DNA from: Auriscalpium vulgare
Lineage: Eukaryota > Basidiomycota > Agaricomycetes > Russulales > Auriscalpiaceae
Reading direction: 5' to 3'
Assembly: GCA_019915015.1 (NCBI GenBank)
Contig: JAHBBC010000001.1
Coordinates: forward strand, 62,001 to 126,000
Length of the DNA stretch: 64,000 bases
Shown: positions 1 to 64,000 of the stretch, piece after piece
Position numbering within the stretch: position 1 is the stretch's first letter
Layout of the letters: every line of letters begins with the position of its first letter
Notes under the pieces: generated by a model
Told to the model about the DNA's origin: nothing
The model's database searches: none
What the model saw: the letters and a program-made list of their open reading frames with translations, nothing else
Program-made: the position numbers and the translations under genes

Positions 1-870
1 GCCTGATCCTGCCTCGTAGCCACGGCCCACCTGGTCCGTCTGATCTTCTTCCATGCACTGCGGCATCAACTGACAGCGCCAATGATGCAGCGAAGGTGCC
101 CACCACATGGAGCGCGACGAGAGCTGCCTGGCTTATATGTCTTTCGTCTCATTTCCGTCTGACCTACCTTTCTCATAGCGCTGCATCCCTCCTCATTACA
201 TCGGCTTTATCGTTTCTAGATGATAGATCATTCCCGCCGGTCGTATTCTCTGATCATCACTGTACTTAGTTAGGCATATACAATAGTATCTCTTTCGTAC
301 GTCCCACCACAACTTCACTACCTATAGTGTGCCGAGAAACTGTACTGCCACTTGCGACCCGCGCGCGCGAGGACCTGACTCTCGTCGAGCGCACAGAGTG
401 GAGGAATGCACTCATATATTCACGTCCGCGACGTACCCGTACAACAACAATAGTGCTAAGCATCCAGCATCGGGCGGGCCAACGAGTATAATCCATCCTC
501 CGCATGTTCCGCGGACGCTGCAGTGGCGATGGCACAAGTCGCTGGTAAGGCCATTCCGCACCTGTAGGTTCGCCATGTCAGAAAAAGCACAAAGCATGCC
601 AGGTACGAATACACATGAGCGAAGACAGGTTCGGTGTACGGAGGACCAATAGTCGTCGCGGTGGGCTCGCCGCCGAGATGGACTGGCGGTGGGGCTGGAC
701 CTGGGCCTGTTATCGGGAGCAGCTGGTTGCGCGAGGAAAGAAAGCGCACAAACCGTTCGGCGCATCCTGGCGATCAACACAGGTGTGCAGCACAGTCAGG
801 GGAATCGTTGCAATTAATCAATTAGTCTCAGACTCTCAATAGCAATTACCGATACCGCGCGGGAATAGCA
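1..870. repeat. Decayed repeat, no gene supported
   Basis: No coding frame here looks real. The stretch at about 150-560 is clearly related to 5,640-5,960: both contain the string CTGACCTACC followed by a TTCTCATAG motif, then a GATCATCACTGT motif, a run ending in CTTTCGT, and the shared core CATATATTCACGTCC. The two copies are diverged, so this is an old dispersed repeat and not a recent duplication. From 560 to 870 I see nothing beyond short GC-rich frames. Confidence 0.5.
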
Positions 871-1995
871 ATTACCGACCCGCGCGGTATTGCATTGCAA
901 ATGGAGGTTCTGGATGGCGGGTCGAGGCCGTGGGTGGGCGCTGAGGTGGGGCACAGGACCGCAGTTGTCGGCGCCGAAAATGAGACTGGGATATCGAAGC
1001 TGGGGTCGGCGAGCTGGAGCCGGTGAGAGGCGGCATGATGGGCTCCGTGGTAGCGAGATTCCTGTACAGTATAGTTATCAGTAACGGACAGTAGGACAGA
1101 AGAAACTGGACACGCACCCGGGAGGCATTCGTACTTACTATCTTCTGTCTGGCTTGAGTCGCGCGGTAAAGGTGGGGGCGAGCGTCATCCTCGGGCCCGC
1201 ATGAGCGATCTGAAGCTTGCAATTGGACTCGGGGTGTTTGGTCCAGATACGTTCTGGGCATACCAGTCGAAGGCGACGTAGGCGCGTGTTGATGGCTGAA
1301 GGGTCGGGGGCGGTGAACAGCGCATGCTCGTTGGCGCAGTTTGGCGGATCGAGGCGACAGCTGTGTAGCGCGAGGCGCGGAAGAACATGCGCTTGGGGCG
1401 GCACAAAACCTGACCAATAAGAAGGCGACGAGACAAAGGCCGTCAGGACCGCCGAGGCGTGAAAGGGGAGGCGACGTACCAGAGCACCACCGCCACGAAA
1501 ACTCGATCAGCGTTGTTGTTCTCCTCTAGACGTGCAGCCATCTTCTATTTCTAACCGAGCGCAATGTCAGATGGCGCGACTTGTGCCTGGCGAGCGCAGA
1601 ATGGCGCCTCTGTGTTTCGCGGCAGCAGCAATGCTGGCCAGGGACGATTTGAGCCACTGGAAGGGCACGGTGTGGCATGTTGACGGGGTACGGGGGCTAG
1701 GAGACCGAGGTGGGCGGCTGGGGCAGAGGCGGCCGGCGTGGGTCGAGCGAAGGCGCTTGCTAGCGAAGCAGACTGCGCGGGGCCGGCGCAAGACCTGCGG
1801 GCAAATCGCATGGTCCCAGGTCAGAAGCACCTGGCAGATGGGGCAGGGCTGGCGACGTACTTGCTGCGAGCCGTCCGCTGCACACTTCGTTCCGCCACGT
1901 AACGCACACGCCTTCGCACTCATTTGTGGGATTCAGAGAGCAACAGGCGCGGCGAGACACACGCCTCCCGAGGCCATGAATTAAGGCAGTTGCCC
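870..1995 (-). pseudogene. R1 gene-like repeat, copy I
   Basis: Degenerate copy of a dispersed multi-exon gene-like repeat that I call R1. On the minus strand an intron-like GTACGTCGCC...GGTCAG segment (near 1,411-1,480) precedes an exon-like block that aligns with the block at 7,500-7,790 (shared GTTTTGTGC start) and at 63,170-63,400. Similarity to the other copies is patchy, and no long frame joins the blocks. The segment next to it at 1,977-2,020 matters because it keeps the uninterrupted version of the site where the 12-kb element inserted in copy II. The function of the ancestral gene is unknown. Confidence 0.5.
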
Positions 1996-2004
1996 TGTTA
2001 GTTC

Positions 2005-2625
2005 GCCAGCGTTTGGACTATGAAGGAATTTTTGTGAGTGCCAGCTGTTCGATGGATGATGTGGCGACGCACCAGAGATCCCTTGGGTCCGCCACACCAG
2101 CATGATTGCGATGAGGCGGATAGCCTCGCTCGCATGGTCGGTCGTATGTTGGAGGTAGAGGAACGGGGCATGTGCGGCTGCCAGTGCCAACGGCGAATCT
2201 CTGGCGAACGTCTGGCGTGGGAAGTTTGACTTGCCGAGGACACGCATGCAACCTTGCTCACAGAGTCATAAGTACACCCAATCACTCGAAATATCAGGAC
2301 ACGGTCTTTCTCTCAGATAGCTACGAATAGCACCCTCAGCTGGCGACTGTCTACGTCGAGGTTCCACCCTGCGACGGATGACCGCGTACCACGCCGACTC
2401 GGACTTCAACAACGCGCTTTGCATCGCTCAAGATCTCGCGCCTCGACGCGCAACAACCCACCCTCCTACGGGCCGAATCTGCTGTATAATGGGTCAATGG
2501 TGGCGCGGGAACGAGCACGGGGAGAGGCAGAGGACTTAGGTTCCTTCTAGCAGCTTGATGGAGGAATTGACGCCTGGACAAGCCGAAGAGCGGTTCACGC
2601 AGCGTCTGGAACACCTGCACGCAAG
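2005..2625 (+). repeat. Segments A and B of the dispersed unit, copy I
   Basis: Segment A (about 2,005-2,230) runs from a CCAGCGTTTG motif through GACGCACCAGAGAT and GGTCGGTCGTATGTTGGAG to GGCGAATCTCTGGCGAA. Segment B (about 2,380-2,625) contains ACTTCAACAACGCG, CGACGCGCAACAA and a terminal AGCAGCTTGATGGA motif. The same A-B order occurs at 20,345-20,990 and, interrupted, at 29,406-34,640; inverted copies lie at 49,542-51,060 and 61,010-62,600. In this copy the membrane-protein gene that lies between A and B elsewhere is missing. Confidence 0.65.
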
Positions 2626-2986
2626 TATTGACCTTCCAGCTAGTCTTCGTGGCTGACCTTCCACAGAAGAGTCCCCTTCGAGGTGTCGTTTGTGCTTCGA
2701 CATGGCATGGTGGAATGGCCTGTTCAGCGTGCAGACCGTCTACCATCAAGCTTGGCGAGCGATGGCCAGTGCGGGGCGAGCATGCGCAGGGCGTGCAACC
2801 GCCGAGAGTACTGCAGTGGCAGCGGTCTCCCACCACCCGTATTGGTGCGGCTGCCGAATTGGGTCGCGATCCGATGGCTGCAATCCAGCCTGCGCCTGCA
2901 CCACGACGCTCTACCCTGCCGCTACCGTACGTCCGTCTCCATCATCACAGCGCATGCAGGTCCCTGAACTGCCATCTGCACAGATC

Positions 2987-4489
2987 ATGTCTACCAAATC
3001 GCTGCAAGACCTGCATCGACACAACGCTCTCCTCCCCATCTCACGCCCTCCGCCAGACATCTTCACCCAAATCTTCACCTTACTCGCCTCCGTGGACCCG
3101 CCTGCGCGATCCACCACAGAGTCCCCTTCCAAGACTCGCCTCGGATGGATCACGGTCACCCACGTATGCCGGCGCTGGCGAAATATCGCCCTCCACGACC
3201 GCTTCATCTGGGCATCCAACGTCTCCGTGTCATTCACGCTGGGGCCAGCCTGGGCCAACACCCTCATATCCCGCGCTCAGAGAGCGCCCCTCACCATCCA
3301 AACCCCCAGCGCGCAGCAAGGAACGTCCCCCAGCCATCCCGAACGCGCATTCATCCTCGCGCACCTCGCGCGCACCCACGTCCTGCGCTTGCACACCGCG
3401 CACGCCATACCCGAAGCACTCTGCGGCGCCGCGCCCATCCTGCACACCCTCGACCTGACCTTCGCCACCGAGGCCCCCCCCAGCCTCCTGCCCCCGCCGC
3501 CCGCGCTCGTGCCCGGCGGCCTCGCCGCGCCGGCGCTGCGGCACCTGCGCGTGTGCACGCACGCGGCGCTGGCGTGGACATCGCCGGCGCTAGCGGGCCT
3601 CGTGTCGCTGGACGTCTCGCAGCCCACGCGGCGGGTGGCTGCGCCGGAGCTCGCGGAGATGCTCGACGCGCTGGCGCGCATGCACGCGCTGGAGTACCTC
3701 GCGCTGGGCTTCGCCGTCGATTCCCTGGAGACGTCCGCGGGCGCGCCGCTGGCGAAGGGCGGCGTCGCCCTGGCGAAGCTGCGCTGCCTGCGCTTGTTCA
3801 CGGGGATGGGCGCGGCGCGGCACGTCCTGATGCACCTTTCCCTCCCCGCGGACGTCCGCATCCACTGCGCACTGCGCCCCGACACGTGGAGTACGCCCAA
3901 GGGGGTGTTCCCCGCCATCGCAGGATGCATCGATGCGCACGCCGCCCCCGTCACGCGTATCCAAGTCGAACAGGGCGCTGCAAACCTCGTGCAGGTGACC
4001 GCGTGGCGTGCCGGGGACCCCCACGGTGTCCCGGCGTTCGTCTCCCAGACCACGGGCGTGAACGAGATCATACAGGCTGCGATGAGCGCCTTCGCATCCG
4101 CGCATCTCCGGGAGCTGGAGGTCGGCATCAACGGGTGGGATCCCGCGCATTTCAGACCGCTGGAGCATGCGCCGCAGCTGCGGCGCATCGTCGTGCGCGG
4201 CCCGGCGCTGCGCTGGCTCTTCCGCGCGCTGCTGTACTTGGATCCGGCGGGTCTGCCCGCGCTCGAGGTGCTCGTCATCGCGGGCGCGGCGCTGCGGAAG
4301 GACGCGTGGGGCTATTGCAGCGTGGTGGCAAGCGGCCTGCCTTACTTGCTGTCGCGCGCCGCGCCGGCGATGAGGGAGCTGGTGCTGGAGGGGTGCGACG
4401 CGGAGGCGAGGGTTGTGCGCGCGATGCGGGAGTATATCCCGCGGCTGGTGGTGAGGCAGAATGGGGAGCTCGTCGACGGGAGGGTGTGA
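2987..4489 (+). CDS. F-box-like protein
   Basis: A single-exon gene of 500 aa. Residues about 15-75 form an F-box-like domain of the basidiomycete type: a PPDIFTQIF core, an acidic/proline linker, then WITVTHVCRRWRNIALHDRFIW. The rest is leucine-rich, with short repeats such as LHTLDLTF and LRHLRVC, consistent with the LRR-like partner-binding region of such proteins. Known role of the family: adaptor of SCF ubiquitin ligases, with the F-box binding Skp1 and the C-terminus binding substrate; the substrate is unknown. I chose ATG 2,987 because the F-box follows directly. An in-frame ATG at 2,954 and an open frame back to 2,690 exist, but that upstream part overlaps decayed repeat and does not look like protein. 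The coding GC is very high, so long shadow frames occur on both strands. Confidence 0.85.
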   Translation: MSTKSLQDLHRHNALLPISRPPPDIFTQIFTLLASVDPPARSTTESPSKTRLGWITVTHVCRRWRNIALHDRFIWASNVSVSFTLGPAWANTLISRAQRAPLTIQTPSAQQGTSPSHPERAFILAHLARTHVLRLHTAHAIPEALCGAAPILHTLDLTFATEAPPSLLPPPPALVPGGLAAPALRHLRVCTHAALAWTSPALAGLVSLDVSQPTRRVAAPELAEMLDALARMHALEYLALGFAVDSLETSAGAPLAKGGVALAKLRCLRLFTGMGAARHVLMHLSLPADVRIHCALRPDTWSTPKGVFPAIAGCIDAHAAPVTRIQVEQGAANLVQVTAWRAGDPHGVPAFVSQTTGVNEIIQAAMSAFASAHLRELEVGINGWDPAHFRPLEHAPQLRRIVVRGPALRWLFRALLYLDPAGLPALEVLVIAGAALRKDAWGYCSVVASGLPYLLSRAAPAMRELVLEGCDAEARVVRAMREYIPRLVVRQNGELVDGRV

Positions 4490-5100
4490 TTCCATGCCAC
4501 TATGCAGTTTCGTTGCGGCCAGCGAGGTGTACAACTGATCATCCGAGGTGTCTGGATCCCATCAAGCGCACCAAAAAAAACACGCATATATTCATGACTT
4601 GAATGTACTACACAGTAGCCATCGGCCATTCCCGCCGAGTACTTGACTCGGACGTTGCGCGAATGGCTAGAGCATATGCTAGAGGTTGTATCACCCAAGC
4701 CGCGCAGCGACTACCAGGCCAAGCCTCGACACAGGGAAGAGCACGGCTTGAAGCTTGAAGCTCCAGCGCTGCACCGGAGCGCGATTGCGGTCGCAATACA
4801 TCGGCCAAAGGGAGGCCAGGCCCGCTCGTCGGACCGCGGTGCATGGACCGTGAGTAGAGCGAGGGGTGGATATTGGCCAGAGCGCAGTCGACTGTGCGAC
4901 TGCGCTCTAGATGTTCTGAATAACTTGGATGAATTCATGGATGGACGGAGAGGGGAGGGCCACCGACGGTTGCGGGTGAAGGTCGCATGCTACGCCTTCA
5001 GGGTAGCACATGCTGCGGGCAGGATGTCAGGAAAGTCAAAGCAGGAACGAGCGACAAGCTGGGAGGACGAGCAGAGTACGCGCAGAGCCCGAGCCGCGCG
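4490..5100. other. Intergenic, nothing recognised
   Basis: Downstream of the F-box gene. It contains one CGCATATATTCATGA motif near 4,582 of the kind that recurs at 410, 5,873, 24,964 and 53,417. I see no gene, RNA or structured repeat. Confidence 0.4.
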
Positions 5101-5750
5101 GTCCTTGGTCTCGCTCCCGCGTGCCGCCGACGCGTCAACGCGTTGCTCCCTTGTTACTAGTCCCCTGCCCCCAACCAAAACCACACGTATATATAAAGAG
5201 CCCCAACCCTACCCACCTGCCCCAGCGCTCTTCCCTCCCGACCACCATGTCGCCGCTTCTCCGCCCACACACCTCCGAGTCGTCCGCTCCGCATCGCGCC
5301 TTTTGCTCCTCCGCGCGCACTGAGATGAGGGCGAGGCACCATGCGGCTCTGCCCCACTTCGAGCAGAGCTACCGTGCGCGAGCGGGTTTTATCTGGCCGT
5401 GCCTCAAGCTTCATGCCTGACGCGCGCGTCGACGTCAGCCTGCCCGGCCGCAAGTCCGTCCCACTGCACGCGCATGCGTTGCTACCTACCACCAAGCGCT
5501 CTGTACGTTTCCTTCTCCCCCGCGCACTGCCGTTCTTGCACTGACAGCTGATAATGCAGTCACATACCAGTGAAGGTGCCGCCACGAAAACCTTACTCAC
5601 ATATATCAACCCGGCGGTGCGTCAGACTCAGACTGTCTAGCCGTATCTTCCGTTCGATCGCGCTCTGACCTACCGTTCTCATAGACTGACCTATGCCGCC
5701 TTGGATTCTGATGGTCTATGACCTTTGCGGGAGGTATTCTCGGATCATCA
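5100..5750 (+). repeat. Promoter-leader unit P, copy 1
   Basis: A TATATAAAG box at about 5,190-5,198 is followed by a pyrimidine-rich stretch and an ATG at 5,247, about 50 bp downstream. Upstream lies GACGCGTCAACGCG, and the unit ends near 5,733-5,748 with GTATTCTCGGATCATCA. The same order (GTCGACGCG-type box, CCTCC...AAACA block, TATA box, C/T-rich leader, ATG, terminal TATTCTC.CATCAT) recurs at 24.43, 26.74, 54.3-54.8 and 60.3-60.8 kb. No long protein follows the ATG in this copy. Confidence 0.5.
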
Positions 5751-5959
5751 CTGTGTACTTAGCACGCAATGTTAGTATTCCTTTCGTCACACCGCAAACT
5801 GGCTCCGCGTGTCGAGGCCCGAGGGCCATCGAACAGTCTGTCTCTCGTCCAGCGATAAAAGTGAAGCGATGCACGCATATATTCACGTCCAGACGTACAT
5901 GTGCAGCATGTGCTACATATATGCCTCCGTGGCAGATCGCGCGGAGGCACAATTCCTGA

Positions 5960-6820
5960 TAGAAGTCAGCGTGCCACGCCTGCGTCTAGTCCACTGGGTC
6001 AGACGAGCACAAACTATGCCGCGGACGCGTCCTCAGCGAAAGACAGCCTCGGCGTTACGCGTACCCAGGTCCAATCAGCGATCGCGCTGTAATTGCTGCC
6101 GAGATGGCATGGCACGCCCGAGCTGCGCAATAATCAGCAAAGGAGGGTAGCGGACAGGCCGTCCTTTGAGCGAGACAGGCCTAGTCCACTTGACGAGCGG
6201 GCGTTCAGTGCGACCTGGCGATCGGTATAGGTGCGTAGCATAGTATATTCGCTGCAATGAATTAGCCATGGTCAATTGCGATTACCCCGCCACAAAATCC
6301 CAACGCCCACGCGATGAGCTCGAGAGTGGATAGAGGCCAGTCGTCCACGTCGATTATGAGATTGCAAAATGGTGAATGGAGTCTGCGAGCGGGACCCGAT
6401 GTGATCGGAGGCCCCGACACTCCTGTGGAGCCATCACATCAATAATGAACAGCCGGACAGGGAAAGATAACAAACACGCACCGCGGAATGCGTTCGCACT
6501 TGACCACCCACCTTCCGTCCGGCTTGACTGGCGCGGGAAAGGCGGCGACGAACGCGAGGCGGTTGGCTGTGGCGATCCTGGTCCTCCGCACGGCGGTGGA
6601 TCACGCAGCTGGCGGGCGCAGAAGCAGAAGCCTGAATCGCGATGCGCAGGCGCGAGTTGGACGGGCCCGCCCTGCAGCTTGGTGATACGTACGTGGGCGC
6701 GATATATGCGTGGGCGGGAACGGAACGCACGGGAGGTCGCGGATCGGGGTCCAGCTCGAGCAGGCATGATGGTCGAGGGCTCCTCGCAGAGAAGGCGCCA
6801 GTTGGACGGGCGGTTGTCAT
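5960..6820. other. No gene supported
   Basis: GC-rich frames exist on both strands (the longest on the minus strand reaches back from 7,016), but they lack motif content. The 6,480-6,820 part may be the distal end of R1 copy II. I see no RNA gene. Confidence 0.3.
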
Positions 6821-8306
6821 TCAAAGAGTTCCATGGCGAGAATTTCTGCATGCCGTCGTTGAGTTGGTATGTCAGCGCGGGAGGTAATACAGATTGCGGC
6901 TGCGCCTGACGACTGTATGTGTCCGCGGGTGCCTCGATGCGGGCGCGCTGCACGAAGGGTATGGGCTGGTTCGCCAGTCCGCGGGCGCGCATCTGCGGTG
7001 TCGCTGCAGGGCACATTGGGTTGTTGCGACAGACATAACATCTTCAGCCGCGCGTTCAGGGAATGCACAAAGGTAGAACGTCGGGTGAAACTAGGCTGCG
7101 GCAGATTTACGAGCAGTAGGGGGAAGCGTGTGTTGAACAGCATGGTCGTGGGGCTGAGCACCGGTTTACCGGTTACAGCGCAGATCCTACATTCGAAGAA
7201 ACGATCAGGATTGCCTGTAGTATGAGCGCAGCACGCACCACGAGCCATGCCCAGAGATGGTGCCTCCGCTTGTCACGACCTGGAGATGTTCTTCGCCAGT
7301 TGCAGTTTTCACTTCAGATTCGTGCAGGCGATTTGTCGCCTGACCTCGGTCTGTCGGACTGGGCAAGAGTGATGTGCGAGGAGCACAAGCTGTGGAACGA
7401 AAGGATCGACCGCCGACCGTCGGAGGCGGAAGTAAAGGTAGCTGCGCTGCGATGCGGCGGGTGACTTGGTGCGAAGGGTCAGAATGATTGCTCAGCCTGC
7501 TCGGGCTAGCGACGTACCGGCGAGCGAGATGATCCTGGTGCCTGGGTGCGCAGGACAGCGTCACGGAGTGTTGTCCAGGCCGCGGGGATATGTCTGGAGA
7601 GGATGTTTCGGCCAACGGGAGGCGAAGTTGACATCACAGCGCGCTGCTGGATAGGGGGTCGTGTCGCGAAATTGCGGAAGACGGGCTTTGTTGGCGCGGG
7701 TTGGCGAATCGAGGTGGCAGCTGGGGAAGGGTTACGGTGCAGCACGAGGCGTTGGGACGACGATTTGGTCGCACAAAACCTAAACAAGAAGCGTCGTCAA
7801 GACTGCTCGAGTGTCAGCTGCAGAGGCAAGGCGACGTACCGGGATGTTATGCTGCGAGGAGTCTGCGTGCTTCGCTGGACGTGCAGCGATCTTGAGGTAG
7901 CGTGGGCGATCTGGTGTTCACAGAAAGCGCGACTGCGGCCATTCGGTGAGCGCGAGGTGGCGCTGAAGTGTTTCGTAGCAGTATTGGAATCAGCTATCGG
8001 GTATGTTTCGGGCATTGGAAGGGCGTCATGGAGTAGCGTATTGACGGGGGGCTGGCGGACCGAGTGGGCAGAGAACGGGGCATGCGTCGCGTGAAGGTGC
8101 TCTGTAGGCGGGTCGCGCGGGTCCAGCGCAGTTCCTACACGGAAGAGACATGGTCTGAACTACTCGAAGCGTGGGGTGGGCGACGTACCGGAATGCACAA
8201 GACATGACTTCTTCCCCGCCATGTAAAGCATCCTTCGAACGCGTCTGAACGACAAGAGCAGCGACGCCTGCATCCGCAGGCCATGAATCAAGGCTGCTGC
8301 CCCATC
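6820..8306 (-). pseudogene. R1 gene-like repeat, copy II (interrupted unit)
   Basis: Minus-strand copy of R1. Intron-like GTACGTCGC...CAG segments (for example near 7,805-7,840 and 7,500-7,520) separate exon-like blocks. Shared peptides with other copies include PVGRNILS...LRDAVLR (PIGRNIFS...LRDASLR in copy V) and an HLALTEWP-type segment (HLALTGWP in copy IV). A TTCGAATGTAG acceptor near 7,190-7,200 matches those at 52,207, 25,950 and 63,830. The copy stops exactly at 8,306, where the 12-kb element begins, and its continuation (segment A) resumes at 20,345. It is degenerate; the ancestral product is unknown. Confidence 0.6.
8301..8306. repeat. Left 6-bp target-site duplication
   Basis: CCCATC immediately left of the 12-kb element. 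It matches perfectly with 20,339-20,344. Confidence 0.85.
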
Positions 8307-8418
8307 TGTCGTTGACGGGACGTCCGAGGTTCGATTTTGATGCGCCCGGCTGATGCGCCCGGCTGACTTCGGCTATCACCGGCTCCGGCTCCGGCTCCGG
8401 CTCCGTCGGTCCGCTTCC
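8307..8418 (+). repeat. Left terminal inverted repeat
   Basis: Matches the reverse complement of 20,252-20,338. Positions 5-27 from the end are identical (GTTGACGGGACG... to GAGGTTCG). Further inward the match continues with TTTTGATGCG, CGGCTATCACCGG and GGTCCGCTTCC. This end is longer because a 13-bp block (GATGCGCCCGGCT) is duplicated and a GGCTCC repeat has expanded. Confidence 0.85.
8382..8406 (+). repeat. (GGCTCC)n microsatellite
   Basis: Four consecutive GGCTCC hexamers inside the left inverted repeat. The right repeat has only single CGGCTCCGC-type motifs at the matching place. Confidence 0.9.
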
Positions 8419-8937
8419 AACACGACTCGTCTGCGGTCTACCAGTCTACCAGTCGTCCTCCAAGTAGTCCTCCCGTACTACCACAGCATATGTACACATC
8501 ACATGAAGCCAGTCAAGCGCGCTGCCCTTTCCTTGACTGCCGTTGAGGCCCCCTTTCCCATTCTCAAGAACATGCCGCATCTCGGCAGTGCCATTGGCGC
8601 CACAACACAGCACCTGGCCGCACGCTTGCGAGACAGAAAGTATAGAGGATAGAGGGAGGGGAGCTGAGGGAAGAATGGTATCTTTGTGGCCAAGGTATGT
8701 TCCTCTCCATCGCCCTCTACAGTGCTGCGCGCCCGGCCACTGCCACCATAGGAGTCGTGCACATCTGTGACACTGCTTATCACCACGCTGCACGGTTCAA
8801 TATACATCAGGTTAGCCGTTGACGTCGCTTGAAGAGCTTGTCCATGCGCATATAACATCCAGGTTTTCCCAGTCGTCTGCTCGCCCTCCTGCCCTGCTAC
8901 ACCTGCTTCTTACTGGCCTGCAGGACTCGGAGCCGGC
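8419..8937 (+). promoter_or_regulatory. 5' region of the integrase gene
   Basis: No coding frame is supported. A possible leader intron runs from GTATGTTCC at about 8,695 to ATACATCAG at about 8,811. This is inference from splice-like signals only. Confidence 0.3.
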
Positions 8938-10556
8938 ATGCCCAATCCGTCGGGCAAGAATGGTCATGGAGCAAAGGACTGTGCGTTCTCCAAATATATT
9001 TTTCCACAGCGCCTTCAGCTCATCCTATTCATCAGATCCTCCCGATGAGCAGCTTCGTGTATCGCTGCTTGAATACCAACGTCTGGCCTTGACACGAGAA
9101 CAGAAATTGGCAAGGCTTATACAAGACCATGATCTGTCAATCAAGTAAGTTCAGCGGCACCATGCACCTAAATGGCAATGTTAACCAGTTGATACAATAG
9201 AAAGTCCTCTTTGCACAGCTTAGAGAGACGCCTTGACATTCCATCTGTGCGGAAGCCTCTCCCTGTTGAGGTTTCAACACAGGTAGTCCTTGATGAAGTC
9301 GACAGGGGTGGAGCGTCCGGGATGGCAGCAAATGGACCCCGATTTATCAAGGACAGGCTCAAGGACCAGGGAATTCTGATCCCCCGGTGCGTGAACTTGT
9401 CATATTGAAGCGGCCCATGTTACTCATCTCAATGGATTAGAGATAAAGTGCGCCAAATAATGCTTGATCATGATCCTGACGGGTTTGCTGCTCGTAATCC
9501 TGGCAAGCGTCCCACTGTTGCGCGTACACCTCTTACTTCTGCCGGGCCATTTCGTGAGATTTCAGGTGACGGTCATGAAAAACTGGGAGAGCAGGCACTT
9601 CGTATGGGAGGAATCGGTTTGCCAATCTATGGAATTAAGGACAAATTCACGTCCTATGTACTGCTGTTGCAGGTTGTACCCAACAGTCGCTCCCAAGAAG
9701 CACTCGGGCACCTCTATCTTGATCTTATTGAGCAGTATAAGGGTTTGTGTCACATTTGTACAGCTGCTTTGTTTTGCTTGCCTCTCATCTTCCTTGTCCT
9801 TTAGGCATCCCAGTTCAATTCACAACAGACAAAGGCACAGAGGTTGGAGTCATGTATGCAATTCAGTCAGCTCTAAGGCAAGTGATACTTATGAGCCATA
9901 CATTTGCTCTGTATTCACAATCTGAATTACAGGAGTACCTATGCTCCTGACCTTGATCCTGATGTTCATCCTGAGCATGTCTTTATCAAGAGTGTGCATA
10001 ACACTGTGATAGAAGGATTCTGGAGGTTCTTGAAAGAGAAACTTGGCCTCAGCTTAAAGGATCACATTCTTCGTGGGCTTAGTGAGCACTTGTTTGTACC
10101 CCACCTTCCATGGCATCCGTTGAGTCCCTCAGCTTCATTATTTTTATCAATCCTTGCTAACTCTGTTCTAGATTATTGTTCAACTGGATATTTCCTCCTC
10201 TTGTCCAAGCTGAACTCGATGAGTTCAAAACGTATTGGAACCAACATCGTATCCGGAAACAGAAAGAGAAAGAAATGCCATCTGGACATGTCCCTGAACA
10301 TGTTTTCAAGGACCCTGGACCATGGGCTGGTATCAATTGTCTAATTCCTGTGCCCTCTGAGGGTATTGCCCAGATGCGAGACATCATTACAGAGGATTAT
10401 GGCTGTAGAGAGAAATATCTGGATTGGGTTTCACCAGAATTTCATGTTCTGGCTTCACAGGCATATGAACACATTGGCTCACCAAATCTTACATTGAATA
10501 CTGCTTGGGATATTTTTAGCAGGATGTCTACAGTTCTTAGGGATCATTACCAGTAG
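8938..10556 (+). CDS. rve-type integrase/transposase (DDE), 7 exons
   Basis: Predicted 418 aa. Exons: 8,938-8,980; 9,036-9,144; 9,201-9,386; 9,441-9,742; 9,805-9,877; 9,933-10,091; 10,172-10,556. Every junction keeps frame. Intron 5 uses a GC donor (GCAAGT). Catalytic core of the retroviral integrase (RNase H-like) superfamily: GDGHEKL (D156), FTTDKGTEVG (D222) and HNTVIEGFWRFLKEKLG (E265), so the last two acids are about 42 residues apart instead of 35. The N-terminal 110 residues are charged and helical-looking (LLEYQRLALTREQKLARL), a likely DNA-binding region; no HHCC zinc finger is visible. The C-terminal part (NWIFPPLVQAELDEFKTYWNQHRIRKQK) is typical of the family. It is the likely mobilisation enzyme of the 12-kb element. 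The start ATG gives a compact protein; an upstream start cannot be excluded. A host-domesticated role is the main alternative. Confidence 0.85.
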
Positions 10557-10699
10557 TATTCATGTGCCTTCATCTATCATACTGCCTTGAGTATCTTGTG
10601 GTTGGATTTTGAATTCAAATGCCTCAAAGTGATTTGACAAGTCAGAATTGATGACATTGAATGCTCATAGTACCACAGCTTTACTATCCTGTAAGTAGT

Positions 10700-13218
10700 T
10701 CACCTAGCTTTGGTAGTAGCTAATGCATGAGTTATTACATTTGCCCTAGACCATTGGCCATTTTGAGCATGGCGCTTGGCATGGGTTTTCCAGCTGGCAG
10801 GCTTCTCAACCCCTAGTCTGCCAAGAGAGGTTCCATGATAATCCCTTGCAGCATTCCATATCCAATGTGCATTTTCTTCTAGCTGAACAATCAACTTGAA
10901 ATCAGCATAGATGAAATTGCTTTCATCATCTTTGATCTATCAAAGTGTTAAAGGACTAATATTGTCTAGGTTTCACATTGCATACCTTGTCAGAGCGGGA
11001 TGACACCCAACCCATTGTTACAGTGTCGTCATTGTCCAAATGCATGGGAGCTGCATATGCAAATGATGCAAAGGAACTAGTGTCTGGATAGCCAAATCTG
11101 TTGATCAGATTTGCCTTTCTTGCAACAGCCTGGAAATGTTCTCATCCAGTTGACAACAATATTTATTATATCACTGACCATTTGCTCCTCTGCAAAGTGG
11201 GGCATGAAGCCCTCTAAAATGCAATAGTTATGACCTTGAACAACTAGTTGACAAGAATGTGAATTCTTGTTAGATGTCAGTAAAGGTAAACTTACTATCT
11301 TTATTTGCCTCCATCTGCAATCGAAACAATGTTTGCTCTTTGAGCTTGGCCTTTGTACTTTCTCTTGCATTTACCCCAGGCTCTGCAACATTGAGGAGAG
11401 GTGTGTCTCTTATACCTGCTGTACTGTGTTTGCCAAGCCCACTCTTCACCATTGAGCCCGTGTCATTCATGCCGCGCTTGAGCTTCTCACGAGTCCTAGA
11501 TCAGCCATAATAAATGATTAGTCTCATGGTCTGTTATATTGACCATTAAGACTCACTGAATAAATTCAACCTCAGCCCTAGCAGCCATGGCAACATGCTT
11601 CTGATCAATTTCTGAAGCCACAGCTGTGAGCTGGTCTGCATGATATATTATAGCCCCAAACTGAAATAAAGCATGAGCAAGAAAGCACTCTGAAATTCAT
11701 AAAGCTTACAATATCCTTTTCCTCTATTTTTCCTCCTTGCAGGCCAGCACTGTCATAGAGAATAAGAGATACCATGCCAGCATCTTTTGGAGGCTTCACA
11801 ATTTTCTGCCATCCTGGGTCTTCAGGTACAACCACAGTCTCCTCCTTTGTGATAGCCTTTGTTTGAAGCCCCTTTTCAAATATATCAAGGCTTTCAACAA
11901 TATGTTTCCTCTTTAAGTTATCCAAATCTTTGTCTGGTACTCTTAGATAAAATGAATCAGTCTGAAATGTCACTTAGAAAGTTCTACCCATACCTTTTGC
12001 AAGGAACAAATATTGCATTCTGATATGCTTGTTCTCCAAGCACATGATATAAATGCAACTGCCTAGCTTGTGCTCTTGAGTACTCTGCAGCTTCAATAAG
12101 CTCCTTTGATATATCCTTGATTTGTGTATATGCTTGAGTCTTAATTGCTTGTCTCTTGATGTGTATCATATTGAGAAACATAGAGTGTATCTGCCTTTGA
12201 AAGGTTTTCAAAGCAGCTGAGTCCATGACTTGAAGCTAGGAACAAGATGCATCAGACCATGTTTTATGTCCTGGTGAAAATGTTTACTGAGGTGTAAAGT
12301 GGTCCAACTTTGTAGCCCTGAAAAATTACATGCATTTAGCTTTAAGCCTCAGATAGAGTAGTCAGAAAATTCACAGCTGAATATATTTGCTGATCTGCTT
12401 CAATATGGTTCTTCTGCCTGTTACAAAGGCGAACCAGAGATGGGAAGAAGCATTCATGATAAAATGAATAAGGGGTGATGAGAGATATTTTGGCTCTTTC
12501 AACAGCTTCAAGATCTACTGCTGGCCACTCAGAAGCTATAGCTTGGAGGATCTTTTGAACCCCTTTTTTGTACTCCCCAGGAACCTCAGGACTTTTTTGA
12601 GTCTGCTTGGTGTTGAAGAAGGTCCTCTCAAAGGTAGGCTTAATGAGAGGGTCACCAGGAAGCTTGAATTTATTGTCCAGGGTCCTCTCCAAGACTTGCA
12701 AAGCAAATATTAGCAAAAGGCCAAGATTACATTCAAAATCAATTCTGACCTGAGTGAACCTCTGTCTCAGAAAAGTCTTCAATAGGCAACATATTCTCCT
12801 CATCTAAGAATCCAATGCTGTTTAGTCAGAATATCAAGCAGTGGAAGATACAACTGACTGCTAGATGTGTCCCCTACTTGTATTAAGTACTGTCATGATC
12901 ACTGGTGATGGAAAGCAGATCAGACCACATACCAGCCACCTCTGGTCCCTGCTGATCATAGGCCAGGAGAGCTTCATTGTGCTCAAGATCGGGGAGAGAT
13001 GGATGGTTCCAGAGAGGTGTTGCATCAGAGATGTCACCAGCCTCTTCATCTATTCCACCCGCCTCCTCCAGCCCTGTTACATCACCATTTGGGTTTGAAG
13101 CCATGTCCTGAAGAGAGAAAGAGCGCAAAGCTCGATCTAAGATCTCGTGGGCCGTGTCCAAGCTGGCTGTGCGAGCACGTTTCATGGCAGTCGAGTCTGA
13201 GGAGGTGTGTGACACCAT
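10700..13218 (-). CDS. Element-borne protein of unknown function, 11 exons
   Basis: Predicted 651 aa. Exons: 12,891-13,218; 12,750-12,803; 12,375-12,694; 12,288-12,317; 11,994-12,235; 11,710-11,941; 11,557-11,660; 11,296-11,495; 11,179-11,243; 10,986-11,129; 10,700-10,936. All junctions are GT-AG and keep frame. An alternative start is the ATG 11 codons later (MKRARTASLD). The N-terminus is acidic; the middle has long charged helices. C-terminal residues about 526-651 contain HLD (H555, D557), a run SNFIYADFKLIVQLEENAHW, then DYHGTSLGR (H607, R613). The HxD...H...R order and the strand pattern recall Fe(II)/2-oxoglutarate dioxygenases (double-stranded beta-helix), but this is inference from spacing alone. 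It converges on the integrase gene with 143 bp between stops and shares its low GC, so it probably belongs to the same element. Confidence 0.75.
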
Positions 13219-13249
13219 CTGGTCACATCGTGATGTAACAGTCGTGGGT

Positions 13250-16200
13250 GTACGCGTGTCTTCTCACCACCACCTCTCATGCTCGTTTGCTGTTCGAATT
13301 CGTCTCGAGACGTATCATTCCCATCCTGACACCGTATCACTTGTACCTAAGTGCCAACTTGGGGCGGCCCAACGGATTCGACACTTCGGTGGCGACCAGG
13401 GTGCTTCCCAGACTGGGTGTCAGTTATGTGTTATGCCGTCCTCGGAGTTTTCGAGAGCATTCTTGTGTGCTTCCCTATATTATCTGCCACCTTGTCCTGC
13501 TCATAACCATGCTGCTCCCTCCTCAACCACGGAACATCCTCGATTGGCCTGCCTGACAGGTGAGTTTTATCTAAAGTTTCTACAAGCTACTTTCATATTT
13601 ACGGCGCTGCCTCGATCAGTCGCATGAGCTGTCTGTCGTATTCGTTGAGCTCGTCGTGAAGATGCATTGTCACGTCTTGCGACGTTACTACGTGGCAGCG
13701 CGCGGGCGCCGCATAGTTTCTTCCCTTGACGACCTCTGCCACCGACTCCAAGCCATCTACCTCGACACTGCGCCAATGCGCGCCGTCACGCCTCGGCGCT
13801 CAAAAGCGCCAGCACATCGCGACGCGCTCGACGACGTAGTGCGTACCACCGCCACGTCACCGCGCTCAACAGTGCCAGCGCATCAACATGCGCTCGACGA
13901 CGTGCCGCGCGCCGACGCCACGTCATTGCGCCTAGCCGCGCGTGCTCGAGGAGATGAGAAGGTGGAGAAGCGGGAGGAAGGAGAGAGGAGACGAGGCCGA
14001 GGAGCAGGCATCCCGCGGTGCCTCCCCTTCCCCATCCCGGAACCCTCCCCCGCACTCATCGCCCCCACCACCACCCTACCGCGCCCCCCATGCCCACGAC
14101 CGCGCCTATTGCGTCACTTTAGCACGCGGCACGCTTCAACGCGCCCGTCTCTGCAGCATGCGTGCCCACTGCACCCACTCGACGCGCCCGTCAACACTGC
14201 GTCTCCGTGCGCCGCCCCGACACCGGCCGGTGTACTTTCGCAGCAGCGTTGCCGCGCTGTCGCCGCCCCCACGCTGGTGCTGGTCCCCGTGCAGGCCACG
14301 ACCACGCAGGCCAGCACACCACAACCCCGCGCCGCCGTTGCACGCACGCCCGCGCACCCACTCTACACGAACCTGAGCATGGTCTGCGACGACGGAGAAG
14401 GCGTGCAGGATGCACGGGTCGAGGTTGAGGAGGCGACGGGACGGACCGAGCGCAGAGCCTCGCCAGCGGTGACCAGCGATGCGTGCGCCAGTGTCGCGGT
14501 CGAGGCAAAACGACCCTATCGTAAGTATCGCGTCGACGTGCAGCAGCGCACGACGTGCTCACCCGCTTCATGCACAGATGGTTTCCGTTCGAGCGCGGAC
14601 GTCCCTGAGCATCGAGACCGTGTGCGACTCGTTGCAAGCTCGACCACATCGACTTGTTCCTTATCCACACGTCGACCGCGATGCCGCGCCCGCAGTGCCG
14701 TTCCTGCGCGCTGACACCGCTACGTAGCCCTCCCTCTGTACTAGCGCTGCATCTCAACCGCTCGATGCATCACGGCGCGTACGCTACCAGAAACACACGT
14801 CGCCTTGCCTTCCCCGAATTCCTCGATCTGACGCCCTTCACCACCTCCGGAAAGCTCTCAACCACCCCGTCTCTCCCCATCTCGAGCACGCCCGCGCTGC
14901 TACCCCGCTCAACTACCCCCACACCCGCCGCCTACCCGACCCCGCGCGTGCTTTACCCCCTCGCTGCCGTCGTGTGCCACTATGGGCAGCACTCCTTCGG
15001 GCCCCCCATGCTCGGGCCCGCGCGCTTCACGCCACCCCGTGTCCGCCACTTCGTCAGCTGCGAATGCGAAGTGTGTGAGCTGCTCAGGCGCCCCCACCTC
15101 AGCGTGGCCGCGCCGACATCGTCCCCACACCGGCGTCCCCGACAGGCGGGCTGGACGCTGCTGTGCCGAGTGCGCGGGCCGTCATCGCTGCCGTCGTCCC
15201 GTCATCGCCGCTGTCGTCGTCGCGGCACCATGCACACATCGCCCGCAGCGAGCACCGGCAGCACGCCGTCCCGCCGGTGCCGCTCGCCGCATGCGAGCCT
15301 CGACAATGCCCCCGCGCTCCGCAGCCCCCTGTACGACGGGCTGCGCAAGATCGCCGGGCACGCACGCTGGATGAGCGCATAGCAAGACGATCAACGTACC
15401 TCGCTGGACACCTCGCAGGCCACCTCGACGCTCCTGGACAACAACACCTCACGGTCGCGAGCAGCTCGAATGGCCGCGCTGAAAACGTATGGACGATGCG
15501 CGGTATGTACGTACTTTTCGACTGTTTCTCTTATCTCTTTGACTCACCTGGTTCACCTCTCAGTATGGATGCACCGTGGTGACCCTCTGGATGCCGGGCG
15601 GACGCCGCTCCTGCTTGCCTGGACGTCGTCCCGCCAGGCCGAGCGTTGCGTCCGCGCTCCAACGAGCATGGACGCCAGGCGCTGCGCGCATAGGTACGGA
15701 TGTCTCTACTTTGTTTCTCATGTCTTTGACTTACCTATCTGTCTTTCAGTCTTGCGCCATGTCACCGCTGGACGCTGCCCTGCAGCCCCTGGACAACGGC
15801 GCGCACGCAAGCCACGACAACGGCGCGCACGAGTGGAACAGCGCAAATGACGCGCAGCAAGACGTCGCTGCAAAGACGAGCGAGAGGTCGCGCGTGGTTC
15901 GCTCCAGCTCAACATCGTGGCGGGCTAGGCATATGCACGGCATACACGGCCTGCTCGCGAGACAACGGCGGCGCGGTGGAGGGAATCAAGGCGACAGAGG
16001 AGGAGGGGAGAAGCAGAACGAGCGGGTGACAGACAACGACGGCGGCTCACCAAGCGTGGAGTCGTGGGCGGTGTGGCACAGGCCAGGGCGGGGACCGGAG
16101 AACGGACTGCTCGGACTATGCACGCATCGAGCGCATGGACGGGCAGCGCGTCGGGGTACCCGCGAGCGAGATCGTAAGGGCGAGGCCAAGAGCAAGAGGC

Positions 16201-16900
16201 GCCGTTGCGCGGATCCGCCGCTGCCTGGCATGGCCCCCTCGACACCTCGCGTGGCATGGTAGCAGGGTGCGCACGCCCACGCCGGCCATCAAGACCGCAA
16301 CCCGTGCTGACACGTGTCGGGCGTGCACCTTCGGGTGTTGGCGCCGCTCACTGCCACCTCCTGCGCAAGTTGCCTATAAGCGTCCAAGTCTTGCAACACG
16401 CGCGCATTTCGGCTCTGCCATCGCCGACTCTAGATAGTGCGCGGCGGCGGGCGAGGTGGACGGCGGTGAGGAGGAACAAAGGAATGGAGGACCGTGGCGT
16501 GCATGGATGTATGGTAGTGTCGGAATATATGTGCAGAAAGTGAACATACCGAGCGCGGGGGGTTTCTTGTACTGTAATGCAGCAAGGCATGAGCAGAGAA
16601 GGTACAGCTAAAGCCAGCTAAGCAGCCTCGCACCTTGGGCTGTATAAAACAGCTACAGCGCATGCGGTGAGATTGCCGCAAGACGACCTAGCACACCTGC
16701 CAATGCAGCGTGAGGCATGTCTCCTGGCGCGCAGTCGCGGTGTGGGTAGTTGGTGTTTATGCACAGAGCAGATCACAAGCAAAATGACCATTGAATGATT
16801 AATGTAATATATAAACAACGCTCCTGCTGGCCTGATAACCAACGTGAGGCAGCGGGAGGATTAGGTACATAGCAATGTATGAAGTAATATGATGAGATGG
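13250..16900. other. GC-rich island inside the 12-kb element, unknown
   Basis: A sharp rise in GC relative to both neighbouring element genes. A plus-strand frame at 13,656-14,714 (352 codons, rich in Ala, Pro, Arg) and another at 14,654-15,382 are open, but overlapping frames on both strands are open too, so length alone is no proof. Intron-like pairs exist: GTACGTACTT near 15,510 to CTCTCAG near 15,564, and GTACGGATGT near 15,692 to CTTTCAG near 15,750. Either a nested insertion, a further cargo gene with GC-rich exons, or decayed sequence. I recognise no domain. Confidence 0.4.
13787..13935 (+). repeat. About 67-bp tandem repeat, 2.2 units
   Basis: Two diverged units, each with CGCTCAA, GCGCCAGC/GTGCCAGC, ATGCGCTCGACGACGT-type and CGCCACGTCA blocks, plus the start of a third unit. 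Confidence 0.6.
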
Positions 16901-16966
16901 AATACCGGAGATCTAGAGAATGAGTGTGTTTGAATGAGTGATGGGCAGGACACATTGTGCATGCAT

Positions 16967-19512
16967 TTAAGACTCCTCTGCGTCATCGTGATCGCTGTCG
17001 GAGTCAGCGGGGTGTATGTGTTCCATAGGCTGGGCTGCAGAGCCGCCCAAGCTATCAAAGTCAAGCTTCTTGCAGATATTGTTGCAGATGTGGTCTCGGA
17101 GATATGTATTGATGCCTTCCTGTCCGAAGTCGCCCACGCCAGATTGTCTTTCAGACCAATGTCAGCCTCCATTCACAATTTTGACAAGGTTACCGACATA
17201 CCCTTCCTTTGTATGGGTCATGTTGTCGAAAAGAACAAAACCATCGACGCCGCTACTGCCGGGTCCATTCGGAATCTGACACTGTGTCCCTGATATTTCA
17301 TTAACATGTGCGCAAACCGGGCACTTTATCACAAAACCCACCCTGGAGATCTGCAAGAACGAGTTCCTTGTTGCTGGCCAAGTAGACAAAGTGGGAGAAG
17401 GCGCGGATGGTTGTGAACAGAAGCCCGGTCTGAGTCGCGGTGTGGTTGAGCGTGCCACTGATGCGGGTCACCGATGTCGGGCGTTGCTTTTCAATGAGCC
17501 AGCTCCATCCTTCATCTATGTTAGGCTCACTCTGCCCGGAAGCAAGTGACGGCTTTGTCTGCTGTTCCTTCCCAATCCACGCATCCGCAAATTTGATATC
17601 TACATGGCTGTCAGCTATCTGCATAAGTCATATGTGGGGGCTAGACTTACTCCGGTCCACATGAACATGATTGGCCTTTGCGTGCTCGTAGAATTTGCAT
17701 AGGAACCACTGGCCGAGGACAAGTCGCCGAAGCTCAGCTTCTAAGTTGCTTCTGTTGTCTTGCACTGAAACAGCTTCACCATTAGCTGTAAGGCGAAAGA
17801 ATTTCTTGGCAACATATATTGCGCCGTCTGATGCAGAAAGCTATAGTCAATAATTCTGTTAGCAGATGCAAATCAAAAGTACAAAGCAAATGCTCACAAT
17901 ATATGCCTTCTTCATCGCACCTTCCGCAAAGTGCATATCACGAATATGACCTTTAACCGTGATGTCACGGTCTTCAAGTTGCGTCTCGCCGTCCAATTGG
18001 GATGCAACACAGTCAAGGCGTTCCAGGGTCACAACACTGCGCGTGTGAACAGTCGCACCGCCTTGGGCCAAGGTGCGTGAGCTGAACATAGAGGCGAATG
18101 CAGATCCTACGATAGACTCAGTGGCCGAAAGGAACAGATTTCAGATAAATAAGACTAACCCGAGCTAGCAGCTCGGCGTTGACGCTTGAAATCTGCCATC
18201 TCTGACTTGGATAGCAGTTGCTCGCTGACTCCGCGCTTTCGCTTCATGCCATTGAGTGCTGACTGAATCTCACTTGATCCACGTATGCGTTCGTCGATGT
18301 CGAGATCATCCCCTTGTTCGCCGCGAGTACGCAGTTCATACTAGTGGCATTAATTACTTCATTAGTTAAAGTCAAGTACGCTCAGAGAATATAAGACGTA
18401 CTGCTTTGACATCCACATATACGTCAAATACCAGCAATGCCTTCTTTGCGAGGTGTTTGTAGTTCGACGGCACTTTGGCGAGGTAGATAGGGTACCGGCT
18501 AGGCTCGGAATAGTGTGCATGGAACTCGCCTACGGTAATCGTCGATGTGTTTGGTTCAAAAGTGCGATTATCGGTGAACCGGAATGACACTTCTTCCCTG
18601 AAATACAGATAAGTAGAGTGATGTAAATGGATGAGCATGACGGCTCACGGCATCAGCGGCTCCTCGTGGGGTTTCCCATCGTGAGGGTGCCGCTGCCACT
18701 CAATATTCAAGTGTTCAACGATACTCGTCTTGATGTCTGCTCGCTCTCAGAAAATAAGTTGTCAAAGGGTTAGATATAACACACCAGGCAAATGCTTTGA
18801 CGACCCCCACGGCTGCGCAGCACCTCCATACTCCAGCTTTATTGTCTTCGGACAGCTACTCAAGCGGACCTGCATGGGTACATAGAAGTCAGAGACTAGC
18901 GATCTGATGAAATAGGCCCGTGCTCACCTGCCATGCTACAACGATTTGTGGTTCTCCTGGAGCGCCATCACCCCGCTCCTGACGGATGAGACTTGCACTG
19001 GTCATCTTGGTGGTAGGATTGCCGTTACCAAGGCGATTCTTGTAGTCCTTTGCACGGATGCCCAAGGTTTGAGGCACTGGTGCAACCGTCCTGGACGGTG
19101 TCAGCACTACGGCTTTGTACATGCTATCAGTCAGACACTGACAATGTGTGCCAACGGTAAAGCTTAGAAAACATACCTGCTGAAGCTGTAGTATCTGTGC
19201 TCTCGTGAGTCCCAGTGACGCCTTGCAAGCACGACTGACACGCATGAGGCATATCGGGGAAAGGTCGAGTCATGTTACGCCGCGTAACCCCGCACAATGA
19301 ACACTGCGGCCAGCTCTGTGGAATAGCCATGAGTTAGATGGATACCATGAAGGACTTATACGCACAGCAATATTCTTGTACTCGTCGGACTCAAGTGGAT
19401 GAGCGGCCAGCTTGGTGCACTTCATGCATGTCCCGGTGCCTTCTCGCCGAGGAAAAGACAGCCCACAGTCCTCACATTGATCGGCAGTTGCTGAGGCGGA
19501 TGGATCTGCCAT
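16967..19512 (-). CDS. Alpha-type protein kinase, 12 exons
   Basis: Predicted 653 aa. Exons: 19,366-19,512; 19,177-19,315; 18,928-19,112; 18,785-18,869; 18,649-18,736; 18,402-18,597; 18,160-18,340; 17,898-18,106; 17,651-17,840; 17,342-17,614; 17,202-17,289; 16,967-17,147. All junctions are GT-AG and keep frame. N-terminus: two paired CxxC motifs (C13/C16 with C29/C32; C54/C57 with C75/C78), probably zinc-binding. Kinase domain about 330-625: IYVAKKFF (ATP-binding lysine region), SHFVYLASNKELVLADLQG (the conserved LxxDLQG segment), FDNMTHTKEG, then GVGDFGQEG and HICNNIC (glycine-rich and zinc-coordinating C-terminal signature). Such kinases (MHCK/eEF2K class) phosphorylate serine/threonine, often in helices; the substrate is unknown. 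An upstream ATG at 19,575 is possible. No damage was found, which supports recent activity or selection. Confidence 0.9.
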
Positions 19513-20251
19513 CCTGGCGGATGGTCCAGGCGGAGGGGGAAAGCGACGCTGCTGAGTGGAGAGAGAAATGCGCACCTTTATATGGTCTTGAAGAGATCAC
19601 TAACGCCGCTGGCAAGATTTAACACCGAGCCTAAAGGTCCATTCATATCTAGTCAAAATATCTAAGCGTTGTTACACGAGGCAAGGTGCATGCGGAGCCA
19701 CGGGGACGATGCACAAGGCCTATCCCACAATACTCTGCATGCCCGTCTTCAGCCAGAGGTGTCACTGCATGCCCTCGACAAAAAGACCTACAGGGCATCC
19801 ACCCATATTGCGCCAACCAATGACAATGAATTTCTGCGCAATCCTATGTGGGGATCCAGCCGACGCCAGTGCTTGCGTGACGGCTCCCGTCGCCTAGATC
19901 CCACCGAGTGTTTTGTCGCGCCCTGTTCGGCCAAGCAAAAGGTCTCTCAGGGTATCCATGAAGATCACTTGATAGGTGGTGCGGACGTGCATGAGACGGT
20001 AGTGAGCGAAGTCTACGCAAAGCAACTCGCCGACGACTCTGATCGGAGGAACGGCCCGCCTCCGAGCCGCTGGCAAGCACGTGACGGTTCGGCGCTACGG
20101 CACCGCCATCCGCGTGCCTGCCACTATGCAGGTGGCTTCAACTGTGCTCAACTTGAAGGCCCGTATCATGTCTTTTCTGAGGTATTATATTACATAGTGA
20201 GCATGGTATAGGGAGGAGGAGAGTACAGGAAGGCTTGCTGGTGCCGTGCCC
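19513..20251. promoter_or_regulatory. 5' region of the alpha-kinase gene
   Basis: Lies between the kinase start and the right inverted repeat. No gene is supported. The frames present (for example 19,669-20,211 on the plus strand) lack motifs. Confidence 0.4.
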
Positions 20252-20338
20252 GGAAGCGGACCAGCGGAGCCGATGGCCGGTGATAGCCGAGGCCAGCTGG
20301 CCGCATCAAAACGAACCTCGGACGTCCCGTCAACCGTA
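20252..20338 (-). repeat. Right terminal inverted repeat
   Basis: Read on the minus strand it begins TACGGTTGACGGGACG and follows the left repeat through TTTTGATGCG, CTCGGCTATCACCGG and GGTCCGCTTCC. It lacks the 13-bp internal duplication of the left end. Confidence 0.85.
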
Positions 20339-20344
20339 CCCATC
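20339..20344. repeat. Right 6-bp target-site duplication
   Basis: CCCATC immediately right of the element. Perfect match to 8,301-8,306. Confidence 0.85.
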
Positions 20345-20990
20345 CCGTAAGTAGCTCGCCAGCGTTTGTCTATGAAGGATGTTCGCGGTGTCAGCTGTAG
20401 GACTCCGCAGCACGACGTGGCGACGCACAAGAGAGATTTCGGGTCCTACAGATTCGCGTGAGGCAGATGGCGGGTGCTGTGACATGCCTCGTGTGGTCGG
20501 GCGTGTGTTGGAGGTACAGACGGGTTGGGGTGTGGTATGCCAGAGGTCGACATCGACTCGTGCAGCCTGCGGCGAATCGCCGGCGAACTTAGAGCGTGGG
20601 AAGTTCGACTTGCGGCCGATGACGCCGACGGTGACCAGGCTCAGACACCGAATTATCACTGTCCCAAAATCAGAGTCGCTCTCAGGGCACGCTCTCGCTC
20701 TCAGATGACTTCCAAGCTCACTGTCTGTCTCAACGTTCCGCTTGCCACTGATGCTGACGCCACGGGCCATCGACGAGGCGCTTGGCACTGCTCACTGGAT
20801 ACTTTCGCCCGACGCGCAGCAAGCCCTCCAACATGCTGAGCCGGCTAGAGTGAGGCTTGATGGCGACGCATGGTTAGCTCGGGGAGACGTGATGATGAAA
20901 GGGCAGAGGATGAGACCGGCATGGTGCGTGTGGCGCGTTTTCGCTCGTACGCTCTGCTAACAGCACTCCTTCCAGCTGCTTCATTAATAG
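20345..20990 (+). repeat. Segments A and B of the dispersed unit, copy II
   Basis: Continuation of the unit split at 8,306. Segment A (20,350-20,615) has CGCCAGCGTTTG, GACGTGGCGACGCAC, TGTGTTGGAGGTACAG and GCGGCGAATCGCCGGCGAA. A linker (20,640-20,790) contains GATGCTGACGCCAC, also seen at 33,064. Segment B (20,800-20,990) has GACGCGCAGCAAG, GCTCGGGGAGACGTGATG and CAGCTGCTTCATTA. The membrane-protein gene is absent. Confidence 0.7.
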
Positions 20991-22609
20991 AAATATGTAC
21001 ATGACATCTGAAAAGACATAAGCGCTTGGCTACGCAGCGTCTGGAGCCAACTGCACATCGGTATGTAGGCCCTGGATGCGTCACGACTCGCACTTACTTT
21101 ATACTTCTACGTTGGGCTCTCACACGTCTGGAACGTATGCCCTCCAGTATCCTGCATCCCACGCGCATCGGCATCCCAGGCTTCCTCTTCTGATACTGTC
21201 TTCTTCGAAACCGTCACCAAATGGTCACCCATACATTTTTTCCGCGACGCTCGAGTCCTCGCCCCCAGCCGCCACACTCAACTCAACAGCACAAGTACTG
21301 CGAGGCATACGACGCTGACAGGATAGACCCTGGTGCGTTCCCGTGGCCCGCGGCCCTGCCAGTGCTGATGGACTTGACCTGCAGATGTCGCTCCCGCCCG
21401 CCCACCTCTTCTGGCCCCTGGGACGACTATCCAGACCGTCGGCCGCCTTGAAGACAAACCCGCCACCTTAAGCCGTCGGTGGTGCTCGAGGCCTCGCGTG
21501 TGTGACTCCTGCGCGCTCCGCTCCGAGTCTGCTGGCAGCCCAAAACCCTCGTCTTCCATGGCTCCCTCAGTCAGACGGCGTCGTTCCGAATGCCGGGCAG
21601 GCTCCAAGCTCTTGCCACGTACAGGAGAGCCTGTTTAAGTACTGGTGCGTGCGAGCATTTCTGCCCATCTGCCTCTCTGCTATTCTGACATCGCGGCTGT
21701 CGTGCTACAGCTACAGCACTTACACCCCGCTCGGCGCGAGCGTCGGAGGCGAATCGGCGGCTTGCGCGGTGCGGTGCGAGTCTGCGCAGCGGTGTGTCCC
21801 ACGTCCGTCGTCCCAGCGCTACAAGTTCTAACCCGTCTCCGCCTCTCTTTCTTTCCAGATCCATCGCGCCCGCGACGCACGCGTGAATGACGCACACAAC
21901 ACAGTCGTTCCGAGCGTGGACGGTGCCGACTCGGACTCGAACGCTTATATACCTCTCGCTACGCTCACCTCTGATTTACGGAATACTGGTCGCGCTGTGG
22001 AAACTGCAAGCTTTCTTGGTGCTGGTGCGATTCTCCCCGATCTTGGTGCGTTGTGTTAGCCTTGCATGTCTGCTCCGGTGTAATGACAATTTATTTTCAT
22101 CTCCATAGCGGATGCGTGTCGTAACACAGGGCCGCGCGACGACCACGGTCGGCTCGGGTACGTATCATACGTCTATTTGCTCCTCAAAAGCTGACGGTGT
22201 TGCTGATATAGAGCTATCGACGGTTTCGCTTGGCTCCTGGTACAAAGCCAACGACGCTTGCCCGTCGCTTCATGCGATCAATGCTGTAACCACACGACGA
22301 CGTCGCAAGTCACATTAGAGCCCGGTCAACTCATCTGCGGAAACCGTCAGCGCTGCAAGGCGTTCTCGCTGCGATTTGAGTTGCGCAGACACTGCCGAGC
22401 GGGCGAGAAACGGTACGTCGATGATGTCCCCATTGTCTTCGACACATAACCTCATTATATTCCATGAATTAAATAGAGTCGTTTGACACCGGTGATATAT
22501 TCTCCTTTCTACTTGAATAACCACAAGGCGCTCATCGAGCCTGCGCCAATACCGCCGAAGCGCGGCTCCAGCCAATACTTGCATACCTATCCGGATACAG
22601 CACCTGTCG
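20991..22609. other. No gene supported; scattered intron-like signals
   Basis: Possible splice pairs occur at 22,160-22,210 (GTACGTATCA to GATATAG) and 22,412-22,475 (GTACGTCGAT to TAAATAG), so remnants of an intron-containing gene are possible on the plus strand. No frame across them carries a motif I recognise. Confidence 0.3.
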
Positions 22610-23650
22610 CTACGTCTGCACTCGGACGCCCTGGTCCCTTATGAGGATATCCTTCGCCCGACCAATGGAGTTTTGTAAATCGTTACGCTCGTCAAATTTC
22701 AATTGTGCACCAGGGAATATATGTCCGCCTGTTGTCTTCAGCACGAGCGCCAGCACTGATACGAGCATGGGTTCCGAGGGTTCCGAGTCCGGGCCTTCCC
22801 AATCCGAGCGCCAGAAAAAATTGACTTTGCTCCATAAGTTAAAGGAATAAATGTCGTCACATTGAGGGTAGATGGTGTGCCTGAGGGTGTAGGCCATCCC
22901 CTTGGGATGGTCATGTTCACCCGCCATGGGAGATAATATCACAGGAGTGATGGACGGCTCCTGCCCGGTTCGGTAGTACATAGCAGCCAACATGGTATCT
23001 TGAAATCTTGTATTTGTGTGTGGCGGCCGGGACGGTGGAACCTCGATGGTGACCGAACGACGGGACAGGTTCGGTGCTTTCAGGTGGTCCAGGAGGTAGC
23101 GGGTCGTAGGAATGCTGAAGGCGAGTTTGAGCGTTTTGAGGTGGCCAAAGATGAAGTTTTCTTTGGAAGAACTCCCGTCTCCGTCATATGTATCAATAGC
23201 ACTCTGGAATCCAATATACCGCAGAGAAAGGTACTTGAGAAGTGAGAAGGTGTTGAGATCCTTCAGCATACTGTCATGGTCCGTCCATATTCTACTGCCT
23301 TCCAGAGTTAGGCGTTCGAGATTGACGAAATAACGTATAAGCGGTAGCTCTGTCCCGAACTCGGGCGACATGTGCAGCGAGAGAGTGGTAAGATTATTCC
23401 CAGCATGTATGCCGATGGCATTGATGAGCTCCCGGACATAAGCTTGGTTCTGTTGGTTTAGGAGGTTCCATATCTCTCCTTGAAGTACTTCGAGGTCTGA
23501 CAGCGAGTTCATGGTATTATCATGAACAAGCGCTATCAATCCTTCATGGTCCATCTGAATTGGACCCTCCCCATTCCCATAACACTCGAGACGAATCATG
23601 CCGAGGGCCACTGGAGTAACGGCTTTGATACTGAGCGTCTGTTGAGACAT
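22610..23650 (-). CDS. LRR-like protein lacking an F-box (paralogue 1)
   Basis: Single exon, 346 aa from the ATG at 23,650 (an in-frame ATG at 23,728 would add 26 residues that look like leader sequence). It resembles the LRR half of basidiomycete F-box proteins: NLERLTLEGSRIWTDHDSML, LLKYLSLRYIGF, LKTLKLAF, then RRSVTIEV. These blocks align with the genes at 35,196 and 37,849 (LRHLELDGCRMW.../RRSITIQM; LEHLSLSGWKRR.../RRSITIKL), so the three are paralogues. A TATAATATA box lies about 95 bp upstream. The sequence CGCTCCGCAAACCAAGTCATG before the start resembles the start context of paralogue 2. The function is unknown; a scaffold role like other LRR proteins is inference. Confidence 0.75.
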   Translation of the reverse strand: MSQQTLSIKAVTPVALGMIRLECYGNGEGPIQMDHEGLIALVHDNTMNSLSDLEVLQGEIWNLLNQQNQAYVRELINAIGIHAGNNLTTLSLHMSPEFGTELPLIRYFVNLERLTLEGSRIWTDHDSMLKDLNTFSLLKYLSLRYIGFQSAIDTYDGDGSSSKENFIFGHLKTLKLAFSIPTTRYLLDHLKAPNLSRRSVTIEVPPSRPPHTNTRFQDTMLAAMYYRTGQEPSITPVILSPMAGEHDHPKGMAYTLRHTIYPQCDDIYSFNLWSKVNFFWRSDWEGPDSEPSEPMLVSVLALVLKTTGGHIFPGAQLKFDERNDLQNSIGRAKDILIRDQGVRVQT

Positions 23651-23741
23651 GACTTGGTTTGCGGAGCGATGCAGGGCCTTTGACGACACGGGATGAGAGA
23701 ATGCAGGAAGAGCGCTTGGGCCACCCATCGCTGCTCAGGCT

Positions 23742-23756
23742 GGCTTTATAATATAC
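23742..23756 (-). promoter_or_regulatory. TATA box of LRR paralogue 1
   Basis: On the minus strand ATATTATAAAGCC, about 95 bp before the chosen ATG and about 15 bp before the upstream ATG. Confidence 0.55.
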
Positions 23757-23759
23757 CGG

Positions 23760-24420
23760 TCCCGAACGATACGTAGTGCTACCGCCACATCATTACGCCG
23801 CACTGAGCCTCCCACGTCGTCTATGCCGCTTCAAGTTTCCAAACGAACGTCATGCCTTCGCCTACTGCTCGTGCCACGTCGCCGCACGGCGTGCGTCCGT
23901 TCGCCGCGGGAAAGCACGAGGCATCCTACGTGCGGCACCATGTCCCGCGCGCGACGCTTTCGGGCGCTGTATGTGGTTTTCAACGTTCGCAGTTTGCGAA
24001 GACGAAGCGACGTGGCGCATTACGCACCTCATGTCAACGTGCATGGCTGATGCCCGTGTAAACGGAGAGTGTCAGTGCGCGGTGGAGATCTCCGGCGTGA
24101 GAGTCGCACAGCGGAACACAAGGCGACGTTCTGCAATACAACCAGAGGTATGAGAGTGAAGATGATGGCGCCACGCCTTGCTCTCCAGCGGATACGGCAG
24201 CACTCACGCGTCGAGCTCGCCTCCGTGGTCCTCTATCAGCGCACAAGCCATGGCCGCGTGAAGTGGAATAAGAGGACCGAGCGCCCGCACCGCTCACAGA
24301 CGCGACCGAGAGCCCATGCTCCGCCCTGCTACGCGGAAGTGAGCAGCGCGCGCGTGCACAGCGCAGGACCGAATGTGTTGAGGACGGTTGCGTGGAGAGG
24401 CGAAGCACGTGCGCGCGACG
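23760..24420. other. Intergenic, nothing recognised
   Basis: GC-rich, with short frames on both strands. I see no gene or structured repeat. Confidence 0.35.
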
Positions 24421-24429
24421 CGTCAACAC

Positions 24430-24545
24430 GCTCCGACAACTCCGACCTTATTTGTTCCCCCTCCTCAAGCGAAACAACCCGCCCCACATAAAGCACGGTC
24501 TCGCCCTTCCCGCAGCCCCACGTCTCTCTTTCCACACCCACCATC
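24430..24545 (+). promoter_or_regulatory. Promoter module of unit P, copy 2
   Basis: The order is CGACGCGTCAACACG, TTTGTTCCCC, CCTCCTCAAGCGAAACA, CACATAAAGC (about 24,484-24,494), a C/T-rich stretch, CACCATC, then ATG at 24,546. This block is conserved in four other places in the window, more strongly than the sequence downstream. Confidence 0.6.
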
Positions 24546-25184
24546 ATGACACGCCCAGAGCCAGCCGCCTGCCTGCCCGCGCTCCTCATCCTGGCCTTTG
24601 CCCGCCCTGTATCTTCAGCATGGATATACGGATTTCTTTTCACCCCGGATTACGGCACGGGCCTCAATATTCGATGGTGGGTACGTCGCTCTCACGCGCG
24701 AATCTTGGCTGCATGCCCTGACACGCATTGTCCGTAGCGCAGCGGGATCCGCCGGACACGACACACGCGTACGGCCCACTGTGTCCCAACAGACAATGTA
24801 ATCACCCATGTATGTCCACTTGTCTGCGTATGGGTCCACTGCATGGACTCGGGCGATGGCGCTGTATGTAGTACGGGTATCCCCATTGCTCGCGAATCTA
24901 TGCCGCTATCGTTTCTGTCGGGAAGACATACGGTCGCGACTTCACGGTTGCAGTGGATACAAGCGCATATATTCACAGGCAGCGTGCTACATACAGTACG
25001 TACAGCAAACACACTGTGCTCGCCGGGACCGGGACCGCCCCGTCAGGCGCACAGCTCGCGCACAGCTCGCCCACAGAACCCGCTCAGAAAAACGCCACCC
25101 GCCCGCAGCTCGAAACGCCAGGTCGATTACCCGGCGAAACGTGCTGTGTTCCTTGTCCGTGGTGCCGCGACGAGCCAGAGGTAG
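24546..25184 (+). CDS. Possible small secreted protein (unit P copy 2)
   Basis: A spliced frame of about 193 aa is possible: exon 24,546-24,680, intron GTACGTCGCT...GTCCGTAG, exon 24,738-25,184. The first 25 residues (ACLPALLILAFARPVSSA) look like a signal peptide with a small-residue cleavage site. The rest has no recognised domain, is basic and Cys-poor, and runs into GC-rich sequence, so the second exon may be spurious. Other copies share the LLILAF leader but stop early (26,872; 53,955) or are frameshifted (54,654; 60,644). It is the longest surviving member of the family, or chance. Confidence 0.3.
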
Positions 25185-25639
25185 CGAGTCTGCGCCGGAA
25201 GAGAACAGCCAGTGTCGCGCGGCTTGATATCGCATGGGCGGCTAGAGAGCGCGAGCAGGCCGACCGCGGGTGGTCCGGCGAGATGCACGCGCACGGGGGA
25301 GGGGATGGTCGCAGGCGGCGCTGGCATCATGCAGTCGTCGCGCGGCAGGGCACGTTCCTCCGACGGAGAGCGTGTCCTCATCCTCGCGACCCTGGTGCCC
25401 GCGAACTCGGGCAGGGCATCGTTCGTCTAAGTCAGTGCATCAGACACGCTGGGAGCAGATCGCTCGCAGCGCGGCTGACCAGTTGGCGAATGGAGGTGGC
25501 AGCTGCGGCACCGAGAATGAGTACTGAAGGAGCGGTCGGGGGCGCTGAGCCTGCAGAGGCGAACGTCAAGTTGTCGGCGCCGAGAGCGTGTTCGACGGGG
25601 GGTCGTTTCCTGGGCGGGTGGTCAGTCGACTAGAGAGCA

Positions 25640-26720
25640 CCGTCCGTCCTGGGAGCCCTCGGCTGATCGCGCGAACGCAGCCAGGGAGATTTTGAATCGG
25701 CTATAGGCCTGCGCATATATTTGTTGAAGGGCGAGCCCAGGCGTGCGGCGAGCAGCCAGGGTGACGCACCGGAAAACGGGTTGACCTCGCGGAGGTGATG
25801 TCAGGTTTGCCGGCGACGTTGGCGTGGGAAGTGAGCCAGAGCTGCCTGGGTTGACGGGGGTGTGGCCTGACGTGAGGTGCGAGCGTCGGAGCACCGACGG
25901 GGACGCGTGCGTTGCGCCAACATTTGTTCACCGGTGGAGCGCGAAACCTACATTTGAAGAGAAGGATCAGCATCGCTGGAGTGTAAGAGAGTGAGCAACG
26001 CGCCACGATGTCAGGCCCAGAAGCAGTGACTCTGATCGTTCGGACTTTTGTTCTTCGCCTGTCGTGGAGAGCAAGCGATTTTTGATCTCGCAGGCCCTTG
26101 AACTCGGAGTGGCGTCGCGGTCTTTGGTCCTAGGAACGTTTCGGCCATTATCGACGGAGGCGAGCGCTGGGCGCCGTGTCGATGACGAAGGAGCCTGCGC
26201 TGGTGCTGTTGGATCGGGTCGGTAGATCGAGGTGACAGTGACAGATGGGGAAGCGTATGCTGCAGCACAAGCGCGAGGGAAATCGTCCGCTTGGGCAGTA
26301 GAAATCCTGAACAAGGCGACAAAACAAGACAAGCGTCGTCAGTGACGCTCAGGCGTGAGATGGCGGGCGACATACCAGGACGTCACGACGCTTCAGCAGT
26401 CTTTTCGTTCCTCGGTAGACGTGCAGCGATTGCGAGGGCGTCTGGTGCTCACGGAAGGCGCGATTTCAGCCATGCGGGAGTGCGAGGTGACGCCATGGTG
26501 TGTCGTAGTTGCGAGAAGCTAATGATTGGTTTGGGAGTATCTCGGCCACTGGAAGGGCGTCGGATGATGGCGGGGCGAGTAGACGGGGCTGGAAGACCGG
26601 GGTGGGTAGCTGGGGCAGAGAGCGGGGCGTCCGTCCAGTCAAGGCGCTCCATAGACGTGTTGCGCGGTGTCAGCGAGGACCTACGTGGATATAACCTGGT
26701 TAAAACTACTCGTAGGAGAA
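25640..26720 (-). pseudogene. R1 gene-like repeat, copy III
   Basis: Minus-strand copy. The acceptor CTTCAAATGTAG near 25,955 precedes FRAPPVNKC (FYIAPVYKC in copy IV). A GGCCGAAACGTTCC block near 26,140 matches the GGCCGAAACAT blocks of copies II, IV and V. A GGAAGGGCGTC...GACGGGGCTGG...GGTCAGCG-type stretch (26,550-26,690) matches 1,660-1,760, 8,010-8,090 and 29,080-29,190. Frames are broken. There is no segment A beyond 26,720, where unit P copy 3 begins. Confidence 0.5.
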
Positions 26721-26739
26721 AGGGAAGAGCCCGTCGATG

Positions 26740-27320
26740 GCGTGCGCTGGCACCACACGTGACACATCGCGTCGACGCGCTATTTGCCCCCCGTCCTCAA
26801 GCCAAACACCCCGCCTACATAAAGCGCGCCGCCCGCATTCTCTCTTGCCCCATCTCTTTCTTCCGCCCACCATGTCGTCCGCTCGTGTACCCGCACTCCC
26901 CATCCTGGCCTTTTCCTCACGCCATCTTCTGTACAACGTTGAACGCGAACACAGAGTGCTGTAGATATTCTCTCGTACGTGGCACTCCACTCTCTGCCCA
27001 CCATGGGCGAGCTGACGCAGAAATGCATGCATCTGTTGTAGATATCGAGCCGTAGCGGGGCAGCATGTCTCTCTGCTCGCGCTCGCACGTAGCCCGTGCC
27101 GGAGTCTCACAGACCACCTATAGGGTCTGGTGTAGGGCTCCGGGCGTATGCCATGGCTCCGTCTTTGCCCTACCTATGCCAGAAACCTGTATGTCCCTTG
27201 TCTCCATCCATGGGTTTGCATGCTCAGCTAGCTATGCTGTATGTAGCGAGCATGCATCTGTAGTTTCAGAGTCGCTAAAACACTCTCGGTGAAAGTATTC
27301 TCCCATCATCGCATCACTGT
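26740..27320 (+). repeat. Promoter-leader unit P, copy 3
   Basis: CACACGTGACACATCGCGTCGACGCG-type box, then CCGTCCTCAAGCCAAACA, CTACATAAAGCGCGCC (26,815-26,830), a C/T-rich stretch and ATG at 26,872. The leader reads ARVPALPILAF and the frame ends after 30 codons. The unit ends near 27,295-27,320 with GTATTCTCCCATCATCGCA. Confidence 0.55.
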
Positions 27321-28980
27321 AGTCATCTTGTTCTCAATTTCATTAAATGTGCATGCTGCTCAGCAACGAAGTATACATATTCTCATTTCGTATGAAGCGA
27401 CAGCTTGGAGTGAATGCGTCCTTTCCCGCCGTCCCGGGCCCCGCCACCATGGGAAGTGCCTGCTACACAGTCTACTGATACTTATGTACGTTCCTGCACC
27501 ATGACGAGCTGATGGAAAAGCGTCTCTCCACACGACGTGTCAAGTAAATGGTTCTGGGAGATTGAACGCGAGGCAGCGTGGTCCTTGTATACGAACTTCG
27601 AAGAGCCGGAGCGGCGCGCTTCGGGGCAAAGAGACGCTGCGAGTAATCCCAAGGCGGGCGGCGAAGGTGGATCATCGCGGCGGGCAGTTCTGCTACTAAC
27701 GCACGAGGATATCGGGGATCTGGGGATCGTGCATGGGTCATTGGCAAAGCACAGCCCAGAGGTGGGCGCACCGTGAGCTTGAGCGTGTCGCCGCCGCTTC
27801 AGAGCAATTTTGGCGGGATCTGAGAGGGCGTGGGCCTGCTTCGCATGGCGTGACAGGAATGAGGCCGCTGCGAGCGATTGGGAGGCAGGCGGGCGGGTTG
27901 ACGGACAGGGTGAATGAAAGTGGGGCACTGCCGATTCGGAGCCGACAGCGTTCAGACCGTCTGACGAGCGAGGAGAAGGATATCTGGATATCGTGCATTA
28001 GCCATAAAACAAGGAGAGCTTGGGGTTGAGCGCCCACTGTCGGTTGCATACCACGAGGCCACGCGGCGCAATATCGTATGGGCACCTCGATAGCGCGCCA
28101 GAGAGCGCTGGCTGCCCGGCGAGACGCACGGACGGGTGAGTGGGTGGCAGGAAGGCGGCGATGGTCGTCACTGCACGGCATGCTGCTGTGATGGATAGCG
28201 CATCTGGCATCTATCGCGAGGGCATAATTAGCTGAGGGCGAGGGCGAGTGCGCGCCGATGGCTACGTACCGCCCGCGCATATCCGTAGCCACTAGCCGCT
28301 TAGCTCGTGCGGCATCTTCGCGAACCATCCTTTGTACGAGCCCTGGTGCTCACGAGGCGAGTGTTGTCGTTCGTTCGAGCATGCGGCGGATGATTTGGAC
28401 GCAAATTGCTCGCGTCCCGTGGTGAAGCTCTCCTGGACGGACGGGCGTGATCAATGGGTGCGCTCGAGGACGTGTCGAGTGGCAGCTGGGCACCGGAGAA
28501 GAAAAGAGCGCTCGAGCTCAGAGCGCGGGCAGCAAAATCCCTACACGATGACGTTCAGGATCTCCCTTGGCACGGGGCCCGGGACAACGAGCAACGCACT
28601 GCCGACACCGATCGCCATCCACAAATCGAGTGGTGTAGCGCGCCATCTCTGTCGCCCCGGCTATTTCTAGCTTGCGATGTGCAGGGACGCGCGCTGGGTT
28701 CCTTCGCTGCGCCTGTAGGTATGGAGGTCGACGTGGCTGGCAGTGCGGAAGGTCAGTTGGCGCTCACGACGCTGGATCGCATCGACGGGGGCGGCACACC
28801 TGGCTAACTTCCTTCAACAGGGCTCCTCTGGGCCACTCGATGTAATCCTCTGGCTGTGGCATAGGGCTGGACTAGCGAGCGGGTGTGTGTCTCAGGTCTC
28901 AGTTGGCTCGCGGGCGAGGAGGAGGAGAGAAGGCAAAGAAAATATCAGGATAGGATATGATAGGACAGGAACAAGTCGCC
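27320..28980. other. No gene supported
   Basis: GC-rich frames on both strands without motifs. Parts of 27,700-28,300 and 28,400-28,800 may be further R1-like debris, but the resemblance is too weak to call. Confidence 0.3.
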
Positions 28981-29660
28981 CGTCGGCGTCCGCTGGCACC
29001 CACACGTGACGCCGTCGCGTCCCTGCTTGTGTTTTGTGGTAAGACCAATGTTACGAATAGGGAAAATTTCGGCCACTAAAAGGGCGTCATATGGCGGCAG
29101 ACCGGGGTGGGCAGCTGGGTTAGAGACCGGGGCTTGCGTCAATTCAAGCCGCTCGGTAGGCGTGCTGCGCGGGGTCAGCGCAGACCTACGGGTCAATAAC
29201 ATGGTCAGGACGACTCCAGTATGAGATCATGTGGTGGGCGACGTACCGGGATGCCCGAAAGTTCACAAAACATGACTTCTCCCCGCCATGTAGATCACCG
29301 TCCTTCCGGAGCCTTGGAACGATCTGGTTCTGCAGGGACCGACGACCGTGGCGAGACAGCTGCACCCTTAGGTCATGCAGAGATGCCGCTGGACCACGAG
29401 ATGTCCAGCGTTTGGTCTGTGAAGGTCCTGAAGGAGGTTGTCGAGTGTTAGCTGTTGGACATTAATGGACTCGATGGATGACGTGGCGATGCACCAGAGA
29501 TCCCTTGGGCCGGACAGGCTAGCAATATCGGGCGTATATAGCGGCCATGATACTACGATGGTCAGTCGTATGGCGAAAGTACGGATGGGATGGGACGTGG
29601 TAGTGTGTCGAGCCGCAGCGCGCGGCGAATCTCCGGCGAACTTAGAGCGTGTGATTTTTT
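28980..29660. repeat. R1 fragment (-) and segment A (+) of unit copy IIIb
   Basis: R1 fragment 29,050-29,400: TTTCGGCCACTAAAAGGGCGTC, GGGGTGGGCAGCTGGG, GGCGACGTACCGGGATG and CCCCGCCATGTA, all shared with 8,010-8,260. Segment A 29,406-29,660: CCAGCGTTTGGTCTGTGAAGG, GACGTGGCGATGCACCAGAG, CGGCGAATCTCCGGCGAA. The unit is interrupted at about 29,700 and resumes at about 33,005. Confidence 0.65.
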
Positions 29661-30116
29661 ACTTCAGCCAGAGAAACTGCGGCGGCGCGCACCCGCGACG
29701 GACGACAACTATTACGATTCCCTTGAATCGTTTCTTATGTAAGCACCAGTCGCGGTTTTTGGACCCCCATGCAACTTTCATCTTCCCCCCCATATATAGC
29801 TATTTGTTCACACGGTCCAATTTCCCTAGCAAACACAATTCCCCCTCTTCGCACTTCAAAAGACTCCCATTTCAGACAGTATTTCGCATTTTTTAAGCTA
29901 ACTAGAATAGATATGCACATAATTTCAGTGGCTCTGAAGTCAGAAGAAAATGCTCCATAATTGCCATTTCCGGTAAATAATTCCCACGCTTGATCCCATG
30001 ACGTCAGTCTCGGATGCACAGCACAAGTGCACTCGGAAACTACGTCATTCCTCTCTACTCCGGCTACTGTACTACCCGGACTCGATTACCAATCTTTTCA
30101 AAACTGTTTATAACAG

Positions 30117-30184
30117 GAATTGAACTGCAAACCTCCGAGTTTTGAAGACTATACAGTGCAGATACCACTAGACTACAGAGCCAT
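30117..30184 (-). repeat. tRNA-like (SINE-type) segment
   Basis: On the minus strand GGCTCTGTAGTCTAGTGGTA resembles a tRNA 5' arm with A box, and about 45 nt later GCAGTTCAATTCC resembles a B box. The acceptor stem does not close, so this is not a working tRNA gene. A second B-box-like TGCAGTTCAATTTC lies at 30,345-30,360 on the same strand. Confidence 0.4.
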
Positions 30185-30360
30185 TGACAATATATACATC
30201 AATACATATGTTATAGACTATTCCTCTAGGCTTTTCAAAGCATCTAAGTCTGTCACCTCCCCATTCGTGCATCCAGAAATCATGTCATGTCTGAGCTCTA
30301 GCCAAAGTACTACGCGGAGTGAAGTACATATAAGTGTTTCTATCAGAAATTGAACTGCAG

Positions 30361-30437
30361 ACCATGCCCCTGATTAATACCTGGCGGCCTGTGCAAGCAT
30401 GCGAGCGAGGCCGGCCAGGTATTAATTGGGGCATGGT
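30361..30437. repeat. Imperfect palindrome
   Basis: The left arm ACCATGCCCCTGATTAATAC pairs with the right arm GTATTAATTGGGGCATGGT; the pairing continues through CCTGG/CCAGG. The loop is about 25 nt and GC-rich. Confidence 0.75.
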
Positions 30438-31380
30438 TGAGTCCATGTTTCACGGAGCAATGCACAATGTTGCTGAGCAAGTTCATGCACAGCGATGATG
30501 GGCACCCACATGTAGTATAGTGGTAATGTGTCAGATAGTACCAGATCCCTTGAGCGCTGAAGAGGGTACTGCAATGTGTGCGAGCGAGTGCCAGGCTCCC
30601 GAAGATGATCAGAGCGCGTCTCCGATGAGAGTAGGGAGGTGTGCAATCAGAGGTGATGGTTGGAATGCGTGATCAGTCGGAGAAACATCAACGAGGGGTT
30701 GGAGGAGAGGATGTGTGTTGCAAGCAACTGGGAACGACTGCACACTGCACTGTGTGCACAATCATCGAAATATGGTCAGAACAACAGAGAGGAGTGCAGA
30801 CAACAACACTGAACCATTGCACTCATGTGACTAGTCAGAAGAGCAAGGGCAATGGTTGGAAGACTAGGATGAGTAGTGCGACACGAGCGAGGGTGCAATC
30901 ACTGCGGGACGAGAGCAATGCAACTGTAATAGCCGGTGTCGCAAGACAGTCAGAGCAACGTAGAGCTCGCACAACGGCTAATGGGATGACGATGGGACAA
31001 GATGAGACCCAGGAGAATAATAAGCTGACTGTGAGACAACTGTGACAGTTGTGTCACTGACATGTTGGATATCCTACTTATATTGTTCTCTTCCTACTCT
31101 TGTGATACCTTTGAATACCTTTGATTGCAACCCCACAGTGTTACTGGTTCCTTAGTCTGTATTTGTATTTACGCACCGCGGTTGCTTACTTAATATCATC
31201 CTTCTTGCCTTACACCCTCACCCAGCGTACTTCATCGAGACACTCCGAAAGTACACATGAGGGATTAGGCATAGGACCCAGCTTCCTCGAGAGACAACGC
31301 CTGTCTCTCGTACCACTCACACATCCCGTCGTTCTGAAAGGACGACTCCCGGACAGCTACATGTTGCCTTGCCCGGACGA

Positions 31381-31596
31381 TGTTGGAATATCACGTGCAT
31401 GTCAAGCTCAACGCCGCACCGGCATCTTCCGGGTACTGTACAGTACATACGAACCTTATTCCGTGGACATGTAGCTAGCTCTTTTGCTACGATATCCCTT
31501 ACGGATTACGCCCAGCTTCGTATACGCTACCCGGCGCTAATTCGAATATCCTTCGTTGTCCCTCATCGTCCTTGTGCGTGGAGCCGATCCTCAACA
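31381..31596 (+). repeat. 5' LTR of the miniature element
   Basis: 216 bp, TGTTG...CAACA. One A/G difference from the 3' LTR near position 24. Confidence 0.9.
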
Positions 31597-32256
31597 TAAT
31601 CCGTCTACCTTGGTCGTTGGGAATATCGACCGGCCTCTTGCCTTGACAGTGGACACCGGCTGTCCTGTCTCAGCCGTGCATCGTGGGCACGTAACTGGAC
31701 CTCGTGCCGCAGCGCCTTCGCGTAACCGAACCTCGCGTCGTAGCCCAGGTGGGCATAACACTTGTCTCGTCATTGGGCCTTAAATCCCTTCCCCCTTCTT
31801 CGACGCTCCTTTCCGATTCCCCCCCTCACTCGATGTTCCGCCGTCCTCGCTGTCGTCGTCATCCGTTGTCCGCGCTACGGGACATGAGGCTCACGCCTCA
31901 CAGAGCATCGTCTGCTCTCGAGATAGGTGGCATCCAGCCACACAGAGAGAGTCCGGCTTCGGGGCTTTAGGTGCGCAATTGCATCACCGAGTGGTTGGTT
32001 GGCTGGCAGGGAGATGAAGACATGGGCTTGGAAGTTGGTCAGGTTGGACAGGCTGGAAGTGCGTCCAGAGCCAGGGAGTGGCAGGATCAGTCCAGGAGTT
32101 GGGTCAGGCGCTAGGATCTCCTACTGTCTGGGGTTACTAGGCATGTCATCATCTTCTATCTCTTCCTTCTGCTGTTATGCTTTTCCCATCCCCCTTTGAA
32201 TCCCCCTTCCCATTTTCTGTCCCTGTTTCCTGTTGGCGTTTTCGCTCGAGGGAGTG

Positions 32257-32472
32257 TGTTGGAATATCACGTGCATGTCGAGCTCAACGCCGCACCGGCA
32301 TCTTCCGGGTACTGTACAGTACATACGAACCTTATTCCGTGGACATGTAGCTAGCTCTTTTGCTACGATATCCCTTACGGATTACGCCCAGCTTCGTATA
32401 CGCTACCCGGCGCTAATTCGAATATCCTTCGTTGTCCCTCATCGTCCTTGTGCGTGGAGCCGATCCTCAACA
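32257..32472 (+). repeat. 3' LTR of the miniature element
   Basis: 216 bp. It is preceded by CTCGAGGGAG, a weak polypurine tract. Confidence 0.9.
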
Positions 32473-33214
32473 GACGACATGTCGCGTCACTGAATAGGCG
32501 ACCCCATCGCCCCCAGTTGCTCACTTGGACGGCTCTACGTTCCATCCAATCTCACGACATCTGTGACAAGTGGTTGGAACTCTGGTCCAAGCTTGCGAGC
32601 ATTTGGAGAGACTAATCGGATGGTCGGAACACTGCTGTGCGATGCTGCGACTCTGAAATTGTGTGAATGTTGACTTGTCAAAAGTGCGAAAATTGGCGAA
32701 CGATTGCCTCGTAGCGCAGAGCGAGGAGTATCAGGGCTACCCATGATGCCACAGATTGAACTTTAGATATGACTGAGACAGGTCAATCTTTCACTTGCAT
32801 ATCACTACCTTCAACACCATTCACTATTCTCAGTACATGCAGACTCTCTACTGCATTTCAAACTTCCATCAAGTAGAGGTTGTAGCCGCAGCAAATGGAT
32901 ACTAACATTAACTACATAATGATATTCACAGACCATTAGAAATGGAATCGTACCTGCCGTGCTTAGCACCGGCCCACTACCAGCAAGTTGCTCAGACACC
33001 CATGCATATCACTGGCCTTCAATTATATCTCCCTCAGATGACTGCCAAGCTCGCGTGCGACCGATGCTGACGCCACAGCCATCTGTTACGCGTCCAGCCT
33101 CACTTTCCCGGTCGAGCGCCTTCCGAGTTTGCTTCCGTCGCCCCTCTCCTCCTATCCTACTAATCCATCGACGACGAACGGCGGCTACACGAACTCAGTT
33201 ACGATCAAACCACC

Positions 33215-33895
33215 ATGTCCTGGATCCCACACCTCCTCAATGTGCTCTCCGTGGTCGCCCCCATCGCCTGTTGGACACTGGTCACGCATGTGCCCGGGTG
33301 GACAGCTCTCTACTGCTCCGCGGCGGCGTCTTGGGTCACTGCGTACTTCATCGGAATGTTTGTCTAATCCACCACACCCATCGAGCAGAAGCGGAAACTC
33401 GCATCTACTACCATCCGGTGGCTATTCATGACAACTACCGGGGGCCTTATCGCAGGGACTGTGGCTGTCTTCAGTAAGTGTTCATTGTCTAGATCGTCTG
33501 CCGAATCCGAATGTGATACATCATTGGCACAGAGGACATCGGTTTCTCGACGGGGGCTCTGTGGGGCACGGGGTTGCTAGCATTTGTGGGAGGTATCGTG
33601 ATATTCTCCATAGCCTTCGATCCGAACATCGATTTGGTCAGTGAAATTTGGAGTGAGAGTTTTGTCTGCTCATGAACAAGCACCTTTTCAGAAATCAAGT
33701 CTGTCTTCAGGCCAAGATGAGGATCGAGGCCACCGCACCCCCCCGAAGCCACCGCCGTCACGGTATGCCGCTACTGATACCGCGATATTATTTACCGTCA
33801 GTCCCGTAAGCCGTCTTCTTCAAAATATGTTGACGATGCCTTTCAGAAAACGGACACGGCCGAGAGAGGAGAGAAGCTTGAGAGAGCAGCGATGA
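33215..33895 (+). pseudogene. Membrane-protein gene with premature stop
   Basis: Paralogue of the intact gene at 61,702-62,308, sharing LLNVL.V.APIACW.LV, ALYCSAAAS and, in exon 2, DIGFSTGALWG. The ATG is at 33,215. Codon 51 is TAA (33,365-33,367), but the frame then stays open and aligned through LIAGTVAVF to the same splice donor (33,474). Exon 2 is 33,533-33,636; exon 3 starts after CCTTTTCAG near 33,692. The damage is thus a single nonsense change in an otherwise preserved structure. The last exon has drifted. It lies between segments A/linker and B of unit copy IIIb, as in copy V. Confidence 0.75.
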
Positions 33896-34209
33896 CTAAG
33901 AGAGCAGCGATGGCTAAGTGAGCAGAGACGGATTGGGTGGTCTCTATGGTTCTCCTCAATTTTTTGTATCCTTCAAGCGCAGCGTTGGTATGTACCTGTA
34001 ATCATGGACCCGAGAAACGTGACTGTGCCGAGTATTTTGTGCCGAATGTCACCGCATGCGTTCTACCGGCTGTGGAAGCCTGCGCGCAAAACTCTGCGGA
34101 AACTGAGCCTTGCCTCTCGACACCATCGGATTTCGAATGCAGGTCTCGCACACGCGCGAACACCTATGGTGCGTAGTTCTACTCCTGCAACACATGCACG
34201 CACGATGAC

Positions 34210-34640
34210 GTGACCCGCGCAGACGATAGTGCGCGGCGCGTCCCCTCGACGCCGGGTGCAATGTTCGTGAAGCGCGAGACTTAACAACCCTGTCAAGTTC
34301 TCGAGCATCAATCGACGCGCAAATATCTACCCTCCTAGTACTCGTACTCTCCAACTGGGCTTCGGCGCCGTGCTCCGGCCGAGCCCCGACTTCAACAACC
34401 TGCTTAAGTTCTCGCGCATCGATAGACGCGCAACAATTTCTACCCTGCAACGGCCAGAATGGCTAGACAATGGCTTGACCACCGCGCGTGAACGAGCTCG
34501 GGGAGAAAGGTGACGATGGAAGGGCACCGGGCAAAGAATCAGGCAGTCGTGGTGCGTGTGGCGCACTCTCTCTCGTCCACTTTGCTCACATTTTACGTTC
34601 CTTAGCAGCTTTATGGAAGACAAGACGTCCAGGACGTCTG
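34210..34640 (+). repeat. Segment B of the dispersed unit, copy IIIb
   Basis: Contains CGACTTCAACAACCTGC, GACGCGCAACAATTTCTACCC, AACGAGCTCGGGGAGAAAGGTGA and TTAGCAGCTTTATGGAAGAC, shared with 2,405-2,565 and 20,815-20,985. An internal partial duplication repeats AAGTTCTCG.GCATC.AT.GACGCGCAA (34,289 and 34,409). Confidence 0.65.
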
Positions 34641-35195
34641 GAGGAACCGAAGAGCAGACATCCACACAACGGCGGAAGGAACACAGTTGTTGCCGGGACA
34701 GAACAGGACTAGAACAGGTGCGTTTGCGTCATTCTTATCACAATTGGAAGTGGTTCATATGCTCGCATATAGCTACGGAACGTCTCTTGGCAGTAATCTA
34801 TGCCATTTATTCAGTACTGGCCATCGAGATCCCTCGAGAGAAGAAACAGCCAGTCTCTAGAACCCATGGGAAGCTATACGATGCGTGCTGGACGACCAGT
34901 TTCCTCTGACCGGACTAGAGGACCCTGCTATCGTCTGCCCATGTGCATGTGCCCCGCCCCATCCCATTCTTTCTTCTTTCGCGGAATTGAGACGCCATTG
35001 CTCGATGGCCAGATTGCTAGAATGACTGCGCATAGTTGAGTCCCGCCATTCGATATTTAGCGCATCGGAGGCGACTGGCAATGATATTGTTCAGCTCAGG
35101 TGCGTACCCCGTGTTTGGCGTTCAGATTTGAATTCATAGTCGTATTATTGCACCAGCAGTTGCGGTTGTCTACTCCGGAGCCGACGCAACGGTTT
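34641..35195. other. Intergenic, nothing recognised
   Basis: Downstream (3') side of the next LRR gene. No gene or RNA seen. Confidence 0.4.
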
Positions 35196-36191
35196 TCACT
35201 CTGCCCACACCTCTGAGCTACCACTCCGGACGAAAGAGACTGGATAGCGTCGTTGCGGTGCATTCATGCACTTAATCAGGTCGTTGAATAATCCTTGTCT
35301 GAATCCCAAGCTGGGATCAACGATGACGTCGATAACACAGTCGGTGACGCCGAAATTGAAGGTCGGAAGCGCGACGGCGAGCGCATATTCAAGATTGATC
35401 TGCCTCGAAGCATTGCCTTCCGGGGTCCAGTAGATCCTGGTTTCTAGGGCGATACCTGGTCCGCCCTTGGGCCAGAGGATGCATCCGTTCGGCTTGATAC
35501 AGCCATCTTCGTCCTTCATGGGGTCCACACACACGCAGGTGACGCGATCCTGTCGCGTGTGCATGTCGATTAGGAGGCGCTGATAGGATAGGTATGTGAG
35601 GGAGGGCGTCTGCATCTGGATGGTGATCGACCGCCGGGTGAGTTCCGGCATCGACAGGTAGTGCAGCAGCCACTTTATCGTCGGCCAATTGTCCGCGAGC
35701 TTGAACCTCCTGAGGTTCGGCAGGGTTACTGTGCTGGGTTCCGTGTAAGTCGACAGCAGATCGTCGTTGTGGAGGAAGGTCATGTGTCGGAGCGACAAGC
35801 CCTCGAGTGATTGGAGTCTGCTGAGGTCTGCGAGCATGTCGCGGTGCCCGCACCACATCCTGCAGCCGTCGAGCTCCAGGTGCCGGAGGCTGGTCAAATT
35901 ATGCAGTGGTAGCGATGCTTTTGGGGGCAATATGAGTGCGCGCAGGCGTGGCGGCGCACCCTTGTCGAAGATGGTCTTGAGGTCTGGGTCCCATGAGTTG
36001 ACGCGAAGCTCTTCCAGAGCTTGGAGTTTGGATGCCGTGTCGCGGTGCAGCGCATGGACAACCGGCTCGGTCACAAGCGTGCGGCACCAGTCGTCGCCCC
36101 ATAATTTGCAGCTGAGGTGCTGGAAGTCGATGTGTGTGGCGTATCTCAGCGTCCGATAAGCCTTTTGATTGGTGGATGCCCTTGTACTCAT
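35196..36191 (-). CDS. LRR-like protein lacking an F-box (paralogue 2)
   Basis: Single exon, 331 aa from the ATG at 36,191; the frame is open 77 codons further upstream, but that part overlaps the promoter-like stretch. Blocks shared with the other two paralogues: LRHLELDGCRMWCGHRDMLADL, LEGLSLRHMTF, LRRFKLADNWPTIKWLLHYL, TRRSITIQM. The C-terminal third (PMKDEDGCIKPNG, TRIYWTPEG) corresponds to DVKDEHGVPKPNA...TTFVWDPANG of paralogue 3. No F-box and no transmembrane segment. The function is unknown. The paralogues probably arose by duplication and decay of F-box/LRR genes common in basidiomycetes. Confidence 0.78.
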   Translation of the reverse strand: MSTRASTNQKAYRTLRYATHIDFQHLSCKLWGDDWCRTLVTEPVVHALHRDTASKLQALEELRVNSWDPDLKTIFDKGAPPRLRALILPPKASLPLHNLTSLRHLELDGCRMWCGHRDMLADLSRLQSLEGLSLRHMTFLHNDDLLSTYTEPSTVTLPNLRRFKLADNWPTIKWLLHYLSMPELTRRSITIQMQTPSLTYLSYQRLLIDMHTRQDRVTCVCVDPMKDEDGCIKPNGCILWPKGGPGIALETRIYWTPEGNASRQINLEYALAVALPTFNFGVTDCVIDVIVDPSLGFRQGLFNDLIKCMNAPQRRYPVSFVRSGSSEVWAE

Positions 36192-36199
36192 GGCGTTGT

Positions 36200-37848
36200 T
36201 TGCGGCGGGGTGATGTAGGGCGAGTATAAGGGACCCGGAGTAGCGAACGGGGAATGAGCTCTGGAAACGACCACTCATCTTCTTATAATTCACGGATCCA
36301 CGATACATACAACGCTGATGCGCTACAACCACGTTGCCGAAGAAGCTGTACTCGCGGCCTCGTGCACAGACCTCGTCGCCAATTGTTGGGTGTCCTTGTG
36401 CGCCACCTGCTCGTCGCCACACGGTCCAGTGTTACCTCGGCCCAGGCACGAGCAGCAACCGCAGCCGCAGTCGCAGCCACCGACCGACGCCCGAAACCCG
36501 TGTCATGGTCTGGTCTGGTGAGGAAGCGTACGCCTGCCTATACCGAGCCACCGAACGCGGTGCAAGTCAAAGAATCCCAATGGTATTGTGCGCGGGACAA
36601 AGGCATACGCACCGTGGCTCCACGGACGTGCTGCAAGGTGATAGACCTGGGGTAGCATGGAAGACTCACAGATGGCCGGGGTGATGCAGTGGAATACAAT
36701 GAGATTCGTAGCAAAACGTATAAGTGATGTAGCCACGCACCGACGTCGACACGTTGCTTGCACGCTGCACTACTCAGCCACCACGCCCGCGCCATCATGT
36801 CTCGTCTTCGGGTGATATTGCAGTCCTCTTGAGGTTCGATGTGGGATACGATGCGAACCGGGAGCGGGAGAGATTACAAGGCCGCAGATCGAGGAGAAGG
36901 GTGCGCCGGCAGCTGGCCGGGTTGTCCCCGGCCGGCCCGCCGCGCCGCAGACTGCCGCCGCCGCCGCGCCACCCTCCTGCACCAGTACCACGACAGCAAA
37001 GGTTTTTCTTTGAATTCTCTGCTCTTGATATACCCGCCACGAGCGCTCCTCTGACATCGCTCGCTTCTCTGCTGGGGCCTGCAAGCTCGACAACGTTGCC
37101 TCGCCGAATCTGGGCTATCTCGCGCGACAATCGGGACGACGCCAGGCCCTTCCCTCATCAGCGCAGACGAGGACTGACGATGACAGCTTCTGGATAGTAG
37201 GTGCTGATCAGACCTCGGCCTCGCCGTGCAGGTATCTTCCTGCTCTAGGATCTACATTGATTCGACACTGGCGATATACCCATACGCGCTCGATGGCAGG
37301 ACGAGCAGCGCTAGCAGGACTGTAGTGTCCACGCGTAACGCACAGACCAGGTAGAAACCGGAGTCCGAGAACGGGAATGTCTTGCTCTAGGGTGCGTACG
37401 TCCCCGGTTGTTATATCTATTTACCGAACCCAACTAGAATCTCGGCAGATGCATCCAGTATCAATCTCCACTCTGCTCTGTTCTCGTCGTTGTTCTGACC
37501 CGCGTGTCATCAACCGTCACATTGCCTATTATGCCCCAGCACACTGCTTTGATCCTGCGCCGGTTATCCAGCTGCTAGTCCCGGAAAGTTCACGCCCGCA
37601 CGTCCGTCTCATTCCGGCCAATGGCGCCTCAACTTCTCTACACCTGAGATTGGCCGCATAGTCCGCAACGCGTGGCAGGCATAAAGGGCGAGATACAAAG
37701 CTCTTGTTCAAGCCGGTGGGGAGGAGATACACGTAGGGAATCGCTGACGGGTTTCGAGTCGAGGTTCGTCCGCCCGCCTGCATCGCTACGCCGCGGTGGC
37801 GCAACTAAACCGTCGCCCCGTTTTGTAGTCATCAAGGCACATCAGCGG
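36200..37848. other. No gene supported
   Basis: GC-rich, with several overlapping frames on both strands (for example around 36,754-37,197). I see no domain, RNA or structured repeat. Confidence 0.35.
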
Positions 37849-39009
37849 TTATATTTTGAGCAATGTCCATGCAAGTACAGACCACACCCTGTTCATACTT
37901 CCTTGCCATACTAGCTCCATCCATGTTTTCTTCGTTGCACCCTGCCAGCGCCCCTCATGCGCCAACGCATTATACCACCCTTCTCCTGGTTCCCGGGTCT
38001 CTCGTCGCCACCGGTTACCCGCCATGGAACATAGCAGGATATCCGCGAGCGACAGAGGCAGCCGAAGCGTCTGCAATATGTTCCGAAAGCTCGTCATCAA
38101 TGGCAATCCTTGATGGCGGATACATATCTTGTCGAATTCCTGAGTAAACGACCGGAGCACAGCGGCAAGCACGTCCTCGAACTCTAATCTCTGGTCGTCG
38201 TTGCCGTTTGCTGGATCCCAGACAAATGTTGTCTCTGGTTGCAGGTCAGGCTTTCCGCTGCCGAAGGGCAGCGTGGGCTTGATCGTGAATGCGTTAGGCT
38301 TGGGGACACCATGCTCATCCTTGACGTCAAAGATGCCTAGATCCGTGAATTTTGATTGCTGCTGGTGGTCTTGCGGGGTTGCCTGCTCGTGAATTTTCGC
38401 CAAGAAGGACTGAAACCCGCCATTTTCGAGGTCGCCACAGCGCAGTTTGATGGTGATAGATCGCTGCTCAAGACTCGGTGTATCCAGATGCGCCAGGAGC
38501 CACTGCATCCCCTGCCAAGTGTCTGCGAGATCCAGCCTTTTGAGCCGTGGCAGGCGTGCCACGGCGCATCCGCTGGGCATTATGCGCTTGGCAATAGAGC
38601 TGTCGTGCAGTGACAGTGACTCGAGTCCCCGCAAGCGATCCAGGATGGCTACCATGTCGGCGTAGCGTGTCCGGCGTTTCCATCCGCTCAAGCTGAGGTG
38701 TTCAAGGCCGATGAGCGCATTCAGCGGTATCATCGTGCCGCGCGGTAGTTTGAGGTAAAGATCGTCTTTGAGCTCCCAATATTTGACTGCGATTTCCTCG
38801 AGATCGAGATTATCCTCTCGCGCAACATCAAGTCGCGTGAAAACGAATTTTAGGTTTTTCTGCAACACGTGAATGACTTTTGCGTAGTCTGCTGATATAG
38901 TAGTTTTACGTCCAAGGTGGTCTTCGTTCGATAATTGTGTCGATGTGTCAGACAGAATGCTGATGCATGAAGACAGTTTCACCTGCTCGACTAGGGCTGC
39001 TGAGTTCAT
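37849..39009 (-). CDS. LRR-like protein lacking an F-box (paralogue 3)
   Basis: Single exon, 386 aa, starting MNSAALVEQVKLSS. LRR-like blocks: LEHLSLSGWKRRTRYADMV, LESLSLHDSSI, LKRLDLADTWQGMQWLLAHL, QRSITIKL. The C-terminal half carries DVKDEHGVPKPNAFTIKP and WDPANGNDDQ, matching paralogue 2. A clear TATA box lies about 70 bp upstream, with a C/T-rich stretch between it and the ATG, so the start is well supported. Paralogues 2 and 3 are in tandem on the same strand, 1.7 kb apart. The role is unknown. Confidence 0.8.
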   Translation of the reverse strand: MNSAALVEQVKLSSCISILSDTSTQLSNEDHLGRKTTISADYAKVIHVLQKNLKFVFTRLDVAREDNLDLEEIAVKYWELKDDLYLKLPRGTMIPLNALIGLEHLSLSGWKRRTRYADMVAILDRLRGLESLSLHDSSIAKRIMPSGCAVARLPRLKRLDLADTWQGMQWLLAHLDTPSLEQRSITIKLRCGDLENGGFQSFLAKIHEQATPQDHQQQSKFTDLGIFDVKDEHGVPKPNAFTIKPTLPFGSGKPDLQPETTFVWDPANGNDDQRLEFEDVLAAVLRSFTQEFDKICIRHQGLPLMTSFRNILQTLRLPLSLADILLCSMAGNRWRRETREPGEGWYNALAHEGRWQGATKKTWMELVWQGSMNRVWSVLAWTLLKI

Positions 39010-39075
39010 GGCTTGTGTGTGAGGGAGAGATGGGAAGATTTGAGAATGTTAGGGAAATTGACAGCAGCGCTCGTC

Positions 39076-39085
39076 CTTTTATAAC
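39076..39085 (-). promoter_or_regulatory. TATA box of LRR paralogue 3
   Basis: GTTATAAAAG on the minus strand, about 70 bp before the ATG at 39,009. Confidence 0.7.
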
Positions 39086-39099
39086 GCGCAAGCATAACA

Positions 39100-39689
39100 T
39101 TGGTACTATACATTGTCGGCAGCACGGCAGCAGGCCACGAACCCATACCGTGCACACGTTGCAACGTCGCTTTCGGCCCAAGGCTCATGTAACCGCCACC
39201 CACGACAGATCTACGAGGCCATCCGATCACTAGCACGTAGGATACGATGAGGTTGGGATGCCACATACTAGGACGATGAGACGCGCCGAACGCGACCTCG
39301 AAGTCGCAAGCCAAACCCATCGCGCGTGAGCTTTCTCCCATGGCAGCCACTCATAGTCGGATGGATTATCACCAGCACCATGGAAGCCCCGAGTCTCCCC
39401 AGAGCGACACCTGGAGCACGCAGCAAGGGTTTCTACGCTCTGGGATATATTGATGCTGCGAAAACTAAGAACGCGAGGCGCTGCACGTCGTGGGGCTGTA
39501 ATAAAACGATGAGCGTGAGGTGCGGAATTTCGGCAAGTAGACACACTATACGCGTGCCCGCTACGCATTAGAGGCCACCACATCATGCCACGAAAACGTG
39601 GAAATCAATGGATGCCGTGCGCCGACATGACCCCAACGTATACGTTCGAGTCGCTGCAGTCGTGGGCTCCAGAAGCTACGTAAATCCGC
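39100..39689. other. Intergenic up to the gypsy insertion
   Basis: No gene supported. It ends at the left flank of the LTR element. Confidence 0.4.
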
Positions 39690-40974
39690 TGTGGAGGTGC
39701 CGCGTGCCTTGCTCGCGGACACCGCCAGGTAGAGAGGCGGGACGAGCGCACCGGCGAATGCCGACGCTGACGACGTAGACGCGCGCTGAGCGCGCACTGA
39801 CAGCATCATATCTTCTTTAGGCCCGCACCATTCTCACCCTCGAACCATCGCCACGTCAACGCCAACCGTGCTCGCAAAACCCCCTTCCCCACCTCCTCTC
39901 TCGACACCAGCCATCCAGAGGCCCAAGAACGCACGCCTACGCGCCACGCAAGACGCAGCACAGCCACGGAGCCGAATAGCTGGGTAGTAGCTTCAGGAGG
40001 GCGGGCAGGAGCGAGTACGGGCGACGACACCTCCCTTCTCCCTTTTCCGTTCGACTTACGACCTTCCTTTCATTCTCAATACTGTACCCGGCGCTGATTC
40101 GTTCACCCCAGGCCTCTGACACCACTCCCCTTTTCCATACGACGATTCGAGTCCCTCCCCTCTCTCGAGTATTCCTTTCGCCGACACTCCGAGACCTCCC
40201 GTGATCCGACCGCGTCGGGGACGACTCCGCCGCCGCCGCATCGTACGAGCCGGGTCTGGGCCACCTGCGCTCCTCTGTTGGGGGACAGAGTCCGATAGCG
40301 CGCGCGCGAGCGTACGTCTAAATAGAGTCGGTCCCGGGCGCGCGAAGAGAGCGAGCTCGTCGAGGAGGCGAGGCATTCGTACTATACGCCCCGCCACCCA
40401 TTTCCATCGAGCCCGATTTCTCCGCGACGCACCACATGGACTGACAGAATTTGCCTCCGTTGTTTCACTTTCCTATTGCCACCATCACTTCCCCTCGCGT
40501 TTATCTCTTAGCATCACTTGTTATCGATGGCCCGGCGGCGCGAGAGCACGCGCAGCGTCGCGGCATCTATCCGTCACATATACTGGCGACACCTCGCCGT
40601 CGAATGGATCCATCTTACCACCTCCGAGCCACTACGAGCCTGAGCCGCGCCTTAAGCCCGATCGAGCCCCCTTCCTCTTCTTTCTTCGCCTCTCCCGTCA
40701 TCTCCTGATTCGCAGCTAGCTTCCCCGGCTCGTGCGCCTCTCGTACGCCCCGAAACCGCTCGGCGAAGCCTTCCCAAAGACATCAGCCACTTCAAAACTC
40801 GACCGCGCAACGCCAGCAAAGTGCTCCTCAACTCCGTGGATCTCTAGCTGCGTTGTTCTCTAGGAGGCTCCTGTCGCTGACAATCCCGTCTACTTTCTAG
40901 ACTACCGCTATCGACGCGCCCCCGGTCTCTCGACCCATCGACTCGCCCGCCTGCAACCGCTCGTTTCTTCCACA
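39690..40974 (+). repeat. 5' LTR of the gypsy element
   Basis: 1,285 bp, TGTGG...CCACA. Frames inside are not genes: they recur identically in the 3' LTR. Confidence 0.93.
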
Positions 40975-40975
40975 G

Positions 40976-40993
40976 TGGTGACCACCGCAGGGG
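40976..40993 (+). promoter_or_regulatory. Candidate primer-binding site
   Basis: TGGTGACCACCGCAGGGG starts two bases after the 5' LTR; TGG is the usual first triplet (complement of tRNA CCA). I cannot name the tRNA. Confidence 0.4.
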
Positions 40994-41084
40994 ATTTCAA
41001 ATTGGGTTTTCCGAAGAACCTTTCGTCGACAAAAAGCTACGTAGTCTCCTTCCCTTCCGTTAACTCATATCTCCTTCCAGACCC

Positions 41085-42818
41085 ATGTCTCCTGGTGGCG
41101 CGTCCAACCCCGGAGGCGGCACGAACCCCGGCAGCGGCGGCGGAGGCAGCGGATCCAACCCCGGCAGCGGCGGATCCAACCCCGGCGGCGGCGGATCCAA
41201 CCCCGGCGGCGGCGGCACGAACACCGGCGGTACCGCGCCGCCCCCGCAAGTTATCTACGCCAGGCACATGCCGATACCGCGGACATCCAGCGCGCCCTCG
41301 TTCAATGGTAAGTATGTCAGTGACTTTCTTGTCTTACTCCAGCAGCACGGTCGTGCCGCCGGCCTTACCGACAACGAGCTGGCCACACGCATCTACCAAT
41401 ATTGCTCCGATGAGGTCAAGGATGTCATACGGTACTGCAACGAGTTCAAGACGCCGGACTGGGCCGCCGCGACCACGCTCCTCAAGGGACTCTACGGCGC
41501 AAGCGACGAACCCGTCGCCGTGTCGATAGCCGCCTTCCAGCTCTTCTGCAAGCAACACGCCGAACGTGCGCGGTTCTCCACGAGGTTAAGTGCGGAGCTG
41601 TACCATCGCAAATTCCTTTCCATGTCCGCGCAGCTGCGTTCCAAGGGGTTGCTGACTGACGTAGAACAAAAGCTATGGTTCTATCGTGGCCTACCCCGTG
41701 AGGCGCGCGTCTATGTTACTGATCATATGGACACGCAGTATCTAACCATTACGAACCCGCCCCCAATGGCCGACGTCCTCGCGCTCGTGAACCGCGCTTT
41801 CGACCCCAACAGCATCGAGGCGTGGGGAAACGACATCCGACTTGAAGACGACGACCTGGACGCCGACACCGACCTGTTCGCCGCTCCCAAGAAGAACGTA
41901 CGCTTCGACACTACGACCGTAGCCGGCGCCGAGCCCCTGGATCCTCAGCAGCACCTCGCCAAGAACGCAGCGGCGCCGAACGCCCCTACGGCGTCGAGCT
42001 CAGCCGACGTTGACGCTATCACGCGTCGTCTAGAGGAACTCAGCATCAGTCTGGCGCAACTCCGCTCGCTTCAAGCCTCGGGAGGCGCAACTGCAGGGTT
42101 GCAAGGTAACGCTACACCTGCGAGCGGCGCTAATGTCTCAGATAAGCAGGATTTTCCTAGGCGGTGCTTCATGTGCGGACAGACAGGAACGCACCGCCTC
42201 CACATACGCCACTGTCCCGAGACCGCAAGCCTCGTCGAAGCAGGACTCGTATTGCACAACTACGAGCGCAACCGGTACGTACTTCCCGACGGCTCCGACC
42301 TTCCGCAGGCTCCGTACGGCGACCTGGCCAACTACATCCGACGCCTGGCGAGCCTGGGTAAGATCACGCCTGCGACAGCAGCGAAGACGATGACACGCGA
42401 CCCGCCCCCGCATCAAGTGGCGTCCACGTCCAGTGTCGGACTCGTTGTCGGCGACCACGACATCCTGCAAGGCGAAATGTACGCACTGGCGGCGCGCGAA
42501 GACGTCCCGAGAGCATCGTTCTACATTGACGCGGACTATACCGTGCATCCCGTGACACGGTCAGGCAAGGATACCTCCGCGCGTGACAAGTCCGCGCCGT
42601 ACGCGCGCTCCAAGCCTCAAGATACGTCCACGCCGCCGCAGGTACGCCCGGTAATCCGCCCGCACACTCACAGCCGCCGCGCGCCAGCCCGCAGGCACCT
42701 CAGACGAAGACAGCAGCACCCCCAAACATCGTACCGCCCGGTGCGCCGCAGCCACCGGTCATCAACACGCAGAACCCTTCGCGCAAGACCGGCGCGGACA
42801 AAGGTGATGTTGTCATGA
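41085..42818 (+). CDS. gag polyprotein of the gypsy element
   Basis: The ATG at 41,085 opens 577 codons. Residues 1-50 are a Gly/Asn/Ser-rich tail with GGGGSNP-type repeats. About 60-300 is the capsid-like helical region (FLVLLQQHGRAAGLTDNELATRIYQYC, YHRKFLSMSAQLRSKGLL). About 360-380 is a CCHC-like knuckle (CFMCGQTGTHRLHIRHC). The true protein sequence in this frame seems to end near 42,641: after that this frame is Arg-rich, while the frame one base earlier reads as a Pro/Gln linker continuous with the protease. The nominal stop is at 42,816-42,818. Either one base has been lost near 42,641, or a frameshift or splice joins the two frames. Confidence 0.85.
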   Translation: MSPGGASNPGGGTNPGSGGGGSGSNPGSGGSNPGGGGSNPGGGGTNTGGTAPPPQVIYARHMPIPRTSSAPSFNGKYVSDFLVLLQQHGRAAGLTDNELATRIYQYCSDEVKDVIRYCNEFKTPDWAAATTLLKGLYGASDEPVAVSIAAFQLFCKQHAERARFSTRLSAELYHRKFLSMSAQLRSKGLLTDVEQKLWFYRGLPREARVYVTDHMDTQYLTITNPPPMADVLALVNRAFDPNSIEAWGNDIRLEDDDLDADTDLFAAPKKNVRFDTTTVAGAEPLDPQQHLAKNAAAPNAPTASSSADVDAITRRLEELSISLAQLRSLQASGGATAGLQGNATPASGANVSDKQDFPRRCFMCGQTGTHRLHIRHCPETASLVEAGLVLHNYERNRYVLPDGSDLPQAPYGDLANYIRRLASLGKITPATAAKTMTRDPPPHQVASTSSVGLVVGDHDILQGEMYALAAREDVPRASFYIDADYTVHPVTRSGKDTSARDKSAPYARSKPQDTSTPPQVRPVIRPHTHSRRAPARRHLRRRQQHPQTSYRPVRRSHRSSTRRTLRARPARTKVMLS

Positions 42819-43732
42819 AGGACGCTGAACGCAGGGCCCCGCAGTATCACTTCACGTCCGACATACAAGAGCAGATATCCTTGGAGAAGATCGAGAAGAC
42901 GATATGGGACCAGCCCATCACGTTGCCGCTGCGCGAGCTCGTCGGTGTGTCCGCCCTTCTCCAGAAGCGCATCGCAGAAGTGACAAAGACGCGTCGGGAG
43001 TATGTTACAGCTACTGGTGAGTACGAGCTGTACTCGCCCGAGGCTGAACGTCTGTTGTCAGAGCAGGCGGACTACGCCGTGGTGGCGCCGGGATCGCAGC
43101 TGACCGTCGACGAACCCCGAGAACTCGAAGATTTCCTGGTCGCACATTCCAACGCGTTGTCCATACGCCCGGTACGTTACTTTGCAATGACAACCGGGGT
43201 CTTCACCGCAGCGATGGCGGGCAAGGGCGTCACGCTCATGGTCGACACGGGCTCGGAACTCAACTTAATTCCCGAACGCCTGGTCTCGACGCTCGGGCTT
43301 CCCCTGGACTACGACGGGTCGAGGTGGGCTCTTAAGGGAGTGCACGGCGACGCAGTGCGCCTACTCGGGTGCTGCAAGGACGTTGACTTGAGTATTGGTG
43401 GCCATCCGTTTGACCATCACTTCTTTGTTTCTAGCACAGATCCGGGCGGCAAGTTCGACGTTATCCTGGGTCAGCCGTGGATCCAGTACTTTGCGGCGCG
43501 CATTGATTACGAGCGGCAGGGTATGGTAATCACGCTCTGGAAGAACGGCGACCGGAGCGAAAAGCCCACGTTATCGCTGACCCTGACTAACCCGCAGAAC
43601 GAGCGCAACGCTGACCGGCTGCCGAGTAACAACAACGCGCACGCGCACTCAACGTCGGCGAGATGGCCACCGACGGAGCCAACGACGCGCCGCAGCGCAT
43701 GGGTCGAAGAGATATCTGACGAGGATTTTTGA
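42642..43732 (+). CDS. Linker and aspartic protease of the gypsy element
   Basis: This frame is open from about 42,587; I start it where it first looks like protein. An ATG at 42,815 overlaps the gag stop (ATGA). It covers a Pro-rich linker, then a helical stretch, then the aspartic protease with LMVDTGSELNLIP (active-site Asp codon at 43,243), and a QPWIQYF block. It ends DEDF then TGA at 43,730-43,732. The gag-to-protease relation is a change of -1, and the step to the next frame is also -1. Expression is either as a gag fusion (if the frame break is damage) or by re-initiation. Confidence 0.75.
43726..43732 (+). promoter_or_regulatory. Candidate -1 frameshift site
   Basis: GAT TTT TGA in the protease frame: a run of five T directly before the stop. 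A one-base backward slip on TTT lets reading continue TTG ACA GCT into the 1,456-codon pol frame, which has no ATG near its start. Confidence 0.55.
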
Positions 43733-46700
43733 CAGCTGGCGAACATGACGGGACAGTGGCCGCCAGCAACGTCGCCACCCTCGGACGGTCATTACTAGGC
43801 CTCCTTGGTGATCCCGCGCATTCTGATTTCGACTCGCTAATATATTTACAACCCCCAGACTCGTACGACACTCTCCTGCGCCAGGCTCATTATTTAGTTC
43901 CCGATTTCACACCGATACCCACACCTTGGACGCACCGCGCTCTCGACGAGCCCCCGCACCGTCTTTACAGCACACATCCCGCCGCGCGCAAGAAGTACAA
44001 GCCCGTGGACCGCAAGGTCCGACCAGTGCCGACGTACATGCCAAACCCGAGCGCGCAGCAATTCAAGCCGATACCCCTCCCCGCGCTCGAGCCGCTGCCT
44101 ACGCGCCCCCCTCCTCTTCCTTCCTTTGTGCCCACTGAGCGAATGACACAGGAACGTTTCGACTTGCTCATTTCGACTATTGAGCCCGACTTCCTGTCCG
44201 AGGAAGAGGTCGCTCTCCTGGGCGTGGTTGTCGCACGTCGTGAGCGCGCCTTTGCCTTCGAGTATGCTGAAAAAGGTGTCTTCAGACCAGAGTACTACCC
44301 AGACTACGAGATACCTACAATCGAGCACGTCCCCTGGCAGCGCGCCCCCATACGAGTACCCAAGGCCCTTGAAGAAGTTGTCCGACAGGAAATTCGAGAG
44401 CAAGAGGCCAGTGGACGCTTCGAACCGACCACCTCGTCGTACCGCAGTGCGTTGTTCCCTGTAGCCAAGAAAAATGGAAAGGTGCGTCTCGTCGTTGACC
44501 TTCAGGAGCTGAACGGCGTCACCATTCGAGATTCCGCACTGCCCCCACGCATGGACGACTTTGCGGAAGGTTTCGTTGGGCGCGCGATTTACGGCGTCTC
44601 CGACTTGTACTCTGGCTTTGATGCGCGCATCCTGGCCGAGAAGTCGCGCCCTCTAACAGCGTTCCATTCCATCGACGGACCTAAGCAGCAGGCAACACTA
44701 CCAATGGGCTTCACTAACTCGCCGCAGGAGTTTCAGCGCGACGTCAACCACGCTATTCAGCCCGAGACGCCCGAACACTGCGACGCGTTTATGGACGATA
44801 CAGGCGTGAAGGGACCGCGCTCAACTTACGAGGACGAGCCGCTACCAGACAATCTCCACCTGCGACGATTTGTATACGAGTACGCCACCACGCTCGACCG
44901 CATTCTCGCCCGCTTCATCGCCGCCGGTATTACGGGCTCGGGACACAAGACAACTCTCGCCGTCTCGCGCCTCAAGATTGTCGGTTACATGGTGTCTCGA
45001 CACGGGTGGCATCTGGAGGCAGGTATCGTATCAAAGGTCCTCAACTGGCCTGAACCCCAGAACACGACAGAGCTGCGCGGCTTCCTTGGCACTGCAGGCT
45101 GCGGGCGCAAATGGATCAAGGGTTTCTCATTGATTGCTAAGCCCCTCACTAACTTGCTCCGTGGTGCTGACCGAGACTTCACGTTTGACGACAGCGCGCG
45201 CGACGCCATGCAACAGCTGAAGGAACTCGTCACGAGCGCGCCCGTGCTCGTCGCCATTGACTATGTGCTCGCGCGACAAGTCAATCAGTTCCCTCGCGAG
45301 ACGGACCATGGTCTGGTCATCGTCGCCGTCGACGCTGCATATACGACTGGAGCCGGGTGGGTGGTATTCCAGCAGATCCTTACTGATCGAAAGCCCGCAG
45401 TCTTTGGGTCGTGCACGTTCAATGAGGCCGAGTCGCGCTACTCGCAGCCCAAGGCCGAGCTCTATGGCGTATTCCGAGCGTTCAAAGACCTCCGGCACCG
45501 CATCTGGGGCATCCGCTTCCGCCTCGACCACGACGCCAAGTTCCTGAAAGAAATGATTCGCTCGCCAGACCTTCCTAATGCGCCCATGACTCGATGGATT
45601 TCTTATTTACAGCTCTTTGACTTTGAGATGCACCACGTGAAGGCAGAGTCGCACCAGGCGGCGGATGGCCTGTCTCGGAAGCGCCACTCACCACTCGACC
45701 CAAAAGAGGACGACGCCGAGGAGTATATTGATAAGTCCCTCAGTTTTTCGATCGGGAGAGCTGAAACGGCGGCAGAACGTGAACGCGATCGCGCAGGCTC
45801 CGTCACCCCTATCGGGGAAGTCGCGCAGCTGCTCCGCACGTTATATTATCGTGCGCTGCAGGCGCGGGCAATCCACCGAGCGCCTTTCGTGTCCGCCGTC
45901 AACATGGAGCCCGCTGCCTTCAGCGACTCGCCTACGGACTTGGTCGGTGTCCACTCAATATTCAGCGCCAACGCCACATCTCGAGACGCGTCGCAAGTCT
46001 TCGACTACCCTGGCGGGCTGTTCGAGCGTACCCTCCTGCGCTACACGGATGAAATGTCGTACATTGGCCGTGAGTTTTTCGTTCGTAATCGCGCTCTTAC
46101 AATATTCGACGCAGACTGCACCATGGGCGGCGAGTCGTGGCCATGCCAGTTTACTATGTACGACTATGCGTACGAGACAGCGCTGAAGCCCGACGAGCCC
46201 ATGCCGGTCCTTCGACCCTACGACACTCTGGTCCCGCGCGGGAGCACACTCGCGAGCGCGCGCAGCGACCACCGGCTCGGTTACGAGACGGTGCCGGGAA
46301 CGTCTTACGAGTGGTTCCGCATCAAGAATACCTTCGCTCGCAACGCCGCAAAGCCCCAGACGGAAGGGTACGTAGCCTGCGCAGGCCATCAGTTTGGTAA
46401 GAACGACGAAGAAGCACCCGATATGTGGAAGGAGATTATGCATTACCTCGAGCACAGAGAGATCCCCGCGCATCTGAAGGATGCAAAGGCGCGGGATCGT
46501 TTCGAGAAGCGAGCTAACCTGTTCTTTTTGCACAACCACAGGATATGGCAGCGACCGCGCTCGAGCAACGAGCTCCCACGGCTCGTCGTCACTAACGTAT
46601 CCAGGCGCAACGCGATCCTGGCCGAGGCGCACAATCAGGCCGGCCATCGCGGACGCCAGGCGACGTGGACCAAACTACGCGAGCGTTACTACTGGCCGAA

Positions 46701-48099
46701 CATGTACGACCATATTGCGTGGTTCGTTCGCTCGTGTGTCGAATGCCAGAAGAACTCACAGAAGCGCCCGGTAATTCCGTTTGACCTGACCTGGGACGCG
46801 TCGGTGCTACGCCACTTCCACCTCGACGTCATACACATGCCGGATGGTGTGGTGTCCAACGGGCGAGTTCAACGTTATCTCATCTGTGCCACTGACTCTG
46901 CTAGCGGATGGCCAGAGGCGCGCGCGGTTGAACACATCAAGTCGAGCAACGTCGCCAAGTTCCTGTACGAGGACATCATCTCACGATTCGGGTGCATACC
47001 GTACTTCACCATCGACAACGGCACCGAATTTCAAGGCGTCGCAGAGCAGATATACGAGCAGTATGGCACCGTCGTGTTGATCTCTAACCCGTACCACCCG
47101 CAGAGCAATGGCATATCCGAGCGGTCGCACCAAGTGCTCAAGGACGGCGTCCTCAAAGCCGCTGGTGATCGCAAACGCGACTGGCCGAAGTTCGTGCACG
47201 CAATACTGTTGGCAACGCGCACTACAACGAGCCGCGTCTCGGGGTATACCCCCTATTACCTGATCTATGGGACTCACCCTGTCTTTGCGTTCGATTTTGC
47301 AGATGCGACTTGGCAGACACTCAGCTGGCATGAGACGCGGGACACGGCGACTCTCCTGGCGTTGCGCGCACAGCAAATCGCGCGACGCGATGCACACATG
47401 GCTGACATCTACGCAGAGATCCGCAAGAACCGAAAGCGTTCGGTCGACGACTTCAACGCCAAGCACGCGGGCAAGTTCTCCTTCTCCGACTTCGCGCCCG
47501 GGATGTGGGTGCTCCGACACGAGACGTGGCTCGACAACCAGCACGGTAACAAGGACCAGTGGCGATGGGCGGGCCCATTCATCATCCACGAGAAGCGCGA
47601 GAACAAGTCGTATGTGCTGCGCGAGCTAGACGGCACGGTCATCCGCGGCCATGTGACGGTGCATCGCCTCAAGCTCTTTTACTACCGAGCCGAGCACCAG
47701 ACGCTGCGCACCGCACTTACCATTGGAGGCGTAGCCGCTGAGTCGCACTCCACGCGCTTTTTCCTGTCCCCCGGGGACGCAACTGCACTGACGCTGCCAG
47801 CCTCGCAGATTTATCCGCACGACGTAGAGCAACCGCGCGAGACACAGCCGCTCCTCGGCCGCTGCCGCGAGCTGGAACCCCCCAGTCTCTGGATCACGGA
47901 TGACATGGAGAAGTTCTACATCATTCGCATTGGCCGCACGCTTTGCCTTGACGTGCCAATCGCTCAGCGCGGCTACAATGAGTACGAGAAGTCGTGGATC
48001 CGCAAACCGCGTCAACTACCGCCGCCACCCAAGAGCTTCGACTCATTCACGCAGGCCGTGAAGACAGCAAGCTACGGGGCGCGCGGCGCTCCTTTTTGA
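43729..48099 (+). CDS. pol: reverse transcriptase, RNase H, integrase
   Basis: 1,456 codons. RT about 225-460: VRLVVDLQELN, LPMGFTNSPQEFQR, and FMDD at 354-357 in place of the common YxDD; this Phe form is known in the group. RNase H about 530-655: AVDAAYTTGAGW (first Asp about 535), PKAELYG, LDHDAKFL, HQAADGLSR. Integrase: HHCC finger about 968-1,007 (HNQAGH, CVEC), D about 1,033 (FHLDVIH), D about 1,096 (TIDNGTEF), E about 1,131 (NGISERS). After a GPF-type module (RWAGPFIIHEKRENKSYVL) come about 140 residues with no chromodomain seen. All catalytic residues are present and the frame is unbroken. The frame begins with TTG; entry is likely by -1 frameshift. Confidence 0.93.
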   Translation: MTAGEHDGTVAASNVATLGRSLLGLLGDPAHSDFDSLIYLQPPDSYDTLLRQAHYLVPDFTPIPTPWTHRALDEPPHRLYSTHPAARKKYKPVDRKVRPVPTYMPNPSAQQFKPIPLPALEPLPTRPPPLPSFVPTERMTQERFDLLISTIEPDFLSEEEVALLGVVVARRERAFAFEYAEKGVFRPEYYPDYEIPTIEHVPWQRAPIRVPKALEEVVRQEIREQEASGRFEPTTSSYRSALFPVAKKNGKVRLVVDLQELNGVTIRDSALPPRMDDFAEGFVGRAIYGVSDLYSGFDARILAEKSRPLTAFHSIDGPKQQATLPMGFTNSPQEFQRDVNHAIQPETPEHCDAFMDDTGVKGPRSTYEDEPLPDNLHLRRFVYEYATTLDRILARFIAAGITGSGHKTTLAVSRLKIVGYMVSRHGWHLEAGIVSKVLNWPEPQNTTELRGFLGTAGCGRKWIKGFSLIAKPLTNLLRGADRDFTFDDSARDAMQQLKELVTSAPVLVAIDYVLARQVNQFPRETDHGLVIVAVDAAYTTGAGWVVFQQILTDRKPAVFGSCTFNEAESRYSQPKAELYGVFRAFKDLRHRIWGIRFRLDHDAKFLKEMIRSPDLPNAPMTRWISYLQLFDFEMHHVKAESHQAADGLSRKRHSPLDPKEDDAEEYIDKSLSFSIGRAETAAERERDRAGSVTPIGEVAQLLRTLYYRALQARAIHRAPFVSAVNMEPAAFSDSPTDLVGVHSIFSANATSRDASQVFDYPGGLFERTLLRYTDEMSYIGREFFVRNRALTIFDADCTMGGESWPCQFTMYDYAYETALKPDEPMPVLRPYDTLVPRGSTLASARSDHRLGYETVPGTSYEWFRIKNTFARNAAKPQTEGYVACAGHQFGKNDEEAPDMWKEIMHYLEHREIPAHLKDAKARDRFEKRANLFFLHNHRIWQRPRSSNELPRLVVTNVSRRNAILAEAHNQAGHRGRQATWTKLRERYYWPNMYDHIAWFVRSCVECQKNSQKRPVIPFDLTWDASVLRHFHLDVIHMPDGVVSNGRVQRYLICATDSASGWPEARAVEHIKSSNVAKFLYEDIISRFGCIPYFTIDNGTEFQGVAEQIYEQYGTVVLISNPYHPQSNGISERSHQVLKDGVLKAAGDRKRDWPKFVHAILLATRTTTSRVSGYTPYYLIYGTHPVFAFDFADATWQTLSWHETRDTATLLALRAQQIARRDAHMADIYAEIRKNRKRSVDDFNAKHAGKFSFSDFAPGMWVLRHETWLDNQHGNKDQWRWAGPFIIHEKRENKSYVLRELDGTVIRGHVTVHRLKLFYYRAEHQTLRTALTIGGVAAESHSTRFFLSPGDATALTLPASQIYPHDVEQPRETQPLLGRCRELEPPSLWITDDMEKFYIIRIGRTLCLDVPIAQRGYNEYEKSWIRKPRQLPPPPKSFDSFTQAVKTASYGARGAPF

Positions 48100-48256
48100 G
48101 GCGAGAGAAAGTCCTCTATGATATGTTTCTTTTCCTTATTTCTGTTTCTGTTTCTTTCGAGCCGTTCTTTCTCTTTATTTCATCCGAGTCTTCCGTCTCT
48201 TCTGACCTTTCCTAGTCTGGCCCGATGTCGGGGTCGACATCGAAACTCCCCCCCAC

Positions 48257-49541
48257 TGTGGAGGTGCCGCGTGCCTTGCTCGCGGACACCGCCAGGTAGA
48301 GAGGCGGGACGAGCGCACCGGCGAATGCCGACGCTGACGACGTAGACGCGCGCTGAGCGCGCACTGACAGCATCATATCTTCTTTAGGCCCGCACCATTC
48401 TCACCCTCGAACCATCGCCACGTCAACGCCAACCGTGCTCGCAAAACCCCCTTCCCCACCTCCTCTCTCGACACCAGCCATCCAGAGGCCCAAGAACGCA
48501 CGCCTACGCGCCACGCAAGACGCAGCACAGCCACGGAGCCGAATAGCTGGGTAGTAGCTTCAGGAGGGCGGGCAGGAGCGAGTACGGGCGACGACACCTC
48601 CCTTCTCCCTTTTCCGTTCGACTTACGACCTTCCTTTCATTCTCAATACTGTACCCGGCGCTGATTCGTTCACCCCAGGCCTCTGACACCACTCCCCTTT
48701 TCCATACGACGATTCGAGTCCCTCCCCTCTCTCGAGTATTCCTTTCGCCGACACTCCGAGACCTCCCGTGATCCGACCGCGTCGGGGACGACTCCGCCGC
48801 CGCCGCATCGTACGAGCCGGGTCTGGGCCACCTGCGCTCCTCTGTTGGGGGACAGAGTCCGATAGTGCGCGCGCGAGCGTACGTCTAAATAGAGTCGGTC
48901 CCGGGCGCGCGAAGAGAGCGAGCTCGTCGAGGAGGCGAGGCATTCGTACTATACGCCCCGCCACCCATTTCCATCGAGCCCGATTTCTCCGCGACGCACC
49001 ACATGGACTGACAGAATTTGCCTCCGTTGTTTCACTTTCCTATTGCCACCATCACTTCCCCTCGCGTTTATCTCTTAGCATCACTTGTTATCGATGGCCC
49101 GGCGGCGCGAGAGCACGCGCAGCGTCGCGGCATCTATCCGTCACATATACTGGCGACACCTCGCCGTCGAATGGATCCATCTTACCACCTCCGAGCCACT
49201 ACGAGCCTGATCCGCGCCTTAAGCCCGATCGAGCCCCCTTCCTCTTCTTTCTTCGCCTCTCCCGTCATCTCCTGATTCGCAGCTAGCTTCCCCGGCTCGT
49301 GCGCCTCTCGTACGCCCCGAAACCGCTCGGCGAAGCCTTCCCAAAGACATCAGCCACTTCAAAACTCGACCGCGCAACGCCAGCAAAGTGCTCCTCAACT
49401 CCGTGGATCTCTAGCTGCGTTGTTCTCTAGGAGGCTCCTGTCGCTGACAATCCCGTCTACTTTCTAGACTACCGCTATCGACGCGCCCCCGGTCTCTCGA
49501 CCCATCGACTCGCCCGCCTGCAACCGCTCGTTTCTTCCACA
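48257..49541 (+). repeat. 3' LTR of the gypsy element
   Basis: 1,285 bp, offset 8,567 from the 5' LTR. Differences noted at 48,866 (T for C) and 49,211 (T for G). Confidence 0.93.
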
Positions 49542-50035
49542 CCGCTGTCATGCTTGTCAGTCCGGACATTCCTAGCACGTTTCCTTCCATGAAGCAGCTG
49601 GAAGGAGCACAGATTGTGAGCAGAGCGGACAAGCGAGAACGCGCCACACGCACAATGATGGGTCTCATTCTCTGATGCCCTTCCATCATCACCTCTTCCC
49701 GAGCTAATCCCCAAGTCGCCATTACGCCTCAATCTAGCATGTTCTTCCTGTAGGATAGTCCCTTGTTGCGCGCCGGACGTGCGAGAACTTGAGCACATAG
49801 AATGTGCGGGGTGCGGCGCGGCGCACGGTTCTTGGGTGTGGCGTCGGGACCAAGCACGCATGCAGAACCTTGGCATAGACAGCGAGCATGTCAGTCATCT
49901 AAGAGGGATGGATTTCGGGCGAAGTGATTGCATGGTGTCTGGGCAAGCTGTCGCCCGTCGCGGCGCGTCTGAGGCGGCGTCATTGGCCGGAAGTCAACAT
50001 TCCCACGCTCGGAGATTCGCCGCAGCCTGCTGCAG
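49542..50035 (-). repeat. Segment B and end of segment A, unit copy IV
   Basis: On the minus strand: 49,542-49,740 is segment B (GAGCACAGATTGTGAGC region, CCATGAAGCAGCTGG, TCCCGAGCTAAT), and 49,980-50,035 is the end of segment A (CGGCGAATCTCCGAGCG). The gypsy element sits at the outer edge of B. The rest of segment A continues at 50,880 after an insertion. Confidence 0.55.
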
Positions 50036-50299
50036 CTCGACTGTTACGATTCCTTTGAATCGTTGCTTATGTCATCTACATCCAGCATTTTTTCGACCCA
50101 TGCAACGACAGTCTGTGTAGCCTATTTTGGAAATACACTCCCACGCTATGTCTACTCGCACTTTCAATGCTCCCTCACGATTGCTCATAATGATCACATG
50201 AATTGTTGCAAATACAGTAATTACAAAACCATGTAATGCCTACAAATGATACATAAGAGTGATATTGTCGAGATTGACAGCATGAGTAGTGTGAAGATG

Positions 50300-50350
50300 A
50301 TGACATCATTCCGGGTTTTAAATTGCATTTAAAACCCGGAATGATGTCAT
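50300..50350. repeat. Perfect 24-bp hairpin, 3-nt loop
   Basis: The arm ATGACATCATTCCGGGTTTT... (24 nt) is exactly repeated in reverse complement after a TGC loop. Confidence 0.95.
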
Positions 50351-50508
50351 TGCTTAGTAATAGGCCTCGCATTCTGACTTTCCACACTCCCTTGCTTTTG
50401 CTCAGAATGATCACATGAATTGTTGTAAATGCAGCATTCAGCAAACCTTGCAATGCTTACAAGTGATGCAGAATAGTGATATTGTAGTGATTGCATAGTG
50501 TAAAGACA

Positions 50509-50560
50509 ATGTCATCATTCCGGGCTTTAGATGCAATTTATAACCCGGAATGATGTCATC
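50509..50560. repeat. Imperfect hairpin, second unit
   Basis: The same core (CATCATTCCGGG / CCCGGAATGATG) with mismatches toward the loop. It sits at the same place in the second tandem unit. Confidence 0.85.
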
Positions 50561-50879
50561 GCTCTTAGTAATAGGCCTGGCACATCTGCCCATACCAAAG
50601 TAGCCCGTAGCGCAGCCCCGAGATATGTGCTTCGCCCACCGCTGTCCAGTGCATTGCAGGGCGAGCGGCCCAGTTGCATAGCAGTGTCACACAGTGCAGC
50701 AGGGGCTCTGCCCTGAATGCTCTAAGTAGTCATTATATTCATCCAATGTACCTGCAATAGATATATGTAATATAAAAGAAATTCTAGAGAAATCTGAGTC
50801 CAACTGAGAGTGGAATCGTACCGCCGTGCTGCGCACCGGCCCACTCCCAGCAAGTCACACACCTCTGTAGTATGTACCT

Positions 50880-51060
50880 CCTGCATACGACCGACCACGC
50901 GAGGAATGCCATGATGCTAGCCTCTTCATGCGATTCTGCTAGCGTTTAGGACCCGAGAGATAGATCCCAAGAGATCTCTGGTGCGTCGCCACGTCGTCCA
51001 TCTTGCACCCCAGCTGACACTCGCAGAACTATCTCACAGATCAAATGCTGGAGAGCTCAT
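50880..51060 (-). repeat. Remaining part of segment A, unit copy IV
   Basis: CGACCGACCACGCGAGG, ATCTCTGGTGCGTCGCCACGTCGTCCAT and CAGCTGACACTCGC are shared with 62,445-62,575 and, inverted, with 2,040-2,150. Confidence 0.6.
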
Positions 51061-51090
51061 GGTGCAATAGCGTCGATTCATGACCTCGAG

Positions 51091-52735
51091 ATGCAGGCCT
51101 CTCCCCACACCGGTTGCTCTCTGGAACGGAATCGCTCAAACGCGCCCGGAGGAGTGCGCAGTGGGTACGTCACTATTTTTGTCCCACCCCCGAATTGTTC
51201 TGACCATCCTTTTTTCAAGAGGAATTGCGCTGACCCGGCGTAACATGCCATTCACGAGCACATCATCGAGTCGACACCTGCCCGCTCTCTGCCCCATACG
51301 CCCGCTAGAGCCCGCAGCCCCAGCCCCGTCAACACGCCACGACATACCCTTCCCGGCCGAAATTATCCCTGCCGGCAACATCGCTGCTGCTGCGAATCAT
51401 CTTGCGCTCACCGGATGGCCGAACGTGGCGCCTTCTGCCATTACCCGCTCGGTCCAAAGAATCCTGCACGTCTAGGGAACAACAACAGGATGCTCAAGTA
51501 TCTGTGGGGGTGGCGTTCTGGTACGTCGCCTACCGTCTCACGCCTGAGCGGTGCTGACGGTCATTGTCTTGTCGCCTTGTTCAGGCTCTGTTATACCTAA
51601 GCGCATGTTCTCCAACCCACCCAACACAATACACGCATAGTCGCCCACAAGTTCGTCCGCGACTCGACACCCTAGCCAGCAGCGCGCGCTGAGGTCCCAT
51701 CGGCCGAAACATTTTCTCTATCTATGTGATCGCGGCCTGTACAGAAGGCGTGCATACCCGGCGCTAGGACAGATCGATCTCATGCGCCTACCCCCGATGT
51801 CTTTCGCGATGAGTATACATAGACTCGGTCAGGCGAAGCAGCAGTATCTGTGGCCGCCTTACCTGGTACGTCGTCTGCCCCCCCAACCCAATCAATTTTT
51901 TGACCCTTCTCTTTGCACGGTGACGCAGGTTTCGAGCTGCTAGTCCGCTTCCACCTCCGACGTCCAACAGTGCTCGACTTAATCCGCAGCTCGTGCTGTT
52001 GGAAAAGCGCTCTTGCCCTAGTCCGCTAGGCGGAGGTCAGGCAAGAAATTGCCTACACGAGCCTGAAGTGAAGACTGCGCTCCAAACAACTGGCGAAGAA
52101 CATCTACATGTGGAAGACCGTCGGAGTCGCTATCTCTGGGCATGCTATCGTGGTGCGTTGCTCGATCTCATACTCCCCGACGATCCTGACCATTCCTTTC
52201 GAATGTAGATTTTACATTGCACCGGTATACAAGTGCGCAGTACCCCGGCCATTCTGCGCAATGCACGCATACCCCGACCGCGCGTCAATTTTCCGGAGCC
52301 TCATGTGGGCTCCACCGTCGACACACGTCGCTCTAGCTCCCTGCGCCGCGTCCCAAACACCTTCTAAATCGAGAGTCGACTTGCCGCTGGCGCAATATCT
52401 CTCTCGACGCAAGACCGGGACGCCGCCTAGACCCAGTATTCGACGACCAGAAGCTGCACCGCGCGCGCTGAACTGTGGCGCCTGGCGATGGACATCGACG
52501 CAACGAGGACAACGCAGCCCGTTATTCCGGTGCGTCTCCCTGGCCGCTCACCTCCCGCCCGGGCTCACATTCCAGCAAACAGATGCACGGGCCTATCGTT
52601 TTGCGCCATCGCGCATTCAGAATACCCTTGGCCGTGTTTTCGTGATGCCCCGACGCATCCTAGGACGAGAATCTTCAATCAACACAGGAACAATCGGTCC
52701 CCCGGCGAGCGTCGCCCGTTGGTAGGCGGCGCCTC
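51091..52735 (+). pseudogene. R1 gene-like repeat, copy IV
   Basis: Begins at an ATG (51,091) matching the one at 62,627 of copy V (shared NRSNAP.GVR). Intron 1 51,165-51,219 (GTACGTCACT...TTTTTCAAG) corresponds to 62,718-62,774. Exon 2 continues in frame (NMPFTSTSSS...NHLALTGWPNVAPS) to a TAG at 51,473. Later conserved landmarks: intron from 51,522; PIGRNIFS near 51,700; intron GTACGTCG...GACGCAG (51,868-51,929); an EPEVKTAL-type block near 52,060; an intron ending CGAATGTAG near 52,208; FYIAPVYKC after it. Stops interrupt the full frame. Conservation of intron positions and of the reading frame in blocks argues for descent from a real gene; the product is unknown. Confidence 0.55.
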
Positions 52736-52739
52736 AAAC

Positions 52740-53874
52740 GCCTAGAATGCTCGTCGGTGGCATGACCAACCTAGGCTCAACTTTCCACAAGCTCTTCTGT
52801 GCAGGCTCAGCGTGCTTGAAGCACCCGGAGCCAGCACAAATCATCCTGGTCGCAGCCTCGGTGTTTCTGTCGCTTTCCGCACGGAGATGCTTGTCAGAGG
52901 ACCACCCAAAGGTGCGCGCCGTGGCACTGCCCGAGGTGTATCGCTGTTCGCGTGGGCCACAGTGGCAGCAATTTGTGAAAGGGATCCTTGCAGTGGCGTT
53001 GGGCCGACTTGATCGTAACCTAGTTTCTTCCTCATGAACCGGCGGTTGTACGTACTCTGCGGAATATATGCGCTCGTCGACGGCTACGCATGTGGGCACG
53101 GCAGCATCCCACGCGTACCCGGGCCGGCAGTCGACTATCCACACAGCGCACCGTGCGTCGCATGCAGTTCTCCGCCTGCGGTTTGCTTCCCGATGCCATT
53201 ACTGCGCAAGGAAGGACGCGCCCGTCCCGCGTGCTGCGCGAGCCTGTCTCTCCAGCGCGCCTGTCACCGCACGCCCGTGGACGGACGGATTCCGCGCGCG
53301 CCCTCGATACCGAGGTCGTCTTGGCTCGCTTGCGCTATATGTCTATGCATATGAATGTCGTGGGGTGCGCATACCGCGGGCCCCGCGCGCTGCTCTGCAG
53401 GCAATATGACGCGGACTCGCGCATATATTCATCGCTCTCGAGCACTGGCCCTCGTTGGGCTGGGGCATGGGTGCCTCAAGGCTACGCGCGTCTCGCTATG
53501 ATGGTAACTTCTCCACTGTGTCATGGTACATGGTCCCAGTCTACACAAATATACGCCTATCGAGTTTGAACACGAGCAGATGTCCACGATGATGTGAGGA
53601 TACGCATATGGGACGTGGCGTAGCCCTAGGTTGGCGGCGTCGTACAGACAAGCTGAGTACACTATCAGCAAGCGCGCGGGGACGCATACAAGCGGGCGAC
53701 GCACTCCGCAGTACCATCATCAAGTCAGGCAGACAGACACCCGCCGTTGTCCTAGAATTACCTGGACGGCGGTGCATGCTCGCTGTGCATGCGGGGAGCC
53801 TGACGCGACATGAGTGCGAGCGGCACGCGGGGAGAGCGACGCAACATACCACTAGACGCATGATGTATCACAGA
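52740..53874. other. No gene supported
   Basis: GC-rich short frames. It includes a CGCATATATTCATCG motif at 53,417 and a partial resemblance to 24,800-25,050. Nothing else seen. Confidence 0.3.
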
Positions 53875-53955
53875 CTACCGCGAAGACATTACTGACGATG
53901 ACGTCCAAGCGAAAAAGGCCAGGATGAGGAGCGGGCAGGGGAGCGTCGTGGTCAT
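53875..53955 (-). other. Short leader-like frame (unit P relative)
   Basis: ATG at 53,955; 26 codons: CPLLILAFFAWTSSSVMSS then stop. The core LLILAF is identical to that of the 24,546 frame, and the C/T-rich CCCACCC stretch before the ATG is also shared. The promoter module further upstream is not recognisable. Probably a decayed member. Confidence 0.35.
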
Positions 53956-54299
53956 GGTGGGTGGGGCTTGCGCGTTCTGAGTGAACTCGATAATCGCGCT
54001 CGGCGCGGCCCAGCTGTGCTCATTTCCGAACCCTCCATTATGGATCAGGCTCAAGGGCCAGCGCACAGCGCGACCGGGGCGCACACGCTAGATGTCGTTG
54101 GCCATGGCACGTCTCCGTGCATCCATCCACGCAACTTTTCACGCACCCTGTCTGCCCCCGGAGATTATGTAATTCGCCCAGGCAATAATCGCAGCTCAGG
54201 CTCTCGGAGCACACCCCACTCTGAGATCCGCGCGCGCGCGCGCGAAATACGTCACCGGTAACCCGACATAGCGCATACATTTCACTGAATGCTGAGATA

Positions 54300-54790
54300 C
54301 ATGATGATGCGAGAATAGCCTAATCCACCCGTCTATAGGCAAGGACGCTGGCTAAAACGAATCACTGCCCCGATGAGATGATCAGCGAGAAGAAACATGT
54401 GCACGCAGGCGAGCGACATACCGATTATACTTCGCGACATAGCGAGGGCGGAGTTCGTGCGGCATCACGCGTGAAAGAGCTCCTACTACATAAGATGAGT
54501 CAGTTAAGGGGAGAGTGCAGATAGAAAGCGGGCGCACTGCTGTTGTAGGCGACGTGTAAAGCAGCGCGCCTGCGCAGGAGGGGCGAGCCGAGACGTCGTG
54601 GGCAAAAGACCAGGATGAGGACGAGCACAGATTGGCGGGTGCGTGTGCGGGCATGATGGGGGGCGGAAAGAAGGAGATGCGGCGGTGAAAGTTGCGGGCG
54701 GCGCGCTATATGTAGGGCTGCGTGTTTGGTTTGAGGAGGGCGGACAAATACGGCGGGGCCCGTGCGCGTCGACGCGGTGCGCGCATCTGC
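54300..54790 (-). repeat. Promoter-leader unit P, copy 4
   Basis: Minus strand: GCGTCGACGCGCACGG, TTTGTCCGCCCTCCTCAAACC, CTACATATAGCGCGCC (about 54,700-54,715), C/T-rich stretch, ATG at 54,654. The leader is shifted by one base relative to the LLILAF frame (a CTCGTCCTCATCCTGGTCTTT core is still visible). It ends CTATTCTCGCATCATCATG near 54,300-54,320. Confidence 0.55.
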
Positions 54791-57700
54791 ACGTGCACCT
54801 ACGCACGTCAGCTGCCAGCAACTCTTGTCGCCATGCAGCCAGGCAGATCCGACCGACCAACCTCTCGAGCTCTCCGCCCTCCACCCTACTTGGTCGGTCA
54901 GCCCGATCCGCAGAGGCGACTGAGCTGCGCAGCAGTATCAACGCACATAATCGCACACGCATGGTCTACGGTGCGCCCACCTTCGACCTTTCTTTCGCTG
55001 TTACTCACTCGCCTGCCTCCCGACATATCCTCGGGATTCCACCGCTGGATAGAGTTACACAGACGGGTAGAGGCGCGCGTGTTCACCCCCTCGCGCCTGC
55101 GCCAAGCACACAGATCGCGCACCAGCTGCCTCGGCGTCTTCGGAGCAAACTCTGCTCTCATCCAATCCAACGCTGATCGCTCTCAGAGACAGACCGATCT
55201 CTTCAAACGCCACACAATTCTTCGTGCTCTACCTTGCCCTACCTCGATCGATCATCGCCGATGAGCGCTCTGTCTCAGGCCCAGGGCCGGTTCGCATACT
55301 CCAGCCTCTGGTGAGTCGTCAGGCTCGAGTCTTCCGTCCCCCATGCGCCGCATTACACCCACAGCGGGTGCACGCTCTCCGCGCTTGGTTAGCTCAGTAG
55401 TGCCGTCTCTTCCCCCTTCGTCGCCAATGCCCCATCAGCACAGAGCTAGCTCGTCCAACACCCACCTCCACGCGCCCAAAACCCGCGGCGTCTCGGTTTA
55501 GCAGCAGACTCCCCTCCTCGCACACATCCGTCGCCCATTGAGTCGCGATTGTCAAGGTTCTGTTCTGCCGCGATCGCTGTACTGAGCTGCCGATCGCGCA
55601 GCGTGCGTGGACTCTGCGTTGGTTTCCATCCGCGCTGTCGTCACACCCGCACGCGCATCCCTGCGGGTGGCCACCCCGGTGTGTACGTGCCCGTTCCCGT
55701 GCGCACAGGCTTATTTCCAGCGCTCCAGGATGTCCACGCGCGCCACGCGTGCTCCAGGCCATCCCGCCAACCGCCGAAGCTCGGGCCACACGCGGGCGCA
55801 TTGTCTCATAATCAATGGCATCGTCTCATAAGCAATGGCCCTCCGTCGCTCCGGCTGCTGTCCAGCGCCGCGTCGCCTCTCCCGCAGCGTCCCTGCCCAG
55901 CTACGCACACACTACCCCGTATCCCGCGCGCGCAGAGCCTCACATACAGCACAAAGAAAATCGCCGCGGCGCTCCTCCATCCATCCAGCCATCACCAGGC
56001 TCTCGACTCGGGTCCGCGCACGACTCGAGACGTCATTTGCGAGCCAGCCACTTCGCGCTACCGCCGTCTTCGTCTTCTCTAGATGAACCACCGTCGTCTG
56101 GCGCGCGCGGCCACGGCTCCGAGTCCGAGCCGCGCGCCGCGCGCTGGTGATTCCATCGCAGCCTTCCTCCGAGTCCGAGTCGCGCCCGAATCACGGGCCG
56201 CTGCATCGCGCTCTCCTGCGTCTGCGCGGTCGACGTATCTTCGCGCGCATGGCTGTCGGGATGGACCCAGGACAATCGTATGCGGTACCGGGCTTGCGCG
56301 CCCCGTCCATGGCCGGCATCCATCCCGGGCCGAGCGCGCCCGCAGTCCTTGGCGTCAGCATCGTCCAAGCAACCACTGCCTCAGACTGACTGCCGCGCCG
56401 CATCCCTGCGCTGGCGATCCTGCGCATCACGGACTCGGAATCCTGGAGGAATCGGACACGCGCGTGCTCATGCCGCAGAGGTGCCCGGGCATGGTGCATC
56501 CGACCAGCAGTACTGTTAGTATGATACTGCCAGCTGCTCGACGTAGCCTGCGGTATATCTTGAACACGAATGGATATATGCTGCCAACCCTCGTGCTCTA
56601 GTAGCTATACATTTGTCACAGCGATTGATCGAGCGCGTCTGACCCACGACACGACACCGACGCGAGACGCGCTACAGTACTGAGAGCATAAGCACATTTG
56701 TGAAGAGCCGTACATTGCCATACACATAGATCCCACGATGATTCGAGGATACGGCAGTGCGCAAGGGTCTAGCTCAGCTTCAGCAAGTTTCCATGTCGTT
56801 TTCGTTTTCTCATTCTGTCGAGGAAACAATGTTCAGTCAGTGGACGTGAAAGACGGAAGAGAACGCGCCACGCGCCACGCACGAGAGTCCAGCAGGAGAT
56901 GAGAGGAAGCCAAGTTCGATCGCGACATCTGAGATACTCCCCGACCGAGCCGTACATCATCGCATCCCAGGCGCGCATATACAGTAATTGTCAGCTCACA
57001 GTCGTGCGCGGAGGACGGGCGGGCGGGCGGACATACGACGCTGCTGCCTAGGCAGCAGGCACCCAGGGTCCGGGACGCCGCCCCCGTCACACACGTGTTT
57101 CTTTTCACCGTCGCGGAACACAGCGTCCGAGTCCGCACCGCGACATCGCCATCTGTGGAGAGGAAGGAGCGCACAGTCAACGGAGCAGCTCACGCTCGTC
57201 TGGTATGTCGCGCGGGGTGCAGAAGGCCTGACGAGGACTCGGAGCGCAGGAGGTGGGGCAGATGCGTTGAGGCCATGGGGGAGAGAGGGATGGGCGATGG
57301 GCGGGGCGGCGTGCGCGGTGGCCCTGCTTATATGCCGGGTGTGTAAATAGTGCGGCACGCGTCGGCAGCGCGTGGACTCTCGCGGCTGGCACGTTGGGGC
57401 CTTCGCGATGATGCAGAGGGATGGTATAATATCGGCGGTCGAGCGCGACAGCGGTACTTATGCTTATGAAAGAGCAGCGGGGGCCGGCCACCCTCAGCTC
57501 ATTGACCGTCCAAGCGCGTCGATCTTTCAGCTCGGTCGCGTCACCCGGCGAACCCGCCTCGGTCAATACACCCCAGTTCCTTTGTGTGCCAGTGCTCATC
57601 CTAGGCTCACAATGCGCGTCACCGGATGCTGTACACCATGACGCCACAAACACACAGGCGTGGGCAGAGCATCATTGATTCATTCTAGTCGAGAAGACAG

Positions 57701-60300
57701 ACCTACGAGAGCTCCGAGAGCTCCGAGTAATAGACCATCCAGAGCCAGGATTAGGGCAGGCAGTGTCGTGGGTGTCGCAGGGCTTCGGGACAATGCTGTC
57801 CGAGGGACAGGTAGGGCTGCTTGGTGCGCGGGAGACGAGGCGTCGGGGTCCTGCACACAGGGGCCGCGTATGTCGGATTTGCATCGCGAGTGCAGCCCTT
57901 CCACCTCATTTGAGGTATGCAGGGAGACAGACAACGTGGTGCGCACGTCGGCCGGGCACCGCGTGCGGTGCGGATGCTGCGCTCCAGGCGAACTCGTCCG
58001 CGCGAGCACGCAGCAGGCGCCACCGGCCAGCATACACACTGCTGCGCTGCCTGTGCTCGGTGCGTCTCTGCGCGGAACCGCACAGGCGGACGGACGTGGA
58101 CCGAGCACGCCTGGTACGTCGAGGGCGGGAGGCGTCGGCTTCCGATGGGTTTGAGCGAGACCGGGCCTGTGGGCGTCAGCGCGTGAGGGGAGAGCTGGGG
58201 GCAATGCGAGGCGGGCGGCGAGGGTGGACCGCTGCTGTGGTGTGTGCGAGCTCGACGACGCGCGAGTGTCCCGGATCTGGATGGCGTGGGTCAGCCATGG
58301 GCATAGCATAGACCGCAATTGGACGCACGGTATCCCCATTGGCCTGCCTCCATCGATCCGAGCCTGAAGTTCTGTCGACGCGGGCGTTTGGGAGGGAGAG
58401 GGACTGCGCACCCCGGCGCGCTGTCTAGGGAAGCGGGGCGTGAGAAGAGCAAGGCGATGCGCGCTGGAGGGCGCAGGTGGATTTGCTGCGTGGGCGGAGC
58501 GTGAGCGGACTCGGAGGATGGACTCGGTGCGGATGGAGAACGGACCTGGGGCAGACGGGCACGGGCGCCGGCGCGAGCGTACGGGGTTCTCGGCCACTAA
58601 GTCCTGGGAGTCACTGGTCGGCAAATCCTGGAGAGCGGTGGAATACGCGAGAGTCAGTCCGAGATCGGCATGGCGATGCATGAACGGGCGCCCCTGGATA
58701 TAATGGCCCTGCGTCGCTCTGCTGCGAGGCCCCGGTCGTGCTGCGTGTTGCGATCATGTGGTACAGGGACGCGGGGTGTGCTGCAGGACGAGGAGAGGGC
58801 TTGCAAGAGGGCAAGTTGCAGGAGCGGCGCGCGCGCTGGCAGCACACGTGGCTCGGACACCCTCGCGCCGACGCGTATCCGACCGTGTTTGTCCACCCTC
58901 CTCACGCCAAACACCCCGCCGTGCCGTCGTCTCCCCATCGCGATCTCAGCTACAGACCGACTTGCGCGCTCGCCGGCCAGCTTGCCATCGCCTCTCGCGC
59001 GCGGCGGGGCTTGGCGCTCCAGGCATGTGCAATGCGCCGGTGCCCCCGCGAGGTCCGCTGGAATCACGCCACGCCATCCGGCCTTGCTCCCGCTGCGTGT
59101 ATGCGCCCGCACGCCATCCATCGACCAGCGCGCTCGCCGCCCGGCGGGCTCCGCTTTGCGCACGCTCGTCCCCATCCGTCCTGGAGCAGGTCTGCGCACC
59201 CTGCACAGCGAGACACGATGCCTCCTCCTCCGGCGCTGACTCCGTCGTCGCGCGTGTCAGGCTATAGCGCCACATCCACTGGAGACGCGCACACGCCCAC
59301 CAGCGCCCCGCGCCGCTCCAGGTCGAAGTGTCCGCACAGCGCGGGCCTGTCGGTCGTGTCCCGTATCGCCAATGGCCATGCTGCTGTGCGTACTAAGTAA
59401 ATACCGCCCGTTCTCCTTGCGAGCAGCGCACTGACCGCGGTGCCCACGCAGCATCCGCTCGCTGCGCCCGTCGACACATCGGCACGAGCCGCGGGAGCTG
59501 TCGTGCCTCTGGTTCGCATGCGGAGTCCACGGTGCGCTTGCGGACTTGACCGATACTATTTCGCGACGGTGCTGGACTGACCCCCATTCGACTCGCAGCA
59601 GCCCCGTCGCACCGTGCTGTACCTGCCGTCCGCAGCCGCAGTCAGGCCAGCTGGTCTGCGCGCATGCACACGCCCGCGTGTCGCGCGCACGCCCATTCGT
59701 ACATACGTCCGCCGTCTTTGCGCTGCGGCCACCGGCATGCTCAGATGCCCCGCACAGCTGGCCGTGGCTTTCGCCAAAATCCACCCGCGCCCACTCGTCC
59801 CCGCCGGCGCACCCACACCAGATCCGTCGCGGCGCGTCCTGTACTGGACGGCAAGCACGCATGGCATGGTGCGCGCACCGACTGCCCACGCGAGCTTGCG
59901 ACTCGGATCCTGGCCCGCCAGAGTCCACCACCGCACCCCGCATGGTCCGCAGAGGCATTCCTCACATATCTGTGGTGCGTGTACGCTGCCGCCTCCGTCG
60001 ACTTTTGCCGCGGTGCAGAGGCGCGCGGTGCGTCCGGCATGCACTCTTTCTGTGCCTTGGAGATTGCCCATGGCTCACCTACGCAACGTGTTTATCTGGA
60101 TTGACGGTGCCCGGGTGGGGCTCCGTGCCGTGCCGCGCTGACCAGGATACCGAGCGCATATATGCGCACACTCGTAGCTCGCGGAGCACAGCCTCCTCCA
60201 AGTTCACTCTGAGAGCGCTCTGACGCGTTGGCAGTGTATCGGGTGGCTTTGTTTGAATCGTGTTACCGTCCTACATATACATACATTCCCTGCGCCTGAA
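54790..60300. other. GC-rich decayed sequence, no gene supported
   Basis: Many long overlapping frames on both strands (for example 57,680-58,681 minus and 58,738-59,400 plus), as expected from very high GC, none with a motif. Recognisable debris: a P-type upstream block at about 58,855-58,915 (GACGCGTATCCGACCG, CCTCCTCACGCCAAACA), an R1-like TTCTCGGCCACTAAGT near 58,585, a short GGGC run at 57,016-57,034 and a CG-dinucleotide run at 54,229-54,243 just before. No RNA gene seen. Confidence 0.4.
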
Positions 60301-60800
60301 TTCTCAAATACACGATGATGCGAGAATACTGGAACTCTAGCTTGGATAGCCCCTTACATTACCCGAGAGGAATCACCGCCCCAATAATCAGTATGAAGAG
60401 ACACGCGGAAGCAGATGAGCGACATACGACCATGTCGAATTATAATAGCGAGAGGGGAACTCTCCAGACATCCGAAAGAAATGGACGCAATAACTACTTG
60501 AACCAGTCAGTTGCGGAGAGCTAGTGCAGATGGGAAGCGGGCGCACAGTCGTTGAATGCGACGCTAAGAGCGGGCCTGCGCGCGAGGGGGGACACGCGAT
60601 GTCGTGGGCAAAAGGCCAGGACTGTGTGCGTGTGCGGGCATCATGGAGGGCGGGAGAAAGAGATGCGGCGGTGGAAATCGCAGGCGGCGCGCTCTATATA
60701 GGCAGGGTTGTTTGGCTCGAGGAGGGCGGACAACCAACCTCGGCCGGCGCGTCGACGTGGTGCGCGCACGTGCTGGGAGGTGAGATTTCCTTGGCTTTCC
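60300..60800 (-). repeat. Promoter-leader unit P, copy 5
   Basis: Minus strand: GCACCACGTCGACGCGCC, TTGTCCGCCCTCCTCGAGCC, CTATATAGAGCGCGCC (about 60,690-60,702), C/T-rich stretch, ATG at 60,644, a GTCCTGGCCTTTTG leader core out of frame. Ends AGTATTCTCGCATCATCGTG near 60,310-60,330. It aligns along most of its length with copy 4. Confidence 0.6.
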
Positions 60801-61009
60801 GCTCTCCCATCGATGCATCATAAACTCGTTGGATTATAAGACAAACCTACGAGCTAGAGAGCCAACAGGTGCGCCATATGTGTACTCGACCAGCCAGAAC
60901 GCATCTCGGCTGGCCTCTCATATTACTCGCATGCCATCCCAGCGCGCCGCTCGACACCCGTCTCCTCCCTCCGATGCGATCGATCCATTTGCCGTCATGT
61001 GGATGGATG

Positions 61010-61260
61010 TCCGACCTTCGGTTCCTCCAGATGGCCTGTACCTCTTGTCCTTCGTGAAGCTCCTAAAAGAACACATATTGTGACCAGGACAGACGAGCAC
61101 GAACCGGCCCGGGGCCACTCGCACCGACGGCCTGCCCTTCCATCGTCCCCTCTCCCGGAGCTCAAGCGCGCGCGGCCATCGAGCCATAACTCAGCTGATC
61201 CGGCCCGCAGGAGGGTGGAATACATTTTTGCGCGTCGATGCGCGAGGAAGGCGCGGCGTC
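61010..61260 (-). repeat. Segment B of the dispersed unit, copy V
   Basis: On the minus strand: ACTTCGACGCCGCGCC-type start, CATCGACGCGCAAAAATG, GAGCTCCGGGAGAGGGGACGATGGAAGGGCA and AGGAGCTTCACGAAGG, shared with 34,400-34,620. Confidence 0.6.
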
Positions 61261-61701
61261 GAAGTAGGGGCTCGGTCGGGGAGCACGCGGTGCCGAGTTG
61301 GCCCATGTACTAGAGTACGAGCGGGGTCTCGCACTTCATGATCATCGCGCCCGTCGCTAGAAAACCGCCCGCTCTCGTCTGCGGGAGTCGGGTCAGGGTG
61401 CGTAGCGAGGGAGTGGGTATATGCATCCGCTGGGCACGAAAGAGGCTGTGCGCTGGGATCGAGCGATTGGCAAAGCTCAGTTACCACAGAACTGTGCGCG
61501 GGAGAACGCACGCGGTGACAGACACAATGAAATAGGGGGTACAGTTTCATTTCTGGGTGCATACTACACAGGTGCGTACCAGTTTCTCTTGAAGTGCATG
61601 AAAATCGAGGACAAGCATGTTTAGTATTGCGGCCGCGTGTTACGTCTCTGCTCTCTTAACTGCCTGCTCTCTCAGCCGTGTCCGCATTCTGGATGGAATC
61701 G

Positions 61702-62308
61702 TCAGCGCAAAACTGTATGAACACGGCTGGCAGGACTGACGGCGGAGAATGTCGCAGTACCCATGGCGCCGTAAGGCGGTGGGTTGGTCGCAGTGCGTTT
61801 GCCTGGATCCTGATCTGGAGACGGATGAGCTCTCCGAAACCACTCACTCTATCAGGAGAAGAACACCCCTCACCCAAAACGATGTCGGCGAAATCAAAGC
61901 CCATATCGAGAAATATGAGGAGCAATACGACCGCTCCCACCGACGCCAGCACTCCCATACCCCACAGTGCCCCCGTCGAGAACCCGATGTCGTCTGCGCC
62001 CATGATATGTCACAGTCGGACTCGGCAGAGATTACAACAAATGCACACTTACGGAAGACGACCACGGTCCCTGCGATAACGCCCCCGACAGCCGTCATTG
62101 ACAGCCACAAGACGGCAAAAATTGAGATACGGTGCTTCTGGTTGCGGGGCGCGGCTCGGATGAATCTGCCGATGATGAAGAGGGCGACCAGGGACGCCGC
62201 CGCGGAGTAGTACAGTGCTATCCACACGCGCACACGCGCGACTAGTGCCCAGCAGGCAATGGGTGCGAATACGGCGAGCACGTTCAGGAGGATTGCAGTG
62301 AAGGACAT
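61702..62308 (-). CDS. Small multi-spanning membrane protein, 3 exons
   Basis: Predicted 162 aa. Exons: 62,053-62,308; 61,874-61,993; 61,702-61,814; both junctions are GT-AG and keep frame. Four hydrophobic segments are visible: ILLNVLAVFAPIACWALV (about 5-22), ALYYSAAASLVALFIIG (about 32-48), ISIFAVLWLSMTAVGGVIAGTVVVF (about 60-85) and WGMGVLASVGAVVLLLIFL (about 95-113). The tail is short, basic and Pro-rich. I know no family. It starts 318 bp from the divergent R1 ATG (62,627), the intergenic part being segment A, and the paralogue at 33,215 has the same context. Intact coding here contrasts with the nonsense change there. Confidence 0.7.
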
Positions 62309-62339
62309 CGTGGCGGTTGTCTGGAGGAGGTGGCTCGAC

Positions 62340-62620
62340 GGAGAGCAAACTCGGGGAAGTCGATTTCCCACGCTCGACACGTGCGCCGGAGAATCGCCGC
62401 AGGCTCTGACTTGCATACGACACCCATCCTCTCGGTACGTCCAAATTACGACCGACTACGCGAGGGATTTCATAGTGCTACCGTCTCATGCAGCTCTGCA
62501 GGCGTCTCGGACCCTATGGATCACTGGTGCGTCGCCACGTCGTCCATCTGGCGCCCCAGCTGACACTCGCGAACTCATTTCACAGATCGAACTCCGGAGA
62601 GCTGAGCGTCCATTCGTGAC
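62340..62620. promoter_or_regulatory. Segment A: shared 5' region of two divergent gene-like parts
   Basis: Lies between the membrane-protein start (62,308, minus) and the R1 ATG (62,627, plus). It is conserved in five copies, with GGCGATTCTCCGGCG (minus strand), GACGTGGCGACGCACCAG and GTGTCAGCTGGGG blocks. Conservation beyond the coding parts suggests either regulatory content or recent common descent of the units. Confidence 0.45.
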
Positions 62621-62626
62621 ACGGAA

Positions 62627-64000
62627 ATGCAGGTGTGTCTCCACGCCTGTCGCTCTCTGAACTTGAATCGCTCAAACGCGCCTGAAGGAGTGCGCCTGGC
62701 GTGGCGGGGAGGAATGGGTACGTCGCCAGTCTTATCCCACCACGAGTGGTCCTGACCATCCCTTTTTCCTGTAGGAATTGCGCTGGCTGCGAGCATTGAA
62801 CATGCCATCCACCGAGCGCCTTGACTCGACGCACGCCGCCCCAGATGCCCCGATGCCCACCTCGGTGCGCCGGCCCCGCCCCGCCCCGCCGACAAACGCC
62901 ACACCAAGCGACGCCCTTCCAGAGTATCAAATATATCAGCTGCTCGCAAGAATCGCCGTTACTGCGAAAGACCGAGGGCGTCACGTTGCGCTCGCCCAAT
63001 GGTCTGAAGTTGCGCCTTCCAGATGCCCACGCTGTCTCAAGATAGATCGCTGCACGTCCAGCGAAGAACAAAGGCCATTGTGGCGTTGAGTCGTTGTACG
63101 TCTCCCGTCCTCTCACACGAGCAGTCTTGATGACGCGTGTCTCGTCGCCTTGTTCTTTTCGCCTTGTTCTTTTGTGCTACCCAAGCTCGGACCCAACGCC
63201 GCAGTTCCACCATACTCCTTCCCTGCTGCCACCTCGATCCGTTAATCCGTCCCAACAGAGCCCACGCACAGTCCTCTGCAATCTCTTCCACGCGCGACAC
63301 GACCCCTAGCCAGCCGTGCACGCTGAGGTCGACGACAACTCCCATTGGCCGAAACATATTCTCCATCGCGGTCAGGACAAACCTACGTGACGCTAGCCTG
63401 CGCAACTGGGTGCCAGGATCAGATTGCTCTCATGCGCTCACCACTGACGTCTTTTGTGTCTCCTCGGCGAAACGAAGCAGTAATATGGGGCGTCTTACCT
63501 GGTACTTCGCCCGCCCTTCCAACTCGACCAATCATCCTAACCTTTCTCTTCGTAATTAAGGCTTCGATCTGCTGGTCCACGTCTGCCTCCGACGTCCAAC
63601 TGTCAAGCCTCTCAATCCAAAGCTCGTGCTGTCAGCAAAGCGCTCTTGCCCGAGTCCGCTGGGCGAATGTCATGCAATACATCAGGCGCCTACACGTACA
63701 CGAGCCTGAAGTGAAGATGCTGGCGCTGGAGAAGAACATGAACCGGAGTCGCTATCGTTGGCATGGATGGTATCGTGGTGCGTTGCCCACTCGCATATCC
63801 CGGCGATCCTGACCCTTCTTTCGGATGTAGGCCATCTATGAATCTCTCGGACATGCTACGCGACGCGCGCGTCGCTCTGGCTCCCTCCGCCGACGGCCAA
63901 AACCTCTTCAATGGAAACTGGGCTGGCCGCTTGCAAGGGTTGCTGCTTCGACGAAAGACCAGGACACCGACTGGATCCAGTTTTCGCTGCCAGAAGCTGC
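62627..64000 (+). pseudogene. R1 gene-like repeat, copy V (runs off window)
   Basis: Starts at ATG 62,627 (NRSNAPEGVR). Intron 1 is 62,718-62,774 (GTACGTCGCC...CCTGTAG). The exon-2 block (NMPSTERLDST...RHVALAQWSEVAPSRCPRCL) is open but out of phase with exon 1 if the obvious donor is used. Next come an intron-like GTACGTCTCC at 63,091, PIGRNIFS and LRDASLRNWVPGS (63,330-63,420), intron 63,511-63,561 (GTACTTCGCC...ATTAAG), EPEVKMLALEKNM (63,700), and an intron ending TCGGATGTAG at 63,831. It continues past the edge. Best-preserved R1 copy here, still apparently broken. Confidence 0.5.

Follow-up and report, generated by a model that had tools for sequence, protein, structure and literature searches.

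The stretch of Auriscalpium vulgare DNA that was analysed, here called the window, comprises 64,000 nucleotides (contig JAHBBC010000001.1, positions 62,001 to 126,000). It contains a mobile element of 12,032 bp that carries a gene for an integrase-type transposase and, on the opposite strand, a middle gene termed ORF2 and an alpha-kinase gene. The features of the element are as follows.

8307..20338 (+): whole mobile element, 12,032 bp, with limits taken from 10 elements that have matching ends and perfect 6-bp duplications
8301..8306 (no strand): target duplication CCCATC, left flank, a perfect 6-bp match to the right flank
20339..20344 (no strand): target duplication CCCATC, right flank, a perfect 6-bp match to the left flank
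8307..8418 (+): left terminal inverted repeat, starting TGTCG, imperfect, inner limit approximate
20227..20338 (-): right terminal inverted repeat, minus strand reading TACGG.., inner limit approximate
8960..10556 (+): transposase (integrase-type DDE), 438 aa, 6 exons, from the gene model and the catalytic residues
8960-9144, 9201-9386, 9441-9742, 9805-9877 (GC donor), 9933-10118 and 10172-10556 (+): exons of the transposase
10700..13104 (-): ORF2, 599 aa, 11 exons, putative divergent TET-like Fe(II)/2OG dioxygenase
10699..13573 (no strand): cassette of a probable recent exchange; of 2875 aligned bases, 2863 match the C28 copy, with 6 gap columns
13574..16706 (no strand): G+C-rich spacer, poorly conserved between the window copy and C28, consisting partly of pieces present elsewhere in the genome
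14698..15080 (+): captured piece of a gene for a ubiquitin carboxyl-terminal hydrolase, with 88% identity to G000:C6:1082862-1083273
16967..19512 (-): alpha-kinase, 646 aa, 12 exons, with CxxC pairs near the N-terminus (PF02816, E 1.5e-25; stop codon read from the sequence)

The left end of the element reads 5'-TGTCGTTGACGGGACG.. and the right end, on the reverse strand, 5'-TACGGTTGACGGGACG..; the 23-mer common to both is GTTGACGGGACGTCCGAGGTTCG. Comparison of the left and right ends of the copies shows that the terminal repeats are imperfect and extend over roughly 60-170 bp, that is, more than 30 bp. A search of the same genome for further copies, as proposed in an earlier note on this DNA, was performed with the 23-mer at up to 3 mismatches and returned 29 matches in 51.6 Mb, with none for the reversed control. 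Twenty of these form 10 paired elements, all 10 of which are flanked by a perfect 6-bp duplication (chance expectation about 7.5e-37) and have mixed termini, TG at the left and TA at the right. The remaining nine matches, all inspected at the sequence level, have no partner at the same threshold of 3 mismatches. All three genes are present in identical order in 4 of the 10 paired elements, and the other six are short and gene-less. Reading frames are open in three of the gene-bearing copies, splice sites and frames of all three genes are kept in the C27 and C28 copies, and purifying selection between lineages is seen on every one of the three genes. The reading as a transposon with precise ends, and with a third gene besides those for an alpha-kinase and a transposase of the integrase type, is supported. 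The 23-mer ends and the CCCATC on both flanks show the borders given in the earlier note, 8307 and 20338, to be correct to the base, and its three intact genes are recovered (integrase, 438 aa; alpha-kinase, 646 aa; third gene, 599 aa). The outcome that it had named as refuting, that such ends are never found around an integrase elsewhere, is absent, as three further loci were found.

The same note had reported a related copy of the target without the insertion. The joined flanks of the window element do align across the junction with positions 1963-2167 of the window (67%) and also with 51101-50975 (72%), with an 8-bp gap adjoining the junction in the alignments to related sites. Related uninterrupted sites were likewise found elsewhere for the joined flanks of three of the nine other copies (C8, C10 and C2; 73-79%). 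The proposed check for empty sites is thus answered in part: the uninterrupted sites exist, but they are diverged related sequences and not alleles.

The catalytic residues of the transposase are D167, D233 and E276, with the first D inside the range 100-300, and its fold match is to a retroviral-type integrase core. An earlier 428-aa version of the gene model matches PF24764 (rva_4) above the cut-off (E 3.7e-8) and, used as the query of a homology search, returned 137 homologues. The transposase contains no HHCC zinc motif and no cysteine ahead of D167. A search of viral contigs with the transposase alignment gave 113 pattern matches, among which no relative was confirmed.

Judged by the described features of its sequence, the element is most probably a DNA transposon of the IS3EU/GingerRoot type, autonomous and moving by cut-and-paste. 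Fungal IS3EU elements have 6-bp duplications and a transposase and an opposite alpha-kinase that flank a third gene (Kojima, 2025; PMC12730594). According to the available text of that paper, a TET/JBP gene lies between the transposase and the alpha-kinase in all TET-bearing fungal IS3EU families, these families come from rusts and Tuber indicum only, and the rust elements have termini TAYGG..CCRTA and terminal inverted repeats of more than 30 bp. The window element resembles them in its 6-bp duplication, in inverted repeats above 30 bp, in the right end TACGG, which fits TAYGG, and in the alpha-kinase placed opposite the transposase with a third gene between them (all four large copies). It differs in its left end TGTCG, in a middle gene that falls below every TET/JBP cut-off and in its host, a mushroom-type fungus. 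The 6-bp duplication, the lack of HHCC and the position of D167 within 100-300 also agree with the IS3EU/GingerRoot superfamily as described in the accessible part of PMC10045372. There, complete IS3EU elements always end in TA..TA and the wider superfamily admits TG..CA, whereas the ends here are TG..TA; strict IS3EU termini are not seen in any of the 10 elements, as TACGG at the right fits and TGTCG at the left does not.

The statement in the earlier note that no described element has this combination does not hold, since PMC12730594 describes fungal IS3EU elements with the transposase, third gene and alpha-kinase order and 6-bp duplications; in the literature examined, no other source ties an alpha-kinase to a fungal transposon. 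Because the families reported there are limited to rusts and Tuber indicum, the agaricomycete element is still new in its details, namely its mixed ends and its different middle gene. With it, the transposase, middle gene and alpha-kinase layout of fungal IS3EU, reported for rusts and a truffle, is also seen in the genome of a mushroom-type fungus, and the mixed TG/TA ends bear on the strictness with which IS3EU-type transposases read termini. From what is known of integrase-type DDE transposases, the enzyme would bind the inverted repeats, cut or join the ends and integrate them at target positions staggered by 6 bp, and it would also mobilise the six gene-less copies in trans.

The middle gene belongs to a family of agaricomycete proteins that has no name as yet and is marked by an HxD...H motif. 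The full-length ORF2 protein search gave no match because the search words were drawn from the first 500 residues, and a search with residues 440-599 returned six homologues, all agaricomycete. The occurrence of homologues of the middle gene in other mushrooms is an addition to the earlier note. Candidate ligand residues in ORF2 are the HxD pair (H503, D505) and H555, together with R561. These H, D, H and R residues are conserved in six of the seven family sequences with 49-50 residues from D to H, and the seventh, P0126, lacks the HxD stretch. All six sequences that have the region read HxD, not the HxE of the TET/JBP PE type. Three of the six homologues give sub-threshold matches to PF20515 (E 0.017, 0.06 and 0.14), the best being P0125 at 15.6 bits versus a cut-off of 27, and all three stop at profile position 209 and span the HxD...H stretch.

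ORF2 is slightly more likely than not to be a TET-like Fe(II)/2-oxoglutarate dioxygenase of divergent sequence, which would counter host silencing of the element through oxidation of methylated bases. A serious competing account, judged to have somewhat less than an even chance, is that ORF2 has no enzymatic function and serves the transposon as an accessory protein in DNA binding or assembly, the dioxygenase motif being coincidental. It draws on the fact that the Pfam matches of the homologues are all sub-threshold, with none for the window ORF2 even at E 10, and that PDB sequence searches with ORF2 and with its alignment gave no match. The long N-terminal part is, in addition, mainly helical in a low-confidence prediction, the fold model itself being too poor for use (pLDDT 48, C-terminal part below 50). 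Profile comparison by hhalign used shallow alignments and a Tet_JBP set for which 12 of the 25 PF12851 matches in the genome (E up to 1, all outside the elements) were taken and 9 aligned, two of them copies of a third. Its values for ORF2 (E 0.17 and 0.37; transposase control 0.35) did not reach significance, although the alignment falls on the HxD. A PF20515 search of the fungus's own genome gave no match and its controls were equally silent, so that it is uninformative on absence. Against a non-enzymatic role, the three weak matches all fall on one Tet-like family with the same endpoint over HxD...H, the four residues are kept in the six sequences that reach the region, with 49-50 residues from D to H, and the rust IS3EU elements have TET/JBP genes in the same slot (PMC12730594, available text). 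If ORF2 is indeed a TET-like dioxygenase, its oxidation of methylated bases might relieve silencing by the host.

The cassette formed by ORF2 and 469 bp upstream of it is 99.6% identical between two lineages, and the transposase introns are 81% identical. Its edges are sharp, at 10,698 and 13,574, with the left edge no more than 2 bp from the ORF2 stop codon. Most probably, gene conversion or recombination has recently carried the gene, together with its upstream region, between two element lineages that share this genome. The alternative of no exchange, with ORF2 kept nearly identical by slow mutation or extreme constraint, could be suggested by its dN/dS of 0.09, the lowest of the three genes, though an estimate that rests on 8 differences. 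This explanation is very unlikely, as the ORF2 introns (601/605) and the upstream stretch (469/469) match the C28 copy as well as the exons do and the edges are abrupt. TET genes have been inferred to pass passively from one transposon superfamily to another, with one pair only above 70% DNA identity in the available text (PMC12730594). The transfer proposed here lies between two lineages of one family and would be so recent that its borders can still be seen, one of them at the stop codon of the ORF2 gene. More tentatively, ORF2 may represent a fourth, undescribed kind of transposon-borne TET-like dioxygenase (not PU, AG or PE), within an anti-silencing cassette in which gene and upstream region travel together from one co-resident IS3EU lineage to another, and of which one recent transfer has left edges that can be placed to the base.

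Alpha-kinases are recognised by the motifs DxQG, GxGxxG and HxCNxxC. The accessory gene has all three when aligned to myosin heavy chain kinase A (3lkm), matches PF02816 at 90.8 bits versus a cut-off of 21.3 and is very probably a kinase. It would be a conserved accessory of the lineage that phosphorylates a host or element protein. The alternative that the element picked up the alpha-kinase and ORF2 a single time from its host, as passengers of no benefit to it, gains some ground from the spacer, which contains captured host DNA; capture therefore does occur. It is nevertheless very unlikely, given that both genes are in all four large copies and under purifying selection between lineages, that neither has a match in the rest of the genome at the search thresholds applied, and that the rust IS3EU is also accompanied by an alpha-kinase (PMC12730594, in the part available). 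Every alpha-kinase match found in the genome falls within these elements, and the family is described as highly expanded in rusts (PMC4469406, in part); together with the rust IS3EU, this suggests that such expansions may be transposon cargo.

Several other kinds of transposon were compared with the element. Polintons/Mavericks combine a 6-bp duplication with an integrase, as the element does, and encode a family-B DNA polymerase, a packaging ATPase, a protease and a capsid. Pfam searches with the three gene models and with 10 additional open frames gave no match to a polymerase, ATPase, protease or capsid, which agrees with the lack of Polinton replication and capsid genes reported in the earlier note, and Polinton was rejected on this gene content. 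A Polinton/Maverick reduced by the loss of its replication and capsid genes would account for the 6-bp duplication and the retroviral-type integrase core but is extremely improbable, as those genes have no match, three further copies carry the same three genes and therefore this is not one decayed Polinton copy, and the gene order agrees with IS3EU (PMC12730594, available text). Ginger1/Ginger2 share an integrase-type transposase and TGT at one end, and differ in 4-bp duplications (5-bp in TDD-4/5) and a transposase zinc finger (PMC2836005, in part); they were rejected on the 6-bp duplication in all 10 elements and the absence of cysteine before D167. Styx of Zymoseptoria differs in its length of 7.9 kb and in accessory GATA, CCHC and DUF3577 domains, with no alpha-kinase named in the available part of PMC10853768. 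According to the same source, Styx resembles the element in being fungal, tied to IS3EU via its transposase and flanked by a 6-bp duplication, in carrying several accessory genes, and in occurring also as solo ends and as copies of atypical length.

The transposon comprises the following features, given in window coordinates; C numbers denote contigs of the Auriscalpium vulgare genome and the element copies that they carry.

8307-20338, whole element, bordered by inverted repeats and by CCCATC duplicated on both sides
Plus strand, transposase gene, 438 aa
Minus strand, middle gene (ORF2), 599 aa in 11 exons
Minus strand, alpha-kinase gene, 646 aa in 12 exons (PF02816, E 1.5e-25)
10,699-13,573, near-identical tract, 2863 of 2875 aligned bases identical to the C28 copy
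14,698-15,080, captured fragment of 383 bp, 88% identical to C6:1082862-1083273 (about 1.083 Mb)

The window corresponds to C1:62001-126000 of a genome of 51.6 Mb in 96 contigs. This whole genome was searched with the 23 exact bases of the inverted repeat, which lie within a longer imperfect repeat. At up to three mismatches this search returned 29 matches, and the reversed control returned none. Twenty of the matches pair into 10 elements, which are between 2.9 and 23.6 kb long. Each has a perfect 6-bp duplication (10 distinct sequences), with one end reading TGTCG and the other TACGG. The element has inserted with a 6-bp stagger and is present in many copies. The nine ends left unpaired at this threshold were all inspected, and the outer flank is nearly identical in six, with other flanks in C33, C17 and C19. 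The like-flanked ends, which share the flank ..CAGTACACCAAYGTGCTA, are located at C8:1286929, C23:139541 and C26:307186 (loci L016, L020 and L022) and at C26:401272, C1:18273 and C10:569348 (loci L023, L029 and L026). It is as if a single transposon end had been caught and then multiplied inside another repeat.

The C27 and C28 copies are 99.7% identical, and both retain all three genes with open frames and splice sites kept. The C10 copy carries the same genes, with ORF2 interrupted by an 11.8-kb insertion and the kinase frame-shifted. This Helitron-type insertion (C10:1270498-1282323, loci L042 and L043) contains an open frame of 2323 aa with DUF6570 and Helitron_like_N domains. Six short elements contain none of the three genes as judged by tblastn at E 1e-4. 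Gene-less elements on C2, C5, C14, C24 and C8 (loci L040, L041, L045, L046 and L038) measure 3.0-5.7 kb and have common ends, with large internal segments that are partly different. Gene-less copies with the same ends have moved in the past, and would have used in trans the transposase that is expected to drive cut-and-paste movement of the element.

The uninterrupted relative of the target reported in the earlier note was recovered as a diverged repeat: the joined flanks of the window element align across the junction to 1963-2167 (67%) and also to 51101-50975 (72%), both with an 8-bp gap adjoining the junction. Uninterrupted relatives elsewhere were found for three of the nine joined flanks of other copies (C8, C10 and C2). 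These matches are related repeats, not alleles. Diverged relatives of the target sequence at 1963-2167, 26613-26715, 29122-29306, 50975-51101 and 62410-62603 form a repeat family spread over the window.

The transposase matches the Pfam family PF24764 ‘Integrase core domain’ (E 3.7e-8, using a 428-aa model with part of exon 5 missing) and a search at E up to 1e-3 found 137 homologues of it. Among the 120 of these that were listed, the names are mostly those of agaricomycete species, the best being from Bondarzewia mesenterica (60%). A fold prediction for the homologue P0001, which drew on 43 of the 137 sequences (P0001 and 42 more), reached a pLDDT of 89.7, and its predicted core resembles retroviral integrases, IstA and TnsB. 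The C-terminal motifs of the alpha-kinase, which may act in regulatory phosphorylation, align to myosin heavy chain kinase A. All genome matches to the three proteins fall within four large elements in an exon-by-exon search (E up to 1 for ORF2, 0.01 for the transposase and alpha-kinase), from which a strongly diverged gene elsewhere could escape. The four PF02816 matches in the genome (E up to 0.001) are located in the same elements.

Six homologues of ORF2, from Rhodofomes, Antrodiella, Hohenbuehelia, Peniophora (two) and Dentipellis, were found with its C-terminal 160 residues (E 2e-34 to 3e-64). The pattern H-x-D...49-50 residues...H-G-T...R is kept in six of the seven ORF2-family sequences, those that reach this region, and its arginine is as in Fe(II)/2-oxoglutarate dioxygenases. 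The H-x-D...H portion is also like that of these enzymes, in which it supplies the iron ligands according to PMC12730594. Three of the six homologues match the Tet-like oxygenase family PF20515 below its cut-off (E 0.017, 0.06 and 0.14), all across the H-x-D...H stretch; the window ORF2 itself has no Pfam match, and its fold model is poor. The genome has 25 Tet_JBP (PF12851) matches at E up to 1, of which 11 are above the family cut-off and none is inside the elements studied. Nine domain pieces drawn from these gave no significant match to the ORF2 profile. The missing match of the window ORF2, its poor fold model and this profile result count against the dioxygenase reading. Overall, ORF2 has a slightly better than even chance of being an Fe(II)/2-oxoglutarate dioxygenase, and such an enzyme could relieve silencing.

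The element works like members of the IS3EU/GingerRoot superfamily and most likely belongs there. According to PMC10045372, complete IS3EU elements always have TA..TA ends and usually a 6-bp duplication, and are grouped with GingerRoot (TA..TA, occasionally TG..CA); one end of the present element departs from the strict TA..TA pattern. TET-bearing IS3EU elements are listed from rusts and Tuber indicum only, and Kyakuja is the only Russulales entry, in the portion of Kojima (2025; PMC12730594) consulted. Styx of Zymoseptoria (PMC10853768) is likewise related to IS3EU and carries several accessory genes, and a Ganoderma annotation also names IS3EU (PMC8955403).

All three genes are under constraint. 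In the comparison of the window element with the C28 copy, dN/dS is 0.18 for the transposase (P 8e-19 for below neutral expectation), 0.26 for the alpha-kinase (P 1e-11) and 0.09 for ORF2 (P 0.002, from 8 differences only). Synonymous divergence between the same copies is 0.34, 0.15 and 0.016, respectively. Introns, which serve to control for coding constraint, show an identity of 81.4% (227/279) in the transposase, 89.5% (531/593) in the alpha-kinase and 99.3% (601/605) in ORF2; upstream of ORF2, a stretch of 469 bp is fully identical. The near-identical tract has two 3-bp length differences, both within one ORF2 intron, and its left edge is at most 2 bp from position 10,700, where the stop codon of ORF2 lies, perhaps by no more than coincidence in this single case. 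The simplest reading is that ORF2 and its upstream region were recently transferred between two lineages, or gene-converted. The alpha-kinase also differs in divergence from the transposase (P 1e-5 for synonymous sites, 0.001 for introns); an earlier exchange, or a difference in rates, may lie behind this.

ORF2 and the alpha-kinase are separated by a 3.1-kb spacer, with poor conservation between the window element and the C28 copy. The captured fragment listed above is a spacer piece, and the stretch of C6 that it matches is part of a longer gene for a ubiquitin carboxyl-terminal hydrolase (UCH match at E 2.4e-18 in one open frame and at 0.0041, below cut-off, in another); the element's fragment has a 30-bp gap relative to this stretch. 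DNA of a host gene has thus been taken up by the element. Further spacer pieces resemble loci on C38, C12 and C17, where the open frames tested gave no Pfam match.

The window also contains a Gypsy-type LTR retrotransposon at 39686-48552, with two 300-bp terminal direct repeats of 100% identity and open frames matching DUF4100, protease, reverse transcriptase, RNase H and integrase.
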